64,000 bases of DNA, taken from assembly GCF_000973105.1 (NCBI RefSeq), contig NC_015844.1, forward strand, positions 3,964,501 to 4,028,500, in the 5' to 3' direction. This stretch comes from Zobellia galactanivorans (GTDB taxonomy: Bacteria; Bacteroidota; Bacteroidia; Flavobacteriales; Flavobacteriaceae). The notes under the pieces are model-generated. The model did not search any database. It had not been told where the DNA came from and saw only the letters and a list, made by a program, of their open reading frames with translations. A program made the translations under genes and the position numbers. Shown piece by piece: positions 1-64,000 of this stretch (position 1 is the first letter of the stretch; the number at the start of each line of letters is the position of its first letter).

Positions 1-372
1 GATGGAAGGCTAAAGCATAGGAACAGCGTGATTGATATGAATGGTTGGGAAACAGATGCTTATCTCACTATTTTAACTTTTAAGGAAGGGGCCGATGTGA
101 CCAATATCGAAAATATAGATGAACTCTTCATCGGCCACGGCAGCTACTTGAGAAGGGACGGGAAGGCCCTAATGCATTCCCACTCAAAATACACCGCATT
201 GGTTGAGGATTTTAATTCAGGGAGTTTAAAAGTTGAATTTCAAGGACAGGCCAATACCACGCTCAGTATCCATGCTAAGAATGCGGGAACTTCCGTAGAC
301 ATAGGTCAAAATGTGAAATCCCAAAGTTTCGACGAAAGCCTAAATATGATCCAACTAAAAATCACGGAATAA
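1..372 (+). CDS. C-terminal part of an unidentified PUL protein, cut by left edge
   Basis: Frame 1 is open from the first base to the TAA at 370-372, so this is the 3' end of a larger gene; the GTG at 28 is only an internal codon. The visible 123 residues are rich in alternating hydrophobic and polar residues, as in a beta-sandwich. I do not recognise a family. It lies 1 bp before the FAD oxidoreductase gene, so it belongs to the same operon. Because KduI and KduD follow a few genes later, the missing part could be a polysaccharide lyase whose C-terminal beta domain is seen here, but that is inference from context only. Confidence 0.6.
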   Translation, partial: DGRLKHRNSVIDMNGWETDAYLTILTFKEGADVTNIENIDELFIGHGSYLRRDGKALMHSHSKYTALVEDFNSGSLKVEFQGQANTTLSIHAKNAGTSVDIGQNVKSQSFDESLNMIQLKITE

Positions 373-373
373 G

Positions 374-2044
374 ATGATGAAAACCATGTCAATTCGCTTT
401 ATTTTATGCTTGTGTGTATGTATACTCCAGATAGGATGTACGTCACGGGAAAAATCAGAAAACTTAGATGCAGATGTGATTATCTACGGAGGTACATCGG
501 CAGCGATTGCCTCGGCAGTCCAATTGGCCCGAATGGATAAGTCGGTATTGATTGTTTGTCCCGAAAAGCATATTGGGGGGCTGTCGGCTAGTGGCTTGGG
601 CTTTACCGATTTGGGAAACAAAAGGGTGATTGGCGGTATTTCAAAAGAGTTCTACCAAGAAGTGTATAAGCACTATCAGAATGAGGAAGCCTGGAACTGG
701 CAACCTAGAAGTGAATACGGCAATGAAGGACAAGGTACCACGGCCATTGATGATGAGTTTAAGACCATGTGGACTTTTGAGCCCCATGTAGCCGAACAGA
801 TTTTTGAAAAGTTTGTCAAAGACCATAATATTACCATCCTTCGCGATAAATGGCTAGACCGAGAAAACGGGGTTGAAGTAAAAGATGGTGAAATTGTTTC
901 CATAACCATGTTGGATGGGGAAAGCTACAAAGGCAAGATCTTTGTAGATGCAACCTACGAGGGAGACCTTATGGCGGCGGCAGGGGTGAACTACCATGTG
1001 GGACGTGAGGCAAACAGTGTGTACAATGAGGAGTGGAACGGGGTTCAAAAAGGTGTTTATCATCACAGCCATAATTTTCAACAACTAAATATTAGTCCTT
1101 ATATAATTCCAGGCGATTCTACTAGTGGCTTGCTTCCGCGTATATCGGCGGAAGCCCCAGGGGAACAAGGCTCAGGGGATAAGCGCGTGCAGGCCTACAA
1201 CTATAGATTGTGTACGACCAATGCGGAAGGGAATGTCGTGCCCTTTGAAAAACCTGAAAATTATGATCCTAAGGAATATGAGTTGTTGCGAAGGGTTTTT
1301 AAGGCGGGGCGTTATTCCATGTTTGGAGGGGGCAAAATCCCGAATATGAAACGAGATGTGAACAATGTAGGGCCGTTTAGTTCGGATAACATCGGTATGA
1401 ACTACGAGTATCCTGAGGCTTCCTATGAAAAAAGAAAGGAAATCTTAGAAGAGCATATCAACTACCATAAAGGCTTGCTTTATTTCTGGGGACACGATGA
1501 AAGCGTACCTGAAAGGTTTAGAACAAGTATAGGCAAATGGGGGCTGGCCAAAGACGAATTTGTTGATAATGGCCACTGGCCCTATCAAATTTATGTGCGA
1601 GAGGCTCGGCGTATGATCGGGGAGTTTGTGATGACCGATAATGAAATCTTGGGAAAAAGCGAAGTGCGAAAACCCATAGGTATGGGGTCGTACGCTATGG
1701 ATTCGCACAATGTACAACGTTATGTTACCAAGGAAGGATATGTGCAGAACGAAGGTGATTTAGGGGTCGAGCCCGAAAAGCCTTATCAGATTCACTTGGG
1801 GACCATCCTCCCTAAAAGGAAGGAATGCAAAAACTTATTGGTCACTGCGGCGATTTCGTCTTCCCACATCGCTTTTGGTTCCATTCGTATGGAGCCCGTT
1901 TTTATGATTCTCGGGCAGAGCGCGGCTACCTTGGCAAGTATGGCCTTAGATAAAGATAGGGCCATTCATGATGTGCCGTATGGGGAACTTCGGAAAAAGC
2001 TATTGGCAGACGGACAGGTTTTGGAATATAATCCGGAAAACTAA
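374..2044 (+). CDS. Secreted FAD-dependent oxidoreductase (FAD_oxidored-like lipoprotein)
   Basis: About 556 residues. The N-terminus is a lipoprotein signal ending in LQIGC. A Rossmann dinucleotide-binding segment follows at about residues 34-75 (DVIIYGGTSAAIASA, then IGGLSASG), typical of the PF12831 FAD-dependent family often found in polysaccharide loci. Start choice: ATG at 374, with in-frame ATGs at 377 and 386 also possible. It is 1 bp after the preceding gene and 1 bp before the SGNH gene, so all are translated from one message. Substrate unknown; oxidation of a sugar or an uronyl/glycosyl hydroxyl is plausible for this family, but nothing in the sequence fixes it. Confidence 0.8.
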   Translation: MMKTMSIRFILCLCVCILQIGCTSREKSENLDADVIIYGGTSAAIASAVQLARMDKSVLIVCPEKHIGGLSASGLGFTDLGNKRVIGGISKEFYQEVYKHYQNEEAWNWQPRSEYGNEGQGTTAIDDEFKTMWTFEPHVAEQIFEKFVKDHNITILRDKWLDRENGVEVKDGEIVSITMLDGESYKGKIFVDATYEGDLMAAAGVNYHVGREANSVYNEEWNGVQKGVYHHSHNFQQLNISPYIIPGDSTSGLLPRISAEAPGEQGSGDKRVQAYNYRLCTTNAEGNVVPFEKPENYDPKEYELLRRVFKAGRYSMFGGGKIPNMKRDVNNVGPFSSDNIGMNYEYPEASYEKRKEILEEHINYHKGLLYFWGHDESVPERFRTSIGKWGLAKDEFVDNGHWPYQIYVREARRMIGEFVMTDNEILGKSEVRKPIGMGSYAMDSHNVQRYVTKEGYVQNEGDLGVEPEKPYQIHLGTILPKRKECKNLLVTAAISSSHIAFGSIRMEPVFMILGQSAATLASMALDKDRAIHDVPYGELRKKLLADGQVLEYNPEN

Positions 2045-2045
2045 A

Positions 2046-2771
2046 ATGAAGCTTTTAAAGGTGAACATCGGGGTCATTTTTCTCTTCCTGCTAGCTGTAA
2101 ATACGGCCCTAGCCCAAATCCGTAATGCCGGGGTGAGCGGAAATACGACCCTAGATCTATTGCAAAGATCGGATACGGATGTGTTGGAACATCGGCCCGA
2201 TTTTGTTATCCTATTGGTCGGTACGAACGATATGCTCAATTCAAAGAAGATGATATCCTATGCATCTTATAAGAACAACCTATGGGAAATCGTAAAGCGG
2301 ATCAAAGAGGTCGGGGCATCGGTGTTATTGATGTCACCGCCGCCGGTAGATTCGGTATACCTATTTCAAAGACACGACCGGCGCTTGTTTAAAGAAGCAC
2401 CAAATGTAAAATTGGATACCGCCCGAAAAATAGTCGAAGGCGTAGCCCATGACAATGGAGTGGGCTATTTGGATCTTTATCAAGCTTTTGGTAAAATGAA
2501 CTTGCCGGAACACAATAAAGACCTGTTTTTTAGAAATGAAGGGAACAGTGGGGCCAAAGATGGGGTGCATCCTACGGCCTTGGGGTATCGGTTTATTGCT
2601 GAATCCGTTTTTCATTTTCTCAAGGAGAACCAGTTCATCGGAGAAAATAAAAAGATTGTCTGTTTTGGGGATTCTATTACCTACGGATCGGGCGTAAAAA
2701 ACGGGGGTACCGTTATTGGGGAAAACTACCCGGCGGTATTGGCCCAATTAATCGAAGAAAATTATAAATAA
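2046..2771 (+). CDS. Circularly permuted SGNH/GDSL-type esterase, secreted
   Basis: 241 residues from ATG 2046, chosen because a clean signal peptide (MKLLKVNIGV...ALA-Q) starts there; a longer reading from 1968 would overlap the previous gene. The SGNH blocks are all present but in rotated order: block II NAGVSGNTT (27-35, Gly32), block III GTND (59-62, Asn61), block V DGVH (172-175, Asp/His), and only then block I FGDSITYG (207-214, catalytic Ser210) near the C-terminus. Normally block I is at the N-terminus. Likely a periplasmic or extracellular carbohydrate esterase removing acetyl-type groups before glycoside cleavage; the exact ester is unknown. It sits in an operon with sulfatases. Confidence 0.85.
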   Translation: MKLLKVNIGVIFLFLLAVNTALAQIRNAGVSGNTTLDLLQRSDTDVLEHRPDFVILLVGTNDMLNSKKMISYASYKNNLWEIVKRIKEVGASVLLMSPPPVDSVYLFQRHDRRLFKEAPNVKLDTARKIVEGVAHDNGVGYLDLYQAFGKMNLPEHNKDLFFRNEGNSGAKDGVHPTALGYRFIAESVFHFLKENQFIGENKKIVCFGDSITYGSGVKNGGTVIGENYPAVLAQLIEENYK

Positions 2772-2777
2772 TATTTT

Positions 2778-4610
2778 ATGATATCAATTCGTAAAGAGGG
2801 GTATGGAAAATGGCTCAAGCACCTAGGCTTTGCCGTCCTCTTGTTCTGTACGGTTCATATGGGATATGGACAGAAAAGTAAAGAACGGCCCAACGTCATT
2901 CTTATTTTGGTAGATGACCAAGGATATGGCGATATTGCCGCCTTGGGAAATCCCTATATCAAAACTCCCCATATCGACGACCTGCATGCTAGAAGTGCAC
3001 GGTTCACCGACTATCACGTCAACCCGACCTGTGCCCCCACGCGAGCGGCCTTGTTGACCGGTCACCACGCGAATAGGGCAGGGGTCTGGCATACCATTAA
3101 CGGTCGCTCCCTACTATTGGAAAGAGAGACTACCATGGCCCAAATATTTAAAGAGAATGGCTACGTAACTTCTATGTTCGGCAAATGGCATTTGGGCGAT
3201 AATTATCCTTTTAGACCCCAAGATAAAGGCTTTGATGAGGTCTTAAGCCATGGTGGCGGCGGTATGGAGCAGACCATGGATTATTGGGACAACGACTATT
3301 TTGACGATATGTATGTCCATAACGGGGAACTGAAGAAATACGAAGGTTATTGTACCGATGTTTGGTTCAACGAGGCCATTAAGTATATCGAGGCGAATAA
3401 AAACAACCCCTTCTTTTGCTATTTGCCTACCAATGTCGCGCATTCGCCCTATTTTGTGGCCGATGAGTTTTCGGCACCTTACCAAGACAATGAAAACATT
3501 CCGCTCCCTGCCTTTTACGGTATGATCGCGAATATTGATAAGAACATCGGCAAGTTGATGGAGTACTTGAAAGCTTCCGATATTCTCGATAACACCATCA
3601 TTATCTTTACAACCGATAATGGTACTGCCCAAGGGGCAAGGGTTGAAGGACATCGCTTGGATGGCTTCGTGAGCAAAGGGTACAACGCGGGTATGCGTGG
3701 TATTAAGGCGAGTAAGTATGAAGGCGGACATCGGGTTCCCTTGTTCTTACATTGGAAAAACGGGGGCATTACGGTAGGAAAGGATATTGACGAACTGACC
3801 GCCCATTATGATGTATTGCCCACCCTTGTAGAACTGTGCGGGCTGAAGACCAATGCCGATATCGAATTTGACGGACAAAGCCTTGTTCCCTTATTGAACG
3901 GAGACAATAGCCAGTTTAAAGACCGAATCGTCATTGCCAATTCACAGCGCACCGAAGTGCCGGAGCCGTGGCGAAGGACTTCCCTAATGCAGGGAAAATG
4001 GAGGCTGATCGATGGAGTGGAGCTGTATGATTTAAAAAAGGATCCAGAACAGCGTACGAATATTGCGGATAAACATCCTGAAAAAATAAAGGAATACAAA
4101 CGGGCCTATGACGCTTGGTGGAACAATTTGGCGCCGGGTTATAAAGACCTGCCTCGAATATATGTAGGCCATGAAGCGGAAAACCCCGCTAAATTGTATT
4201 GTCACGATTGGCATACTACAGGTGATAGCCCGTGGCATCAGAGGCATATACGTACGGCTTATATCGATAACGGGTATTGGGCACTACATGTTCACGAAAC
4301 GGGAAGCTATGAGGTAAAACTCCGTAGATGGCCCGAAGAGACCCAACTGCCCTTAAATGCAAAAGCCCCGATAAGACCGGCCATTTCGGGAACCAGTGTT
4401 AGTGAAAGTAAACCGAGTGTAGCCTTGAATATTGAAAAGGCAAGGTTGAAAGTCCAAGATTTCGATAAGACGGTAGATGTTGACCCTTCCGCAGAATATG
4501 TAAAGTTCACGGTACGCCTGACACAGGGCGAAGCGGAATTGCAAACCTGGTTTACATTAGATACTGGTGAGACCCTCGGAGCTTATTTTGTCAGTGTAGA
4601 AAAGTTGTAA
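2778..4610 (+). CDS. Type-I (formylglycine) sulfatase, long form with C-terminal beta extension
   Basis: 610 residues with an N-terminal signal segment (residues 11-31). Metal and active-site signature: LVDDQGYGD (45-52) and CAPTR (85-89), where Cys85 would be converted to formylglycine; GKWHLGDNYPF and FTTDNG supply further family motifs. After the sulfatase domain (to about 470) there is a roughly 130-residue extension containing GSYEVKLRRWPEE, also present in the sulfatases starting at 24449 and 56061; the three are clear paralogues. Probably an exported exo- or endo-sulfatase on a fucoidan-like glycan; I cannot assign the SulfAtlas subfamily by eye. Six bases separate it from the SGNH esterase gene. 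Confidence 0.93.
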   Translation: MISIRKEGYGKWLKHLGFAVLLFCTVHMGYGQKSKERPNVILILVDDQGYGDIAALGNPYIKTPHIDDLHARSARFTDYHVNPTCAPTRAALLTGHHANRAGVWHTINGRSLLLERETTMAQIFKENGYVTSMFGKWHLGDNYPFRPQDKGFDEVLSHGGGGMEQTMDYWDNDYFDDMYVHNGELKKYEGYCTDVWFNEAIKYIEANKNNPFFCYLPTNVAHSPYFVADEFSAPYQDNENIPLPAFYGMIANIDKNIGKLMEYLKASDILDNTIIIFTTDNGTAQGARVEGHRLDGFVSKGYNAGMRGIKASKYEGGHRVPLFLHWKNGGITVGKDIDELTAHYDVLPTLVELCGLKTNADIEFDGQSLVPLLNGDNSQFKDRIVIANSQRTEVPEPWRRTSLMQGKWRLIDGVELYDLKKDPEQRTNIADKHPEKIKEYKRAYDAWWNNLAPGYKDLPRIYVGHEAENPAKLYCHDWHTTGDSPWHQRHIRTAYIDNGYWALHVHETGSYEVKLRRWPEETQLPLNAKAPIRPAISGTSVSESKPSVALNIEKARLKVQDFDKTVDVDPSAEYVKFTVRLTQGEAELQTWFTLDTGETLGAYFVSVEKL

Positions 4611-4677
4611 TGTACCCCTGATTATCTTTTCAACTTGTATCTTTAGTCGATTTTCGAATCGTATTGAAGCATTAAAA

Positions 4678-5484
4678 ATGAGAAAAATAGGGAACGTAAC
4701 ATTTATGAAGAAGATACAAAAGTATATGAGTAGAAGAATAACGAAGAAAATACAATTGACCTTATTATTGGTTTTGTCAATTTCGATTAAGGCCATGGGC
4801 CAAGATGAGCGCGTTGTGATCAATGATACACTAAGCGCAAACGCCAGTTTGATTTTTTTGGATTCTTTTCAACTAGGGCTGGGAAACTGGCAAGTGGAGC
4901 AGATGCCGAAAGGAAGGGTCGAGCAAAAAAACGAAAAAATGGAAATCACCGATGTTTCCGGATGTACCGTTTGGCTCACCAAGAAGCTCGAAGGTCCGAT
5001 TATGATTACCTATGATGCCTATGTTATCGATGAAGGCGGCCCGCAAGACCGCGTATCCGATTTAAACTGTTTTTGGATGGCAAAGGATATGGACAATCCT
5101 GAAGACCTTTTTGCCAATTCAGAAAATAGGGGCGGAAAGTTCTCTAATTACGATAGCCTCCGCTTGTATTACATGGGTGTTGGTGGACACGATAATTCAA
5201 AAACTCGTTTTCGGAGATATACAGGAAACGGGGAGCGTCCCTTGCTACCGGAACATGATTTGTCGGAAAAGAAATACCTGATAAAACCCAACAAGCTTAC
5301 CCAGATCAAGATTGTTGCCTATAACGGAATTATTCAATATTACCGAGACGGGAAACGGATTATTGATTTCTATGACCCTAAGCCTTATACCTCGGGGCAT
5401 TTTGGACTTAGAACGGTTAACAATCATATGACCATAGATAATTTTAAGGTCTTCAGTTTAGAAAATAAAAAAATAGAACAATGA
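4678..5484 (+). CDS. Secreted DUF6250-like (concanavalin-type) protein
   Basis: 268 residues from ATG 4678; ATGs at 4705 and 4726 are also possible starts, the signal peptide hydrophobic core being LTLLLVLSISIKAMGQ. The mature part (IFLDSFQLGLGNWQVEQ... GHFGLRTVNNHMTIDNFKVF) has the layout of a jelly-roll domain of the DUF1080/DUF6250 kind, in which a lone domain makes up the whole protein. It overlaps the next gene by 4 bp (ATGA), indicating translational coupling with the DUF4861-like protein. Role unknown: carbohydrate binding or a lyase/hydrolase activity are both possible in a PUL. Confidence 0.65.
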   Translation: MRKIGNVTFMKKIQKYMSRRITKKIQLTLLLVLSISIKAMGQDERVVINDTLSANASLIFLDSFQLGLGNWQVEQMPKGRVEQKNEKMEITDVSGCTVWLTKKLEGPIMITYDAYVIDEGGPQDRVSDLNCFWMAKDMDNPEDLFANSENRGGKFSNYDSLRLYYMGVGGHDNSKTRFRRYTGNGERPLLPEHDLSEKKYLIKPNKLTQIKIVAYNGIIQYYRDGKRIIDFYDPKPYTSGHFGLRTVNNHMTIDNFKVFSLENKKIEQ

Positions 5485-6689
5485 AAATAAATCTAACCCA
5501 TCCTTTAAACTTTACCTATCTAACAATTGTTTGTTTGATGGTATCTTGCGAACCTACGCCTAAGACCGAAACGATTTCGGTTATGGTTAAAAATGACCTT
5601 AACTTTTCCAGAAATGAAGTTGTGGGCGCAGACATTAACGACTTGGGCGCACTATTAAATAATAATAAGGAAGGTGATATCCGAGTAAAGAAAGTAGGCA
5701 ATGAAGAATACCTCCGCACCCAATGGATCGATTATGACCAAGACGGCGCGAACGACGAACTACTTTTTCAGGCCGAAGTTCCGGCCAACGGGAGTTCGGA
5801 ATTCATCATTCTAGTAGATAGCACTAAAACGGTACCCGAAAGCGATGTCATAGCCTATTCCCGTCTCGTACCAGAAAGAACCGACGACTATACATGGGAG
5901 AACGACAAAGTGGCCTTTAGGACCTACGGGCCTACGGGCGAAAAAGAGGCTTTGGAAGGCGTACCCGGCAGCACCCTTTCAAGCGGTATCGACCTATGGT
6001 TAAAACGAACCGATAAGTCAATAATCAACAAGTGGTACAAGGCCCATTTGACCGAACCGGGCTACTACCATATAGACCATGGCGAAGGCTATGACCCTTA
6101 TCACGTAGGCGCTAGCCGGGGTACCGGGGGTATCGGTATCTGGGAAAACGACAGCCTTCTTGTTTCCAATAATTTTACGGCTTCAAGAACATTGGCGGCA
6201 GGTCCTTTGCGTACGGTATTTGAATTGGATTACGCCCCGTGGAGTGCATACGGAGTAAAAGAGACAAAAAGGATAACCCTCGATTTGGGCTCCAATTTTT
6301 CCAAGTTCGATATACGTCTTTCTTCCGAAAGGGAAGTGCCCAATTATACCATAGGGATCACCTTGCACAAAAACGAGGGTGAAGGGGCGATATATAAGGA
6401 AGAAGGCTGGTTCCGTCATTGGGAAACCATCGATGGTTCAAAAGTGGGCGAAGGGGTCGTTATAGCTCCTGAAATAGTCAAAAATGCGATACTCCACAAG
6501 TCCGAAGTCACAGATCAAAGTAATCTGTTGATCATTACCGAACCTCAAGAGGAATTGAGCTACTATGCTGGTTTTGCATGGGAAAAAAGCGGACAGGTAG
6601 CTTCTGTGGAAGATTGGGAGGACCTCTTAAAAAAACAAGTGCAGATAATGGCAAGTCCACTATCCCTATCCATTGAACAACCTAAATAA
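5481..6689 (+). CDS. DUF4861-like lipoprotein
   Basis: 402 residues with a lipoprotein signal (TIVCLMVSC, Cys at about 23). The body contains the features I associate with the DUF4861 family: an N-terminal beta domain with DYDQDGANDELLFQ, a central region rich in His and Gly (HIDHGEGYDPYHVGASRG, about 200-217) that could bind metal or substrate, and a C-terminal YYAGFAWEKSGQ segment. The family recurs in uronate-related polysaccharide loci but has no function known to me. It is coupled by a 4-bp overlap to the preceding gene and lies 5 bp before the sugar transporter. Confidence 0.7.
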   Translation: MKINLTHPLNFTYLTIVCLMVSCEPTPKTETISVMVKNDLNFSRNEVVGADINDLGALLNNNKEGDIRVKKVGNEEYLRTQWIDYDQDGANDELLFQAEVPANGSSEFIILVDSTKTVPESDVIAYSRLVPERTDDYTWENDKVAFRTYGPTGEKEALEGVPGSTLSSGIDLWLKRTDKSIINKWYKAHLTEPGYYHIDHGEGYDPYHVGASRGTGGIGIWENDSLLVSNNFTASRTLAAGPLRTVFELDYAPWSAYGVKETKRITLDLGSNFSKFDIRLSSEREVPNYTIGITLHKNEGEGAIYKEEGWFRHWETIDGSKVGEGVVIAPEIVKNAILHKSEVTDQSNLLIITEPQEELSYYAGFAWEKSGQVASVEDWEDLLKKQVQIMASPLSLSIEQPK

Positions 6690-6694
6690 ACCCA

Positions 6695-8008
6695 ATGAAA
6701 ACCAAACTATTATTTACTTCATTTGTAGTCGCTTTGGCTGGATTTTTATTCGGCTTCGACACCGTGGTGATTTCTGGCGCCGACCAACAATTGCAAGCTT
6801 TGTGGGGAACCTCGGACCTCTTTCACGGAACCTTCATCATGTCAATGGCCTTATGGGGTACCGTATTGGGGGCTATTTTTGCATCTATCCCTTGTGATAA
6901 AATAGGGAGAAAGAATACCCTTTTATGGATAGGGGTATTATACTTTGTATCGGCCTTGGGTTCGGGTCTCGCAGATGATCCTTATTTGTTTTCCTTCTTC
7001 CGTTTTCTCGGGGGGCTAGGGGTAGGGGCATCGACCGTTGCCGCACCGACCTATGTATCTGAAATTGCACCGGCCAAAAGTCGTGGTAGATTGGTGGCCT
7101 TGTACCAGTTCAATATCGTCTTCGGTATTTTAATTGCTTTTGTCTCCAACTACCTGTTGAAGGATTTCGGTTCGGAACCTTGGCGTTGGATGATCGGTAT
7201 AGAGGCCCTCCCTGCATTGGTCTATACGGTGGCCATGGTAGGCGTACCTAAAAGTCCACGATGGTTGTTAGAGAAAAAAAACGATTTGGAAGGGGCCAAA
7301 AGAATTCAATTGGAACTCACCGGAACCGAATTGGACGAGTTGGTCATCGCTCAATTGGAAGAGGAACAGACCGAGAAATCGGCCTTGTTTGTCAAAAAAT
7401 ACAAGTTTCCCCTAATGTTGGCCTTTTTGATTGCTTTCTTCAATCAATTGTCGGGAATCAATGCCTTTCTCTACTATGCCCCACGAATTTTCAGTTCTGC
7501 CGGCCTAGGGGAAAATACGGCCCTGCTGAGTAGTGTAGGTATCGGTGTTACCAATTTGGTGTTTACCCTATTAGGGCTTTACTTGATCGATAAAGTGGGA
7601 CGTAAGGTGCTCATGTACATTGGTTCGGTAGGATATATTATTTCACTGACCATGGTAGGCTTGGCCTTTATTCTTGAGTGGGAGGGCCTAATGGTTCCTA
7701 TTTTCCTATTCCTGTTCATAGCATCACATGCCATTGGTCAAGGTGCGGTCATCTGGGTCTTTATCTCAGAGATATTCCCTACCAATTTAAGGGCGCAAGG
7801 CCAGTCCTTCGGTAGCTCCACCCATTGGGTATTGGCCGCATTGATCACGCTTTTTATGCCCATAGCCATGGGCGGTTTATCCAACCCGGGTCTAGTCTTC
7901 TTCTTTTTCAGCGGAATGATGGTACTGCAGTTGCTGTTCGTCATCTTTATGATGCCTGAAACCAAAGGAAAAACCTTGGAAGAACTTCAAAAAATGATAA
8001 CAAAATAA
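6695..8008 (+). CDS. Sugar porter family MFS transporter (XylE/AraE-like)
   Basis: 437 residues, strongly hydrophobic, about twelve membrane segments. Sugar-porter signatures are present: GFLFGFDTVVISGA in TM1, DKIGRKN after TM2, GLGVGASTVAAPTYVSEIAP in TM4, a second DKVGRKV repeat in the C-terminal half, and PETKGKTLEEL at the C-terminus. These proteins are inner-membrane proton symporters for monosaccharides. With KduI and KduD immediately after it, the cargo may be an uronate or an unsaturated uronate-derived sugar, which is inference. 5 bp after the DUF4861-like gene and 19 bp before kduI. Confidence 0.9.
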   Translation: MKTKLLFTSFVVALAGFLFGFDTVVISGADQQLQALWGTSDLFHGTFIMSMALWGTVLGAIFASIPCDKIGRKNTLLWIGVLYFVSALGSGLADDPYLFSFFRFLGGLGVGASTVAAPTYVSEIAPAKSRGRLVALYQFNIVFGILIAFVSNYLLKDFGSEPWRWMIGIEALPALVYTVAMVGVPKSPRWLLEKKNDLEGAKRIQLELTGTELDELVIAQLEEEQTEKSALFVKKYKFPLMLAFLIAFFNQLSGINAFLYYAPRIFSSAGLGENTALLSSVGIGVTNLVFTLLGLYLIDKVGRKVLMYIGSVGYIISLTMVGLAFILEWEGLMVPIFLFLFIASHAIGQGAVIWVFISEIFPTNLRAQGQSFGSSTHWVLAALITLFMPIAMGGLSNPGLVFFFFSGMMVLQLLFVIFMMPETKGKTLEELQKMITK

Positions 8009-8027
8009 TTAAATCTAAAATTATAAC

Positions 8028-8858
8028 ATGGAAGTTAAGTACGCTGTGCATCCCGATGATGCCAAATTATACGACACACAGAGAATACGGAAAGAGTTTC
8101 ATAGCTCTGACCTTATGGGCGAAGACGCCATAAAAATGATCTATACACATTATGATCGTTTTATCTATGGCACCGCTTTTCCAAAATCAAAAGGCCTTTC
8201 ATTGCCAACTTACGACGAGTTGAAAGCCGATTATTTCTTAGAGCGAAGGGAATTGGGAATAATCAATGTTGGGGGCAAGGGTACCGTAACCGTAGATGGT
8301 GAAGTATTTGAACTTGCAAACCTCGAAGCCCTATACGTAGGCAAAGGCTCTAAAGAAGTTACTTTTGCCAGTGCGGATGGTTCCGACGCTGCAAAATTCT
8401 ATTTGAATTCCGCTCCGGCGCATAAGGAATACCCCACTAAAAAAGCGACGCAATCCGATGCCAATATTGTAGAGTTGGGCGCTGTGGAAACCAGTAACGA
8501 GAGAACCTTGTACCAGTACATTCACGAAGACGGCATTCAAAGTTGCCAGTTGGTCATGGGGTATACCGAACTGAAAAAAGGTAGCGTTTGGAATACCTTT
8601 CCACCGCACACCCATGAGCGTAGGATGGAAGTCTATTTTTATTTTGATATTCCAGGAGACAATATTGTTATGCACTATATGGGACAGCCTCAAGAAACGC
8701 GGCACATTGCCATGAAAAACTATGAGGCCGTAGTATCCCCGCCATGGTCGATTCACTCGGGTTCAGGTACCAGTAACTACAGGTTTATCTGGGGAATGGC
8801 CGGTGAGAACAAGGCTTTTACCGATATGGACGGCGAACCGCTACAGAGCGTACTTTAA
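8028..8858 (+). CDS. kduI: 5-dehydro-4-deoxy-D-glucuronate isomerase (KduI)
   Basis: 276 residues, the usual KduI length, with the typical opening VHPDDAKLYDTQRIRKEF and the cupin metal site around FPPHTHERRMEVYFYF (about 191-206). The enzyme isomerises 5-keto-4-deoxyuronate, the open form of the unsaturated uronic acid released by polysaccharide lyases, to 3-deoxy-D-glycero-2,5-hexodiulosonate in the cytosol. The partner KduD is encoded 29 bp downstream. The pair implies that some glycan here is cut by a beta-eliminating lyase, none of which is certain inside the window. Confidence 0.95.
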   Translation: MEVKYAVHPDDAKLYDTQRIRKEFHSSDLMGEDAIKMIYTHYDRFIYGTAFPKSKGLSLPTYDELKADYFLERRELGIINVGGKGTVTVDGEVFELANLEALYVGKGSKEVTFASADGSDAAKFYLNSAPAHKEYPTKKATQSDANIVELGAVETSNERTLYQYIHEDGIQSCQLVMGYTELKKGSVWNTFPPHTHERRMEVYFYFDIPGDNIVMHYMGQPQETRHIAMKNYEAVVSPPWSIHSGSGTSNYRFIWGMAGENKAFTDMDGEPLQSVL

Positions 8859-8887
8859 GATTTTAATAAATACTAGTAAGAAGGGAT

Positions 8888-9655
8888 ATGATATTGAATA
8901 AGTTCGATTTAAAAGGAAAAACGGCTTTAGTAACGGGTTGCAAACGCGGTATCGGTTTTGCCATGGCCGAGGCCTTGGCCGAAGCAGGTGCGGACATCAT
9001 TGGCGTTTCCGCCACCTTAGAACTTTCGGGTTCGAAAATAGAGAAGCGGATCACCGAATTGAATAAAAGCTTTAAGGCCTACCAATGTGATTTTAGCGAT
9101 CGAAAATCTTTGTACACTTTTATCGAAAAGGTAAAAAATGAAAATCCTACGATAGATATCTTGGTAAACAATGCGGGTACCATTTTAAGACAGCCGGCTG
9201 CCGAGCATACAGATGAGTATTGGGACAAGGTCATTGAAGTGAACCAAAATGCCCAGTTTATCCTGTCTAGGGAAATAGGCAAGGAAATGGTCAAGAGAGG
9301 AAGCGGGAAGATCATCTTCACAGCTTCTTTATTGACTTTCCAAGGAGGAATTACCGTACCGGGATACGCCGCTTCAAAAGGGGCTATTGGCCAATTGACC
9401 ATGGCCTTGTCGAACGAATGGGCCTCCAAAGGGGTACAGGTAAATGCCATTGCTCCAGGATATATTTCTACGGACAATACAGAAGCCTTACGTAAAGATG
9501 CCGATAGAAGTGCCTCTATTTTACAACGGATACCAGCCGGAAGATGGGGCGAACCGGAAGATTTCAAAGGGCCGATCGTTTTCTTGGCCTCGGAAGCTTC
9601 AAATTATATGACGGGCACCGTAATGTTGGTTGACGGTGGCTGGATGGGTAGATAA
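8888..9655 (+). CDS. kduD: 2-dehydro-3-deoxy-D-gluconate 5-dehydrogenase (KduD, SDR)
   Basis: 255-residue classical short-chain dehydrogenase: nucleotide-binding GCKRGIG near residue 17, NNAG at about 95, and catalytic YAASK at about 159-163. The position directly after kduI and the ending TGTVMLVDGGWMGR match KduD, which reduces the 2,5-diketo acid to 2-keto-3-deoxygluconate. The next enzymes of that route (KDG kinase and KDPG aldolase) are not in this window and would have to be supplied elsewhere in the genome. Confidence 0.92.
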   Translation: MILNKFDLKGKTALVTGCKRGIGFAMAEALAEAGADIIGVSATLELSGSKIEKRITELNKSFKAYQCDFSDRKSLYTFIEKVKNENPTIDILVNNAGTILRQPAAEHTDEYWDKVIEVNQNAQFILSREIGKEMVKRGSGKIIFTASLLTFQGGITVPGYAASKGAIGQLTMALSNEWASKGVQVNAIAPGYISTDNTEALRKDADRSASILQRIPAGRWGEPEDFKGPIVFLASEASNYMTGTVMLVDGGWMGR

Positions 9656-9688
9656 TAGAGGAACAATATTTTTTAAATAGAGTACAAG

Positions 9689-11170
9689 ATGAAAATTTAT
9701 AACAGGGGGTTCTTATGGGCTTTTTCAGTGATGATGGTTTTAGCATCCTGCAAAAGCGAGGAGAAAAAAACGGAAATTAAAAAACGACCGAACTTTCTTT
9801 TTGTTTTGGTGGATGACCAATCGCCTTATGACTTACAGGTGTACGATCCAAAGTCCATATTGGAAACCCCTGTTATTTCAAAATTGGCATCGGAGGGTAC
9901 GGTTATAGAAACCGCCCACCACATGGGCTCGATGAACGGTGCGGTATGCACACCCTCCAGACATATGATAATGACGGGACGTACCCTTTGGCATTTGCCA
10001 CCTAGTGCGGAATTTCAAAAAAATACGGCTCCTCATGAATTGGACGAACAGACCATAGGGGCTATATTCAATAGGGCCGGCTATAACACTATGAGAACCT
10101 GTAAAAAAGGAAATTCATATCCTGGGGCCAATAAACAATTTACGGTAGTGCATGATGCCACAAAAAGAGGGGGCACGGAAGAAACCGGAAGCGCTTGGCA
10201 CTCCAAACAGGTTTTAGAGTATTTGGGGGATCGGGAGAAAACGAAGGAGGAAGATCCCTTTTTCATTTATTTTGGATTTTCCCATCCACATGATACCCGA
10301 GATGGTACGCCAGAGTTGTTGGCAAAGTACGGGGCGGTCAACCATACCGATAAGAATAGTCTTCCTCCCGCGAATGATAAGCAACCGCCGCTTCAGGACA
10401 ATTATTTGGAAGCACATCCTTTTTTCCACGGACATCCGGAACTTCGTGATGAAGAACGCGTAAGTGGGGTTTGGAAGAATAGGGACGAGCAGACCGTTAG
10501 AAATGAATTGGGCAGGGAATATGCCTGTTCCGAAAATATCGATATCCAGCTGGGCAAGGTCCTCAAAAAGTTGGAAGCCATGGGCGAATTGGACAATACC
10601 TATATTGTTTATACTTCGGATCATGGAATGTCTATAGGAAGACACGGACTTATGGGCAAGCAAAACCTATACGAACATACATGGCGGGTACCTATGATCA
10701 TAAAAGGGCCCGGACTCCCATCGGGTAAGCGTACGAAGGGGAATGTCTATTTGTTGGATGTTTTACCTACCTTATGTGACCTGGCGGGAATTGAAATTCC
10801 TGAAACCGTAGAAGGAAGAAGCTTTAAGCCTGTTTTACAAGGTGAAAAAGAAACGGTTAGGGATGTGTTGTACGGTGTATACTGCGGAGGAACAAAACCC
10901 GGTATGCGTACCGTAAAGAAAGATGATTGGAAACTGATCAAGTACGATGTAATGGACGGAGCGGTACGGGAAACACAACTGTTTAACCTAGCCGAAAATC
11001 CGAATGAGTATTTAAAAGAACACCAAAAGGAAGGCGAAATGCTGACCAATTTGGCGGATAATCCTAAATATGCCGATAAGCTGGCGGAAATGGAAGCCTT
11101 GTTGCTGGCGGAAATGGAAGCCCACGAAGACCCGTATCGATTATGGGACCAACCCGGCAAGACCAAGTAA
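9689..11170 (+). CDS. Type-I sulfatase, lipoprotein, iduronate-2-sulfatase-like type
   Basis: 493 residues; lipoprotein signal ending VLASC (Cys21). Active-site signature CTPSR at 87-91 (Cys87 as formylglycine precursor), preceded by LVDDQSPYDL and followed by YTSDHGMSIGRHGLMGKQNLYEH, which gives the second metal/sulfate-binding segment. The HHMGSMNGAVCTPSRH context differs from the other sulfatases in the window, so it likely removes a different sulfate ester. Lies between kduD and the GH172-type gene with 33 and about 40 bp gaps, in the same apparent operon. Confidence 0.92.
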   Translation: MKIYNRGFLWAFSVMMVLASCKSEEKKTEIKKRPNFLFVLVDDQSPYDLQVYDPKSILETPVISKLASEGTVIETAHHMGSMNGAVCTPSRHMIMTGRTLWHLPPSAEFQKNTAPHELDEQTIGAIFNRAGYNTMRTCKKGNSYPGANKQFTVVHDATKRGGTEETGSAWHSKQVLEYLGDREKTKEEDPFFIYFGFSHPHDTRDGTPELLAKYGAVNHTDKNSLPPANDKQPPLQDNYLEAHPFFHGHPELRDEERVSGVWKNRDEQTVRNELGREYACSENIDIQLGKVLKKLEAMGELDNTYIVYTSDHGMSIGRHGLMGKQNLYEHTWRVPMIIKGPGLPSGKRTKGNVYLLDVLPTLCDLAGIEIPETVEGRSFKPVLQGEKETVRDVLYGVYCGGTKPGMRTVKKDDWKLIKYDVMDGAVRETQLFNLAENPNEYLKEHQKEGEMLTNLADNPKYADKLAEMEALLLAEMEAHEDPYRLWDQPGKTK

Positions 11171-11209
11171 CCCACTTTTAGAAAAATGGTAACGGCAGTT
11201 TTAAAAAAT

Positions 11210-12850
11210 ATGAAATCAACTCAAGCGATCCTGAGCCTAGTGTTTACGGTATCGGTATTTACGGCCTTTGCCCAAACCGAAGATAAAGTTTCCATTGCAT
11301 CTTTATTGAATGATATGGTCGATCGAGATGCTATAGCCCGCTTTCCAAAAACCAATTTTAGGTTAGAACAGGAAAGCAGCTATAACAGGGCCTCTAAAAC
11401 TCCTGCGGATTCTGTAGGTTGGTTCACGAACAAGGATTTTAACAGCAGTGAAAAAGATCACAATTTTATTAGAATAGAAGAGAAAAACGGGAAAAAGGAA
11501 TGGGTGTTGATGGATTATGAAGGACCCGGGGCCATTGTGCGTACCTGGATGCCCTTTTTGAGTCCGGATAAACCTGATACGGATATACAGATCAAAATAT
11601 ATTTAGATGGAAACCCTGAGCCTGTTTTACAAGGGAATATGTTGGGTTTGCTTGATGGAACCGGACTAATTCCATATCCCTTGGCCCATCAATCCTTACG
11701 GTCGGCAGTATCTTTTTTTCCGATTCCATTTGCGAAAGGTTGCAAAATCACTACAGATTCAAGACCGTTCTTTTACCAGTTTACCTATAGGGCCTACCGT
11801 GAAGGCACACAGGTAGAGACTTTTACAAAGGCAGGTTTTGATAAGGCCATGCCCACAGCTCAAAAGGTAGGTAAATTATTGTTGGATCCTGAAAACCATC
11901 ATAAAGGAAAACAGGTGGTATTAAAATCGAAACTAGGTTCTAAAGAAGGGAAATCGGTAAAACTCCCCATAGGGAATGCCGCGATCAGGGTGCTTAGTGT
12001 AAAATTAAAGGATTATAAAAACCCGGAAGTAATGCGCTCTGTGGTCTTAAAAATAGAGTTTGATGGAGAACAGACGGTTTGGTCTCCCATAGGGGATTTT
12101 TTTGGAAGTGGTATAGGGTTAAACCCTTTTCAGGGCTGGTATAGAACGGTAAGTGAAGATGGTACAATGACTTGCAGATGGGTTATGCCTTATCAAAAAT
12201 CAGGAAAAATATCCGTGGTTAATTTTGGGGATGTCCCTATAGACCTGGTTTTAAAAGCCACCGTTGGCACATGGGAATGGGATGACCAAAGTATGTATTT
12301 CAACGCGGCGTGGCGAGGGCAATATCCCGTACCGACCCGTCCGTTTTCCGACTGGAACTACGTTACGCTTAAAGGCCGTGGTGTATATGTGGGGGATGCG
12401 CTAACGGTAATGAACCCTGTTGAAAGATGGTGGGGCGAAGGCGATGAAAAAATATGGGTCGATGGAGAGGATTTTCCGTCCATTTTTGGAACGGGAACCG
12501 AAGATTATTACGCCTATTCCTGGGGAGGAAGAAGCACCGATTTTTATGAGCACCCCTTTCATGCACAACCCCGAAGTTATGTGTACAATAAGTTGAACCG
12601 AAAAAAAACCAAGGAAAAAAACACTTTGGGCTATAGTACCGAAACTAGGACCCGTGCTCTTGATATTATGCCTTTTGAGACTTCATTGAAATTAGATATG
12701 GAAGTCTGGAGTTGGACGGATTGTGAAATGGGCTATGGTGTCGGGATGTATTGGTATGGCGATAAACAAACAACATCTAACCGGGCTCCGGACGAAAAGG
12801 AGGTTTTAAATGTACCTCCCTTGCCAAAAGGATTTCCTTCAAAACTGTAA
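11210..12850 (+). CDS. DUF2961 / GH172-family protein, secreted
   Basis: 546 residues if ATG 11210 is used (MKSTQAILSLVFTVSV...AFAQ is a good signal peptide); ATG 11186 would add eight residues. The order of segments, ESSYNRASKTP, then DYEGPGAIVRTWMP, IKIYLDGNPEPVLQG, YFNAAWRGQYPV and GTGTEDYYAYSWGG, is that of DUF2961 proteins, now glycoside hydrolase family GH172 with characterised alpha-D-furanosidase activities. Acidic residues in GTGTEDYY are candidates for catalysis. In this locus the natural substrate is unknown. It closes the first + strand block; the AraC gene follows after 161 bp. Confidence 0.85.
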   Translation: MKSTQAILSLVFTVSVFTAFAQTEDKVSIASLLNDMVDRDAIARFPKTNFRLEQESSYNRASKTPADSVGWFTNKDFNSSEKDHNFIRIEEKNGKKEWVLMDYEGPGAIVRTWMPFLSPDKPDTDIQIKIYLDGNPEPVLQGNMLGLLDGTGLIPYPLAHQSLRSAVSFFPIPFAKGCKITTDSRPFFYQFTYRAYREGTQVETFTKAGFDKAMPTAQKVGKLLLDPENHHKGKQVVLKSKLGSKEGKSVKLPIGNAAIRVLSVKLKDYKNPEVMRSVVLKIEFDGEQTVWSPIGDFFGSGIGLNPFQGWYRTVSEDGTMTCRWVMPYQKSGKISVVNFGDVPIDLVLKATVGTWEWDDQSMYFNAAWRGQYPVPTRPFSDWNYVTLKGRGVYVGDALTVMNPVERWWGEGDEKIWVDGEDFPSIFGTGTEDYYAYSWGGRSTDFYEHPFHAQPRSYVYNKLNRKKTKEKNTLGYSTETRTRALDIMPFETSLKLDMEVWSWTDCEMGYGVGMYWYGDKQTTSNRAPDEKEVLNVPPLPKGFPSKL

Positions 12851-12898
12851 AAAGTATATAATTGGTTCAAAAAGTAGCATTTTCTTAGCCTATTTTTT
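12849..12898 (+). promoter_or_regulatory. Two imperfect AAAAAGTA half-sites upstream of the araC gene
   Basis: AAAAAGTAT at 12849-12857 and CAAAAAGTAG at 12868-12877 (followed by a T-tract at 12893-12900) resemble the left half of the operator found at 13898, 19517 and 28124. Neither keeps the full GTAT-N7-GGTA spacing nor the 56-bp distance to a -7 box, so these are weak candidates for autoregulation of the AraC gene at 13012. Confidence 0.3.
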
Positions 12899-13011
12899 TT
12901 CGTTTACTAGGGTACCAAGTAATGCGCATCATAAACTTTTGTGTTTCCGGGAGGCATCGGCGTTTAGGATAAAATGGAAAAAAGAGTGACTTTTTAATTC
13001 AATAGTGGTAG

Positions 13012-13881
13012 ATGAAACTTCATTTATTAAATAGGGCATCTGTATCGGACCGGTCATTTTCGGTCAATCATAATCTGTACCCTAATTTCTTGAGGGTTTG
13101 GCATTATCATCCTGAGCTTGAACTGGTCGTAATTCTAAAAAGCTCGGGTACACGGTTTATTGGCGACAGTATCGAAAAATTTCAAGAAGGAGAGGTAGTG
13201 CTCATTGGCAAGAACGTTCCGCATATGTGGTTGAACGATGAGGTTTATTTTCAGCCCGATAGCGCCTTAGAGGCCGAAGCATTGGCCATTCACTTCACAA
13301 GGGATTTTTTGGGAAAGGGGTTTTTCGATATTCCCGAAATGAAACAGATATCGGCCCTTCTGGCCCGGGCGGATAGGGGTGTTAAGTTTAACGGACTGCA
13401 TGAAGACCTTATAGCTAAAATTATGCGACTTATCGACTTAGACCCCACCACTCGTGTATATAAGATCATTGAAGTACTATCCCATCTGTCTAAGCACGAT
13501 AACTATCAGTTGCTGTCGAGTGCCAGTTTTGTAAATGCTTTTCAAAAGGCCGATGATTCACGTATGGACAAAATATATGCCTATGTATTCGAGAATTTCA
13601 ATGATGGGATCAGTGCCAGTGATGTAGCCGAAATGATAGGTATGAACAAATCGGCTTTTAGTAGGTTCTTTATGAAGGCCCATAAAAAGCCTTTTACCCG
13701 ATATCTGAATGAAATAAAGGTAGGCTATGCTTGTAGGTTGCTTTTGGAAAATAAAGAGAGCATCACCTCCATTGCCTACTTATCCGGGTTTAATAATATC
13801 TCCAACTTTAATAGACAGTTTAAGGTTATTCATGGCCTAGCACCTTCCGCGTATTTGAAATATCACTCCTCTAACGACTAG
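13012..13881 (+). CDS. AraC-family transcriptional regulator with cupin-type sensor domain
   Basis: 289 residues. Residues about 15-120 form a cupin-like ligand domain (WHYHPELELVVILKSSGTRFIGD, then VVLIGKNVPHMW); residues about 185-285 carry the double helix-turn-helix of AraC/XylS proteins (ISASDVAEMIGMNKSAFSRFF and ITSIAYLSGFNNISNFNRQFK, GLAPSAY). It is cytosolic and would bind DNA on sensing a sugar. It sits in the middle of the locus, just before one of three identical operator-like sites, making it the best candidate for the local activator of the fucose and SusCD promoters. The ligand could be fucose or a catabolic intermediate; this is inferred. Confidence 0.9.
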   Translation: MKLHLLNRASVSDRSFSVNHNLYPNFLRVWHYHPELELVVILKSSGTRFIGDSIEKFQEGEVVLIGKNVPHMWLNDEVYFQPDSALEAEALAIHFTRDFLGKGFFDIPEMKQISALLARADRGVKFNGLHEDLIAKIMRLIDLDPTTRVYKIIEVLSHLSKHDNYQLLSSASFVNAFQKADDSRMDKIYAYVFENFNDGISASDVAEMIGMNKSAFSRFFMKAHKKPFTRYLNEIKVGYACRLLLENKESITSIAYLSGFNNISNFNRQFKVIHGLAPSAYLKYHSSND

Positions 13882-13890
13882 AATTGGTCT

Positions 13891-13961
13891 TTTTGGGCAA
13901 AAAAAGTATTGAATCTGGTATTTTTTTTGGTAGTCGACCACGGCCTAGATGATTAGTTTTA
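13891..13961 (+). promoter_or_regulatory. Operator plus -7 box, promoter of the GH29-sulfatase operon (site A)
   Basis: GGGCAAAAAAAGTAT at 13895-13909, then seven bases and GGTA (13917-13920) with a T8 run, and a -7-like box TAGTTTTA at 13954-13961. The C before the A-tract (13898) is 56 bp from the box, exactly as in the sites upstream of susC and of the fuconate dehydratase gene. 31 consecutive bases are shared with site B. The predicted message would have a leader of roughly 430 nt before the GH29 start at 14403. Confidence 0.7.
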
Positions 13962-14402
13962 ACCGTGTTGAAATATTGATAAAAATTATTCTGATTGTTT
14001 GGGTTATTCTGATAGTTTAAGGGTTTAATTGTGTATTTCTTAGTCGTAAGCCATTTATCTTAGATTTTACTCGAAATCAAGCACTAAGCCTATTGTTGCG
14101 ATTAGGAAGGATGATAAATATATTCTATTTCAAAATCTAAAAAAATCGGGTGGGTCGATGGGTATAGTTCCAATCTGGTCGTAAGGTGTTCTTTAGTGAG
14201 GCTTTTGCTTTTTGACCGTGTATTCATCTTGAGTTCCCGATGCCAATAAAACAATTTGAGCAAGCTTCCTGACGAAGCGCTTACTCATAAGGAACACCAT
14301 CAATTCAGAAGTCAGAACGTATAGCTTGCCTATATGGAAAGTCGATAGTAATCGTCCATAATAGATGCCATAATTAGTCGAATTCAAATTAAAGTCGAGA
14401 TC
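13962..14402 (+). other. Long untranslated leader region with an 18-bp tandem repeat
   Basis: No convincing gene lies between the araC stop and the GH29 start. A two-copy direct repeat with period 18 starts at 13986 (TTATTCTGATTGTTTGGG, then TTATTCTGATAGTTTAAG; 15 of 18 identical). A 64-codon minus-strand ORF at 14193-14387 has no recognisable motif and is probably chance. The rest is AT-rich sequence with nothing I can name. Confidence 0.5.
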
Positions 14403-16211
14403 ATGAAACTTAAGAAGAACAGCGTAAATGTAATATCGATACTCCTGGTCACCTTCCTTTTACAAAGTGGTTCCTTGTTCGGGCAAAAAAAGGAAAAGAA
14501 TATGGACGAGATGTGGGGGCATCAAAATTCATTGGGAGCAAACGCCCCTGAATCTCGAACGCGCTTATTTGATGACGGTAATTATGCCATGTTCATCCAC
14601 TGGGGCATCTATTCGAAGATTGCGAATACGTGGAAAGACAGCACCTACTATGGTATTAGTGAATGGATAATGAACCCCAGACGCGCCAATATTCCGGTAG
14701 ACGAGTATATGGCCGAGGCAAAAAGCTTTGATCCGGTAAATTTTGACGCCATGGCCATTGCCCGGCTCGCCAAGGATGCGGGAATGAAATATATCGTGGT
14801 AACCAGCAAACACCACGACGGTTTTGCCATGTACAATTCAAAAAGCAACGACTTCAATATCGTAAAGGCCACGCCTTTTGCCAGAGATCCCATGAAGGAA
14901 CTGTCAAAGGCCTGCGAGGAACTGGGGCTGGGTTTTGGCTTTTACTATTCGCACAATCAAGATTGGACCTTTCCCGGAGGCAATGGGGGACCCAAGGTGA
15001 ACGAAAAAGGTAAAGAGGTCGGGTTCGATTACTACTTCAAGAAAAAATGCCTTCCACAGGTCAAGGAAATCGTAACCCAATATGGCGATATCGCCATGGT
15101 CTGGTTCGATACGCCCGGCAATATGGAGAAAAAATATGTGGAAGAATTGGTAGAGGTCGTGCGCAAGCACCAACCCAATGCCATGATTTCAGGACGGGCA
15201 GGCCATGGTTTGGGCGATTATAAGTCTTTGGGCGATATGAACATCCCCAGAAAAAATATTGGCGGACTTTGGGAAACCGTAGACGTTACCAACGATTCTT
15301 GGGGCTATGCTTGGTACGACCAAAATTGGAAAAGTCCAAAGCGGATTTTAAAGAGCATCATTTCTACCGTGGCCCGTGGTGGGACTTACATGTTAAACGT
15401 AGGGCCGGCACCGGACGGAACAATTCCAGTAGAGGCCCAAGAGTCGCTTAGGGCTTCGGGGGAATGGATAGGAAAATATCCCCAGGTGGTCTATAAAACA
15501 GGGGCTTCGCCATGGGGCCATGCCCTGCCATGGGGCGATGTAACCGTAGCGGAAGATGGCAAATTGAACCTTTGTGTTTACCAATGGCCCTTAGATGGCA
15601 AATTATGGCTTCCGGGGTTAAAGAATACGGTCAAGTCTGCCGATCTATGGGTGGATGGGAAAGGTCAAAAACTGGAAACCGAAATTCATGATGGTTGGCT
15701 GGCCATTTCTCTACCGGCACGACGAAGCGAAAAATTAATATCGGTTATAGCGCTAGAAATAGAGGGAAGCCCCGAAGTGGCCGTTTCCAATGCCCTAGAT
15801 CCTGTTTTCTCCACGGTGCTCCCGGTTGACTTTGCTAAAGCGGAGGGATGTGCCATTTCCGAGAAAAGATGGATGGAGAAATTTGGGGAATGGAAGCATA
15901 TCGAACAGGCCCAAGATTGGAAGGAAGGAAGTAAAGTGACTTGGGAGATAGAGGTGAAAGACCCAGGCTATTATCAAACCGAACTGAATTATGCAGGTGA
16001 AGGCCGCTTGGTTTGGAACATTACTTCAGACGAGGGAGTGGTCGTCCAGAACCAGCAGAATTCTTCGGCGGTATATAATTACTACGAAATGGGACTCATA
16101 AAGTTTGACAAGGCCGGAAAGCATACCATAACGGTTTCTTTGGTAGATGGGAAAAGGAAGAACGCAAGTCTAAAAGAAATACGATTGACACCGGAAGGAA
16201 GTATAGAGTAA
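14403..16211 (+). CDS. Alpha-L-fucosidase, glycoside hydrolase family 29
   Basis: 602 residues with signal peptide (IISILLVTFLLQSGSLFGQ). Canonical GH29 features: MFIHWGIYS (about 63-71), KHHDGFAMY (137-145) and the nucleophile motif MVWFDTPG with Asp236; the (beta/alpha)8 domain ends near residue 360 at GGTYMLNVGPAPDG. The remaining C-terminal part holds two beta domains, the last resembling a carbohydrate-binding sandwich (DPGYYQTELNYAGEGRLVW). Retaining exo-fucosidase releasing L-fucose from sulfated fucan oligosaccharides, probably outside or in the periplasm. First gene after operator A; two sulfatase genes follow. Confidence 0.95.
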   Translation: MKLKKNSVNVISILLVTFLLQSGSLFGQKKEKNMDEMWGHQNSLGANAPESRTRLFDDGNYAMFIHWGIYSKIANTWKDSTYYGISEWIMNPRRANIPVDEYMAEAKSFDPVNFDAMAIARLAKDAGMKYIVVTSKHHDGFAMYNSKSNDFNIVKATPFARDPMKELSKACEELGLGFGFYYSHNQDWTFPGGNGGPKVNEKGKEVGFDYYFKKKCLPQVKEIVTQYGDIAMVWFDTPGNMEKKYVEELVEVVRKHQPNAMISGRAGHGLGDYKSLGDMNIPRKNIGGLWETVDVTNDSWGYAWYDQNWKSPKRILKSIISTVARGGTYMLNVGPAPDGTIPVEAQESLRASGEWIGKYPQVVYKTGASPWGHALPWGDVTVAEDGKLNLCVYQWPLDGKLWLPGLKNTVKSADLWVDGKGQKLETEIHDGWLAISLPARRSEKLISVIALEIEGSPEVAVSNALDPVFSTVLPVDFAKAEGCAISEKRWMEKFGEWKHIEQAQDWKEGSKVTWEIEVKDPGYYQTELNYAGEGRLVWNITSDEGVVVQNQQNSSAVYNYYEMGLIKFDKAGKHTITVSLVDGKRKNASLKEIRLTPEGSIE

Positions 16212-16284
16212 GACTCGATTGTACCCTCTTCATACCCTATATTTAAAATGGACAGAGGGTTATAAAGGAAGAATCAAAAAACTC

Positions 16285-17895
16285 ATGAAACGGTCGATAA
16301 TGAATATATCAAAACACAAAACCTTCGGAATTTTATTGTTGTTGTTTTCAATGATCGCGGGGGCACAAAACATCCAAAAACCCAATATCGTCATAATTTA
16401 TACCGATGACCAAGGGTATGGGGATGTAAGTGCCCTTAACCCCAATGCTAAATTCAATACGCCCAATATGGATAAATTGGCCAATGAGGGCATCGTTTTT
16501 ACCGATGGGCATAGCAGTGATGCGGTTTGCTCACCGTCTAGGTACTCGCTCTTAACCGGGCGCTATAGCTGGCGAACTTCCCTGAAAAAAGGAGTCTTGG
16601 GGGCCGACGGGCCTTGTTTGATAGAAAATGACAGGATGACCATAGCTTCCCTGCTCCAAGAAAACGGCTATACAACCGCCATGATAGGAAAGTGGCATCT
16701 TCAAATGGAATTTGAAGGAAGCCTGGGGAAAGACCGTGATTGGTCAAAGCCTTTTACGGATGGTCCAATAGAGAAGGGATTTGATTATTTCTTCGGTATT
16801 CCCGCCTCTATGAATTACGGTATTTTAACGTATTTGGAGAATGATAGGGTCTTGGATCCACCTGTCTTATGGACCAAAAAGAAGGCCGACAAAAGATCTC
16901 GGGCATTTAGCGATAGTATTAATCCGAAAGGGTATCGAATGACACCGCCCTATAGAAGCACCCGCATAGAAGGCACAGGGGGATGGGTAGAAGTGGCGCC
17001 CTCGTTTAACGATGAATTGGTCTTAAAAACATTTGCTGATAAAGCGGTTGATTATATTGGCGAATCTGCAACGGAGGCCAAAACCGGCAAGCCGTTCTTT
17101 TTATACCTGCCATTGACGAGTCCGCATTTACCGCATTGCACGCATCCCGATTTTCAAGGGCGGAGTAACTGTGGCAATTACGGTGATTTTATGGAAGAAA
17201 CCGATTATAGAATTGGACAAGTTCTTGAAGCATTAAAATCGAATGGAATTGAAGACAATACCCTAGTGATTTTTTCTTCGGATAACGGAGCGGAAACCAA
17301 CTACGTTTATCAGCGAGAAAAATACGGACACTATAGCAGCCTCAACTTTAAAGGAGGTAAACGAGATATCTATGAAGGAGGCCATCGGGTTCCTTTTCTT
17401 ATGCGTTGGCCCAACGGAATACAGGCAGGGACAAAATCAGATGTACCCGTTTGCCAGACCGATTACCTGGCTACCATTGCCGATATTCTTGGAGTGGAAC
17501 TTCCCGATAATGCTGGGGAGGACAGTTATAGTTTATGGCCCATTCTAAAAGGGGAAGACTATGACAGCTCGTTAAGAGGGCCGGTAATCCACCATTCGGT
17601 ATCGGGCCATTTTGCCATTCGCGACGGAAAATGGAAACTGAATATGTTTCGAGGCTCCGGGGGTTCTTTAGAACCTAGAGCCATTGAACCCAAAGAAGGT
17701 GAAGCCATATACGAATTATACAATATGGAAAAAGACCCAGGAGAGACCACAAATCTTTATTTTGATTATCCCGACGTAGTAAAAAGGCTTACCCAGAAAA
17801 TTAACAAAATCATTGAAGAGGGTAGAACTACACCCGGTAAGCCCCAACCCTATGTAAAAGAAGGGTGGAATATGCCCGATTGGACGAAGTCGTAA
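16285..17895 (+). CDS. Type-I sulfatase, secreted
   Basis: 536 residues from ATG 16285 (ATG 16300, MNISKHKTFGILLLLF, is also possible); a start at 16219 would place 22 residues before the signal peptide, so it is rejected. YTDDQGYGD (39-47) and CSPSR (82-86, Cys82) are the formylglycine-sulfatase metal and active-site motifs; GKWHLQ and FSSDNGAETNY follow. The architecture, with HSVSGHFAIRDGKWKLN and a short C-terminus, resembles arylsulfatase A-type enzymes. In an apparent operon with the upstream GH29 and the next sulfatase (38 bp gap). Confidence 0.93.
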   Translation: MKRSIMNISKHKTFGILLLLFSMIAGAQNIQKPNIVIIYTDDQGYGDVSALNPNAKFNTPNMDKLANEGIVFTDGHSSDAVCSPSRYSLLTGRYSWRTSLKKGVLGADGPCLIENDRMTIASLLQENGYTTAMIGKWHLQMEFEGSLGKDRDWSKPFTDGPIEKGFDYFFGIPASMNYGILTYLENDRVLDPPVLWTKKKADKRSRAFSDSINPKGYRMTPPYRSTRIEGTGGWVEVAPSFNDELVLKTFADKAVDYIGESATEAKTGKPFFLYLPLTSPHLPHCTHPDFQGRSNCGNYGDFMEETDYRIGQVLEALKSNGIEDNTLVIFSSDNGAETNYVYQREKYGHYSSLNFKGGKRDIYEGGHRVPFLMRWPNGIQAGTKSDVPVCQTDYLATIADILGVELPDNAGEDSYSLWPILKGEDYDSSLRGPVIHHSVSGHFAIRDGKWKLNMFRGSGGSLEPRAIEPKEGEAIYELYNMEKDPGETTNLYFDYPDVVKRLTQKINKIIEEGRTTPGKPQPYVKEGWNMPDWTKS

Positions 17896-17933
17896 TTCAC
17901 CATAGAGCGAATAAAAATAAATAAGACGCAAAA

Positions 17934-19343
17934 ATGAAACTAAGAATACAACTCTTGCTTTTTAGCTCCTTCATATTCTTTTCCTGTGGCGGAAAACAAG
18001 AAGCTAAGAAGGAAATAGCGGTTGAACAAGATACCCGACCCAACATCATATTCGTTTTTGCGGATGATTGGGGCTACGGCGACCTGGGTGTTCATGGTAG
18101 TACCTTTTGTAAAACCCCCAACCTTGATAAAATGGCTGTGGAGGGCATCGATTTTCAGAATTTCTCTGTGGTAAACCCGGTTTGTTCGCCCAGTAGGGTC
18201 GGGGTTATGACGGGCCAGTTTCCGGCGCGCCAAAGTGTACACGGGCATTTCGCATCCGTAGAATCCCATATGCAAAGAGGTATGCCCGACTGGTTAAATC
18301 CCCAGGCCCCCTTGCTTCCAAAAATGCTAAAAGAAGCGGGTTATGCCACGGCCCACTTTGGAAAATGGCACCTTTCCAATACCCATGTTGAAGATGCGCC
18401 CAGTCCACTGGAATATGGCTATGACGAATATGGGGCGTTTAACCTGCCGAGTAAGCTGCATCAAATGCAGGCCGACTCAACGCTGTATAAAACGATTGAT
18501 TTTGTAAAACGGAACAAGGAGAAGCCGTTTTTTGTAAACGCTTGGATCCACGCCACACATACCCCGCATTATCCTAAGGAAAAGTATATGCGGCAATTTG
18601 CCCATCTAAATGAGCAGCAACAGGTTTATGCGGCTGTGATCGCCGAATATGATGCCCGTATCGGTGAGTTGTTCGAAACTTTGAAAAACTTGGGCTTGGA
18701 TGAAAATACCTTGGTCGTTTTCTCTTCGGATAACGGACCCGAAATTACAGGGAAAAAGAAAATTATAGAAGACAATTCCACGGGCCCTGGTATGGGCACC
18801 TATTATTCCGTAGGTGAAACAGCAGGACTCAAGGGGGAAAAACGGTCTTTGTTCGCAGGCGGGGTGCGTATTCCCTTTCTAGTGCGTTGGCCGGGTAAAA
18901 CGCCTGCCGGCGTAGTCGATAAAACTACCGAATTGGCTACGGTCGACTTACTGCCTACCTTTTTGGAGTTGGCAAAAACTACCTATCCCGAAAATTATGA
19001 GCCTGATGGGGTAAGTATCGTCCCGGCTATTATGGGAAAACCTTTTGAGCGGCAAAAACCGATTTTTTGGGATTGGCGTTTTCCGAATGACCGACCCGAT
19101 TTTTGGCCAAGTGCAGGGGTGCAAGAGGGAAATTGGAAGTTGCTGGCAAACGAAGAATTAGGAAGGGAGGAGCTTTATGATATTACGTCCGATTGGGCGG
19201 AGCAGAAAGATATGTCCGCTGAAAATCCCCAAAAAGTAAAGGAACTAATGCAAAAGTTCAAAACGTTTAAAAAGTCCTTGCCTATAGACCCGCCTTCAAC
19301 TTGCTTTTCGGAAGTGCGGAGTAGGCTTACTTCTGAAGATTAA
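17934..19343 (+). CDS. Type-I sulfatase, lipoprotein
   Basis: 469 residues; lipobox IFFSC (Cys18). FADDWGYGDLG and CSPSR (84-88, Cys84) mark a formylglycine-dependent sulfatase; GKWHLSNTHVE and FSSDNGPEITG supply further conserved segments. Shorter than the 610-residue paralogues and without their C-terminal extension. Last gene of the GH29-sulfatase-sulfatase unit: a T-tract hairpin follows and then the separate susC promoter. Confidence 0.93.
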   Translation: MKLRIQLLLFSSFIFFSCGGKQEAKKEIAVEQDTRPNIIFVFADDWGYGDLGVHGSTFCKTPNLDKMAVEGIDFQNFSVVNPVCSPSRVGVMTGQFPARQSVHGHFASVESHMQRGMPDWLNPQAPLLPKMLKEAGYATAHFGKWHLSNTHVEDAPSPLEYGYDEYGAFNLPSKLHQMQADSTLYKTIDFVKRNKEKPFFVNAWIHATHTPHYPKEKYMRQFAHLNEQQQVYAAVIAEYDARIGELFETLKNLGLDENTLVVFSSDNGPEITGKKKIIEDNSTGPGMGTYYSVGETAGLKGEKRSLFAGGVRIPFLVRWPGKTPAGVVDKTTELATVDLLPTFLELAKTTYPENYEPDGVSIVPAIMGKPFERQKPIFWDWRFPNDRPDFWPSAGVQEGNWKLLANEELGREELYDITSDWAEQKDMSAENPQKVKELMQKFKTFKKSLPIDPPSTCFSEVRSRLTSED

Positions 19344-19359
19344 GAACGAATCAAGAGTA

Positions 19360-19382
19360 CTCCGGAAAAGGAGCATTTTTTT
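19360..19382 (+). terminator. Possible weak intrinsic terminator after sulfatase
   Basis: CTCC-GGAAAA-GGAG (19360-19373) followed after two bases by seven T. The stem is only four pairs, so this is a weak candidate; an alternative pairing with GGGAGT at 19385-19390 also exists. Confidence 0.35.
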
Positions 19383-19515
19383 ACGGGAGTCCTTTCTCTT
19401 TAAGAATAAACTAGTATAAAATGCAAGGGTTTTTAAGACTGCTCTAATGGAAATACAGGCATTGCAAGTTTAGGTGTAAAAATCATCTATATAAACGATG
19501 GATAGGGCTATAATT

Positions 19516-19580
19516 GCAAAAAAAGTATTGAATCTGGTATTTTTTTGGGTAGTGTGTTGATTTTCATATTCTTAGTTTTG
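19516..19580 (+). promoter_or_regulatory. Operator plus -7 box of the susC operon (site B)
   Basis: GCAAAAAAAGTAT at 19516-19528, seven bases, GGTA and a T7 run, then -7 box TAGTTTTG (TAnnTTTG) at 19573-19580. The key C is at 19517, exactly 56 bp before the box. It shares 31 consecutive bases with site A, in an otherwise unrelated intergenic region, so the conservation is functional and not a duplicated promoter block. The predicted leader before ATG 19712 is about 125 nt. The rest of the 19344-19711 gap holds nothing else I can name. Confidence 0.75.
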
Positions 19581-19711
19581 GCTATGTCGTTTTATTGAAA
19601 TGATATTATTCGGTTTTTATTTATGACGATATGTAGCCTTTGAAGCGTCATTTGTACGGTATATCTAAACTTGAAGGCCCGACTACTCAAACTAATTTAA
19701 TTACTAGGAAA

Positions 19712-22700
19712 ATGAAAAAACGGAAAACCAAAATCTATCCTTTTCGGATAGCCCACAAGGAGCTTCTTAAGGTCTGCTTCTGTGCATTCCTGATGCCGAC
19801 ATTTCTGCCGGAAGTACATGCGAGTACGATTCCCATAGGTTCAGGACCGAATTTTGAAACGGTACAACAGCAAATTAAAGGTGCTGTATTGGATAATGCG
19901 GGAATACCTCTCGCAGGAGTAAATGTGTTGCTTGAGGGAAGTACAACGGGAACACAGACCGATTTTGACGGAAACTACACCATTACGGCGAGTTCCGGCG
20001 ATGTATTGGTCTTTTCGTATATAGGGATGAAAACGCAATCTATTACGGTTGGGGCCTCAGGCACTATAAATGTAACCATGGAGGAAGACGCCGCCAGCCT
20101 TGATGAGGTGGTTGTAATTGGCTACGGTACCCAAAAGAAAAGTGATTTGACCGGGGCCGTTGGTTCTGTGTCGTCAGCGGAATTGCAAGAGCGTCCGGCT
20201 GCTTCCCTTACCCAATCCCTATCGGGTAAGATGCCAGGTGTGAGCGTATCCATTAACTCGGGTAGGCCGGGAGGAAAATCCAATATCAGGATTAGGGGAA
20301 ATTCTTCGGTTAGCCTTTCCAATGATCCTTTGTACGTAGTTGATGGTATTATATTGGTCTCATCGGGATTGGGCAATAACAGCTCTCCCATAGATTACAT
20401 TAACCCTAACGATATTGCTTCCATTGAAGTTTTAAAAGATGCTTCGGCAACGGCAATTTATGGTTCTCGAGGGGCTAACGGGGTTATTTTGGTCTCTACC
20501 AAAAGAGGAAGTCGATCTGGAGGAAAAATCAGTTATGACAGTTACTACAGTATAGGAAACCTTTCTAGAAAAGTAGACGTGCTGAACTCGGAAGAATTTT
20601 TAATGATCGAGGAGGTCGCCTATCAGAATGCGGAAAAATACGATGCCGTAGGCTTTGCCAATGGTAAGTATACCGACCCGGCCTTAAAAAGAAACGACCC
20701 GAAACTTTTTGATGCCAATGGCAATCCCCTTTACGATACCGATTGGCAAGATGAGGTAACCCGGGCAGCCTTCACCCAGAACCACCAACTGTCATTTACG
20801 GGAGGAACCGAGAAAGGTAGTTACGGTGCCTTCCTTGGTTATATGGACGAAGAAGGCATCATGAAAGATTCTTGGCTAAAACGGTATTCCGGTCGATTTG
20901 TCTTCGATTCCAATATTAGGGATTGGCTCAAAGTTGGCGGTAGTCTTAGTTATAACAATCAAAAGGAAAGAATTATTCACGCCTCATGGGTCGGTAGAAA
21001 TATGATTGAAAATATTCCTATCGTACCGGTAAAATATCCAGATGGTAGCTGGGCCAGTAATGCCGATTATCCAGGAATGGAAGGAGGTCCGAACCCGGTT
21101 AGGGTAGGAGAGGAGTACAAGAATTTCTTGCGCACCAATACCATATTAGGAAACATATTCGCCAATATTACCTTGGCAAAAGGACTGGATTTTAGAACTT
21201 CCATAGGTGTAAATAACGTAGAGCAAAAAACCGATGAATATGCGGGCCGTGAACTAAGTTTTATTGGAACGAATACAAACGGTTACGCAGAAAGATCAGC
21301 TAATGAATATACTTCATGGCAATTTGAAAATTACCTGACTTATAACAAGGAAATTGCTGATACCCATTCCATCACCGGTTTGTTGGGGATATCATGGCAA
21401 CATATAAATAACACGGCATTTAGTGCCCGAGCCGAAAATTTCTCGGATGACTTTTTTAGCTTCGATAATTTAGGCGCGGGATCAGTGGTCGGCAATCCGA
21501 CTTCAAGTGCTTTCGCCTATGGGCTGAATTCTTATTTCGGACGGATCAATTATGGTCTTCAAAATAAGTATCTCTTGACGGTCACGGGCCGGGTAGATGG
21601 ATCGTCTAAATTCGGGGATACCAATAAATACGCCTTCTTTCCTTCAGCGGCCTTGGCCTGGAAAGTTTCCGAAGAGAATTTCTTGAAAGAATCTAAAACG
21701 ATATCCAACCTTAAATTAAGGGCAAGTTATGGGGTTACCGGTAACTCAGAAATACCTGCATACGGAGCATTACCTGGCTTAGGGAACTATGCCTATGTGG
21801 TGAATAACTCGGTAGTGAACGGTATTGGTATCGACCGTTTGGCCAATCCTGATTTGAAATGGGAAAAAACAAACCAAGTTGATGCCGGAATCGAAGTTGG
21901 CCTGTTTGATGGAAGAATTTCCTTTGAGGCGGATATCTACCGTAAGTTGACCGAAGATATGCTCTTGAATTCACCTGTACCCACCAGTAGTGGTTATGCC
22001 TCTGTATTTCGAAATATTGGGAGTATGGAAAATAAGGGGATTGAATTTTCTTTGAGTACTCGGAATATCGCAACCGATAATTTTTCATGGGACACCGATT
22101 TCAACATCGCCATGAATAAAAATGAGGTAGTTGCGCTTTCGGGTGGAAGCGATATTTTTTCTAGTCGGACCATCATTCGCGAAGGGGAGGCCGTTGGTTC
22201 TTTCTTTGGCCTGGTCAATCTCGGTACATGGGGAAGTGATGAAGCCGAAGAAGCGGCAAAATACTTCAGGCTTCCTGGAGATGTCAAAATAGAGGATAGA
22301 AATAATGACGGGGTTATCAACCAAGCCGATAGGACCATTATCGGAAAAGGGATTCCCGATGGTTACGGAAGTTTGATCAACACCTTCCGTTACAAGAATT
22401 TTGAACTGTTGGTCGATCTACAGTTTCAGTACGGTAATGATATTATGTACATCACTACCCGTCCACAAGAAAACAGACAGGGTATAGCCAACAGTCTTGC
22501 TACGGTATTGGATGCATGGACGCCTGAAAATCAGGATACGGAAATTGCTCAGTGGAGACCTGTATCTGCCGGTTATGATAATTTAGATACCTCCCACATG
22601 ATCCAAGATGGGTCTTTCATTAGGGGGAGAAACCTGTTGTTGGGCTATAATTTCTCACCGGATATTTCTGAAAAATTAAAGCTGAGCAGGTTGAAGATAT

Positions 22701-22855
22701 ACACATCGGCACAAAACTTTTTTGTAAGCACAAAATACGAAGGTTATGATCCAGAAGTGCAAACCACTGATAACACTTTTGGACAAGGAGAGGTAAACTT
22801 TGATCAATACCCAAAGCCTCGGGTATTTATGATCGGATTGAACGCAACTTTCTAA
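19712..22855 (+). CDS. SusC-like TonB-dependent outer-membrane transporter
   Basis: 1047 residues from ATG 19712 (MKKRKTKIYPF); the upstream in-frame ATG at 19640 would add 24 non-signal residues. After the signal region comes a CarboxypepD_reg-like domain (IKGAVLDNAGIPLAGVNVLL), the TonB-box-like EEDAASLDEVVVIGYGTQKK, the plug with ADVSEVEVLKDASATAIYG-type sequence (SIEVLKDASATAIYGSRGAN) and a long beta-barrel ending in an aromatic residue (LNATF). Forms the import channel for glycan oligomers together with the SusD protein encoded 16 bp downstream. Only SusC in the window. Confidence 0.97.
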   Translation: MKKRKTKIYPFRIAHKELLKVCFCAFLMPTFLPEVHASTIPIGSGPNFETVQQQIKGAVLDNAGIPLAGVNVLLEGSTTGTQTDFDGNYTITASSGDVLVFSYIGMKTQSITVGASGTINVTMEEDAASLDEVVVIGYGTQKKSDLTGAVGSVSSAELQERPAASLTQSLSGKMPGVSVSINSGRPGGKSNIRIRGNSSVSLSNDPLYVVDGIILVSSGLGNNSSPIDYINPNDIASIEVLKDASATAIYGSRGANGVILVSTKRGSRSGGKISYDSYYSIGNLSRKVDVLNSEEFLMIEEVAYQNAEKYDAVGFANGKYTDPALKRNDPKLFDANGNPLYDTDWQDEVTRAAFTQNHQLSFTGGTEKGSYGAFLGYMDEEGIMKDSWLKRYSGRFVFDSNIRDWLKVGGSLSYNNQKERIIHASWVGRNMIENIPIVPVKYPDGSWASNADYPGMEGGPNPVRVGEEYKNFLRTNTILGNIFANITLAKGLDFRTSIGVNNVEQKTDEYAGRELSFIGTNTNGYAERSANEYTSWQFENYLTYNKEIADTHSITGLLGISWQHINNTAFSARAENFSDDFFSFDNLGAGSVVGNPTSSAFAYGLNSYFGRINYGLQNKYLLTVTGRVDGSSKFGDTNKYAFFPSAALAWKVSEENFLKESKTISNLKLRASYGVTGNSEIPAYGALPGLGNYAYVVNNSVVNGIGIDRLANPDLKWEKTNQVDAGIEVGLFDGRISFEADIYRKLTEDMLLNSPVPTSSGYASVFRNIGSMENKGIEFSLSTRNIATDNFSWDTDFNIAMNKNEVVALSGGSDIFSSRTIIREGEAVGSFFGLVNLGTWGSDEAEEAAKYFRLPGDVKIEDRNNDGVINQADRTIIGKGIPDGYGSLINTFRYKNFELLVDLQFQYGNDIMYITTRPQENRQGIANSLATVLDAWTPENQDTEIAQWRPVSAGYDNLDTSHMIQDGSFIRGRNLLLGYNFSPDISEKLKLSRLKIYTSAQNFFVSTKYEGYDPEVQTTDNTFGQGEVNFDQYPKPRVFMIGLNATF

Positions 22856-22871
22856 ACAAAAATAGACAAAC

Positions 22872-24377
22872 ATGAAAAATAGTATAAAAAACAGAATTCA
22901 AGTAGCGCTGATGGGGCTCTTGCTAGGTACGGGAGTAGGGTGTTCCGACTTTCTTGATGAAACCGACCCTTCCAATATTACCGCTGATAGTTATTTTAAG
23001 ACTGCGGAGCATGCAGAATCTGCCGTGTATTCTATCTATTCCAATTTGAGGGAAGTACGCGGGGGATCCTACGGAGGTAGTCCTTGGCTCATGTTGGAAT
23101 TTGCTACAGGTTTGGCCGATAGCGATTTAGGGCAGGCCGATAACAGCAATATCATCCGAAACTTGACCAATACTTCGGATAATGCATATGGCAAGGTATA
23201 CTGGGACAGCAGCTATAAAGGTATAGCCAATGCCAACTTGGCGATTGCGAACATTCCTGATATTGCTATGGATGAAGGCAAAAAAAATCAAATATTGGGG
23301 GAAGCCCGGTTTCTAAGGGCCTATTACTATTATAATCTCGTCCGGATTTTCGGTAGCGTTCCTTTAATTACCGACCCGATCGATCTAAGTTCGGAAAACT
23401 TGTATTCCTCCCAAGAAACAGTGGAGAATATTTATGCGGTAATCGTAGAAGATTTGACTACTGCAGAGGCGTCGGGCCTCCCGTTTAACGATGGTACGGG
23501 AAAGGTGACCCTTGGGGCGATCAAATCATTATTGTCCAGTGTATACCTGACCATGGCGGGCTACCCCTTGCAAAAGGGAGACGAGTACTATAAAAAAGCC
23601 GCGGACAAGGCCAAGGAAGTAATCGATTCGGCCGAATATAGCTTGTTCCCTACCTATGCCGATTTACATGACCCAGAGCAAAACAATATAGGCGAGAACA
23701 TCTTTATGGTTCAATACGAGGCCTTTGTAGATCCTTCCGATTGGCAACCCTTGGTCATACCGTATAACATGAATATTTCGGCTTACTCGGAACAAACGGG
23801 AGCCATTTATGCCAATCAAGATTTTGTGAATTCGTATGACGAGAACGATAAAAGGATTGCGGAAAAGGAATTTTACTACACCACCTATACCTCTAAATTC
23901 GATAGGGATGAGACCATAGTCTTGGGAGGCCATTTTCTCTATAAGCATTTTGATATCGTGGCCAATCTTGAAACGGCCAGTAGCGATCTAAATTGGGACC
24001 TGATCCGCTATGCCGAGGTGCTGCTAATTTATGCCGAGGCATCGAACGAGGTTTCAGGACCTACCACGGCGGCATATAATGCCGTAAACGAAATTAGGAC
24101 CAGGGCGGAATTGCCTAATCTGGAAGGACTTAGCAAAGACCAGTTTCGGGAAGCGGTTTGGAAGGAAAAATGGCATGAGCTTAGTTATGAGAACGTTACT
24201 TGGTTCGACATGGTCAGGTTAAGAAAGGCGTTTAATGTCTCAACAGGGAGTTTTGAGGATTTTGTTGGGCATCAATTTGCTTACGGCCCAACATTGACGG
24301 AACGCGAATTGTTATTTCCCATTCCTACCGATGAACTACGTAACAATGTGAACTTGGTCCAAAATCCGGGCTATTAA
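22872..24377 (+). CDS. SusD-like surface glycan-binding lipoprotein
   Basis: 501 residues; lipobox with GVGCSDFLDE (Cys at about 24). N-terminal TPR-like helices (AESAVYSIYSNL, EARFLRAYYYYNLVRIFGSVPLI) and the C-terminal RagB/SusD part (WDLIRYAEVLLIYAEASNEV, ending NLVQNPGY) are typical. It caps the SusC channel at the cell surface and binds the oligosaccharide. Followed 71 bp later by a sulfatase gene in the same direction. Confidence 0.96.
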   Translation: MKNSIKNRIQVALMGLLLGTGVGCSDFLDETDPSNITADSYFKTAEHAESAVYSIYSNLREVRGGSYGGSPWLMLEFATGLADSDLGQADNSNIIRNLTNTSDNAYGKVYWDSSYKGIANANLAIANIPDIAMDEGKKNQILGEARFLRAYYYYNLVRIFGSVPLITDPIDLSSENLYSSQETVENIYAVIVEDLTTAEASGLPFNDGTGKVTLGAIKSLLSSVYLTMAGYPLQKGDEYYKKAADKAKEVIDSAEYSLFPTYADLHDPEQNNIGENIFMVQYEAFVDPSDWQPLVIPYNMNISAYSEQTGAIYANQDFVNSYDENDKRIAEKEFYYTTYTSKFDRDETIVLGGHFLYKHFDIVANLETASSDLNWDLIRYAEVLLIYAEASNEVSGPTTAAYNAVNEIRTRAELPNLEGLSKDQFREAVWKEKWHELSYENVTWFDMVRLRKAFNVSTGSFEDFVGHQFAYGPTLTERELLFPIPTDELRNNVNLVQNPGY

Positions 24378-24448
24378 TGTCCCCTTGTTTCAAATAGTTA
24401 TGCTGTTAGTACATAGGAATAGAAAATAATTTTTAGATATATAAAGCA

Positions 24449-26296
24449 ATGCAAATGAATTTAAAAATGGTAACCAGCGGTAAGGAGATCGTATGTGGTA
24501 ACAATCGGAAACTTGCCGTAAAAAGTCTTTCAATGTTTATGGTATGGGTCTGTGCGTCGGCATTTGTCATGCGGGCGCAAAGTACAGCCAAAGAAAAACC
24601 GAACGTAATCGTAGTGATTACCGATGACCAGGGTATGGGCGATTTGGGATGTTATGGAAACCCCTATATCAAAACCCCGAATATTGACACCTTTTATAAA
24701 GATGCGGTGCGGTTTACCAATTATCACGTATCCACTACCTGCGCGCCTAGTAGAGGGGCCATAATGAGCGGGCGACATACCAATCGACTCAATGTTTTTC
24801 ATACGATTACAGGGCGTTCCATTCTTTTTGAAGACGAAGTAATACTACCGCAGATTTTTGCCCAAAACGGATATACCAATGGTATGTTCGGTAAGTGGCA
24901 TTTGGGGGATAATTATCCCTACCGTCCTGAAGACCGAGGGTTTCATGAGGTGGTCCGTCATGGGGGCGGGGGAATTACCCAAGGCCCCGATTATTGGAAC
25001 AACGACTATTTTGATGATACCTATTGGCACAATGGTAAAACCGAAAAATACAAGGGCTACTGTACCGATGTGTTCTTTTCGGAGGCATTGGACTTCATAG
25101 AGACCAACAAGGATAAGCCTTTCTTTTGCTACATCGCTACCAATGCTCCCCATGGGCCTTTGAACGTACCTAAAAAGTACATGGATATGTATAAAGGGGT
25201 AGACGGACTGGCAGAGAAGTTTCAACGGTTCTACGGAATGATTACCAATATAGATGACAATTTCAAGCTTCTGGAAGATAAGTTGGAGGCTTTGGATATT
25301 GCCGACAACACCATTCTAATTTTTACAACGGACAATGGTACCGCTGGAGGAAATAAGGTTTTTGACGCGGGTTTAAAAGGAGGGAAGGGTAGTGAGTACG
25401 AAGGTGGACACCGGGTTCCATTACTTATCCGATGGCCCAATGGAGAACTTACCGGAGGTAAGGATATAGATAAATTGGTCGCACATTACGACCTATTGCC
25501 TACGTTCGTAGACCTTTTAGGTTTTGATTTTAATCCGGTGAAGCCCTTGGACGGTACAAGTCTAAAGCCTTTGCTCTACGATCAAGCCGAGGAATGGCCG
25601 AATAGGATTTTATATATGGATACCCAACGCTTACAGAACCTCGTAAAATACAGAAAATACTCCGTTATGGACGATAACTGGCGCCTGGTAAACGGAACCG
25701 AGCTGTATGATATGAATAAAGACCGTAGCCAGACCACAAATGTATTCGATAGGCATCCCGAAGTGGCGGAAAGATTGGCCGTGGGTTATGAAAAATGGTG
25801 GCAGTCCATTATGGATGAAAACGTCAATGAACGTTATGCCTATATTAAAGTGGGCTCGCCCGAAGAAAACCCTAGCCGCATTTCCTCACATGATATGATG
25901 ACGGGTAAATTCGGACATATGTGGCATCAATACGGTGCAACGAACGCCTCGCAGGCCACGGGAAACTGGAAAATTGAATTCGTAGAAGATGGCGATTACA
26001 AAATTAGCCTGTGCCGTTTCCCAAGGGAAAGTGGCTTGGCCATCAACGAAACTTTCCCAGCGGAAAAACAAAGGGTTGAACTAGAAAGGGCTATGCCGGC
26101 AAGTACAAAGTCCGATTTTGAAGAGGCCTATATCTACGTAGCCGATTTGGAAAAGACGGCTAAAATTGAAAAGGGCCAGAAAGAAGTGTCCTTTACCGCC
26201 AAGGTTTCTGCCGGTAAATACGATATGGAAGCCCAGTTGATCGATAAAGACAAAAGGGTGCACCCGGCCTATTACGTCTATATTGAAAAGCTGTAG
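24449..26296 (+). CDS. Type-I sulfatase, long form with C-terminal beta extension
   Basis: 615 residues; hydrophobic signal segment around SLSMFMVWVCASAFVMRAQ, so the true start might be a few codons later (ATG 24455 or 24467). TDDQGMGDLG and CAPSR (98-102, Cys98) are the catalytic motifs; HGGGGITQGPDYWNNDYFDDTY and the C-terminal GDYKISLCRFPRE place it with the sulfatases at 2778 and 56061 as paralogues. In the susCD unit, upstream of a GH29-like gene. Confidence 0.93.
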   Translation: MQMNLKMVTSGKEIVCGNNRKLAVKSLSMFMVWVCASAFVMRAQSTAKEKPNVIVVITDDQGMGDLGCYGNPYIKTPNIDTFYKDAVRFTNYHVSTTCAPSRGAIMSGRHTNRLNVFHTITGRSILFEDEVILPQIFAQNGYTNGMFGKWHLGDNYPYRPEDRGFHEVVRHGGGGITQGPDYWNNDYFDDTYWHNGKTEKYKGYCTDVFFSEALDFIETNKDKPFFCYIATNAPHGPLNVPKKYMDMYKGVDGLAEKFQRFYGMITNIDDNFKLLEDKLEALDIADNTILIFTTDNGTAGGNKVFDAGLKGGKGSEYEGGHRVPLLIRWPNGELTGGKDIDKLVAHYDLLPTFVDLLGFDFNPVKPLDGTSLKPLLYDQAEEWPNRILYMDTQRLQNLVKYRKYSVMDDNWRLVNGTELYDMNKDRSQTTNVFDRHPEVAERLAVGYEKWWQSIMDENVNERYAYIKVGSPEENPSRISSHDMMTGKFGHMWHQYGATNASQATGNWKIEFVEDGDYKISLCRFPRESGLAINETFPAEKQRVELERAMPASTKSDFEEAYIYVADLEKTAKIEKGQKEVSFTAKVSAGKYDMEAQLIDKDKRVHPAYYVYIEKL

Positions 26297-26339
26297 CCGA
26301 TTGAAATTTAAAAAGCATCAATAATAACTGCAAATTTAG

Positions 26340-26365
26340 GCCCTTGGAACTATGGTTCTAAGGGC
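26340..26365 (+). terminator. Strong hairpin between sulfatase and GH29-like gene
   Basis: GCCCTTGGAAC-TATG-GTTCTAAGGGC at 26340-26365 forms an 11-pair stem (one G-T pair) with a 4-base loop, followed only by CTTTCAA. The short T-run makes it either a weak terminator that would lower downstream expression, or an mRNA-stabilising hairpin. Confidence 0.5.
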
Positions 26366-26404
26366 TTTCAATGGCATATAGGGCCGAAATACAAGGCAAC
26401 AAAA

Positions 26405-27919
26405 ATGGTTAAAAAAAAGAACTTCAAAATCGACTTCCCTATGGTAACGCTGGTAAAAGGATGCTGTTTACTTTTTCTTCTTTCGGTAAATTTAACTTTG
26501 ATGGCACAAGAGGCCCCGGATCCCTATGCGGAAACGGTAGATAAAATTACGAATGAAACACTTTCTCCTATTCCTATAGATTCAGAAACGATTAATGTGC
26601 TTTCGGCAGGGAGTGCATTAAAAAGTAAAAACATGCAGCCCAAGGTATTGAATTTTATGTTCCTATGGGTAGAATCAACTGCCGTAGGGGAGCACTCCTT
26701 GTCTTGGGAAGTGCGGGCAGCTACATCGGGAGTGTATTCGGTCACTGCGGAAATATTGGGCAAATATGCTACCATAGAGCTCTTGTGTAACGGAGAAAAA
26801 AGAAATGTAAAAGTACAGTCGGAAGACTGGAGTAGGCTAGATTTAGGGAGTGTTCAGCTTAAAAAAGGAAGTAACACGATCGAGTTGGCGATCCAGTCAA
26901 AAGAAACGATCAAAATTTCAGCCTTGGAGCTGACAAGGCCAAGTGTTGCACAAGGAATAATGGATGAGGCTTTATCCGTAAGGCAAGACCCCGATTGGTT
27001 TAAGGATGCCGGATACGGACTTATGTTTCAATGGACCAATAGGGCAATACCTAAAGAAGGGGATAGCATCAAGGATTGGGAGAAAAAAATAAACGATTTT
27101 GATGTGCAAGAGTTTGTCGATATGGTCGAGGAAACCGGGGCGGCGTATGTGATTTGGTCGATTACCTGGGGACAGCAGTATATTTCTGCACCCATAGCCT
27201 CTTTGGATAAATTGATTGAAGGCCGTACTACAAAACGCGATTTGCTCGGGGAAATGGCCGACCAACTTTATGCCAAAAACATTAAACTGATTTTCTATTA
27301 CCACTATGGTTATGACTGCTATCATTCCACAGACCCTGAATGGTTAAACCATGCCGGAGGTTATGAAGCGGATAAAAGTCGATTGTATAAAAACGTAAAC
27401 GACATTATCGCGGAAGTAGGCAATAGGTATGGTGATAAATTGAACGGATGGTTTTTTGACGGGGGGCAACGCTATTACGATTCCCGTTTTGACGGTACCC
27501 AGGAAGGCGTGCTGAGCGCGTCGTTTAAAGAAATGAGCCAAGCGGCCAGAAAGGGCAACGAAGAAAGGGTGTTGACCTATAATTCTTGGATTTTACCTAG
27601 GGTAACCGAGTATCAAGATTATTATTCGGGGGAAGGACTACAACAGTTTGAAAATTTAGATGAAGGTAGCTTTGTCGATGGTAAGCACAAAGGCCTTATG
27701 GCCCACACTTGTTTTCCGCTAGAGGAAAGATGGGGGCATATAGACTTTAATACGCCCATCAAAAAATCAAAATATTCGGTGGAAGAACTTCGTGGCTATG
27801 TTAAAAATGCACAACACAACAGATACCCGCTCTCCATTAATTTAGAAATGTATGAAGATGGTTCCGTATCAAGTGAATCGTTGAAGTTGTTAAAAGAACT
27901 TCGGAAAGTAGTTCGGTAG
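26405..27919 (+). CDS. Divergent GH29-like (alpha-L-fucosidase fold) protein with N-terminal beta domain
   Basis: 504 residues, signal peptide ending LTLMAQ. Residues about 60-180 form a carbohydrate-binding-like beta-sandwich (HSLSWEVRAATSGVYSV... KKGSNTIELAI). The (beta/alpha)8 part then starts (DAGYGLMFQWTNRAIP), has YVIWSITWGQQYIS where GH29 enzymes have KHHDGF, and GWFFDGGQRYY with Asp352 at the nucleophile position. The absence of the KHHDGF segment means the substrate pocket must differ, so fucosidase activity is likely but not assured. Follows the SusCD-linked sulfatase by 108 bp including a hairpin; a terminator follows. Confidence 0.75.
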   Translation: MVKKKNFKIDFPMVTLVKGCCLLFLLSVNLTLMAQEAPDPYAETVDKITNETLSPIPIDSETINVLSAGSALKSKNMQPKVLNFMFLWVESTAVGEHSLSWEVRAATSGVYSVTAEILGKYATIELLCNGEKRNVKVQSEDWSRLDLGSVQLKKGSNTIELAIQSKETIKISALELTRPSVAQGIMDEALSVRQDPDWFKDAGYGLMFQWTNRAIPKEGDSIKDWEKKINDFDVQEFVDMVEETGAAYVIWSITWGQQYISAPIASLDKLIEGRTTKRDLLGEMADQLYAKNIKLIFYYHYGYDCYHSTDPEWLNHAGGYEADKSRLYKNVNDIIAEVGNRYGDKLNGWFFDGGQRYYDSRFDGTQEGVLSASFKEMSQAARKGNEERVLTYNSWILPRVTEYQDYYSGEGLQQFENLDEGSFVDGKHKGLMAHTCFPLEERWGHIDFNTPIKKSKYSVEELRGYVKNAQHNRYPLSINLEMYEDGSVSSESLKLLKELRKVVR

Positions 27920-27946
27920 TTCAAGTGTAAGGAAATAAGGGGGTAG

Positions 27947-27982
27947 AGAAAAGCGTAAATGCTTGTAGTAGCTTTTCTTTTA
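27947..27982 (+). terminator. Probable intrinsic terminator after GH29-like gene
   Basis: AGAAAAGC (27947-27954) pairs with GCTTTTCT (27971-27978) across a 16-base loop, and the right arm runs into TTTTCTTTT. It separates the susCD unit from the fucose catabolic promoter downstream. Confidence 0.55.
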
Positions 27983-28115
27983 ATGCTTTTCCAAATAAAA
28001 GTTTCCTTTTTAGTTTGAATGCGGCTTGCTCAAAAGGGTGATTTTAAAGTTTTTAGGAACCTTTCTTTAATCTACTTTTATGGTTGTTTGATGTCTTAAT
28101 TGCAAGTGAAATCCA

Positions 28116-28187
28116 TTTTTGGGCAAAAAAAGTATCACTTTAGGTAGATTATAAGGTGGTTTTCAAAAACATGAGCGTTTAATTTTG
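28116..28187 (+). promoter_or_regulatory. Operator plus -7 box of the fucose catabolic operon (site C)
   Basis: GGGCAAAAAAAGTAT at 28121-28135, seven bases (CACTTTA), then GGTA at 28143-28146, and a perfect TAnnTTTG box (TAATTTTG) at 28180-28187. The key C is at 28124, 56 bp before the box, as in sites A and B. The first 20 bases (28116-28135) are identical to site A. The transcript should begin just before the fuconate dehydratase ATG at 28207. The rest of the 27920-28206 gap holds only the terminator. Confidence 0.75.
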
Positions 28188-28206
28188 CGCTGTTAATATA
28201 GAATTT

Positions 28207-29532
28207 ATGTCAAAGAAGATAACAATTACGGGGGTCGAAATCAAAGATGTCCGTTTTCCAACGAGTAAGTCCCTAGATGGTTCCGATGCCATGAATCCTG
28301 ATCCGGATTACTCCGCGGCCTATGTAATATTAAAGACCGATTCCGAGAACGGCCTCGAAGGTCACGGTTTGACGTTTACCATCGGGAGGGGCAATGAGTT
28401 ATGTGCGGCTGCCATCCAATCCTTAGCGCCTTTGGTCGTCGGAAAAACACTGGAAAGTTTTACGGCCGATATGGGTGCCTTTTGGAAAATGATTACGGGC
28501 GATAGCCAATTGAGATGGCTCGGGCCGGAAAAAGGGGTCATACATTTGGCTACCGGAGCCGTGGTCAATGCCGTATGGGATCTATACGCCAAGGCGGAAG
28601 GGAAGCCCTTGTGGAAATTGTTGGCCGACATGACTCCCGAAGAGTTGGTTCGTTGCGTTGATTTTACCTATATAACCGATGCGGTCACGCCAGAAGAGGC
28701 CTTGGCCATGCTAAAGAAAAATGAAGGAACAAAGCAAGAACGTATAGCCCGTTTGAAAGCGTCGGGTTATCCCGCCTATACTACTTCTGCAGGATGGCTG
28801 GGCTATTCCGATGATAAGATGCGTAGGCTTTGTCGGGAAGCAAAGGCAGCAGGTTTCGACCATATGAAAATCAAGGTCGGTTCGGATTTGCAAGATGATA
28901 TGCGCCGTGCGGCCATCATTCGTGAAGAAATTGGGAGCGAGCTACGGTTAATGATGGATGCCAACCAAAAATGGGATGTGGACGAAGCTATCGAAAATAT
29001 GGCCGAACTGAAAAAATTCGACCCATATTGGATTGAAGAACCTACAAGTCCTGATGATATTTTAGGGCATGCCAAGATAGCCAAGGCGGTAGCGCCTATT
29101 AAAGTGGCTACGGGCGAGCACTGTCAGAACAGGGTGATGTTCAAGCAATTGATGCAGGCCAATGCCATAGGAATATGCCAGATAGATAGCTGTAGGGTAG
29201 GGGGCGTCAATGAAATATTGGCCATCCTTTTCATGGCGGCTAAATTCAATATTCCGGTTTGCCCGCATGCAGGGGGAGTCGGACTCTGTGAATATGTACA
29301 GCATTTGTCAATGATCGACTATATTGCCATAAGCGGTTCCTTGGAAAATCGTATTATTGAATTTGTAGACCATTTGCACGAACATTTTTTTGATCCTGTA
29401 GTTATCAAAAATGGGGCGTATATGCCACCTAGCATGGCTGGTTATAGTATTACTATGAAACCCGGATCCTTGGCGGAGTACAGCTTTCCGAACGGGAGTT
29501 ATTGGGAAAAGGAATTAAGCACAACATTATAA
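28207..29532 (+). CDS. L-fuconate dehydratase (enolase superfamily)
   Basis: 441 residues, usual length for this enzyme. Enolase-superfamily residues: the Lys-x-Lys pair in HMKIKVG (221 and 223), metal ligands Asp251 (MMDANQKWD) and Glu277 (WIEEP), Glu304-His305 in ATGEHCQNR, and the CQIDSCRVGGVNE segment. Dehydrates L-fuconate to 2-keto-3-deoxy-L-fuconate in the cytosol. First gene of the operon that carries the following reductase, hydrolase, fucose dehydrogenase, permease and lactate dehydrogenase; 7 bp to the next gene. Confidence 0.93.
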   Translation: MSKKITITGVEIKDVRFPTSKSLDGSDAMNPDPDYSAAYVILKTDSENGLEGHGLTFTIGRGNELCAAAIQSLAPLVVGKTLESFTADMGAFWKMITGDSQLRWLGPEKGVIHLATGAVVNAVWDLYAKAEGKPLWKLLADMTPEELVRCVDFTYITDAVTPEEALAMLKKNEGTKQERIARLKASGYPAYTTSAGWLGYSDDKMRRLCREAKAAGFDHMKIKVGSDLQDDMRRAAIIREEIGSELRLMMDANQKWDVDEAIENMAELKKFDPYWIEEPTSPDDILGHAKIAKAVAPIKVATGEHCQNRVMFKQLMQANAIGICQIDSCRVGGVNEILAILFMAAKFNIPVCPHAGGVGLCEYVQHLSMIDYIAISGSLENRIIEFVDHLHEHFFDPVVIKNGAYMPPSMAGYSITMKPGSLAEYSFPNGSYWEKELSTTL

Positions 29533-29539
29533 AATACCT

Positions 29540-30316
29540 ATGAAATTTAGTTTAAAGGATAAATCGGCAGTGGTTACCGGTGGCGGTAGCGGTATAGGCA
29601 GGGCCATTTGCTTGGCCCTTGCCGAACAAGGTGCTATTCTTCATATTTTGGAGATGCACCAAGAAAATGCAAAGGAAACCGCAACACTTATTGAAGATAT
29701 GGGCGGTATGGCCTATACCTATAGCTGCAATGTGGCGGCCCAGAAAGAGGTAGTTGCCGCATTTGAGGCCATAACGGCAGAAAGCCCCATAGATATTCTG
29801 ATCAATAATGCGGGTATTGCCCACATCGGAAACTTAGAAAACTGTAAGGAAGAAGATTTAGATCGCTTGTACGATGTAAATATCAAAGGGGTGTACAATT
29901 GTATGTATGCCGGTATTGATTCATTAAAGAAGACCAAAGGGGTAATCATCAATATGGCCTCTATAGCTTCATCGGTAGGGATCAACGATAGGTTTGCCTA
30001 TTCCATGACCAAGGGCGCGGTATTGACCATGACGTATTCCGTGGCCAAAGACTATTTAAATGATGGCATTAGGTGTAACTGTATTTCCCCAGGTAGGGTA
30101 CACACGCCTTTTGTGGATGGATTTATTAATAAGAATTACCCCGGTCGGGAAAAGGAAATTTTTGAAAAGCTCTCTAAAACCCAGCCTATTGGTAGAATGG
30201 GGAGACCTGAGGAGGTCGCCAATTTAGCCGTATACCTTTGCTCGGAAGAGGCTTCGTTTATTACGGGAACTAATTTCCCAATAGATGGGGGATTTGTTAC
30301 CTTAAACGGTTCGTAG
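29540..30316 (+). CDS. SDR, probable 2-keto-3-deoxy-L-fuconate dehydrogenase
   Basis: 258-residue classical SDR: GGGSGIG (15-21), NNAG at about 92, catalytic YSMTK. Context names the role: it lies between the fuconate dehydratase and a fumarylacetoacetate-hydrolase-family gene, the arrangement of the oxidative fucose route in which the 4-hydroxyl of 2-keto-3-deoxy-fuconate is oxidised to the 2,4-diketo acid. An equal structural fit to other sugar SDRs exists, so the assignment rests on context. Confidence 0.8.
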   Translation: MKFSLKDKSAVVTGGGSGIGRAICLALAEQGAILHILEMHQENAKETATLIEDMGGMAYTYSCNVAAQKEVVAAFEAITAESPIDILINNAGIAHIGNLENCKEEDLDRLYDVNIKGVYNCMYAGIDSLKKTKGVIINMASIASSVGINDRFAYSMTKGAVLTMTYSVAKDYLNDGIRCNCISPGRVHTPFVDGFINKNYPGREKEIFEKLSKTQPIGRMGRPEEVANLAVYLCSEEASFITGTNFPIDGGFVTLNGS

Positions 30317-30370
30317 TAAAAACGGGATCAAAACAATAAATATACAGACGTATTAAAATATAAATTACCT

Positions 30371-31225
30371 ATGAAATTAATAAGATTTGGAAGTATAGGG
30401 GCTGAAAAACCCGGAGTGCAATTGGATAACGGTACACGCTTGGATGTTTCCGAATTCGTACCGGAGTACAACGAAGATTTTTTTGGTGGCGATGGCATAG
30501 AAAAACTGGCCGAATGGTTGGAAAGAAACGAAAGAAACTGTCCCGTAATTTCTAATGATGTGCGTTTGGGATCGCCTTTGGTACGCCCTTCAAAAATCGT
30601 ATGTGTGGGCTTAAATTATGCCAAGCACGCAGCGGAAAGTGGAATGGCCATACCCAAAGAACCTGTTCTTTTCTTCAAATCGACGTCGGCCATTGTAGGT
30701 CCGAACGATGATGTGATCATTCCTAAGAATAGTGAAAAAACCGACTGGGAAGTAGAATTGGCGGTTGTTATCGGAAAGAAGGCTTCCTATGTAGAGGAAA
30801 AAAATGCTTTAGACCATGTGGCCGGCTATGTACTGCACAACGATTACAGTGAGCGCGCTTTTCAAATAGAGAAAGAAGGACAATGGTGTAAAGGAAAGGG
30901 ATGTGATACGTTTGCCCCCATAGGTCCGTTTATCGCAACAGCGGATGAGATCAAAAACCCCAATGACCTTGACTTATGGTTGAAGTTAAATGGTGAAACC
31001 CTTCAAGACAGCAACACCTCCGATTTTATTTTCAACGTACAGGAAGTGGTCAGTTATATCAGTCAGTATATGACCTTGTTGCCCGGGGATATTATTTCCA
31101 CAGGAACGCCTTCGGGTGTAGGCCTAGGGTTTAACCCTCCTAAATACATCAAGGAAGGCGATGTGGTAGAACTTGGTATCGAAGGATTGGGAAGCTCTAA
31201 ACAACACGTAAAGGCATACAAATAG
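30371..31225 (+). CDS. FAH-family hydrolase, probable 2,4-diketo-3-deoxy-L-fuconate hydrolase
   Basis: 284 residues. The C-terminal fumarylacetoacetate-hydrolase domain shows VGLNYAKHAAES, a metal-binding DWEVELAVVIGK (Glu/Glu/Asp ligand region), GYVLHNDYSERAFQ and STGTPSGVGLG. In the non-phosphorylated fucose pathway this enzyme splits the diketo acid into pyruvate and L-lactate, which explains the L-lactate dehydrogenase at the end of the operon. 54 bp after the SDR gene and 7 bp before the next. Confidence 0.88.
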   Translation: MKLIRFGSIGAEKPGVQLDNGTRLDVSEFVPEYNEDFFGGDGIEKLAEWLERNERNCPVISNDVRLGSPLVRPSKIVCVGLNYAKHAAESGMAIPKEPVLFFKSTSAIVGPNDDVIIPKNSEKTDWEVELAVVIGKKASYVEEKNALDHVAGYVLHNDYSERAFQIEKEGQWCKGKGCDTFAPIGPFIATADEIKNPNDLDLWLKLNGETLQDSNTSDFIFNVQEVVSYISQYMTLLPGDIISTGTPSGVGLGFNPPKYIKEGDVVELGIEGLGSSKQHVKAYK

Positions 31226-31232
31226 CGGGAAG

Positions 31233-32018
31233 ATGGACTTGAACTTGAAGGATAAGGTCATAATTGTAACCGGTGGTTCAAAGGGAATCGGTCTCGCCGT
31301 TAGTCAGGTGCTATCAAAAGAAGGGGCCATTCCCTTTATCATTGGGAGAAACAAACCGAGTATCATTGCGGTGGCCGAAGAAATTGAAAAAAGTGGTGGA
31401 CAAGTAGGGTTTGCCTTTGCCGAGTTAACAGATCCGGAACAATGTAAAGCGGCCGTAGGGCAGGTAGTTTCTACCTTCGGAAGAATCGACGGTCTTGTGA
31501 ATAATGCAGGCGTAAATGACGGGGTCGGCTTGGAAAACGGCAATTACAAAGACTTTATGGCTTCTTTGCACAAGAATTTGGTGCATTATTACCTCATGGC
31601 GCAATATGCGCTTCCCGAGCTTAAAAAGAGCAAGGGGGCCATTGTGAACATAGGGTCTAAAACATCTTTTACCGGACAGGGAGGAACATCGGGTTATGCG
31701 GCTTCCAATGGAGGTCGAAATGCCCTTACCAGGGAATGGGCCATAGAACTCCTGCCCTATGAAATAAGGGTAAATGCCGTAATTGTGGCAGAGTGCTATA
31801 CGCCCTTGTACGAAAAATGGATCGGTACATTTTCCGAACCCGAAAAGAAATTAAAGGACATTACGGATAAGATTCCACTGGGCAATCGTATGACGACAAC
31901 GACGGAAATAGCCAATACGGCCGTTTTTCTATTGTCGGAACTATCGAGCCATACTACAGGACAGTTAATTTTTGTGGATGGGGGATATACACACTTGGAT
32001 AGGGCAATAACAGCATAA
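31233..32018 (+). CDS. SDR, probable L-fucose dehydrogenase, catalytic Lys replaced by Asn
   Basis: 261 residues. GGSKGIG (14-20), NNAG (90-93) and Ser142 are in place, and the ending TTGQLIFVDGGYTHLDRA is that of the L-fucose dehydrogenase group. The active-site Tyr155 is kept, but the YxxxK lysine is Asn159 (codon AAT at 31707-31709) in SGYAASNGGRNALTREWA. That would normally cripple an SDR, so either another residue substitutes or the enzyme is altered. Role: oxidises L-fucose to the lactone that gives L-fuconate. 8 bp after the hydrolase and 8 bp before fucP. Confidence 0.8.
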   Translation: MDLNLKDKVIIVTGGSKGIGLAVSQVLSKEGAIPFIIGRNKPSIIAVAEEIEKSGGQVGFAFAELTDPEQCKAAVGQVVSTFGRIDGLVNNAGVNDGVGLENGNYKDFMASLHKNLVHYYLMAQYALPELKKSKGAIVNIGSKTSFTGQGGTSGYAASNGGRNALTREWAIELLPYEIRVNAVIVAECYTPLYEKWIGTFSEPEKKLKDITDKIPLGNRMTTTTEIANTAVFLLSELSSHTTGQLIFVDGGYTHLDRAITA

Positions 32019-32026
32019 CAAACCAC

Positions 32027-33346
32027 ATGAAAAGCGAACAAAAAATACCGGTAGTAGCCAAGGAAATTCTTTTTCCTTTTTTATTGATTACGTCTTTATT
32101 TGCCCTTTGGGGTTTTGCGAATGATATTACCAATCCTATGGTAGCCGCGTTTAAAAGAATATTGGAACTGAACAATACACAGGCTTCCTGGGTACAGGCC
32201 GCTTTTTACGGAGGCTATTTTACCATGGCATTGCCCGCAGCGTATGTGGTGAAAAAGTTCAGTTATAAAGTCGGTATTTTGGTGGGTCTTGCCCTATATG
32301 CGGTAGGGGCCCTTATGTTCTATCCCGCAGCGGCCATGGAGAACTATCTGTTCTTTCTTTTGGCGTTATATGTGCTGACCTTTGGACTTGCCTTTCTCGA
32401 AACTACGGCCAACCCTTATATCTTGGCCATGGGAGCGGAGGAAACCGCAACCTTGCGCTTGAACCTCGCACAGGCCTTTAACCCCTTGGGGGCACTTTCC
32501 GGCCTGTTCGTGGCCCAGTTTTTTATTCTGGGGGCCCTACAGTCGGACGATATGGCCGAAGATGGGTCCTATATTTATGAAACACTATCGGAATCGGCAA
32601 AGGCCGCCGTCAAGACTTCGGATCTAATGGTCATCAGAAACCCCTATGTAGGCTTGGGGCTCTTCGTGATTTTTATGTTCGTCGTCATTGCCATGGTTAA
32701 AATGCCGGAAGGCAAAAAGGAAAATCAAGTAGGCTTAAGGGAGTCTATTAAAAGGATTTTTAGAAAGGAACGCTTTGTGGGGGGAATGCTCACCCAAATG
32801 TTTTATGTCGGTGCCCAGATCATGTGTTGGACCTATATTTACCAGTATGCCGAAAACATTGGTATAAACAATAGGGATGCCGTAAACTACGCCTACGCCG
32901 CCTTGGTGATTTTTCTGATCAGTCGCTTTTTGTGTACCTATCTCTTAAAATTCATCAACTCGGGAAGATTGCTGATGATGCTCTCCCTTTTGGCGATTCT
33001 CTTCTGTGCGGGAACTATCTTTATACAGGGTGAAATCGGACTATATTCCTTGGTCATGGTGTCTTTTTGCATGTCTTTGATGTTCCCGACGATTTACGGA
33101 ATTGCCTTGACAGGACTGGGAGACGATGCCAAATCGGCCTCTGCGTTTTTGGTGATGGCCATTGTAGGTGGGGCATTTATGCCCATGTTACAGGGACTAA
33201 TATTGGACATTGGCGGATCGGGATATAGCGATGTACGTATACTGGGGGTCCCAGAGGTGAATTTCTCCTTTGTACTTCCTATGCTCTGCTTTTTTGTGGT
33301 AGCCTTTTATGGTCACAGGGCGTATAAAAAATACGATTTAGAATAG
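32027..33346 (+). CDS. fucP: L-fucose:H+ symporter, MFS (FucP-like)
   Basis: 439 residues and about twelve membrane segments. The FucP/GluP-type signature is clear: LFALWGFANDITNPMVAAF in TM1 and ETTANPYILAMG in TM4, with LNLAQAFNPLGAL. Imports L-fucose across the inner membrane with protons. It is the fifth gene of the catabolic operon, so free fucose released by the GH29 enzymes can be taken up and oxidised. A hairpin separates it from the lactate dehydrogenase gene. Confidence 0.93.
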   Translation: MKSEQKIPVVAKEILFPFLLITSLFALWGFANDITNPMVAAFKRILELNNTQASWVQAAFYGGYFTMALPAAYVVKKFSYKVGILVGLALYAVGALMFYPAAAMENYLFFLLALYVLTFGLAFLETTANPYILAMGAEETATLRLNLAQAFNPLGALSGLFVAQFFILGALQSDDMAEDGSYIYETLSESAKAAVKTSDLMVIRNPYVGLGLFVIFMFVVIAMVKMPEGKKENQVGLRESIKRIFRKERFVGGMLTQMFYVGAQIMCWTYIYQYAENIGINNRDAVNYAYAALVIFLISRFLCTYLLKFINSGRLLMMLSLLAILFCAGTIFIQGEIGLYSLVMVSFCMSLMFPTIYGIALTGLGDDAKSASAFLVMAIVGGAFMPMLQGLILDIGGSGYSDVRILGVPEVNFSFVLPMLCFFVVAFYGHRAYKKYDLE

Positions 33347-33371
33347 TATTTATTTTGAAATAAAATTTGGG

Positions 33372-33394
33372 CGGCACCTATTAAAGAGGTGCCG
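33372..33394 (+). terminator. Hairpin between fucP and lactate dehydrogenase gene
   Basis: CGGCACCT (33372-33379) and AGGTGCCG (33387-33394) pair perfectly with a 7-base loop; only TTTC follows. It may act as a partial terminator or as a stabilising element setting lower expression of the last gene. Confidence 0.5.
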
Positions 33395-33415
33395 TTTCAC
33401 ATAGCACATACTACA

Positions 33416-34585
33416 ATGGGAAAAAAAATAGCAAAAGGCTTTGATGCGCGTTATCCTTCCATAAGCGACCTGAGAAATAGGGCGATGGAGAAGATGCCGA
33501 AATTCGCTTTTGAATACTTGGATGGCGGATGCAACGAAGATGTCAATCTCATTAAGAATACCGCAGAAATCCGTGAGGTGGAACTCTTGCCGTATTATCT
33601 CAGCAAGCACACCGAATCTGTCATGAAAACCGAAATTTTCGGTCATACCTACGATGCCCCTTTTGGTATAGCACCGGTCGGTCTGCAAGGATTGATGTGG
33701 CCCAATGCCCCTGAAATTTTGGCGAAAGCGGCATTTGAACACAACGTTCCCTTTGTGTTGAGTACGGTAAGTACCAGTAGTATTGAACGCATTTCGGAGA
33801 TTACGGAAGGCCAAGCCTGGTTTCAGTTGTACCACCCTACGGAGAATTCCTTGCGGGACGATATTATCAGAAGGGCTGCCGTGGCGGAATGCCCGGTTCT
33901 CGTTATTCTCTGCGATGTGCCTACCTTTGGTTTTAGACCAAGGGACATTAGAAACGGATTGGCCATGCCTCCTAAAATGTCATTGAAAAATATACTTCAA
34001 ATTATGGGTAAACCGGAATGGGCAATGAAAACCCTTATTCACGGTCAACCAAATTTTGAGACCTTAAAACCCTATATGCCCAAAGGTTTGGATTTAAAGC
34101 AATTGGGAAAATTTATGGATCAGACCTTTTCGGGACGATTGAACGAAGAGAAGATCAAGCCCATTCGCGATATGTGGAAAGGCAAGTTGGTCTTAAAGGG
34201 TGTAGCCAATGAAGCCGATGTGGAAAAAGCCTTACGTTTAGGTATCGATGGGGTCATTGTGTCCAATCACGGGGGAAGACAATTGGATGCCGGCGAATCT
34301 ACCATAAAACCATTGTCTAGAATAGCGGAAAAATACGGCGACCAGCTAACGGTAATGATGGATAGCGGCATACGTTCCGGTCCCGATGTGGCCCGGGCAT
34401 TGGCCAGTGGGGCCAAGTTTACCTTTATGGGACGCTCCTTCATGTACGGTGTTGGTGCTTTGGGCAACAATGGAGGTAACCACACCATATCGTTGCTTAA
34501 AACCGAATTACAACAGGTTATGGAGCAGATCTGTTGTGAGCGTGTAGAAGATTTTCCCAAGCATTTGATCAAAGGAAAGGCTTAG
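33416..34585 (+). CDS. lldD: FMN-dependent alpha-hydroxy-acid dehydrogenase, probable L-lactate dehydrogenase
   Basis: 389 residues from ATG 33416; the in-frame GTG at 33389 lies inside the hairpin and is unlikely. The family pattern is complete: FEYLDGGCNEDVNL, APVGLQGLMWPNAPEILAKAA, WFQLYHP, and the C-terminal LVLKGVANEADVEKA, GVIVSNHGGRQLD and MDSGIRSGPDVARALA with the active His-Gly-Gly-Arg. It would oxidise the L-lactate made by the fucose route to pyruvate, feeding electrons to quinone. Ends 17 bp before a convergent lipoprotein gene, closing the locus. Confidence 0.88.
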   Translation: MGKKIAKGFDARYPSISDLRNRAMEKMPKFAFEYLDGGCNEDVNLIKNTAEIREVELLPYYLSKHTESVMKTEIFGHTYDAPFGIAPVGLQGLMWPNAPEILAKAAFEHNVPFVLSTVSTSSIERISEITEGQAWFQLYHPTENSLRDDIIRRAAVAECPVLVILCDVPTFGFRPRDIRNGLAMPPKMSLKNILQIMGKPEWAMKTLIHGQPNFETLKPYMPKGLDLKQLGKFMDQTFSGRLNEEKIKPIRDMWKGKLVLKGVANEADVEKALRLGIDGVIVSNHGGRQLDAGESTIKPLSRIAEKYGDQLTVMMDSGIRSGPDVARALASGAKFTFMGRSFMYGVGALGNNGGNHTISLLKTELQQVMEQICCERVEDFPKHLIKGKA

Positions 34586-34602
34586 AAAAGGGCCTAAGAT
34601 GG

Positions 34603-35238
34603 TTATTTTTCTTTTCTAAAGATCAAATCTTGTTCTTCCATGGCGAGAACAATAAGTTTTATGTAGTCATCTACGGTTTTTTCAATGTTCGTAGGGTCGG
34701 TGACATCGATGCTGCCACGCCAGATCATTGACCGATCTTTGCCTTCACAAATACAGTAGAGGGTAGTTTCTGCGTGATAGACGTCAAATTTTTCGTAGTA
34801 GTCGTCATCGTAATAGATGTCTTGGTTCCTAAGGTAATCATCATTGAACCGCCCTTTATAGTTATCCAATTTTGCGAGGGTACGCAAAAAACTTTCCCGG
34901 TTTTCAGACCCCGTAACTTTGGTAAATAGAATGGCGTCAAAATCTTTGTCCAAGAGGCTTTGTTCAACGTCATCAAGTTCTTTTTCCGTTTTTTTCGAGT
35001 CGGTAAACGATACATCAAAAACATCAAGGCTTCGCATGGCCTCCACATTCCGCTTGTCAAATTCTTTTTGAAGCTTGGTCTCGAAACGCTCCCTTGCGTT
35101 TTCATTTTGGGTCATCCCCACAATGAGCACCTTTTGGGCGTCGAACAAAACAATGTCGGGGTTTTTCCAATTTTCGACCAAGCTGGTCGAAGAACAGCTG
35201 ACAAAAAGGACTAAGAGTAGTATCGATAGTTTTTTCAT
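34603..35238 (-). CDS. Small lipoprotein of unknown function (DUF4136-like region possible)
   Basis: 211 residues if the ATG at 35238 is used (MKKLSILLLVLFVSC gives a clean lipobox); a longer reading from 35289 adds 17 non-signal residues and is rejected. The mature part has an acidic region with DDDYYEKFDVYHAETTLY and WRGSIDVTDP, as in small outer-membrane lipoproteins that gather near stress genes. Upstream lies a TGAC-N4-ATCA palindrome, so it may belong to the Crp/Fnr-type regulon of this block. No function can be assigned. Confidence 0.75.
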   Translation of the reverse strand: MKKLSILLLVLFVSCSSTSLVENWKNPDIVLFDAQKVLIVGMTQNENARERFETKLQKEFDKRNVEAMRSLDVFDVSFTDSKKTEKELDDVEQSLLDKDFDAILFTKVTGSENRESFLRTLAKLDNYKGRFNDDYLRNQDIYYDDDYYEKFDVYHAETTLYCICEGKDRSMIWRGSIDVTDPTNIEKTVDDYIKLIVLAMEEQDLIFRKEK

Positions 35239-35310
35239 AAACGTATTTTTCTTCAATTGTCCAGCGTATGATAAGACTTGATGCCCCATATCCCACTAAA
35301 AGAATCGCAC

Positions 35311-35353
35311 ACAAGGTATAAGTTCTAGGAGTGGATAAAAATGACAATTATCA
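35311..35353 (-). promoter_or_regulatory. Crp/Fnr-type site and -7 box for the lipoprotein gene
   Basis: TGACAATTATCA at 35342-35353 fits TGAY-N4-RTCA; its centre (35347.5) is 33 bp from a -7-like box read on the minus strand as TACCTTGT (35311-35318, matching at TA and TT). This is the weakest of the six promoters. Confidence 0.45.
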
Positions 35354-35387
35354 GTTCTTGAACTAAACTAAGATACATTAAATCGTT

Positions 35388-35819
35388 TTAAGGTTTGCGT
35401 TTTTTCAGTATCGTACCCGCATAGCTGAAGATATCGGTCTTTAAACCACCAAAACTTGTCGTGCAGAAATCGACCTCGAATTGCAGGCGTTCATGCCGTC
35501 TATAGAAAGCTATGTCAAAAGGTGCGGTGTTACATTCCAAGATTCCGCCCAACATGTTTTCGTGTTTGTAGATTTGGTCCTGAATTTTCTTCACGGCGCC
35601 TTCTATATTTTGTAGGCCACTTTTGTGGTTTTGTAGGCGATCGAACAAGATAGGGGTATCGGGTTCAAAAACGTATGAATCCAATAGATGTTCCATAAAG
35701 GCAATTTCATCTTCTAAAAATCTAAGACTCGATTTCCATTGCTGAATTTCCCTAAAGAGTTCCCCTTCTTTTTTCTGCTGTGTCCAGCGCGATGTAGAGG
35801 TTTCGGTTATTGTTGTCAT
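35388..35819 (-). CDS. Hypothetical coiled-coil protein
   Basis: 143 residues from ATG 35819 (MTTITETSTSRW). ATGs at 35828 and 35864 are in frame, but the predicted promoter puts the transcript start near 35831, which favours 35819. The central part (residues about 20-90: GELFREIQQWKSSLRFLEDEIAFMEHLL, HKSGLQNIEGAVKKIQDQIYKHENM) is helical with a coiled-coil heptad look, resembling small cytosolic proteins seen near UspA genes. Function unknown. Confidence 0.7.
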   Translation of the reverse strand: MTTITETSTSRWTQQKKEGELFREIQQWKSSLRFLEDEIAFMEHLLDSYVFEPDTPILFDRLQNHKSGLQNIEGAVKKIQDQIYKHENMLGGILECNTAPFDIAFYRRHERLQFEVDFCTTSFGGLKTDIFSYAGTILKKRKP

Positions 35820-35835
35820 AGTTTCCATATATAAG

Positions 35836-35880
35836 CGAATATAGGTGCGGTGGTACGCAGACACAATGACCTAGGTCATT
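35836..35880 (-). promoter_or_regulatory. Perfect 16-bp Crp/Fnr-type palindrome and -7 box
   Basis: AATGACCTAGGTCATT at 35865-35880 is a perfect palindrome of the TGAC-N4-GTCA kind. Its centre is 33 bp from a box reading TATATTCG on the minus strand (35836-35843, one mismatch to TAnnTTTG). This is the class II geometry expected for an activator centred about 41 bp before the transcript start. Confidence 0.65.
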
Positions 35881-35887
35881 TAGGGGA

Positions 35888-37258
35888 CTATAAGATAATT
35901 TCTTTGGTCTCGTTCAATTTAGGAATGTGTACGCGCCAGTTGTGAACATCGCCGATCTTGACCCGAAAAGCATCGAGTGCCGTAGGTTCGCCATGAATGA
36001 GAAAGACCGTTTCGGGTATATTTTTGATATCTTCCATCCAATGGAGCAGTTCTTTTTGGTCGGCATGAGCCGACAGGCTTTCCAAGTGGCGTATTTTCGA
36101 TTTTACGGGATAGTACTTTCCGAACAGTTTCAATTCGTAGGCCCCTTCTAAAAGCTGCCTTCCCCTAGTGCCCTCTGCCTGATATCCTACAAGCAAGACC
36201 GTTGTTGAGGAATGGCGCATGAGTTGTTTCAGATAGGTGAGTACCCGGCCCCCGGTAACCATGCCGCTACCCGCTATTACGATTTTAGGTCTAGGGTCGT
36301 CAATGGTCTTCCAGGTATCTGCATACGAACTTATAATATTGAAATGCTTGCACATGGACTGGTACTCCTTGCTTGAGAGTTTATGCCATTCGGGAAACCG
36401 TTCAAAAACCGATAATACATTATTGCCCATAGGGCTATCGATAAAAATAGGAATGTTAGGTATTCTGTTTTTCTTGAACAATTGCCACAAAACATACATC
36501 AGCGATTGCAAGCGCTCTACGGCAAAGGACGGAATGATAAGGTTGCCCCTTTGGTTGATGGTTTCGGTGACCAGGTCGACCAAAATTTCCTCAACATCTT
36601 CCTGCGGGTGCAATTTGTTGCCATAGGTGCTTTCAATAAAGAGGTAGTCGGCCCATTTCGGATGTTCGGGAGGGGCCAATAAGATATCGTGTTCGCGTCC
36701 TATATCCCCAGAGAAGACAAACAGCTTTCCAAAAATTTCCAACTCTATAAAGGTTGCCCCTATAATGTGTCCGTTATACTTGAACCTCAACCGTAGGTGT
36801 TCGGAAAGGGAAATCCATTGGTCTTTTTCCCCATAAGAAAAAAGGCCTATGGCTCGTTCCGCTTCCCGGATCGAGTAGAAGGGCTTGGCAGGATGGTGTT
36901 TGCTATAGCCTTCCTTATTGGCGCGTTCGGCTTCTTCCTCGTGAATTTTAGCACTATCCAAAAGAATGATTTCGGTTATGGCCAAGGTAGGAGGGGTCGC
37001 AATTATCTTTCCCTTAAATCCTTCCATAACCAATCTCGGAAGGTAGCCCGTATGGTCTAGGTGTCCGTGTGTCAAGAGTACCACATCTATTTTTGAGGCA
37101 TCTATGGGCAAGGGCGCCCAGTTCAATTGCCGTAATTCCTTCAGGCCTTGGTACATACCACAGTCCACCATAACGTTGAGTTCAGGGGTTTCCAGGTAAA
37201 ATTTCGATCCGGTTACGGTGCCCGAGGCACCCAAAAAGTGAATTTTTACTTTATTCAT
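35888..37258 (-). CDS. Beta-CASP metallo-beta-lactamase-fold RNA hydrolase-like protein
   Basis: 456 residues. Metallo-beta-lactamase motif HGHLDH (64-69) with FSGDIG and SAHADQKEL as later metal-binding segments; the beta-CASP insert is represented by RGNLIIPSFAVERLQSLMY and PIFIDSPMG, then GSGMVTGGR. Proteins of this family (YSH1/CPSF-like) are endo/exoribonucleases or are of unknown function in bacteria. It is last of a minus-strand set running MscS, ATP-cone nuclease, this gene, with 3 bp to the gene before. Confidence 0.85.
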   Translation of the reverse strand: MNKVKIHFLGASGTVTGSKFYLETPELNVMVDCGMYQGLKELRQLNWAPLPIDASKIDVVLLTHGHLDHTGYLPRLVMEGFKGKIIATPPTLAITEIILLDSAKIHEEEAERANKEGYSKHHPAKPFYSIREAERAIGLFSYGEKDQWISLSEHLRLRFKYNGHIIGATFIELEIFGKLFVFSGDIGREHDILLAPPEHPKWADYLFIESTYGNKLHPQEDVEEILVDLVTETINQRGNLIIPSFAVERLQSLMYVLWQLFKKNRIPNIPIFIDSPMGNNVLSVFERFPEWHKLSSKEYQSMCKHFNIISSYADTWKTIDDPRPKIVIAGSGMVTGGRVLTYLKQLMRHSSTTVLLVGYQAEGTRGRQLLEGAYELKLFGKYYPVKSKIRHLESLSAHADQKELLHWMEDIKNIPETVFLIHGEPTALDAFRVKIGDVHNWRVHIPKLNETKEIIL

Positions 37259-37261
37259 AGC

Positions 37262-38107
37262 CTAAGGGTTGCAGAGTTGTTCAATTTCGTTCAGTATTTT
37301 ACTCTTTCTGGTTATCGATATCCCTAAATGGTCTAATAAGAACTTGTTTTTCCATAGTTCGCGACAGAGCACTACATCCCTGCTCAGCAAAAACTGCTTT
37401 TCGCTACTGCTCAATATCGTAGAAACGGTAATCGGGTAAAGGCCCAATCTATCGATACGGTCTTTGAGGCCATTGTTAAAGGGGTAGTCCCAGCTCAATA
37501 AATATAAATCGGCACAGGTTCCATATTTGACGGCATCTAAGGTAAAGCGTGTGTTGGTCACGACCCAACCTGGGCCCAATGTCTTTGTCTCGTTGGTCTT
37601 GGTATTCCAATGGGACTTGACATCATTGTAGCGCGAGTGTATATACAGCGGTATCTTTACATTGCAATTGCGGCCTTCTTCACCGTGAAACTTGCATTCA
37701 ATAACGGTTACGGTATTATTTTTCTCGGCCACCACGTCAATTTCGTGGGTAACGCATAGGCCATCCATAACAATGCCTACCTTGGTCCGGTAGCCGGAAT
37801 AGGTCAAAAGGGCACTTATAAGCCGTTCAAAGGGAAAACCGGTAGGGCCTAATTCGTAAATGGCCTTTTTTAGCTTGTACTTTGAGGCGAAAACCGATTT
37901 CCTTTTTTTTAGTAGGGCAAAGGCCCTATTGTATATCTCATTGGTAGATATGCCTTCATAAAGTTCGTCGCGTACTTGATCTACGATTTTCTCTACCAAT
38001 TCATGATTGGCCCCCGTATGTTTGAGGGAGTTTCTGAGCTTGTCTATGGAAAACTTGGCCTTTGCGCCGGAGGACTTTATAATATCGAATTCCGTTTTGT
38101 TCTTCAT
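37262..38107 (-). CDS. ATP-cone domain fused to PD-(D/E)XK nuclease-like domain
   Basis: 281 residues. Residues 1-90 are an ATP-cone: a nucleotide-sensing module better known in ribonucleotide reductase and NrdR (IIKSSGAKAKFSIDKLRNSL, GISTNEIYNRAFALLKKR, ELGPTGFPFERLI). Residues about 95-150 look like a restriction-endonuclease-type core (LLTYSGYRTKVG, HEIDVVAEKNNTVTVIECKF) with Asp124, Glu137 and Lys139 as catalytic candidates. The combination suggests nuclease activity gated by nucleotide levels. 3 bp before the beta-CASP gene and 26 bp after MscS. Confidence 0.8.
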   Translation of the reverse strand: MKNKTEFDIIKSSGAKAKFSIDKLRNSLKHTGANHELVEKIVDQVRDELYEGISTNEIYNRAFALLKKRKSVFASKYKLKKAIYELGPTGFPFERLISALLTYSGYRTKVGIVMDGLCVTHEIDVVAEKNNTVTVIECKFHGEEGRNCNVKIPLYIHSRYNDVKSHWNTKTNETKTLGPGWVVTNTRFTLDAVKYGTCADLYLLSWDYPFNNGLKDRIDRLGLYPITVSTILSSSEKQFLLSRDVVLCRELWKNKFLLDHLGISITRKSKILNEIEQLCNP

Positions 38108-38133
38108 TGCTTTTTAAAATGGATACGGTTGGT

Positions 38134-39039
38134 TTATGCTTGGGGTTTGACCTGGACGTTTATATCGGGAATCTTCAATAGTTGTAGGGTAGTGGAGGCC
38201 AGTACGACCTTGCCTTCGGTGGCGAATATCGACTGTTGTATACGTTCGAACAGCTGGTGTTTGGTGGCACGCCGAAGCTTATAGTCGGTAATGTACCTAA
38301 GGTTGACCTCTATCCAGTTGTCGGTAATCTTAAGGGCTAGGGTCGGTTCTAGCGTGGCATCTTCTATGTAGTAATGGGCTACCATTTCCTTCCATTTGGC
38401 CAAGGAGTTTTTGGTGTATTCGGAAAGCAACTCCGTGGCATCGGCCAATACAATTTTCTTGGCCAGGGCAATATCCGATTCGTGTGTAATTAGAATATTG
38501 AGTTCGTCCCAGACAAAGGGAAAGTCCATAGAGTAATTCTTTATAGGGCCTTTGAATACAAAGGCATTGCTGATTTTGACGATGCGTCCCGAGTAATTGT
38601 CACTGCTCACCCATTCGCCCAATTCCATTAGGGTGGTGTAAATACTGTCAATGTCAATGACATCGCCTTTTATGCCGTTGATCTCGATTCGATCGCCCGG
38701 TTTGTACACGCGAACGAAAAAGATGTAAAAGGAACCCGCTATGCTCAAAATAAGCTCTTGAAGGGTGAATGTGATTCCTGCCGTAAATAGACCGATAATA
38801 ATGGTATAGTCTTCAATACTTTCTACGGTAAACGAGATCAAGACCAAGAAAAAAATAAAAAAATAGCCCACCAGTTCAACACCTTTCTGGGCCTTGTACC
38901 TTATTGTGGCATCACCGATGCGTTTTTTGAGGAGTTTCCTTAGAAGACCAATGGCGATGATGATAAAGATGATCCATAACAACAGCTTGATCACCTTTGC
39001 GGCAAAAGGGTCTTTGAGAAAATCGAGAAGTGCGTCCAT
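38134..39039 (-). CDS. MscS-family mechanosensitive channel
   Basis: 301 residues. N-terminal transmembrane helices (KLLLWIIFIIIAIGLL, VELVGYFFIFFLVLISF, the pore region FTLQELILSIAGSFYIFFV), then the MscS beta-domain signature VYKPGDRIEINGIKGDVIDIDSIYTTL and the C-terminal helical-beta part. Opens on membrane stretch, protecting against osmotic shock. Encoded in the stress block, 110 bp after the UspA gene. Confidence 0.9.
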   Translation of the reverse strand: MDALLDFLKDPFAAKVIKLLLWIIFIIIAIGLLRKLLKKRIGDATIRYKAQKGVELVGYFFIFFLVLISFTVESIEDYTIIIGLFTAGITFTLQELILSIAGSFYIFFVRVYKPGDRIEINGIKGDVIDIDSIYTTLMELGEWVSSDNYSGRIVKISNAFVFKGPIKNYSMDFPFVWDELNILITHESDIALAKKIVLADATELLSEYTKNSLAKWKEMVAHYYIEDATLEPTLALKITDNWIEVNLRYITDYKLRRATKHQLFERIQQSIFATEGKVVLASTTLQLLKIPDINVQVKPQA

Positions 39040-39149
39040 ATAGGTTTGCTTATAAAGTTAACCATGCGTATTGTACATGTTCTTGTCCCTAAGGTGAAAA
39101 AGGGAGGATTGCCGAAATTTTCTCCAAAAAACCTTCAAATTCTTGTTTT

Positions 39150-39989
39150 TTAACGCAGGGCCAAAATGGGAACGGTGGCGTCATAGCCTATTTCCTTGAC
39201 CAAGGGTCTGGAAAATATACTCGCAAAGAAAAAATGCTTATGGTTGATAAAGGCGATCATATCGCTTTCCCTACTTTCTACAAAGGCTGTAATACCGTTA
39301 GCCACTTTCTTTTCCGAAAGGGTATGGAAACTGTGGTCTATTTGTTCGAATATATGGCTTAACAGGACTTTGTTTTTTTCTTGTTCGGCGGTCAAGATTT
39401 GTTTTTTGCTAACATGGAGTACACGAACGGCCGCCCCGTGCATCTTGGCGATTTCTATGAGGTAGCTTAATTCCTTCCGTTTAAAGTCTGACTTGTAGTC
39501 TGTTGAAAAAACGATTTCCTTGGGTGTTGAAAAGTGTGTGTCTTGGGGTATGGCCAATACCGGACATTCCGTTATCTTTTCCATGGTATTGACCGTGTTA
39601 CTGCCAAAGATGACCCCTTTGGTTAATGAGGCCCCCTTGGTGCCCATGACCACCAAATCGATATCTTTTTCGGAAATCATCTGTTTTAGGGCTTCCGTCA
39701 AAAAATTAAAGGTAGATGTGGTATGGTAGATATGCTTTGGATTGTCATGGTGCAGCGCCAACATATCCAACAATCTCACAAAGTTTTCTTCAGATTTTGC
39801 CTTTGCAGCTTCGTATTCCGCGCTACCGGGTTCTGGCATGATAAGGCTGTCGGTAGTGTAGTTTTCGAGTTTAAAAACGTTTAAAAAGTAGAACTCGCAA
39901 TTCAATTTTGCATAGAGATCAAGGGCGTACCGCACCGCATTGAGGGCATTTTTTGAAAAATCCGTGGGCACCAATATTCTTTTGTACAT
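39150..39989 (-). CDS. Tandem-domain universal stress protein (UspA family)
   Basis: 279 residues, two UspA-like halves. The first half has the RILVPTDFSKNALNAVRYALDL opening and VVMGTKGASLTKGVIFGSNT, containing the G-2x-G-9x-G(S/T) ATP-binding pattern; the second half is degenerate (KEIVFSTDYKSDFKRKELSYLIEIAK). Cytosolic, role in energy or oxygen stress survival. A second paralogue is encoded 64 bp upstream. Confidence 0.92.
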   Translation of the reverse strand: MYKRILVPTDFSKNALNAVRYALDLYAKLNCEFYFLNVFKLENYTTDSLIMPEPGSAEYEAAKAKSEENFVRLLDMLALHHDNPKHIYHTTSTFNFLTEALKQMISEKDIDLVVMGTKGASLTKGVIFGSNTVNTMEKITECPVLAIPQDTHFSTPKEIVFSTDYKSDFKRKELSYLIEIAKMHGAAVRVLHVSKKQILTAEQEKNKVLLSHIFEQIDHSFHTLSEKKVANGITAFVESRESDMIAFINHKHFFFASIFSRPLVKEIGYDATVPILALR

Positions 39990-40053
39990 GCTGTTCTTTT
40001 TTCAAGGGTTAATAAATCTAATTGATTTTTAGTGGTTTACCTATTTTTGGCGG

Positions 40054-40905
40054 TCAGTCTTTATAAGGAAGGATAAGAAAGGGAACATCGGTATACTTAC
40101 TTATATCCTTTACCACAGGTTCGTGTATAAGGCGCTCAAAAAAACTGTGTTTATAATAGACCATGGCGAACATATCAATGCCTTTGGTCTTCAAGAAATC
40201 GTCAATGGCCACGGCCTTGTCGGAAAAGGCCCGTACCCAGTGGAAACTGTGGTCAATGTGTTTAAGGCATAGTTCGAGCATTTCTTTATGTGATTGTTGT
40301 TCTTTACTTAGCTCTTCTTCTTCATTGATGTGCATGACCTTTATTTTGGCGTCGAAGAGCTCGGTAATGAACATGAGGGGGGTAATCGTTTTTTTGGTAC
40401 ATCCCCTTTTATAGTCAGTTACAAAGGCAAGGTCTTTAGGTTTTGAGAAGTCCCTTTGCTTGGGAACGGTCAAAATAGGGCATTGGGTTATGGTGTCGGC
40501 CACTTGTATGGTGTTGCTTCCCAAGAAAATTTCTTTAGCCCCGGTATGGCCCTTGCTGCCCATGACGATGAGATCTATGTCGTATGGATTGAGCATCTGG
40601 TGTATGGTCTTTACCAAATTTCCTTTTTTCGATATGGTCTCGAACCGGTGCAAGGGGTTTTCATTGTCTAGGTTGATACGGTGTTTAAGGGCCGTAAGAT
40701 TATCGTTGGATGCAACCTTTAATTGTTCCAGCAGTTTCTTTCCTACCAAGAATTCTGGCTTGCCCCCCTCTAAAGGGGTAAGTTGATCGTATACGTTGAG
40801 AAGGTAAAAGGTACATTCCTTTGACGCCAACAAGCGGGTAGCGTAGAAAAGCGCGCTGTAGGCATAGTTTGAAAAGTCGGTAGGCACCAGTATATTTTTT
40901 ATCAT
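40054..40905 (-). CDS. Tandem-domain universal stress protein (UspA family)
   Basis: 283 residues, the same architecture as the neighbouring paralogue: NILVPTDFSNYAYSALFYATRL at the N-terminus and VMGSKGHTGAKEIFLGSNT in the first domain; the second domain lacks the full nucleotide motif. Its promoter region, shared with the thioredoxin gene, carries a TGAT-N4-GTCA palindrome. First gene of the leftward stress set. Confidence 0.92.
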   Translation of the reverse strand: MIKNILVPTDFSNYAYSALFYATRLLASKECTFYLLNVYDQLTPLEGGKPEFLVGKKLLEQLKVASNDNLTALKHRINLDNENPLHRFETISKKGNLVKTIHQMLNPYDIDLIVMGSKGHTGAKEIFLGSNTIQVADTITQCPILTVPKQRDFSKPKDLAFVTDYKRGCTKKTITPLMFITELFDAKIKVMHINEEEELSKEQQSHKEMLELCLKHIDHSFHWVRAFSDKAVAIDDFLKTKGIDMFAMVYYKHSFFERLIHEPVVKDISKYTDVPFLILPYKD

Positions 40906-40953
40906 TATCTTAAATTTAGAATTAATGGAATCTCGGTAGCTTTGATTACTGTA

Positions 40954-41027
40954 TAAAACTAATCGAGAAGAATTTATAAAACCATGATATTGGTCAGTTT
41001 CGCAGAGATCTATTTTCAGTAATTTTA
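40954..41027. promoter_or_regulatory. Shared Crp/Fnr-type site with two symmetric -7 boxes
   Basis: TGATATTGGTCA at 40985-40996 has its centre at 40990.5. Exactly 33 bp to the left lies TAGTTTTA read on the minus strand (40954-40961), and exactly 33 bp to the right lies TAATTTTA on the plus strand (41020-41027). One palindrome thus serves both the uspA gene and the thioredoxin gene with the same geometry. Confidence 0.7.
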
Positions 41028-41045
41028 ACCATCAAAATTTCAGGA

Positions 41046-41345
41046 ATGAAAAGTAGTTTCAGTAAAATCGTAGAATCGGATACACCTGTACTGGTAGATT
41101 TTTATGCCGACTGGTGTGGGCCTTGTAAAATGTTGGCCCCTATTTTAAAACAAGTCAAAGACGAACTAGGGGATGCCATTAAGATCGTAAAGATCGATGT
41201 GGATAAAAATCAGCCCTTGGCGAATACCTATAACGTTCGTGGCGTACCCACCATGCTATTGTTCAAAAACGGAAAACAGGTCTGGCGACAGTCGGGGGTA
41301 CTACAGAAAAACGATATTGTACAGATCGTGAAGTCGAACTCTTAA
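41046..41345 (+). CDS. Thioredoxin
   Basis: 99 residues, thioredoxin length, with the redox motif WCGPC (Trp23, Cys24, Cys27), the cis-proline segment GVPTMLLFKNG and no signal peptide, so cytosolic. Reduces protein disulfides. Divergent from the uspA gene and sharing its palindrome. Confidence 0.93.
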   Translation: MKSSFSKIVESDTPVLVDFYADWCGPCKMLAPILKQVKDELGDAIKIVKIDVDKNQPLANTYNVRGVPTMLLFKNGKQVWRQSGVLQKNDIVQIVKSNS

Positions 41346-41453
41346 TGTCGGCGGTGTTCTCGTTATAGGGAATGGAGAGGGTGTCCCGATGGGCTTCCCG
41401 AACCTTTGACCGATTCCGAAAAGCACGAAGCCTTTTATCTAAAAATCAACCGA

Positions 41454-42452
41454 ATGAAAAAGTACTGTATTTATTTACTAGTTGTTCTCTTCTTTGCAAG
41501 TTGTAAGGACGGTCAAAAAACAAAAACGGAACCTGTTGATGATAATGGGCAAACCCAAACCGTTGAGGCCAAGGAACCACATCCGGGAAAACTCATTATG
41601 GAGAGGGAGTGCTATATGTGCCATGATCCTAAAGCGACCATGGCGAATCGGATTGCACCGCCTATGGAAGCGATCAAGAGACATTATATCGATTCGACCG
41701 TGAGCAAAGAGGAGTTTACGGAAGCCTTGATCAAATGGGTGAACGATCCGGAAACGGAAACCAAAATTCCCGCCGCCCATAAAAGGTTCGGTCCCATGCC
41801 CTATCTGCCCAACCGCGATGAGGCCGTGGCACAGATTGCCGATTATATCTATGATAACGAATTGGAACGGCCCGACGGCTTTGATGACTATTTCAAAATG
41901 GCACATAAAAAAGGTATGGGGATGGAAGAATGCCATTGTTTTGATTATCCCGACCCCGATAAAGTGTATGCCTCTATAGGGATGTCATATGCAAAAGAAG
42001 CCCAAATGCAGTTAGGGAAGAGCTTAACGAAGGCCATTCAGGAAAAGGGACCCGTAGGGGCCATAGGTTTCTGCAACCTAGAGGCCATAAAAATTACGGA
42101 TAGTGTGTCTTTGATGAAAAATGCGGTCATTCAAAGGGTTTCCGATAGGCCCAGAAATCCCAAAAACAAGGCCAGTGCCCAAGAATTAGAATATATAGCC
42201 TCTTTCAAGGAAGCCTTGGCGTCGGGAGAGGAAGTATCCCCCGTGGTACATACTGAAAACGATGAAGTCTCCTTTTACGCACCAATAGTAACCAATGCCC
42301 TTTGTCTACAATGTCACGGCAAACCCAATGAGCAAGTACTGCCCGAGACTATGGCGGCACTGAAGAAATTGTACCCGAACGATAAGGCGGTCGGCTATGA
42401 TGTTGACCAAGTACGTGGTATGTGGAGCATTGCGTTCTATGGTGATAAATAA
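41454..42452 (+). CDS. Di-heme c-type cytochrome lipoprotein with DUF3365-like domain
   Basis: 332 residues from ATG 41454 (MKKYCIYLLVVLFFASC lipobox); an earlier in-frame start at 41406 adds 16 residues before the signal and is rejected. Two heme c sites: CYMCH (53-57) in an N-terminal single-heme domain with a possible Met ligand, and CLQCH (284-288) in the C-terminal DUF3365 (Tll0287-like) domain. Periplasmic electron carrier or redox sensor. It ends before a palindromic element and a strong terminator. Confidence 0.9.
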   Translation: MKKYCIYLLVVLFFASCKDGQKTKTEPVDDNGQTQTVEAKEPHPGKLIMERECYMCHDPKATMANRIAPPMEAIKRHYIDSTVSKEEFTEALIKWVNDPETETKIPAAHKRFGPMPYLPNRDEAVAQIADYIYDNELERPDGFDDYFKMAHKKGMGMEECHCFDYPDPDKVYASIGMSYAKEAQMQLGKSLTKAIQEKGPVGAIGFCNLEAIKITDSVSLMKNAVIQRVSDRPRNPKNKASAQELEYIASFKEALASGEEVSPVVHTENDEVSFYAPIVTNALCLQCHGKPNEQVLPETMAALKKLYPNDKAVGYDVDQVRGMWSIAFYGDK

Positions 42453-42485
42453 GCTTCAAAAATGGAGGGGGAAAATAGATAAAGT

Positions 42486-42580
42486 AAACTACCTCGGGAT
42501 AAGCCCGCGAGGCATTAAAAGAATACGCCTTGATTTCGAGGCAAGCCTCGGAGTATTTAATCTCGATTATCGAGTAAAAT
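42486..42580 (+). repeat. Palindrome-rich intergenic element
   Basis: Three inverted repeats in 95 bp: CCTCG...CGAGG (42492-42512), CGAGGC-AA-GCCTCG (42537-42550) and CTCGAT-T-ATCGAG (42562-42574). The layout resembles REP- or MITE-like dispersed elements; only one copy is in this window, so repetition in the genome cannot be seen from here. Confidence 0.45.
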
Positions 42581-42619
42581 AGGTGGTTCCGCATCAAATA
42601 TTTTAGATGGTTGAAAAAG

Positions 42620-42650
42620 GGGTGTTGTTATTGGCAACACCCTTTTTTTT
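42620..42650 (+). terminator. Intrinsic terminator of the cytochrome transcript
   Basis: GGGTGTTG (42620-42627) pairs with CAACACCC (42635-42642) over a 7-base loop and is followed by eight T (42643-42650). This is the clearest terminator in the window. Confidence 0.9.
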
Positions 42651-42686
42651 GGTAAACTTTTTCGAATTTCCGATTTAGGTGTACCT

Positions 42687-42718
42687 TTTGAACAAATTCG
42701 GAAAGTCCGATACCTTTG
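42687..42718 (+). promoter_or_regulatory. Bacteroidota-type promoter of upp
   Basis: TTTG (42687-42690) and TACCTTTG (42711-42718) are separated by 20 bp, matching the -33/-7 consensus of Bacteroidota. The upp start follows 39 bp later. No TGAY-N4-RTCA palindrome is present. Confidence 0.7.
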
Positions 42719-42757
42719 TAATAAAAACATATTCATAACTCAAATCAAACGATAATT

Positions 42758-43411
42758 ATGACGATTCATAACCTTGGCGAAAACAATTCGCTGATGAACA
42801 AATTCATTGCAGAAATCAGGGATGTTGATATCCAAAAGGATGCTATGCGGTTCAGGCGGAATATCGAGCGTATCGGGGAAGTGCTAGGTTATGAAATGAG
42901 CAAATCGTTTCGGTACGAAAGCAGTCAGGTACATACACCATTAGGAAGCAAGGAAATGAGCCTACCCACGGACCATGTGGTTTTGTGTTCCGTTTTACGG
43001 GCCGGACTTCCCTTGCACCAGGGGTTGTTAAATTATTTTGACGGGGCGGAAAATGCCTTTATTTCGGCATATCGTCACCATAGGGGAGACGAAGATGCCT
43101 TTGAGGTCATTGTCAACTATTTCGCGGCACCTTCCTTAGAAGGCAAGATATTGGTGCTGACAGACCCGATGTTGGCTACCGGGAAAACATTGGAGAATGT
43201 CTTGAAAGTATTAAAAAACCACGGCACGCCGGCACAGATACACATTGTTTCGGTCATAGGGGCGCAAGAGGGCGTGGCCCACGTTCAAAAGGTATTTCCT
43301 GAAAACACCCATCTATGGATTTCTGCCATTGACCCCGAGCTGAATGCCAGGGGCTATATTATTCCCGGCATAGGGGATGCAGGTGACCTGGCCTATGGCG
43401 AAAAACTTTAG
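42758..43411 (+). CDS. upp: Uracil phosphoribosyltransferase
   Basis: 217 residues. Motifs SVLRAGLPLHQGLL and the PRPP-binding loop VLTDPMLATGKTL, then ARGYIIPGIGDAGDLAYGE at the C-terminus, are diagnostic of UPRT. Salvages uracil to UMP with PRPP. Monocistronic by its own promoter and preceded by a terminator; convergent with the ATPase gene. Confidence 0.96.
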   Translation: MTIHNLGENNSLMNKFIAEIRDVDIQKDAMRFRRNIERIGEVLGYEMSKSFRYESSQVHTPLGSKEMSLPTDHVVLCSVLRAGLPLHQGLLNYFDGAENAFISAYRHHRGDEDAFEVIVNYFAAPSLEGKILVLTDPMLATGKTLENVLKVLKNHGTPAQIHIVSVIGAQEGVAHVQKVFPENTHLWISAIDPELNARGYIIPGIGDAGDLAYGEKL

Positions 43412-43448
43412 GCTTGTTCCCTAGGGTATTTTTCCTTGTACCCACATA

Positions 43449-45956
43449 CTAGTTTTCCTTAGCTCCTAGGCGTTTGCCCCATTTTACCACCTCATACCAG
43501 AGTACCGAAATACTACCGGCCAATAGGCAAACGAACAATTGGTCTACATTTAAGGTGCTGAATTCAAAGAAGGCGGTCAAGGGGGGCACGAAGAGTAGGC
43601 TAGTGGTCAAGGCGATCGTTATGCCGATAATCAGGGCAACTAGATTGTTCTTGTACCTCAAGGTCGTCCATAGCGAGTAATAGAAAGATCGGTTCACCAA
43701 GGTCAAAAAGATATTGGCCACGATCAGCACCATAAAGACCATGGTACGGGTAGTGTCCTCATCAAGGCTTTGCGCTACGGCATATTGGTATACCGATAGT
43801 GAAGCCAAGGTAATGATTAGACCTTGTACGATGCTTGTAATTAATTCGTTGAAATTGAAAAATGTGGTCGTAAACGGCCGGGGTCTCTTGTTCATGGTAT
43901 TTTTTTCCATGGGCTCGTTTTCGTAAATAATGGAGCAGGTGGGCCCCATGATGAGTTCCAACAAAATAACATGCGATGGTGAAAATATAGAAGGGAAGCT
44001 CCACCGCAAGGCCAAGGGGATAAATACCGTTAATATGATGGGAATATGGATGGAGATAATATACTGGATCGCTTTTTTGAGGTTGGTATAGATCTTTCGT
44101 CCCATGGCAATGGCATCTACCATTTTAGAGAGGTCGTCGTCGACCAAAATCAATGAGGCCGCCTGCTTGGCGATTTCCGTGCCCTTTTTTCCCATGGCAA
44201 TGCCGATGTGTGCCGCCTTGAGCGCCGGGCCGTCGTTGACCCCGTCACCTGTCATGGCCACGACTTCGTTGTTCACTTTTAGGGCATTGATAATTCTAAG
44301 CTTGGCTTCGGGAAACATTCGGCTGAACACTTGGGTGTCCGTTACCCTCTCCTGTAATTCCGCATCGGTCAACTGCATCAATTCGTCACCCGACATACAT
44401 TTATCGTAACCAATAAAATCGATTTCCTTGGCAATGGCTACGGCCGTAGCGGCATTGTCTCCCGTTACCAGTTTTACGTTTATTCCGGCCGTATTGAAAT
44501 CTTTGAGCACCTGTGGGATGTTTTCCTTAGGCGGATCGTAAAAGGCCACCAGTCCCTTAAATTCGAATTTAAAGTCCTGTTGGTATTGAGGAAAATCGTT
44601 TCCTTCGAATAGGGCCTGCCCTACGCCCAATAAACGAAAGCCTTGTTTGCCCAGTTCCTCTATGGTAGAATAGATGGATCGCTTTTCCTCGGCGCTGAGG
44701 TGCGAGCCTTGTATCAGGGCTTCCGGTGCGCCCTTGGCGGCAATGATCCGCTGGCCGGCCCGATTTTCGAACACATGCGTCATCATGGGGGGCTTTCCGC
44801 CTAGCGGATATTCGTGGATCATATGGTAATTGGGCCTTTCGTCCACATCCGTATGCTTTCCATAGGCTTGGTGCAAAGCGGTTTCCATGGGGTCAAAAGG
44901 TATGGGTTCACTGGCCCACATGGCTATGGTAATCAGCTCTTTTTCTTCGTTATTTAAGCTTTCCTCGAGAGAGACTACCCTTGCTGCCTTCATGGAAAAC
45001 AATCGGGCCAGGCTCATTTTGTTCTGGGTGAGGGTCCCGGTTTTATCGGTGCATATAACGGTAGCGCTACCCAAGGTCTCCACCGTTTTCATCTGTTTTA
45101 CCACAACGCCCAATTTCATCAGTCGCCAGGCTCCCAAGGCCATAAAGGTGGTAAAGGCCACGGGAATCTCTTCAGGAAGAATACTCATGGCAAGTGTCAG
45201 GGCCTTTAGTAAACTATCGAGTACATCACGCGAATTGAAGTAATTAATGCCCCATACCAAAAGAAACGTAAGGCCGCCCCAAAGAGCCATCTGCTTTACA
45301 AAATTTGCGATTTGCAGTTCTAAGGGCGTTTTTTCGTCTTCAATGGTGTTTAGACTGTTGCCGATTTTTCCCAGTTGGGTGTGGTTGCCTATAGCGGTAA
45401 CGACGGCAATGGCCAGACCACTGGCTACGGTGGTGCCGCTAAAAATAGTGTTATCGGTAGAAGAAACATCCTTAAAGACCGAAAGCGATTCTCCGGTGAG
45501 TATGGATTCGTCTACGGAGAAGTCGTTGGAATGAACGATGGTGCCATCCGCAGGAACCATTGTGCCTTCCTCTACGATCAGGCTGTCGCCAACGACCAGC
45601 TCCTCACTGGGAATCTCCACGACCTTGCCGTTACGGATGACCTGGCAGTTGGGTTCGGTCAGGTTCTTTAGTTTTTCCAAGGCCTTCCGGCTTCTCGAAT
45701 CTTGATAAAGCGAAATGGAGCCCACCAATACAATGGCGGCGACCATAAAGATACCGTCGCCAAAATTACCGCTGATAAAATAAATGGAGGAGGCCACCAA
45801 GAGCAAAAGGATCATAGGTTCTTTTAAGATACCTTTTAGGGCATCTAAAAAACCGTTTGTTTCCTTATAAGCAAATGAATTGGCCCCGTTGGTTTTTCTT
45901 GATCGTTCTACCTGCGCGTCGGTCAGTCCATCAATACCCAAGTTTTCAACGGCCAT
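43449..45956 (-). CDS. P-type cation ATPase (P2-like)
   Basis: 835 residues. Actuator motif LTGES (153-157), phosphorylation site CTDKTGTLTQ with Asp304, hinge MTGDGVNDGPALKAAHIG, and about ten membrane helices including SILPEEIPVAF in M4 where Ca2+ pumps usually have PEGLP. Lacks N-terminal heavy-metal domains, so Ca2+/Mn2+ or another divalent cation is likely, but the ion is unproven. A TGAT-N4-GTCA palindrome stands upstream with a perfect -7 box. Confidence 0.92.
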   Translation of the reverse strand: MAVENLGIDGLTDAQVERSRKTNGANSFAYKETNGFLDALKGILKEPMILLLLVASSIYFISGNFGDGIFMVAAIVLVGSISLYQDSRSRKALEKLKNLTEPNCQVIRNGKVVEIPSEELVVGDSLIVEEGTMVPADGTIVHSNDFSVDESILTGESLSVFKDVSSTDNTIFSGTTVASGLAIAVVTAIGNHTQLGKIGNSLNTIEDEKTPLELQIANFVKQMALWGGLTFLLVWGINYFNSRDVLDSLLKALTLAMSILPEEIPVAFTTFMALGAWRLMKLGVVVKQMKTVETLGSATVICTDKTGTLTQNKMSLARLFSMKAARVVSLEESLNNEEKELITIAMWASEPIPFDPMETALHQAYGKHTDVDERPNYHMIHEYPLGGKPPMMTHVFENRAGQRIIAAKGAPEALIQGSHLSAEEKRSIYSTIEELGKQGFRLLGVGQALFEGNDFPQYQQDFKFEFKGLVAFYDPPKENIPQVLKDFNTAGINVKLVTGDNAATAVAIAKEIDFIGYDKCMSGDELMQLTDAELQERVTDTQVFSRMFPEAKLRIINALKVNNEVVAMTGDGVNDGPALKAAHIGIAMGKKGTEIAKQAASLILVDDDLSKMVDAIAMGRKIYTNLKKAIQYIISIHIPIILTVFIPLALRWSFPSIFSPSHVILLELIMGPTCSIIYENEPMEKNTMNKRPRPFTTTFFNFNELITSIVQGLIITLASLSVYQYAVAQSLDEDTTRTMVFMVLIVANIFLTLVNRSFYYSLWTTLRYKNNLVALIIGITIALTTSLLFVPPLTAFFEFSTLNVDQLFVCLLAGSISVLWYEVVKWGKRLGAKEN

Positions 45957-45970
45957 ATACGTTCTTTTTC

Positions 45971-46013
45971 CAAAAATAAGGGAAATAAAATATAGCGCGA
46001 TTGATCTATGTCA
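45971..46013 (-). promoter_or_regulatory. Crp/Fnr-type site and -7 box of the ATPase gene
   Basis: TGATCTATGTCA at 46002-46013, centre 46007.5, and exactly 33 bp away a perfect TAnnTTTG box on the minus strand (TATTTTTG, 45971-45978). The transcript would start about 10 nt before the ATG at 45956. The rightward efflux gene has no such box at 33 bp. Confidence 0.7.
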
Positions 46014-46163
46014 TTTTATTGGAGTAAGTTAAGGAGCAAAGGGCAGGTCACCTTCCGATGGCGATAGTAGTGCTTTTTTTAACGAAATTGTCAATAGTAT
46101 GACTTATCTCATGTTCTTGGAACGGAATTTCGTTTTAATTTGGATATCTGCAATTTATAAACT

Positions 46164-47246
46164 ATGCGTTATATATTTATATGGGTCTTGGTATTGGTAC
46201 TGCAATCATGCGGTGATGATGAGGAAAAAATCCTTCCCCAAAAAGCGGAACTCACCGAATCGGTCTATGCCTCGGCTACGGTACAGCCCGATAGTCTGTA
46301 TAAGGTGTATTCGGCCGTTGGCGGAATTTTAGACCGCAATTTGGTAGAGGAGGGCGATCGTGTCAAAAAGGGAAGCCCTTTGCTGCAGATTATCAATAAC
46401 ACCCCCAAACTGAATACGGAAAATGCCAAGCTTTCGTTACGCTTGGCCCAAGAAAACTATAACGGAAGCGCGGCCGTGCTCAAGGGCTTGGAAGACGAAA
46501 TAAAAGCGGCCACCCTATCGTTTCATAACGATTCCATCAATTTCTATAGACAGAAACGCCTGTGGTCACAAAACATAGGGTCTAAGGTTGAATTTGATAA
46601 CCGTAAATTGGCCTATGAGCTTTCCCGAAACAATCTTAACCTCCTGAAAAGTAAGTACGAGCGTACCAAGAACGAACTGTTGACCCAAGTACGCCAAGCA
46701 CGGAACAACTATGAGTCGGCACAGATCAATACAAAGGACTTTACGGTAACGAGCAAGATCAATGGCAAGGTCTATGAACTGATGAAAGAACCCGGTGAAA
46801 TCGTAAGCACGATGGAGCCCATAGCCGCAGTAGGGAGCGATTCGGATTTTATCATCAAAATGCTGGTAGACGAAGTGGATATCGTAAAACTCAGTTTGGG
46901 CCAAAAGACCTTGGTTACCTTAGATGCATACCCTTCGGAGGTCTTCGTTGCCACGGTAGACAAAATCTATCCGCGTAAGGATGAGCGCTCACAGACCTTT
47001 ACGGTAGAGGCCAGTTTTGACGACCCGCCAAAAATCCTGTATCCGGGGTTGGCAGGTGAGGGCAATATTATCATCGCCCAAAAGAAAGAGGCATTGACCA
47101 TTCCCAAGACCTATCTTATAAATGGCAATAGCGTACGTACCGCTAAGGGTATGGTAGAGGTGGTTACGGGATTGCAAAATTTAGATCGGGTAGAGATTGT
47201 TGAGGGAATCGGCGAAAATACCGAGCTGTTAAAACCGGAACAATGA
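46164..47246 (+). CDS. Membrane-fusion (HlyD-like) efflux protein
   Basis: 360 residues, lipoprotein-like N-terminus (YIFIWVLVLVLQSC). Two lipoyl-like halves (GGILDRNLVEEGDRVKKGSPLLQI and KINGKVYELMKEPGEIVSTMEPIAAVG) flank a coiled coil (about 80-185), followed by beta-barrel (IIKMLVDEVDIVKLSLGQKTLV). It would link an inner-membrane ABC system to the envelope. Overlaps the permease gene by 4 bp. Confidence 0.9.
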   Translation: MRYIFIWVLVLVLQSCGDDEEKILPQKAELTESVYASATVQPDSLYKVYSAVGGILDRNLVEEGDRVKKGSPLLQIINNTPKLNTENAKLSLRLAQENYNGSAAVLKGLEDEIKAATLSFHNDSINFYRQKRLWSQNIGSKVEFDNRKLAYELSRNNLNLLKSKYERTKNELLTQVRQARNNYESAQINTKDFTVTSKINGKVYELMKEPGEIVSTMEPIAAVGSDSDFIIKMLVDEVDIVKLSLGQKTLVTLDAYPSEVFVATVDKIYPRKDERSQTFTVEASFDDPPKILYPGLAGEGNIIIAQKKEALTIPKTYLINGNSVRTAKGMVEVVTGLQNLDRVEIVEGIGENTELLKPEQ

Positions 47247-48505
47247 CCAATTGGAGCGTTATATTGAACATTGCCAAAACACATTTGGTAACCAAGGTAA
47301 AGTCTACGGCTACCGCAGCCTTGGGGGTTACGTTCGGTATTGGCGCCTATATTACCCTGATCAGCTTTATGACCGGTCTGAATGTTATGTTAGATGGACT
47401 CATCTTGAACCAAACGCCGCATATTCATTTGTACAACGAGATCGAACCGAGCGAAACCCAGCCCATATCGCTTTATGACGAATTTCAAAATTCGGTAAAC
47501 ATTGTGCATTCGATTAAACCTAGACAAAGTCAGAAGAAGATTCATAACGCCCTGCCCATTTTAAGCTATCTCAAAAAGGATAAGGAGGTAAAAGGGGCCA
47601 CGCCCCAGCTCAGGGCCCAGATTTTTTATTTGTCGGGTTCCATAGAATTGAGCGGTAACCTAGTGGGTATCGATATTATGGAGGAGACACGACTCTCCAA
47701 CATGGGCGATTACATCGTTCAAGGAAGCCCTCAAGCCCTTAAGAATACCGAAAATGGCATATTGCTAGGTTCGGGCCTTGCCGAAAAAATGTCCTTGTCG
47801 GTGGGGGATAGGGTACAGGTAAGTACCGTATCGGGCGATATTTTTCCCTTGAAAATAGTAGGTTTCTACCAAAGCGGGGTGGCCGATGTAGACAACATTC
47901 AGAGTTTTGCCAACCTTAAGACCGTACAGCGGATTCTAGGCGAGGCACAGAACTATATTACCGATATCAATATTAGGCTTTTTAATATTGAAGGGGCGCC
48001 GGCCATGGCAAAACGGCTGCAAAAACAGTTTGACATAAAGGCTACGGATATCAATGAGGCCAATGCCCAGTTCGAGACCGGATCCAACATTAGAAACCTG
48101 ATTACCTATGCCGTATCCATTACTTTGTTGATCGTGGCGGGCTTCGGAATTTACAACATCTTGAACATGCTCATCTACGAAAAAATGAAGGATATCGCCA
48201 TTCTGAAAGCCACGGGTTTTTCGGGGCGCGATGTACAGCTTATTTTTATGAGCCAGGCCATGATCATCGGGGTGGTAGGAGGTGTTCTCGGACTCCTCCT
48301 TGGCTTCGGCCTATCGCATATCATAGACAATGTAGCTTTTGAGACGGCCGCCCTGCCCACCATAAAGACCTATCCTATAAGTTTTGATATCAGCTACTAT
48401 GTAGTGGGACTCACTTTTGCACTGCTTTCTACTTTTATTGCGGGTTGGCTGCCTTCCGTAAAGGCCAAACACATAGATCCGGTGCGCATTATTCGTGGAA
48501 CTTAA
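47243..48505 (+). CDS. FtsX-like ABC transporter permease (MacB/LolC type)
   Basis: 420 residues. N-terminal helix after TATAALGVTFGIGAYITLISFM, a periplasmic MacB-type domain, then three helices at the C-terminus (ITYAVSITLLIVAGFGIYNILNML, MIIGVVGGVLGLLLGFGLS, YYVVGLTFALLSTFIAGWLPSV) and the FtsX ending HIDPVRIIRG. Exports or extracts lipoprotein or small molecules; cargo unknown. The stop is 10 bp before the ATPase start. Confidence 0.9.
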   Translation: MTNWSVILNIAKTHLVTKVKSTATAALGVTFGIGAYITLISFMTGLNVMLDGLILNQTPHIHLYNEIEPSETQPISLYDEFQNSVNIVHSIKPRQSQKKIHNALPILSYLKKDKEVKGATPQLRAQIFYLSGSIELSGNLVGIDIMEETRLSNMGDYIVQGSPQALKNTENGILLGSGLAEKMSLSVGDRVQVSTVSGDIFPLKIVGFYQSGVADVDNIQSFANLKTVQRILGEAQNYITDINIRLFNIEGAPAMAKRLQKQFDIKATDINEANAQFETGSNIRNLITYAVSITLLIVAGFGIYNILNMLIYEKMKDIAILKATGFSGRDVQLIFMSQAMIIGVVGGVLGLLLGFGLSHIIDNVAFETAALPTIKTYPISFDISYYVVGLTFALLSTFIAGWLPSVKAKHIDPVRIIRGT

Positions 48506-48515
48506 AAGCGGAAAA

Positions 48516-49190
48516 ATGGAATATGTTCTAGAAACGAAAAACATCAATAAGCATTTTTATAAGCCAAAGGACTTTCATGTACTTAAGGATATCTCTTTTG
48601 GGGTGAAAGTGGGCGAGTTTGCTTCCATTATGGGAAAATCCGGCTCGGGAAAATCTACCTTACTCTATATTTTATCGACCATGGATACCGACTATACAGG
48701 TGAACTCTACCTCAATCATGAACTGGTCACGGGAAGGTCGCATCAAGAACTGTCGCGTATTAGAAACAAGCATATAGGCTTTGTCTTTCAGTTCCATTAC
48801 TTATTGTCGGAATTCAGTGTTTTGGAAAATGTCATGCTTCCGGCAAAGAAACTGAACGAGAAATCACATGCCGATATAAAACGCGATGCTATGCAAAAGC
48901 TAGAAATGCTTCATATCGATTATCTGGCCCAACAACGCGCTTCGCGAATATCGGGGGGTGAAAAGCAACGGGTAGCCATAGCCAGGGCCTTGATCAATAA
49001 TCCCATCATTCTTATGGGGGATGAACCTACCGGAAATCTCGACAGTCAGAACTCGGATAACGTTTTTAATATATTTAAAAGGCTGAAAGAGGAAGAGGGA
49101 CTTTCCCTTTTGGTGGTGACCCATGACGAGGATTTTGCCCAACGAACGGACCGTATTATCCAGATGGAAGACGGACGTATTATATCTTGA
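48516..49190 (+). CDS. ABC transporter ATP-binding protein (LolD/MacB type)
   Basis: 224 residues from ATG 48516; GTG 48495 inside the previous gene is in frame but less likely. Walker A GKSGSGKST, signature ISGGEKQR, Walker B LMGDEPTGNLDS and H-loop THDED are all present. Energises the FtsX-like permease; the three genes (adaptor, permease, ATPase) form one unit. Confidence 0.95.
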   Translation: MEYVLETKNINKHFYKPKDFHVLKDISFGVKVGEFASIMGKSGSGKSTLLYILSTMDTDYTGELYLNHELVTGRSHQELSRIRNKHIGFVFQFHYLLSEFSVLENVMLPAKKLNEKSHADIKRDAMQKLEMLHIDYLAQQRASRISGGEKQRVAIARALINNPIILMGDEPTGNLDSQNSDNVFNIFKRLKEEEGLSLLVVTHDEDFAQRTDRIIQMEDGRIIS

Positions 49191-49199
49191 ACCGCTCAC

Positions 49200-49242
49200 T
49201 GACCCAAGTCATGATGGGGATCGACCGAAGCCTTTACTTTTG
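49200..49242 (+). promoter_or_regulatory. Crp/Fnr-type site and -7 box for the SpoIIAA-like gene
   Basis: TGACCCAAGTCA (49200-49211, centre 49205.5) with a perfect TAnnTTTG box (TACTTTTG, 49235-49242) exactly 33 bp downstream. A leader of about 50 nt would precede ATG 49297. Confidence 0.7.
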
Positions 49243-49296
49243 ACGGATATTATAGGGCTTACCGCCTTTTATTACAACACGCTTTAAACAGGAAAA

Positions 49297-49683
49297 ATGA
49301 TTGAAAAATTAAAAACTTATGAGGGCAACTCCCTAGCTTTAGAGGTTATAGACGGATTTACCGAAACCGATGAAAAATTGGCCCTAAAGTTCTTTCAAGA
49401 AAAAATTGACGAAGGATACGACCATGTGAATGTACTGGTAAAGCTTGACGAGTTGAAAATTAGCCATAGTGAGGTAAAAGCACTTGTGGAAGATGCCAAA
49501 TGGACCCTAGGGAATTACGGGCAAATAGGGAATATAGCCGTTGTGGCCAATTCGAACATCTTAAAGGCCTTAGTGTCCCTTGATGCTCTTTTCTTTGAAA
49601 GACTGCGAAAAGGTTACGAAGAGCGTTATTTTGATATTTCACAATTGGATGAAGCGCTCCAGTTTATAGCACCTAATCCATAA
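49297..49683 (+). CDS. SpoIIAA/STAS-like protein
   Basis: 128 residues, cytosolic. The pattern NSLALEVIDGFTETDEKLALKFF and GNIAVVANSNILKALVSLDALFF is like the SpoIIAA-like (PF11964) STAS/SEC14-related fold. Such small proteins occur with stress genes in Bacteroidota; the ligand is unknown. 14 bp before the L,D-transpeptidase gene. Confidence 0.75.
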   Translation: MIEKLKTYEGNSLALEVIDGFTETDEKLALKFFQEKIDEGYDHVNVLVKLDELKISHSEVKALVEDAKWTLGNYGQIGNIAVVANSNILKALVSLDALFFERLRKGYEERYFDISQLDEALQFIAPNP

Positions 49684-49697
49684 GACGACCCTTGCCC

Positions 49698-50672
49698 ATG
49701 TTAGACTCGAAAAAGCGCATTTATGGTTTGGTTCCAAAGTCAATTTGGATTCTCCTTGGCGTACTTGTCCTATGTGTGGAAGGTTGCCACAACCGCGGTA
49801 GTGCTACCATGGCAACTAAGGCGGATATACATCAGGGGAAACCGATGCCCCTTCCCCATAAAAAGGCGAAGACCTATGAAGATATACACATATCGCGAAA
49901 CATCAAGGTGGCCGAGTATTTTGAATATTTGGATTCTTTGGTGCAACGCTACGATTCCTTGGTGCCCTATCCCTTGTCGGAACATCTGCTGGTGCGGAAC
50001 AATCCGTGGATTGTAGATACTTTGGCGAATACCGATTATTACCGTATGATGGCCAGGGATTCTTTTGTGTACGATCAAAGGCAGATGATCATACTGCCCG
50101 AGGGAAGTGTACTGCACCTTCCTGACTCGGCAAAGGCCTGTCGCCTACTTGATGATTTTGCCCATACCGAGATCGATGTAAATATACCCGAGTTTAAACT
50201 GCGTATTTTTCAAGATTCCGTTTTGCTCCATACATTTCCGGTCAGGGTAGGGCAGAACCGACAACGTTATTTGAAAATGGGAGACCGTATTACCGATTTA
50301 AGAACTAAAACCGGGGAAGGAAGCATTATTAGACATGCAAAGCACCCAGACTTCTATAATCCCGTAAACGGGCATCAGTTTTATGTGACCAAACGTGATG
50401 ACGGAAAGCTTACGCAGATGCCACAAATCCCATGGATAGAGACCGAGATCAATGGAATAAGGAACGGACAGATGATACATCCGACCACGAATCCCAAGAG
50501 TTTGGGGAAGGCTTATTCCAATGGGTGCATAGGTACCCGTGAGGCCGATGCTTGGGTCATATATTATTATGCCCCCTTGGGTACCAGATTGAAAATCCGC
50601 TATGATCTGGAAACCTATTTTGAAGGTTCGGTAATATCGGTCTTAAAGGATATCTACGGGCTTGAGGAATGA
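49698..50672 (+). CDS. L,D-transpeptidase (YkuD domain) lipoprotein
   Basis: 324 residues from ATG 49698 (an upstream TTG at 49692 is possible). Lipobox VLCVEGC; YkuD domain in the C-terminal half with the catalytic HPTTNPKSLGKAYSNGCIGT segment (His and Cys in SNGC). Cross-links peptidoglycan stem peptides or attaches envelope proteins. Possibly co-transcribed with the SpoIIAA-like gene. Confidence 0.88.
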   Translation: MLDSKKRIYGLVPKSIWILLGVLVLCVEGCHNRGSATMATKADIHQGKPMPLPHKKAKTYEDIHISRNIKVAEYFEYLDSLVQRYDSLVPYPLSEHLLVRNNPWIVDTLANTDYYRMMARDSFVYDQRQMIILPEGSVLHLPDSAKACRLLDDFAHTEIDVNIPEFKLRIFQDSVLLHTFPVRVGQNRQRYLKMGDRITDLRTKTGEGSIIRHAKHPDFYNPVNGHQFYVTKRDDGKLTQMPQIPWIETEINGIRNGQMIHPTTNPKSLGKAYSNGCIGTREADAWVIYYYAPLGTRLKIRYDLETYFEGSVISVLKDIYGLEE

Positions 50673-50688
50673 GTCTGTATTTTCTTTA

Positions 50689-51271
50689 TCAGGATAGTTT
50701 TAGGGGGAGTTGCAGCAAACGTTTCCCTGTCAAACGAAAAACGGCATTGGCCACGGCAGCGGCGATAGGCCCCAAAGGTGGTTCGCCCACGGGGCCCGGG
50801 CGGTCTCGCCCTTGTAGCAGTACTACATCTATTTTCTTAGGGGCGTGTTTCATCAAGGCCATTTCGTACGGGCCGTAAATGGTAGGTTGCAAGGAGCCGT
50901 TTTCAACGTACATCTGTTCGTGTAGGCCGGCACTGATTCCCATAATAATGGCACCTTCACATTGCGCCCTCACTTGGTCGGGATTGACGGCGATTCCGGG
51001 GTCGAGGGCACAGGTTACCTTATGCACCTTGATCTTTCCATCTTCAATCGATACCTCGGCGACTTGGGCACAGGGTGTTCCACTATCAATGGATGCGGCA
51101 AGCCCCATGGCACGACCGTTCACGGCCTGGTCAACATAACCCGCCTTTTCCACAGCGGAACTTGGTGCCTTTTAAACCGATAATATCCCGTATTACCCAC
51201 AAGAGAGGGGTATTTTCATCGGTAAGGTCAACAGAACGTTCTTCATTGTTGAGCTTGAATTCTAGGGTCAT
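50689..51271 (-). pseudogene. Deletion remnant joining N-terminus of iorA-like and C-terminus of iorB-like genes
   Basis: On the minus strand from ATG 51271 a 46-codon ORF gives the start of a [2Fe-2S] molybdenum-hydroxylase small subunit (FKLNNEERSVDLTDEN, then GLKGTKFRCGKG) and stops at 51131-51133. From about 51153 another frame continues as the last 155 residues of the large isoquinoline-1-oxidoreductase-type subunit (CALDPGIAVNPDQVRAQCEG, VGEPPLGPIAAAVANA). The ancestral genes are about 150 and 700 residues, so roughly 2.3 kb is missing. The join lies in GGAAAAGGC, which fits both partners, so microhomology deletion is likely. Confidence 0.8.
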
Positions 51272-51508
51272 AACTTTTGTTTTGTTTAAGGCAGCTTTAA
51301 TGGGGTATACTTTTCCCCTCTTGAATCGTTTGGCAGGGTATAAGATGATTTGGGGTTTCTTTTTTGCCGTGCTGTTGACCGGTAGGGATACGGTTCTTAA
51401 ATATAGGGCTCCAAAGGCGAGTTATCAAAAAAATAAAACATTCTTATTGGAAAATGTTACGGAAAATAGCTTAAAGCACCATTTGTGCTGCCAGAAGTAC
51501 GTTTGAGG

Positions 51509-51937
51509 CTATATGCCTAGGGTTGGCAATTTCTTTACCTTGTGATAGGTCAGTGCCGCCGTGATGCAATGGGTCAATATTTCGGTTGGGAGTTCGGCAT
51601 CCAATTTAAAAACCAGGGCGCGTTTGCCCTCATAGTCCAGCGACTCGTTAAAGATTGCCTTAAAGGTTTCTACCAATCTGCTGGTACATTTAAAATAAAG
51701 GGCATATTGATCGGGCGATTTGGCTTTCCAATCCATGCGTAGCGTGCTGCCAATGGAGGTAAGGTAGCTCGGTTCGCCCCATTTTAGGGTTTCTTCCAAA
51801 TGGGTGATGCCCTCAATGCCTTTGGCCGTGTCGATTACTAATTGCCGTAAGGCCAACATTTGGGGTCTTACCGAACTTGGGTAGGCGTCAAAAACAGCGG
51901 CTACTTCGGGGGCGGTTTTGAGTTGGAAGTCTGTCAT
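51509..51937 (-). CDS. DUF1801-family protein
   Basis: 142 residues, cytosolic. PSSVRPQMLALRQLVIDTA, then EETLKWGEPSYLT and a central CTSRLVETFKAIF segment are typical of DUF1801 (YdhG-like). Function unknown. Stands alone, no obvious operon partner; the 51272-51508 gap behind it shows nothing recognisable. Confidence 0.8.
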   Translation of the reverse strand: MTDFQLKTAPEVAAVFDAYPSSVRPQMLALRQLVIDTAKGIEGITHLEETLKWGEPSYLTSIGSTLRMDWKAKSPDQYALYFKCTSRLVETFKAIFNESLDYEGKRALVFKLDAELPTEILTHCITAALTYHKVKKLPTLGI

Positions 51938-52041
51938 AGATTGAACCTTTGGCCCCTAAATTACAATTTACAAAGCTAAAGCCTTCATTTTTGTGTGAAA
52001 ATCAGAGATCTAACTTGGGTGTAAATAAGGTGTAAAACAAA

Positions 52042-52074
52042 TTTGCCGACCAAGGGATTTCCTTGATCGGCAAA
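52042..52074 (-). terminator. Intrinsic terminator for the lipocalin-like gene
   Basis: A 14-base arm at 52042-52055 (TTTGCCGA, then CAAGG) pairs with its complement at 52061-52074 (CCTTG, TCGGCAAA) with one C-A mismatch and a 5-base loop; on the minus strand it is followed by a T-rich TTTGTTTT run. Confidence 0.65.
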
Positions 52075-52107
52075 AACCTCGTTGGCACAGTTGAGGAGTA
52101 TTTTGGT

Positions 52108-52623
52108 TTATTGGGCCGTGTAGGTAAAGGTGACTTTAGCCTGAACGACCTTGCCGTCTATGTCTTGTATGTTGAAGGTGTCGGTAAATGAAAACTCCGA
52201 TGCGTCATCTTTAATGTTCAGTGAAATGTTCTGAACGATACAGGCTCCGACTAGGCTCAGTACTTCGCCGGTAAGTTTCCAGGTACCACTTAGAGTAGCC
52301 TTGTTGTCGCAATCTTCGGCGACATGACTCTGCTTGTAGGTGTAGGAGCGGTCACTGCCAAAGGTATAAGAGGCGTCTTTTTGGCAATCTTCGTACTGGG
52401 CAAAGAGGTCTTTTATGGGGTTGTCTTCTTCGTCATCGGTCAGGTCTACTTCCGTATCGGCCATCATACCGGTAAGAACCCAGTCCCCTTGCATTTTTTC
52501 CTCACTTGCGGCCAAGGCTCCCGTATAGTCTTCGGGGCATTCAATATCGTTGTCAGAGTTACATGCGGTAAACAGTGTGGTGACGACCGAAGCGGTAAGC
52601 GCAAAAAATAGGTTTCTTTTCAT
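52108..52623 (-). CDS. Lipocalin-like lipoprotein
   Basis: 171 residues, lipobox TLFTAC. Low-complexity acidic stretch VDLTDDEEDNPIKD is unusual; WKLTGEVLSL and MQGDWVLTGM are the repeated beta-barrel strands of Bacteroidota lipocalin-like (DUF5004-type) lipoproteins. Ligand unknown. Followed by a terminator. Confidence 0.75.
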   Translation of the reverse strand: MKRNLFFALTASVVTTLFTACNSDNDIECPEDYTGALAASEEKMQGDWVLTGMMADTEVDLTDDEEDNPIKDLFAQYEDCQKDASYTFGSDRSYTYKQSHVAEDCDNKATLSGTWKLTGEVLSLVGACIVQNISLNIKDDASEFSFTDTFNIQDIDGKVVQAKVTFTYTAQ

Positions 52624-52797
52624 AAAATATAGATTATTGGTTCGTTAGCTAGATACTTGAAAAGTAAAAAGGTTGCGAGCTAGGATTGTTAAAAATGGAG
52701 AATACGATGGCGATCGACATACAATATCGGCTAGGGAGGCTAGGGTATCATTGCCTTTTGAAAAGACAAAATTCCACCGCTGAAGAAATGAAAAGCA

Positions 52798-52823
52798 AAG
52801 ACCGGCAAGGCTTGGGCCGTCTT
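52798..52823 (-). terminator. Possible terminator at the end of the DUF808 gene
   Basis: AAGAC(C)GGC pairs with GCCGTCTT (52798-52823) with one bulged base; T-rich sequence follows on the minus strand. It overlaps the stop codon, so it is only a candidate. Confidence 0.35.
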
Positions 52824-53700
52824 ATTTTCGTTTAAAGAGGCTTATGACCTTACTTACCAGTTTAACGACGACCAAGACCACAAAACCTACGCCGAGGCCT
52901 ACCAAGAATTCTTTGATAATGCTTGGAAGCTCGGGAAGGAGGTCGTGAAAGAAATGAATGTTATGGGCAAAAATACCTCCAGCGACCAACAAGAGTGCAA
53001 TAGTACCGATTACCGATAAACTCTTGATGACCCATGGCAGGGCATTGACCAATAACCTACCGACGTAGTCGGAGAAACTATCGTCCCTTTCGTTAAGGTT
53101 GATGAGTCGTAGTCCGAATTCATCCATACGAACGATCAAGGCTACTATACCGTAAACCCCGATGGTAGCGATCAAGGCAATTAAGGATACTACGGGAATC
53201 TGTATGGAAAGTGGTTCTTCGGCAACCGAGCCCAAGGCAATGATCACAATTTCTACGGAAAGTATAAAATCGGTAACAATGGCCGCCTTTACCCTTTCCT
53301 TTTCCAAGGCCAATATGTCGGCTTCGGTAAGGTTCAGCATAGAGGCCTCGTGTTCTTCGTGGCGGTGTGGAACAAAGATTTCGTAGATTTTTTCGGCACC
53401 CTCATAGGCAAGGTAGAGTCCCCCTAAGACCAAGGCAACGATTATGGCCGATGGCAGGAATGCACTTAATAGGAAGGCGATAGGCAGAATAATAAGCTTG
53501 TTCAGCAAAGAACCTTTGGAGATAGCCCAGAGTACGGGTATTTCGCGACTTGACATAAAGCCGGAGGCCTTTTCGGCGTTTACCGCCAAATCATCACCTA
53601 GAATACCGGCCGTTTTCTTGGCCGTAATTTTACTCATGGCGGCAACATCGTCCATAAGTGTAGCAATATCATCTAGTAAGGCGAAAAATCCGGAAGCCAT
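52822..53700 (-). CDS. DUF808-family inner-membrane protein
   Basis: 292 residues with about six membrane helices (LIILPIAFLLSAFLPSAIIV, AAIVTDFILSVEIVIIALG, VSLIALIATIGVYGIVALIV, LSVIGTIALLLVAGGIF). The start MASGFFALLDDIATLMDDVAAMSKITAKKTAGILGDDLAVNAEKASGF is the typical DUF808/YedI opening. Function unknown, envelope protein. Confidence 0.92.
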   Translation of the reverse strand: MASGFFALLDDIATLMDDVAAMSKITAKKTAGILGDDLAVNAEKASGFMSSREIPVLWAISKGSLLNKLIILPIAFLLSAFLPSAIIVALVLGGLYLAYEGAEKIYEIFVPHRHEEHEASMLNLTEADILALEKERVKAAIVTDFILSVEIVIIALGSVAEEPLSIQIPVVSLIALIATIGVYGIVALIVRMDEFGLRLINLNERDDSFSDYVGRLLVNALPWVIKSLSVIGTIALLLVAGGIFAHNIHFFHDLLPELPSIIKEFLVGLGVGFVVLVVVKLVSKVISLFKRK

Positions 53701-54174
53701 AATTCAAGGGTACTTTTAATTAATGATTCTGTTTTATTCTATTGACCGGTTTCTAGATTCTAGGATAAAGGCCCAAATCGGGAATGGGTGAATTAGGCTT
53801 CCTAAAATCTTAAAGTCCAAAAATCTTAAAATCCATCCAATAATCAATACTATTCTTATAGTATATATAAAATATTTTAGAATTGATGTTGATTTTTTTT
53901 CAACTCAAAACCATAAGGAAGGGAATTTGGGCCCTGTTTTTACATGGAAAAAAGGGGGTAAAGTAGGAATTGGGAATTACAGGGGCGCGTGCTCAGTTGA
54001 GGAAAATTATTGATATGGAAAATAAAAATCAGCATCACCTTATTTCAAAGGGATGAGGCGATTATATATGATTTTAAAACTATCTTTGTAAAATAACTAT
54101 AATAAGTTTTTTTAGATTTGTTTCAAATCATATGAAATTAGTTATATTGAGCTATATTTAGGTGTGAACTATCT

Positions 54175-54199
54175 TTTTTGTGCAATTTTTGCACAAAAA
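54175..54199. promoter_or_regulatory. Perfect 11-3-11 palindrome upstream of the ROK gene
   Basis: TTTTTGTGCAA-TTT-TTGCACAAAAA. A TAnnTTTG box (TATCTTTG) lies at 54243-54250 and another at 54081-54088. A smaller GATTTG-TTT-CAAATC palindrome is at 54115-54129. A binding site for the local ROK protein is possible. The rest of 53701-54174 is AT-rich with no gene seen. Confidence 0.45.
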
Positions 54200-54348
54200 T
54201 AGGGTAAAATTGTTTTTTAAGTATTTATGAAATCAATTTTAATATCTTTGGTTTGTACGTGTAAACATAAATTTTGAATCATAGTTTTTGATTTTTAAGC
54301 GGTAAGAAGGCTGGATGTATGGAAAAGTGGGGGAAGTGTAAAAAGGGC

Positions 54349-54596
54349 GATAGTGCCGATGATATCGCTTCTCAGACTAGGTTAGGTAAAGAGTTAAAAG
54401 GAATTTAGAAAATAATCATTAAGCCTTCCGAGACAAAATCCGTACATTTTACGGTCGATTCCGAAATGTTGGAATTTACAGGGTTGAATATGGACAAAAC
54501 GATAGAAACCGGAAGTTTTACCTTTATGCTAGGAGCTCTTCGGAAGAAGGACTTAGCGGTAATTTTAGGTTTGATAAGAATAAAATGGAAACATAA
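54349..54596 (+). pseudogene. Decayed C-terminus of a GH3 glycosidase (FnIII-like domain)
   Basis: Reading + strand in pieces gives DDIASQTRLGKELKG, then a TAG at 54406-54408, then PSETKSVHFTVDSEMLEFTG, DKTIETGSFTFMLG, and after a one-base loss near 54537 SSEEGLSGNFRFDKN ending at TAA 54594-54596. This is the FnIII-like C-terminal domain of family 3 beta-glycosidases (RPVKELKGF... PGETKTVHFTI... type). The rest of the gene is absent, so it is a gene relic. Confidence 0.65.
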
Positions 54597-54616
54597 AATG
54601 TAGGCGAAAGGAACTT

Positions 54617-54699
54617 TGTGTTTTTTTAGATAACAACCGACCCTCACGTTTATGGGGAGAACAGTAAAAGAAATAAGCCTATAGTCTAAAAAAAACACA
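54617..54699 (+). repeat. Inverted repeat in the ROK leader
   Basis: TGTGTTTTTTTAGA at 54617-54630 and TCTAAAAAAAACACA at 54685-54699 are complementary apart from one extra A; the loop is 54 nt. It may fold in mRNA upstream of ATG 54770 or be the ends of a small excised element. Confidence 0.45.
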
Positions 54700-54769
54700 T
54701 ATGGAATAGAGTCTTTGGGCATTTTCTGATGTAATGTTTCAAAGGAAAAAATAAAAGGTAGTGTAAAGA

Positions 54770-56005
54770 ATGAAAAAGGAATATTCAAAAATGGATGTAA
54801 GTCTCTTACATCTTGCAAATAAAAAAGTGGTCTTGCGCCTTATAAAGGATCACGATGAAATTAGTCGTTCCGTTTTGGCCAAAAAATCGGGATTGACGCC
54901 TCCGTCCATTACGCGTATAGTAGATGAGTTGATTACCAAGGACCAATTGGTGAAAAGCTTAGGGGTAGGGGATTCCAGTGGGGGGCGCCCCCCGCTGATC
55001 GTTAAATTCAAAAACCAAAACAACCTTATTATCGGTATAGATTTGGGAGCCACTTATATTAGGGGATGTCTGGTCGATTTGAACGCCAATTTTATTTCTG
55101 AAATCCAGGTGCCTACCGAGCTGGAAAAAGGGTTTTACAGCATCATCGATAAGATGATAAAGGTGGTTAATAAGCTTAAGGCCCGTAAAGAACCCGATGC
55201 CAAAATCTGGGGTGTTGGAATAGGGGTGGCCGGTCTGGTCAATAGCGAGACGGGTATAATAGAATCTTCCCCTGATTTTCAATGGTCTCATATCGACCTA
55301 AGAAAAGAGCTGGAAGACCAAATGGATCTGCCTTTCTTTTATGATAATTCCACCCGCCTTATGGCCTTGGGTGAATTGAAAATGGGACTAAAGAGCCATC
55401 AAAAGAATTTTGCGGTAATCAATATTGGGTACGGAATTGCTTCCGGTCTAGTAGTAGAGGGCAACCTGTTAAAGGGTTACTCGGGTTTTGCTGGTGAGTT
55501 TGGACATATTTCCGTAGATACGGATAGCGAGGTACAGTGTAAATGTGGGATGTACGGTTGCTTGGAAGCATTGGCCTCGGGTCGGAGAATAGCTAGTTTG
55601 GGTAAGCTTGCCTTGGCCAATGGGAGTTCTGGGCTCTTGGAAAAACTGAGCATGGGCAAGGAAGAATTGATAACGGCCGAGCTCGTGGCAAAGGCCGCGA
55701 AAAAAGGAGATGAAGCTTCCTTGAAAATATACGAAGAGGTTGCCGAGTACCTCTGCAAGGGTATCGGTACCATAGCGAACCTGTTGAATCCGGAAACGGT
55801 GTATGTAGGAGGTGGGGTTTCGTTGAGCGGCGACCTGTTGTTTGATCTTATAGAGAAAAAAAAGGGCAAATATTTATTGCCCGCCAGTTCAAATGTAGCG
55901 ATAAGGCCTTCTACTTTTGGAGACCAGGCAACTTCGATAGGGGCGGTATCCTTAATATTGGAAAAGGTGCTGAACCTAGAATTATCCTCTTTGGAGGAGG
56001 GGTAA
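54770..56005 (+). CDS. ROK-family transcriptional regulator (NagC/Mlc-like)
   Basis: 411 residues: N-terminal winged helix (ISRSVLAKKSGLTPPSITRIVDELITKDQL, about 32-62) then the ROK sugar-kinase-like fold with GIDLGATYIRG, GVGIGVAGLVN, FYDNSTR and the zinc motif GEFGH...CKCGMYGCLE. Kinase-like residues remain, but the DNA-binding domain makes it a regulator responding to a sugar or sugar phosphate. It stands just upstream of the second sulfatase cluster and probably controls it. Confidence 0.92.
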   Translation: MKKEYSKMDVSLLHLANKKVVLRLIKDHDEISRSVLAKKSGLTPPSITRIVDELITKDQLVKSLGVGDSSGGRPPLIVKFKNQNNLIIGIDLGATYIRGCLVDLNANFISEIQVPTELEKGFYSIIDKMIKVVNKLKARKEPDAKIWGVGIGVAGLVNSETGIIESSPDFQWSHIDLRKELEDQMDLPFFYDNSTRLMALGELKMGLKSHQKNFAVINIGYGIASGLVVEGNLLKGYSGFAGEFGHISVDTDSEVQCKCGMYGCLEALASGRRIASLGKLALANGSSGLLEKLSMGKEELITAELVAKAAKKGDEASLKIYEEVAEYLCKGIGTIANLLNPETVYVGGGVSLSGDLLFDLIEKKKGKYLLPASSNVAIRPSTFGDQATSIGAVSLILEKVLNLELSSLEEG

Positions 56006-56060
56006 ATTGGGGCTGACCTTCCCCTTTATGTTTTGATTTATACATATATATCTGATACAA

Positions 56061-57917
56061 ATGCGCAAAAGGAATTCAAATTACATAGTGACGGCTGTTT
56101 TGGCCGTCATTTTTTTTAGCTGTAAAAACGAGAGTAATACCCCAAAAGACATAGTGGCGGCAAAAAGGCCGAATGTCATCTTGATCATGACCGATGATCA
56201 GGGGTACGGAGATTTGGCATGCCACGGTAGTCCCTACGTTAAAACCCCGGCACTCGATTCCTTGTATGCGGAGAGCGTTCGCTTTACGGACTTCCATGTG
56301 GATCCATCCTGTTCGCCTACTCGGGCGGCTATTTTAACGGGGAACTATTCGGCTAGGGCCGGAGTATGGCATACCATAGGGGGGCGATCATTGTTAAAAG
56401 AAGGTATGGTCACCATGCCCGAAGTGTTTGCTTCCAACGGTTATGAGACCGCTGTGTTCGGTAAGTGGCACTTGGGTGAGAATTACCCGTTTCGACCACA
56501 GGATAGAGGGTTTAAAGAGGCTATCGTGCATGGTGGTGGTGGCATAGGACAGGGGCCTGACTACTGGGGCAATGATTATTTCGATGACACCTATAAACAC
56601 AATGGGAAGTTTGAAAAGTACGAGGGCTATTGTAATGAAGTGTGGTTCGATCAGGCAATTGAATACATAGATGAAAATAAGGAAAATCCATTTTTTTGCT
56701 ATTTGACCACCAATCTGCCCCACGCTCCCCTTCATGTTGATGAAAAATACGTAGCGCCATACAGGGGCGAGGTTTCTGACCGTTTGGCCAATTATTACGG
56801 TATGGTCGATAATATTGACGAAAACGTTAAAAAATTGTTAAATAAAATTGACGAGGTAGGGCTTAAAGAGAACACGATCGTCATATTCATGACGGATAAT
56901 GGCCCCTGCCCTTGGTTTGGGGGAGTGGAAATGGATTTTGATACCGGCTATATTGAAGAGGGCTATACGGCGGGTATGAGGGGAGCGAAAATATGGGGTT
57001 ATGAAAATGCCCACCGTGTACCATTTTTTATGCGTTGGCCCAATGGGGGCATTTCTGGCGGTAAAGATGTCGATGCCATAGCTGCCCATATCGACATCAT
57101 GCCCACATTGATTGATCTCTGTGATTTGACCACGGACAGTGGGTTGAAGCTGGATGGTCGTAGTTTGGCGCCGATCCTGAATAAGACCATTGATAAATGG
57201 CCTGATGAGCGCAAATTGATCGTGCAAAACCAACGGGTGGAATATCCGGTAAAAGATAAGGAGTACCAAGTTCTTACAGAGGAATGGCGATTAGTGAAAA
57301 GGGAAAGGAATGAGCTATATGATATTAAAAAGGATCCCGAACAGAAACACGATGTGGCCCATGAACATCCTGAGGTGATAAAAAGATTGTATGCCGATTA
57401 TGAAGCTTGGTGGAACGATGTTTCCGTAGGTTTTGATGAATATGCTAAAATCCATATCGGCAACCCTAGTGAAGACCCCGTAGGGATGTACGCTCACGAT
57501 GCACATAGCAGAAACGGAAAAAAGATATGGGTGGTCGATGTTGAAAAAGCGGGCACCTATGAAATACGGCTCAATCGATGGCCTGAAGAGTCGGGAAAAA
57601 GGATCGTAGAAAATAAATCGGGAAATGCGGAAGTAGCGGTTACGGATGCTTGGTTGAAGGTAGGGAATATAGAACGGCGTAAAAAGGTGGATAAAGATAT
57701 GACCACCGTTACGTTTAATGTGGATATAAATGCGGGAACGACCTGTATAGAAACAGCGTTCCATATGCCGGAAGAGGGCAAGACCTTGGCGACCCAATGT
57801 ATGTATGTGAGCTACCTAGGAGGGCTTGGTGAAGATGACCTGAATACCTATGTGGCTTCAGATCCAGATGAGATTTTGAAAAAGGGATACGAGCAAAACG
57901 TAATACCCTATGATTGA
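56061..57917 (+). CDS. Type-I sulfatase, long form with C-terminal beta extension
   Basis: 618 residues, lipobox IFFSC (Cys21). MTDDQGYGDLA (43-53) and CSPTR (84-88, Cys84) are the catalytic motifs; HGGGGIGQGPDYWGNDYFDD and the C-terminal AGTYEIRLNRWPEE segment identify it as the third paralogue of the sulfatases at 2778 and 24449. The shared gene suggests the two loci attack related glycans. 55 bp after the ROK gene, 32 bp before the next sulfatase. Confidence 0.93.
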   Translation: MRKRNSNYIVTAVLAVIFFSCKNESNTPKDIVAAKRPNVILIMTDDQGYGDLACHGSPYVKTPALDSLYAESVRFTDFHVDPSCSPTRAAILTGNYSARAGVWHTIGGRSLLKEGMVTMPEVFASNGYETAVFGKWHLGENYPFRPQDRGFKEAIVHGGGGIGQGPDYWGNDYFDDTYKHNGKFEKYEGYCNEVWFDQAIEYIDENKENPFFCYLTTNLPHAPLHVDEKYVAPYRGEVSDRLANYYGMVDNIDENVKKLLNKIDEVGLKENTIVIFMTDNGPCPWFGGVEMDFDTGYIEEGYTAGMRGAKIWGYENAHRVPFFMRWPNGGISGGKDVDAIAAHIDIMPTLIDLCDLTTDSGLKLDGRSLAPILNKTIDKWPDERKLIVQNQRVEYPVKDKEYQVLTEEWRLVKRERNELYDIKKDPEQKHDVAHEHPEVIKRLYADYEAWWNDVSVGFDEYAKIHIGNPSEDPVGMYAHDAHSRNGKKIWVVDVEKAGTYEIRLNRWPEESGKRIVENKSGNAEVAVTDAWLKVGNIERRKKVDKDMTTVTFNVDINAGTTCIETAFHMPEEGKTLATQCMYVSYLGGLGEDDLNTYVASDPDEILKKGYEQNVIPYD

Positions 57918-57949
57918 TATTTAATTCGAATTTTACTTAAAACGATAGT

Positions 57950-59359
57950 ATGGGGAAATTGGGCATGGCAATAATAACTACGGCAGGAATCGCCTTTTTG
58001 TTCGGATGTAACGACCGTCCTCAAAAGGAAGCTGTTAGTGCAAAGGTAGGGAAGCCCAATATCATATTTGTTCTTACGGATGACCAGCGATGGGATGCTT
58101 TGGGGTTTGCGGGCAATACTATTATAAAAACCCCGAACATGGATAAATTGGCCCAATCTGGAGTTTATTTTAAGAACGCCTTGGTAACTACCCCCATTTG
58201 CGCCGCCAGTCGCGCTACCATACTTACGGGACTTTATGAGAGAACCCACGACTTCAATTTCGGGAAACCGAAATTGAATAATGGCTATATGTTAGAGAGT
58301 TATCCCTACCTTCTTAAAAAGGCAGGGTATAGAACGGGACTTATCGGTAAGTTTGGGGTGAAGGTCAATGAGGGGATTGAAGATTCTTTGTTCGATGTCA
58401 GTATCAAAACCTTTTGGCCGTATTTAAGGGAAGTAGATGGAAAGCAAGTCCATTTGGCCGATATGAACGGGAATCATGCCATCGATTTTATTAAGGAAAG
58501 CAAAGACCAGCCGTTTTGCTTATCCCTTTCCTTTTGGTCTCCCCATGCTGATGATGGCGCCAAGGAACAATACTTCTGGCCAGCATATGTAGATAGTCTG
58601 TATGTGTCGGACCATATTCCCGTTCCCGATACGGCCGACCCGAAATTCTTTGAGGCCTTGCCGGAGTTCATGAAGAAATCAATGAACAGAAAGCGATGGT
58701 ATTGGCGATATGATACCCCCGAAAAATTCCAGGAAATGGTCAAGGGCTATTATCGTATGATCAGTGGCGTCGATAGTGTTCTTGGTAGAATTAGGGCTAC
58801 GCTCGAAAAGGAAGGTTTGGCCGATAATACCATTATCGTGCTGATGGGAGACAACGGATACTATTTGGGAGAACGTGGTTTTGCGGGTAAGTGGCTTATG
58901 CATGAACAATCCTTGCGCGTGCCCTTGGTGATTTATGATCCGAGACAACCCGAAAACCTTCGGGGGAAAACCTTTGATGAGATGGTTTTGAACTTGGATA
59001 TCGCACCAACCTTATTAGATTACGCCGATGTGGGCATACCGGAAAGCTACCAAGGGAAAACGCTAAAAGGTTTTACCGATGGAGATGTCGAAGATTGGAG
59101 GACTTCAGCTTTTTTCGAGCATCAAAGGGAAGGGGAGTCCTTATTGCCCAAAACCGAAAGCTTTAGGGATGAGACCTATAAATTCATCCGCTATGAAGGC
59201 GCGCCCGATTTTATAGAGTTTTACAATTTTAGGGAAGATGTGAGCGAGGTGCATAACTTGGCCTTGGATCCTGATTACGCAGAACTAGTGGAACTGTATG
59301 CTAAAAAATGTGATTCGGTTATTCAGGGCTTGATGGCAGATCGTATCGTAGGGAAGTAA
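57950..59359 (+). CDS. Type-I sulfatase, lipoprotein, C-x-A-x-R type
   Basis: 469 residues, lipobox FLFGC (Cys20). LTDDQRWDALG and CAASR (84-88, Cys84): the residue after formylglycine-x is Ala instead of Pro, an accepted variant of the motif. GKFGVKVNEG replaces the usual GKWHLG. MGDNGYYLGERGFAGKWLMHEQ is the second signature. Exported enzyme of the ROK-linked cluster. Confidence 0.9.
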   Translation: MGKLGMAIITTAGIAFLFGCNDRPQKEAVSAKVGKPNIIFVLTDDQRWDALGFAGNTIIKTPNMDKLAQSGVYFKNALVTTPICAASRATILTGLYERTHDFNFGKPKLNNGYMLESYPYLLKKAGYRTGLIGKFGVKVNEGIEDSLFDVSIKTFWPYLREVDGKQVHLADMNGNHAIDFIKESKDQPFCLSLSFWSPHADDGAKEQYFWPAYVDSLYVSDHIPVPDTADPKFFEALPEFMKKSMNRKRWYWRYDTPEKFQEMVKGYYRMISGVDSVLGRIRATLEKEGLADNTIIVLMGDNGYYLGERGFAGKWLMHEQSLRVPLVIYDPRQPENLRGKTFDEMVLNLDIAPTLLDYADVGIPESYQGKTLKGFTDGDVEDWRTSAFFEHQREGESLLPKTESFRDETYKFIRYEGAPDFIEFYNFREDVSEVHNLALDPDYAELVELYAKKCDSVIQGLMADRIVGK

Positions 59360-59571
59360 GCTTCCTTATATCTGTAAGAAAAAAATGTTATAAACTAATA
59401 TTAACCTTGCAAATCTGCTTTGTGATTGAAGCCGGACTCATATGTCCATACTTTGGTCGAACTATCAAAATAGTATCATTTACGGGTAATTTTGTTGTGC
59501 AATTTTAACATTTTTATAACTAAGTTTACACTTTTTAAAGGCATTTTAATATCCTAGGAATCCAGCTAAAT

Positions 59572-62500
59572 ATGATGAAAGGTTTATTCAGCACTATTAT
59601 TTTTATTGTCGGTTTTGTGTCACTTGCCTATACGCAATCTAGTGAGGACGGTAAATGGAATGACGAAGCTATAGATAAGCTCATTGCCGAATCTGAGTTG
59701 ATTCCTATACAGATTACAGGGGACAAGGATAATAGGATCAATATTGTTATTATGAACCAATGGACTGCTGCCGATGAAGCTCCTTATAATAGTCCTGATA
59801 TGAGAGGCGAATTCGTAAAGGATATTGAGGAATCTATGGTAGCTGCCTTGACCTACGGCGATGAAAGGGCGCAAACCGCCTATGCCAGTTACAAAGAATT
59901 TTTTAATGTCTACGGATTGTGGGCGCCTTCTGTTCCCGAGTGGAAAAAGGGTATCGATAGGGAAACCGTAGATGCCATTCGTGACAAGTTATTTCTACCT
60001 TGGAAAAATGAGCACAGGGGCTGGGTGACCTTTCTAGTTATGCCTAACAGGGACAAGGGGGGCGGTGGCGCGGCAAGAAACCTTGAAGAAAGGGTTGGTA
60101 CGGCCGTGATTGCCGGGAATGGCATAGGGAAAATGTTACATGAGATCTCACATACCTGTATGAGTTTGGGGGATGAATATACTACGGCCGCGACGGGCAC
60201 GGGAGCTTTTCCGACCTATGCGGCCGATTTAAATTATGAAAGGGAGAAAATCAAATGGCGAAAATGGATCGACCCGGAAACGCCACTTCCCACACCCTAT
60301 GAGGAAGAATATATCGATAAAGTAGGTGCTTTTGAGGGGAACCAATATCATTTGGTAGATTACTACCGGTCTACGGCCCAAGGCTGTATCATGGGGGCAG
60401 GCGTGTTCGATAATACCGAAGAAATGTGTCCTGTCTGTAACCAAAGGGTCTCTATGCGGGTCTATGATTTGGTCGATCCCGTAAATGGCTTTAGTCCTTC
60501 GGAAACCTCCATTGAAATAGAGGGTGTACAGAAAATGCATTTTTCTGTGGACCACATTGTGCCAGAGCCGAATACCCAGGTCGCCAGATGGTTTTTAAAT
60601 GGGAAACTGATTGCCGAGGGGGTAGATGGGATAGACGTAGAGCTTGGGAAAATTGCCCGTTACGAGCTGGTTTGCTCTATAAGCGATGAAACGGAATATA
60701 TCCGTCCTGATCCACCTTTTTCTAGATTTCCAAAGTTTGAGGTAAGGTGGGAAATCAGTTCTAAATCGGCCCCAACGAAGGCTTCACCATTGGTTGTAAA
60801 ACTTTCCAAAACGCCTGTTTCTGGAGAAAAAACAGTATGGAATATTACATCGGATATTTCTGGAGGCGTGCCTCCATATAGTTATCAATGGTCTGACGGA
60901 ACAACAGGGCCCACTTTGAAAGATAGTGGCCTGGGTATATACGAATTGACCGTTACCGATAGTGAGTACAGGACTGCAACGTCTGGTATCGATATTTATG
61001 CCGGTGGCCTCGCTTCAAAGACCAAGAAGTCAAAATCTAAAAAACGAAAGAAAAAAAATGAAATCAGTGTCGGGTGTAATATAAAGGCATCGGACATAGG
61101 TAAGGCTAACGGTATGCTTGCCATTAGCCCTTCGGGAGGCAAGGCTCCCTATACGGTATTGTGGAAAAAGGGAAAATACCAATACGGTTCGCCGTGGGTG
61201 TATGAGTCGGAGAACGCAACTATTACTGATGCGGAGTATACGGTCAAACATCTTTTTAGTGCCAGCAACAATACTTATGTGGACTTAAAAGGGAACGAAG
61301 GTTCGGTTTCTTGGGAAGTGAAAGTAGCCAACAGCGGGATATATCCTGTAGATATTATCTATGCGGGTATTTTTATGAAAGGCTCTTCGGCAAAGCTGAT
61401 GGTCAATGGGGTCGAAGAAAAGGAATCGGTTCATTTCAATCAAACCCGGCCGCTCTATACCGGTTGGGATGTGGCCACCGCCAAAGTGTTTTTAAAGGAA
61501 GGAATAAATACGGTGAAGCTTTTCTCCAATGGGGAATCGCTTCCTAATCTCGATTATTTACGGGTCCCGACGCGTGTCGAGGCCATATCGGTTTCCGGCA
61601 ACGAAAGAATCGGTCTTGCGCCTGGCACCTACGAATATGTGGTCATGGATAGTGAATCGAACACTGTCGAAGGTGTAGTCGTACTTCCCGAAACCTATCC
61701 TTTTAAAATAAGCGATATAAGTGTAGAAAATACTTCGGAGGGCACCGTAGGTATAGCTAGTCCGGTTAACGGATATACCTATAAATGGTATGCTAAAGAT
61801 GCCCCACAGGTAAAGTTGGAGCACTATGAAAAGCCTTTGGGCGTCGGTAATACCTTTCGTGTGCCGCATAAGGGTACTTTTTATGTGGCCGCCTATAACG
61901 AGGCTACCAATGCGGAAAGTAGCAATAGAATTGGGTTTGCGGTAGGTGATATTGCCGATAGGAGAGAGGTGCGGATTACTCCGGAAGAATTAGGGGAGGA
62001 TGCGATAAAGTTATGGTTCGATTCAAGCGATATAGACGGAAACGGCAAACCCGATGAAGAAAACCCGGATCGCGGGCCGGTCAAGAGTTGGGAAGACAAG
62101 TCCATTCGAAATGGCTACGAACTTTTTATGAAATACGAACCCAATGCCCTGAACGGAAAGGGTGTGGCGGCATTTGACCACGTGTGGGTTTCTATAATGA
62201 AAGAGGAAGTTAAAGAATACCAGACCATAGTATTGGTCTATAAAGAGGGCAGTGTTTCTTTTCCGGGAACTAGCTTGTTTAGAGGGTTGAACGCTTTTAT
62301 TGGAAGGAGTAGCGATGTTAAGAAATCACTTTTCGACCTTGATGCGGTAGATGATAGAACAAAGAAGGGGCAGGTCTTTCTAAATGGAAAGAAAGTGGAT
62401 CCGTTCACGACCCCCAACCCCATGGAGTTCTGCATCCTAACAGTGGAATTAGCCTCTCCTTCCGATGTTCCTTTGGCCCGTACCGAAGGCTTGTGGGAAG

Positions 62501-62616
62501 GGGCCATTGCCGAAATGATATTGATCGACAGAAAATTATTGGATTGGGAACGAAAAGGTCTTGAAGAATATTTGAGGCGAAAATGGTTCGCTATGGTCGA
62601 TATCAAATTTGAATAA
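59572..62616 (+). CDS. M64-type metallopeptidase with SprB-like and carbohydrate-binding-like modules
   Basis: 1014 residues, signal peptide (GLFSTIIFIVGFVSLAYTQ). Peptidase domain to about residue 310 with HEISH (190-194) and DEY (201-203), fitting the M64 HExxHxxxxLxDEY pattern. Then Ig-like and SprB-like segments (GGVPPYSYQWSDGTTG), a Lys-rich linker at about 485-500, a CBM6/35-like domain (SWEVKVANSGIYPVDIIYAG ... LPNLDYLRV) and a C-terminal concanavalin-like domain (KLWFDSSDIDGNGKPDE). May process algal glycoproteins or enzymes bound to them. Gap 59360-59571 before it contains a TAnnTTTG box at 59487-59494. Confidence 0.8.
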   Translation: MMKGLFSTIIFIVGFVSLAYTQSSEDGKWNDEAIDKLIAESELIPIQITGDKDNRINIVIMNQWTAADEAPYNSPDMRGEFVKDIEESMVAALTYGDERAQTAYASYKEFFNVYGLWAPSVPEWKKGIDRETVDAIRDKLFLPWKNEHRGWVTFLVMPNRDKGGGGAARNLEERVGTAVIAGNGIGKMLHEISHTCMSLGDEYTTAATGTGAFPTYAADLNYEREKIKWRKWIDPETPLPTPYEEEYIDKVGAFEGNQYHLVDYYRSTAQGCIMGAGVFDNTEEMCPVCNQRVSMRVYDLVDPVNGFSPSETSIEIEGVQKMHFSVDHIVPEPNTQVARWFLNGKLIAEGVDGIDVELGKIARYELVCSISDETEYIRPDPPFSRFPKFEVRWEISSKSAPTKASPLVVKLSKTPVSGEKTVWNITSDISGGVPPYSYQWSDGTTGPTLKDSGLGIYELTVTDSEYRTATSGIDIYAGGLASKTKKSKSKKRKKKNEISVGCNIKASDIGKANGMLAISPSGGKAPYTVLWKKGKYQYGSPWVYESENATITDAEYTVKHLFSASNNTYVDLKGNEGSVSWEVKVANSGIYPVDIIYAGIFMKGSSAKLMVNGVEEKESVHFNQTRPLYTGWDVATAKVFLKEGINTVKLFSNGESLPNLDYLRVPTRVEAISVSGNERIGLAPGTYEYVVMDSESNTVEGVVVLPETYPFKISDISVENTSEGTVGIASPVNGYTYKWYAKDAPQVKLEHYEKPLGVGNTFRVPHKGTFYVAAYNEATNAESSNRIGFAVGDIADRREVRITPEELGEDAIKLWFDSSDIDGNGKPDEENPDRGPVKSWEDKSIRNGYELFMKYEPNALNGKGVAAFDHVWVSIMKEEVKEYQTIVLVYKEGSVSFPGTSLFRGLNAFIGRSSDVKKSLFDLDAVDDRTKKGQVFLNGKKVDPFTTPNPMEFCILTVELASPSDVPLARTEGLWEGAIAEMILIDRKLLDWERKGLEEYLRRKWFAMVDIKFE

Positions 62617-62663
62617 AACGAAGACAATAACTCATACTAGAATAATAATTTAATCCACTTAAA

Positions 62664-64000
62664 ATGTCAAAATCGATAACCTCCTTAACCGTTCTGAGTA
62701 TCGGCCTTGTTCTGTCGGCCTTCCTAGCGAGTTGTAAAGACAAAACTACAAGCCCTGAAACACCGGGACCTCCGAACATTGTGTATATCATGACCGATGA
62801 CCATGGGTACCAAGCGATAAGTGCGTACAATGGCGGCTTGAACGAAACCCCGAACATTGATAGAATTGCCAACGAGGGTATAAAGTTTACAAGAAGCTTC
62901 GTTACCAATTCCATATGTTCTCCGAGTAGGGCGGTAATGCTTACGGGGAAGTTCTCTCATTTAAACGGACAGCAAATCAATAGCCAACGTTTTGACGGAA
63001 GCCAGATGACCTTTCCAAAGCTATTGCAGAAGGAAGGATATCAAACGGCGATGATCGGAAAATGGCACTTGGGAAGTGATCCTACCGGTTTTGATTACTG
63101 GAACATTCTTCCAGGTCAAGGGGATTATTATAACCCCGACTTTATTGAAATGGGTGAAAAGTCGGTGGTGGAAGGATATGTAACATCGCTTATAACCAAG
63201 TTTAGCCTTGATTGGTTAAAAGGTAGGGATGAAAAGAAACCCTTTGCTCTATTGATGCACCACAAGGCGCCACATAGATGTTGGATGCCCGATCTTAAGT
63301 ATTTGGAAAAATACAATGATATTAAATTCCCCCTTCCCGATAACTTTTATGATGCGTATGATAATAGGACGGCCGCTGCAGAGCAGAAGATGCACATCAA
63401 AGATTTTGATTTGGTGAACGACTTAAAAATGTATGATAAGGAAGGGGAATTCGATACCTCGCTTCGTAAGTTCTTTGAGAGTCAGATCAACCGTATGAAC
63501 CCTGAACAAAGGGCCGCATGGGACAAGGCATATGATAAGGAAATTGCGTATTTCAAAGAGGCCAAGCTAACGGGCAAGGAATTGATGGAATGGCGCTACC
63601 AAAGGTATTTGGAAGATTACTTGCGCTGTATAGCCTCCGTAGATGACAGTGTGGGTGAGATATTAGATTACCTAGAGGAAAACGGATTGGCAGAAAACAC
63701 CTTGGTCGTTTACACTTCTGATCAAGGTTTCTATCTAGGGGAACACGGTTGGTTCGATAAGCGGTTCATGTACGAGGAGTCTTTTAGAACGCCTTTGGTA
63801 ATGAAGCTTCCATCACGATTTAAGGCAAACGCCAGTGTGGATCAATTGGTACAGAATATTGATTATGCACCAACCTTTTTAGATTTGGCAGGTGTTGAAA
63901 TACCAGCGGATATGCAAGGGAAGTCATTGCTTCCATTGGTAGGGGAAAATGGCAATGGAGAATGGCGCGATGCTTTGTACTACCATTATTACGAATATCC
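62664..64000 (+). CDS. Type-I sulfatase, cut by right edge
   Basis: Open from ATG 62664 to the window end (445 codons), no stop seen. Lipobox LSAFLASC (Cys24), MTDDHGYQAIS (43-53), CSPSR (85-89, Cys85), GKWHLGSDPTGFDYW and YTSDQGFYLGEHGWFDKRFMYEESF are conserved features of the N-acetylglucosamine-6-sulfatase-like subgroup. Last visible gene of the ROK-linked cluster. Confidence 0.93.
   Translation, partial: MSKSITSLTVLSIGLVLSAFLASCKDKTTSPETPGPPNIVYIMTDDHGYQAISAYNGGLNETPNIDRIANEGIKFTRSFVTNSICSPSRAVMLTGKFSHLNGQQINSQRFDGSQMTFPKLLQKEGYQTAMIGKWHLGSDPTGFDYWNILPGQGDYYNPDFIEMGEKSVVEGYVTSLITKFSLDWLKGRDEKKPFALLMHHKAPHRCWMPDLKYLEKYNDIKFPLPDNFYDAYDNRTAAAEQKMHIKDFDLVNDLKMYDKEGEFDTSLRKFFESQINRMNPEQRAAWDKAYDKEIAYFKEAKLTGKELMEWRYQRYLEDYLRCIASVDDSVGEILDYLEENGLAENTLVVYTSDQGFYLGEHGWFDKRFMYEESFRTPLVMKLPSRFKANASVDQLVQNIDYAPTFLDLAGVEIPADMQGKSLLPLVGENGNGEWRDALYYHYYEY

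Follow-up and report, generated by a model that had tools for sequence, protein, structure and literature searches.

Class II activators of the Crp/Fnr family act from an operator centered at about -41.5, a fixed distance from the sigma box, where they touch RNA polymerase and increase transcription. FNR has an oxygen-labile [4Fe-4S] cluster, and its cluster cysteines are residues 20, 23, 29, and 122 (E. coli numbering). In the FixL-FixJ-FixK cascade, the receiver regulator FixJ and the Crp-type regulator FixK are separate proteins, and the kinase FixL joins a heme PAS domain having an axial histidine to a histidine kinase core. Sigma-A promoters of Bacteroidota differ from those of model bacteria, and how activators are placed at these promoters has, to our knowledge, received little study. 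The published systems closest to ours, described here from excerpts of the cited papers, fall among FNR, its relatives, and several low-oxygen pathways. The FNR box is TTGAT-N4-ATCAA, and HcpR, DNR, and NnrR, which are also of the Crp/Fnr type, regulate nitrogen-oxide genes; TTGAC-N4-GTCAA, a motif of HcpR, resembles the operator described below, but the excerpt gives these regulators other core targets and no FNR-type cysteine motif (PMC1274295). FixL, FixJ, and fixK are described in Burkholderia dolosa (PMC9104464), and hFixL, FxkR, and FixK in PMC7888657. The lxa locus of Burkholderia cenocepacia, which is induced by low oxygen and has six UspA and other stress genes (PMC9104464), is like our locus in its UspA and stress genes, a likeness of gene content only and to a different phylum. 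The NmpRSTU regulon of Myxococcus xanthus shares UspA, cbb3 oxidase, and HemN targets with ours and has a sensor kinase whose activity requires heme, but its output is NtrC-like and sigma-54-dependent, not Crp-type (PMC11841059).

We analyzed 64,000 nucleotides of the Zobellia galactanivorans genome (the window). Its promoters resemble FNR/ANR class II promoters in their predicted Crp/Fnr-fold activator, two half-sites, four central bases, predicted center at -41.5, and low-oxygen targets, but have a TGAY half-site without a fixed outer T and the sigma box TAnnTTTG. As in FixL-FixJ-FixK, there is a FixL-like PAS kinase, a receiver, a Crp/Fnr-type activator, and cbb3 oxidase as a predicted target; unlike in that cascade, receiver and activator are fused in one 355-aa protein, which would leave no separate FixJ step. 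We think it likely that two Crp/Fnr-superfamily activators control one genome-wide low-oxygen regulon and that the window operators work in class II fashion at sigma-A promoters.

The five TGAY-N4-RTCA palindromes reported in the initial annotation were all present, at 35342, 35867, 40985, 46002, and 49200, and the identical 33-bp spacing that it gave for six promoters was confirmed: the gap was exactly 23 bp in all six site-box pairs, counting the site at 40985 in both directions. The predicted operator TGATAATTGTCA (35342..35353, as read on the minus strand) and its minus-strand box TACCTTGT (35311..35318), which has two mismatches to TAnnTTTG, fits TAnnTTGY, and is the weakest of the six, precede a gene for a protein that looks lipoprotein-like by eye (34603..35289, minus strand; no Pfam family; alternative start about 35238). 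The predicted operator TGACCTAGGTCA (35867..35878, minus strand) and box TATATTCG (35836..35843, minus strand, one mismatch) lie at a protein that had been labeled coiled-coil (35388..35828, minus strand; no Pfam family), similar genes for which are found near other regulon sites. Position 35828 is the likelier start of this gene because the listed GTG at 35864 is upstream of the predicted transcription start.

The predicted operator TGATATTGGTCA (40985..40996) is common to two divergent promoters, with the box TAGTTTTA (40954..40961, minus strand) facing uspA and TAATTTTA (41020..41027, plus strand) facing the thioredoxin gene, each with one mismatch. Behind the uspA-side promoter, gene order suggests a minus-strand operon (35888..40905) encoding two UspA proteins (40054-40905 and 39150-39989), an MscS-type channel (38134-39039), an ATP-cone protein (37262-38107), and a beta-CASP/RMMBL metallo-hydrolase (35888-37258). 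On the plus strand, thioredoxin (41046-41345) is the first gene of 41046..42452 and is followed by a Tll0287-like protein (41406-42452) that weakly matches cytochrome c. The predicted operator TGACATAGATCA (46002..46013, as read on the minus strand) and the minus-strand box TATTTTTG (45971..45978) precede a cation P-type ATPase (43449..45956, minus strand; PF00122, PF00689, PF00690), and the predicted operator TGACCCAAGTCA (49200..49211) and box TACTTTTG (49235..49242), both on the plus strand, precede a SpoIIAA-like gene (49297-49683), the first of 49297..50672, and an L,D-transpeptidase YkuD gene (49692-50672), both also on the plus strand. These last two boxes match TAnnTTTG exactly.

The spacing was highly non-random. 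The window contained eight TGAY-N4-RTCA sites versus 2.8 expected, a number reached by 1 of 100 shuffles; the other three (6092, 27313, and 34775) are inside ORFs and had no box with up to two mismatches at the 33-bp spacing. Five promoters had a box with no more than one mismatch at gap 23, versus a mean of 0.055 and a maximum of 1 in 400 first-order Markov shuffles, and each of the other gaps between 5 and 45 gave at most one promoter in the window. Genome-wide, gap 23 accounted for 18 of 30 exact palindrome-box pairs with 31 gaps allowed (reversed-pattern control, 1+1), a result that did not bear out the refuting outcome named in the initial annotation, equal frequency of the spacing around random genes. 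Allowing one mismatch gave 53 hits at gap 23 (control, 1+6), and in six relatives there were 107 exact pairs at gap 23 and 202 at any gap from 8 to 38.

The operators appear to be centered at -41.5. In Flavobacterium psychrophilum, a flavobacterium with mapped promoters, the box is at -12 to -5, and a second box type, TAnnTTGY, has the same position (excerpt of PMC9723704). Because the centers of operator and box are 33 bp apart in all six pairs, the operator center would by analogy be at -41.5, which supports the class II activator geometry originally proposed. A generic sigma-70 scan of 34.5-50.8 kb found no excess of promoters (28 versus 31.4). We also considered the canonical FNR box as the operator. 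It occurs at 18 places in the genome (control, 1), yet the regulon sites rarely have the outer T: in 40 of the 53 hits, T precedes TGAY in 3 promoters and follows RTCA in 32.

The predicted targets include cbb3 oxidase, a metal ATPase, hemN, nosZ, nap, Hsp20, UspA proteins, and tiny membrane peptides, and the gene for an Fnr-like regulator has an operator and box in its own promoter. We examined 47 of the 53 gap-23 hits (all but those at 360807, 522850, 553814, 567548, 2161772, and 3202144), and in 37 of them an ORF starts 1-90 nt past the predicted transcription start. ORFs for membrane peptides of 37-42 aa lie behind three sites, two of them further exact sites and the third with a single mismatch; an Rfam search of two loci behind peptide-ORF sites (L229 and L230, possible small RNAs) gave no match. 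The exact site at 2265620 is inside a SusC-like gene, and the site at 3939195 overlaps a 140-aa ORF. The identity of these genes favors the oxygen- or redox-responsive regulon that had been suggested, and we infer that the targets form one low-oxygen regulon. During oxygen limitation in F. psychrophilum, cbb3 oxidase is strongly up and heme-synthesis enzymes are up (excerpt of PMC9723704). Judged by title and the start of the abstract, none of the open-licence papers among the matches listed in our literature search described this regulon or the fusion in flavobacteria.

The sites are conserved in orthologous promoters. A genome of the same genus (G133) kept all five palindromes and six boxes, with matches of 11-12 of 12 in palindromes, 7-8 of 8 in boxes, and 17-23 of 23 in linkers; as this is a close relative, we regard the footprint as modest evidence. 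There, the operators at 35867, 46002, and 49200 were each kept at 12/12 (the linker at 49200 at just 17/23) and the one at 35342 at 11/12, with its box reading TACCTTGC. In G109, the uspA/thioredoxin 12-mer (TGATATTGGTCA) again separates these two genes, and only the uspA side has a box; in G205, it is upstream of a uspA. We read 21 of 30 uspA-homologue loci, nine having been dropped when the start-codon search came back empty. An operator and a box with up to one mismatch were present in 13 of these and a two-mismatch box in one (L173); seven had no palindrome within 500 bp (L155, L157, L163, L167, L172, L176, and L181). Among the best 80 fnr-homologue loci, a palindrome was within 300 bp upstream in 71 and absent in 9, and 19 of the 71 had no forward box within one mismatch. 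Sites were denser where a clear Fnr-type homologue is encoded (88 genomes, 1.58 per Mb) than where none is (100 genomes, 0.35 per Mb). From sequence comparison, the window sites look like part of a far larger low-oxygen gene program common to many flavobacteria.

Two regulators are candidates for these sites. The gene for the Fnr-like protein (229 aa) is beside the cbb3 locus, and the protein contains a cNMP-type beta-roll and a Crp helix-turn-helix (PF00027 and PF13545, both above cut-off); its predicted model matches 2gau and Aliivibrio fischeri FNR. Like FNR, it has a CxxC and a later cysteine. Of its four conserved cysteines one is displaced relative to FNR: equivalents of FNR Cys 20, 23, and 122 are present, the third N-terminal cysteine is replaced by Asn or Ser, and another conserved residue, Cys54, is in a predicted beta strand. 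Thus the protein lacks the four-cysteine set of FNR proper, and the NCBIfam Fnr model scored 104.5 of 228 bits, below cut-off. Among 20 divergent homologues, 16 had all four cysteines, one had three, and three had none.

The second candidate is the 355-aa fusion, with Response_reg, cNMP_binding, and HTH_Crp_2 in one protein (PF00027 and PF13545 above cut-off) and a recognition helix nearly identical to that of the Fnr-like protein. Among 16 loci read, its gene adjoins a FixL-like PAS kinase gene in 15, a count made outside at least nine genomes that have a fusion-sized open frame (G133, G150, G103, G031, G177, G158, G110, G018, and G072); in 12 of the 16, the downstream gene carries an operator and a box with up to one mismatch. 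The kinase has histidine kinase domains and a PAS domain resembling the heme PAS domains of FixL and DosP. In alignment with the FixL segment, His is opposite His and the FixL Arg is opposite Gly; the best PDB match of the PAS domain is a multi-sensor kinase, not FixL. The fusion gene is inside or beside matches of the window cluster in five relatives (G109, G205, G212, G230, and G207), which had been picked by uspA matches, and this adjacency is seen in relatives only, the fusion gene of Z. galactanivorans being about 0.5 Mb from the window. Based on the adjacency, we believe that the fusion is most likely the regulator of the window genes, and that the cluster may answer to a two-component system of the FixL type whose output is the receiver-Crp protein, in place of Fnr or in addition to it.

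We compared half-sites between the two groups of targets. In Z. galactanivorans, the fifth half-site base is C in 18 of 36 halves in stress clusters versus 1 of 14 in respiratory loci, with the arms assigned by hand. Of the 30 family genomes, 28 were compared, the fusion carriers G018 and G158 being left out: the base is C in 51 of 328 halves from the 14 that have the fusion versus 5 of 196 from the 14 that lack it. The split between operators does not hold generally, because G128, G163, and G079 have the fusion and no C-type half-sites.

These observations suggest that the five palindromes are operators for activators at -41.5 of sigma-A (TAnnTTTG) promoters, and that one operator type is probably common to both activators. 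The Fnr-like protein most likely runs a respiratory arm (cbb3, metal ATPase, hemN, nosZ, and nap), and the fusion, whose gene directly follows that of the kinase, most likely a stress arm (UspA, thioredoxin, P-type ATPase, metallo-hydrolase, SpoIIAA-like protein, and Hsp20), to which the window would belong. A drop in oxygen would lead the kinase to phosphorylate the fusion, which would then bind as a dimer and recruit RNA polymerase; at 40985, a single dimer would serve two outward-facing promoters.

The alternative that the Fnr-like protein alone controls all the sites, including those in the window, and that the fusion has other targets seems rather unlikely to us. It would fit the operator at the Fnr-like gene's own promoter, the near identity of the two recognition helices, and the persistence of gap-23 sites in genomes without the fusion. 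However, three genomes in which the best match is the fusion (G039, G102, and G167) have 6, 3, and 7 exact sites (counts), and both the position of the fusion gene in or beside the usp cluster of five relatives and the operator at its downstream gene in 12 of 16 loci speak against this alternative. A third paralogue of the Crp/Fnr type (252 aa), encoded near 1.93 Mb, is a very improbable regulator: its helix reads GTTEEQVIRVF versus GTATE(S/T)xIR, and the genome-wide one-mismatch list has no gap-23 site near its gene. In its favor are cysteine in the N-terminal region, a helix of the Crp type, and weak similarity to the Fnr-like protein (32% identity).

The regulon could also be real and respond to nitric oxide, redox state, or energy status instead of oxygen, which we consider unlikely. 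Genes for cbb3 oxidase and the oxygen-independent HemN are classical markers of low-oxygen life, and the PAS domain resembles oxygen-sensing heme PAS domains; against this, nosZ and nap are among the targets, thioredoxin and UspA proteins are general stress genes, and the FixL Arg is not kept in the kinase. The induction of cbb3 and heme-synthesis enzymes at low oxygen in F. psychrophilum (excerpt of PMC9723704) again points to oxygen. Chance spacing in AT-rich promoters has a negligible probability. The window boxes are indeed degenerate (three of six with one mismatch and one with two), but five promoters versus 0.055 expected, 18 of 30 pairs on one gap with a control of 1+1, and 107 gap-23 pairs versus 202 at any gap in six relatives are not what such a coincidence would give.

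Taken jointly, and more tentatively, the results may describe two Crp-type activators that converge on one fixed-position operator: an Fnr with an iron-sulfur cluster, the third ligand of which now sits on a beta-roll strand instead of in the N-terminal loop (Cys5, 8, 54, and 107), and a phosphorylation-gated, receiver-fused Crp under a heme-PAS kinase, with the inner half-site base setting which dominates, single dimers serving mirror-image promoters, and the unannotated 37-42 aa membrane peptides included in the regulon. The findings suggest that the set of cysteines in this Fnr is altered and that the route from FixL to FixK is shortened, and they make class II activation with a TAnnTTTG box directly testable. 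One operator and one spacing would provide a rule for predicting low-oxygen genes across flavobacterial genomes, including those for tiny membrane peptides, and because nitrous-oxide reductase is a predicted target, this rule bears on when marine flavobacteria consume nitrous oxide.

The operators of the window stand at a fixed distance from their promoter boxes. We found five TGAY-N4-RTCA palindromes, at 35342 (lipoprotein), 35867 (coiled coil), 40985 (uspA/thioredoxin), 46002 (P-type ATPase) and 49200 (SpoIIAA-like gene), and six TAnnTTTG-type boxes 23 bp away (33 bp centre to centre), as the initial annotation had described. Two boxes are exact and three differ at one base; the sixth, at site 35342, is deviant. 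Five promoters with at most one box mismatch compare with a mean of 0.055 in 400 Markov shuffles. The deviant box, TACCTTGT, matches TAnnTTGY, which is reported from Flavobacterium psychrophilum as a second box at the same position as TAnnTTTG (PMC9723704). This box (35311-35318) fits TAnnTTGY rather than TAnnTTTG both here and in G133, a genome of the same genus, so the same activator may work with another sigma factor at the lipoprotein promoter.

The spacing held across the genome (5,521,712 bases, one contig, with the window at 3964501-4028500). With the gap left free between 8 and 38 bp, 18 of 30 exact palindrome-box pairs had a gap of 23 bp (Poisson probability ~7e-24, taking the other 12 pairs over 30 gaps as background). 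Allowing one mismatch gave 53 matches at gap 23, and 1 + 6 in the control. Separate searches of six relatives (G133, G079, G087, G109, G138 and G143) found 107 exact pairs at gap 23 versus 202 at any gap, and 115 of the 196 genomes from the same order had at least one exact gap-23 pair. Uncorrected for kinship and base composition, the density of exact pairs was 1.58 per Mb where a clear Fnr-type homologue is present (88 genomes), 0.88 where there is only a weak Fnr match (8) and 0.35 where there is no match (100); among genomes of 1.2-3 Mb, likewise uncorrected, it was 1.19 with the homologue (n=23) versus 0.36 with none (n=63).

The proposed class II activator geometry agrees with the box position mapped in F. 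psychrophilum. There TAnnTTTG is reported at -12 to -5 (PMC9723704), which places the box centre at -8.5 and, by analogy, would place the operator centre at -41.5, where class II activators bind. A simple ORF caller (minimum 50 aa) was applied to 47 of the 53 gap-23 matches, and in 37 of them an ORF began 1-90 nt downstream of the predicted start of transcription.

Orthologous promoters keep this arrangement in the same-genus genome G133. It retains all five palindromes (11 or 12 of 12 bases identical) and six boxes (7 or 8 of 8), with linkers identical at 17-23 of 23 positions. In G109, whose UspA is 46% identical, the uspA/thioredoxin site has the identical 12-mer and an exact box on the uspA side, and the thioredoxin side has no box within one mismatch; in G205 the 12-mer lies upstream of a uspA and is flanked on each side by a one-mismatch box. 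By best BLAST matches, which are not established orthologues, in genomes chosen for their UspA matches, G109 matches most of the window cluster (lipoprotein, coiled coil, metallo-hydrolase, ATP-cone, UspA, thioredoxin, HlyD and ABC genes) and holds a PAS kinase gene and a receiver-Crp gene at its centre; the MscS channel, P-type ATPase and SpoIIAA-like genes were not found in this stretch. Parts of the cluster adjoin the receiver-Crp gene in G205, G212, G230 and G207. The protein of 35388-35864, which has no Pfam match, has relatives beside other regulon sites, both in this genome and in G109, G205, G212 and G230. Polysaccharide-type genes (a SusC/SusD pair, sulfatases, alpha-L-fucosidase, DUF4861, DUF2961) occupy 5481-24377 and 57950-59359 of the window.

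The sites precede respiratory and stress genes. By family searches, first genes genome-wide include those for a fused ccoN/ccoO cbb3 oxidase, HemN, Sec-dependent NosZ and NapA, as well as a heavy-metal P-type ATPase, an alternate F1Fo ATPase beta subunit, Hsp20 and UspA proteins. Window targets are UspA, an MscS-type channel, an ATP-cone protein, a beta-CASP metallo-hydrolase, thioredoxin, a Tll0287-like protein, a cation P-type ATPase, and a SpoIIAA-like protein with an L,D-transpeptidase. Oxygen limitation is reported to raise the cbb3 oxidase strongly, and also heme-synthesis enzymes, in F. psychrophilum (PMC9723704, whose main text mentions neither FNR nor CRP). Short ORFs of 42, 37 and 42 aa lie behind exact sites 3058542 and 3145506 and one-mismatch site 3058112 (stretches L229, 6112-6730, and L230, 9433-9548). 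They start 21-24 nt past the box, have one hydrophobic stretch each by eye, and encode peptides letter-identical in G133, where linker bases differ; they are possibly single membrane-spanning, low-oxygen microproteins. Exact site 2265620 falls within a SusC-like gene. Site 3816712 (stretch L059) stands before a gene of 220 aa, which looks ribB-like by eye, and one for a 191-aa small Crp-type regulator, a possible cascade.

Three palindromes are flanked on both sides, at 33 bp, by boxes with at most one mismatch: 40985 in the window, and 2647344/2647375 and 4533627/4533658 in the genome. That at 2647344/2647375 belongs to the fnr and metal-ATPase genes. Among the best 80 of 476 fnr homologue loci found (L072-L151), 71 carry a single palindrome in the upstream 300 bp, which the other 9 lack. 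The fnr-side box was exact in 48 of the 71, had one mismatch in 4 and was worse in 19; the opposite box differed at one position in 66 and at two in 5, and both were within one mismatch in 52. The gene beyond the opposite box was identified in Z. galactanivorans. The opposite box reads CAnnTTTG in 55 of the 71, a conserved departure from TAnnTTTG.

Two proteins are candidates for the activator. The genome has 17 cNMP-domain matches, 15 above the family cut-off, and the segment GTATE(S/T)xIR is common to a 229-aa Fnr-like protein and a 355-aa receiver-cNMP-HTH fusion. The closest named relatives of the Fnr-like protein are from Zobellia (89-90% identity). Of its cysteines, Cys5, 8, 54 and 107 are present in all 81 close sequences compared, whereas Cys194 varies; 16 of 20 divergent homologues have all four. 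The G072 homologue, which resembles a third, 252-aa paralogue, has three; those of G182, G019 and G125, from another family (L205, L206, L207), have none. This joint presence and joint loss suggests a metal centre. Cys5, 8 and 107 align with cysteines of A. fischeri FNR, but Cys54 aligns with alanine; opposite the third N-terminal cysteine of FNR stands Ser or Asn. The cysteine-less homologues retain the recognition helix and G019 and G125 have 10 gap-23 sites each (G182 has 0); the operator may thus have been kept through a change of sensor input.

In 15 of 16 loci (the exception is G230) the fusion gene lies directly 3' of the gene for a PAS histidine kinase. The next gene downstream of the fusion has an operator with a box at most one mismatch off in 12 of the 16 loci, the others being Z. 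galactanivorans itself, G138, G102 and G095. The first PAS domain of the kinase matched 15 PDB sequences: a multi-sensor kinase (10jx) was best, followed by 7 FixL, 6 DosP-type (heme PAS) and 1 other; for the G128 kinase, FixL was best (7e-29). The His of the FixL segment aligns with His, but the FixL Arg aligns with Gly.

Half-site sequences bear on which candidate acts in the window. C at the fifth half-site base occurred in 51/328 halves from 14 genomes with the fusion versus 5/196 from 14 without (Mann-Whitney per genome, p 0.001); the next base inwards, a composition control, gave 17/328 and 6/196. Within Z. galactanivorans, 18/36 halves in stress clusters had this C versus 1/14 at respiratory loci (p 0.008; 25 hand-assigned sites). 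Against such a split, C half-sites were not found in G128, G163 and G079 despite the fusion. Weighing these, we favour, without certainty, the receiver-Crp fusion as the driver of the window promoters.

Based on these sequence comparisons, we believe that this is a known kind of system, a Crp/Fnr-type low-oxygen regulon, with parts that appear unusual: a single predicted placement at -41.5 with a Bacteroidota box, putative mirror-image promoter pairs, an apparently altered cysteine set in the Fnr-like protein, and a receiver-Crp fusion that would act under a FixL-like kinase.
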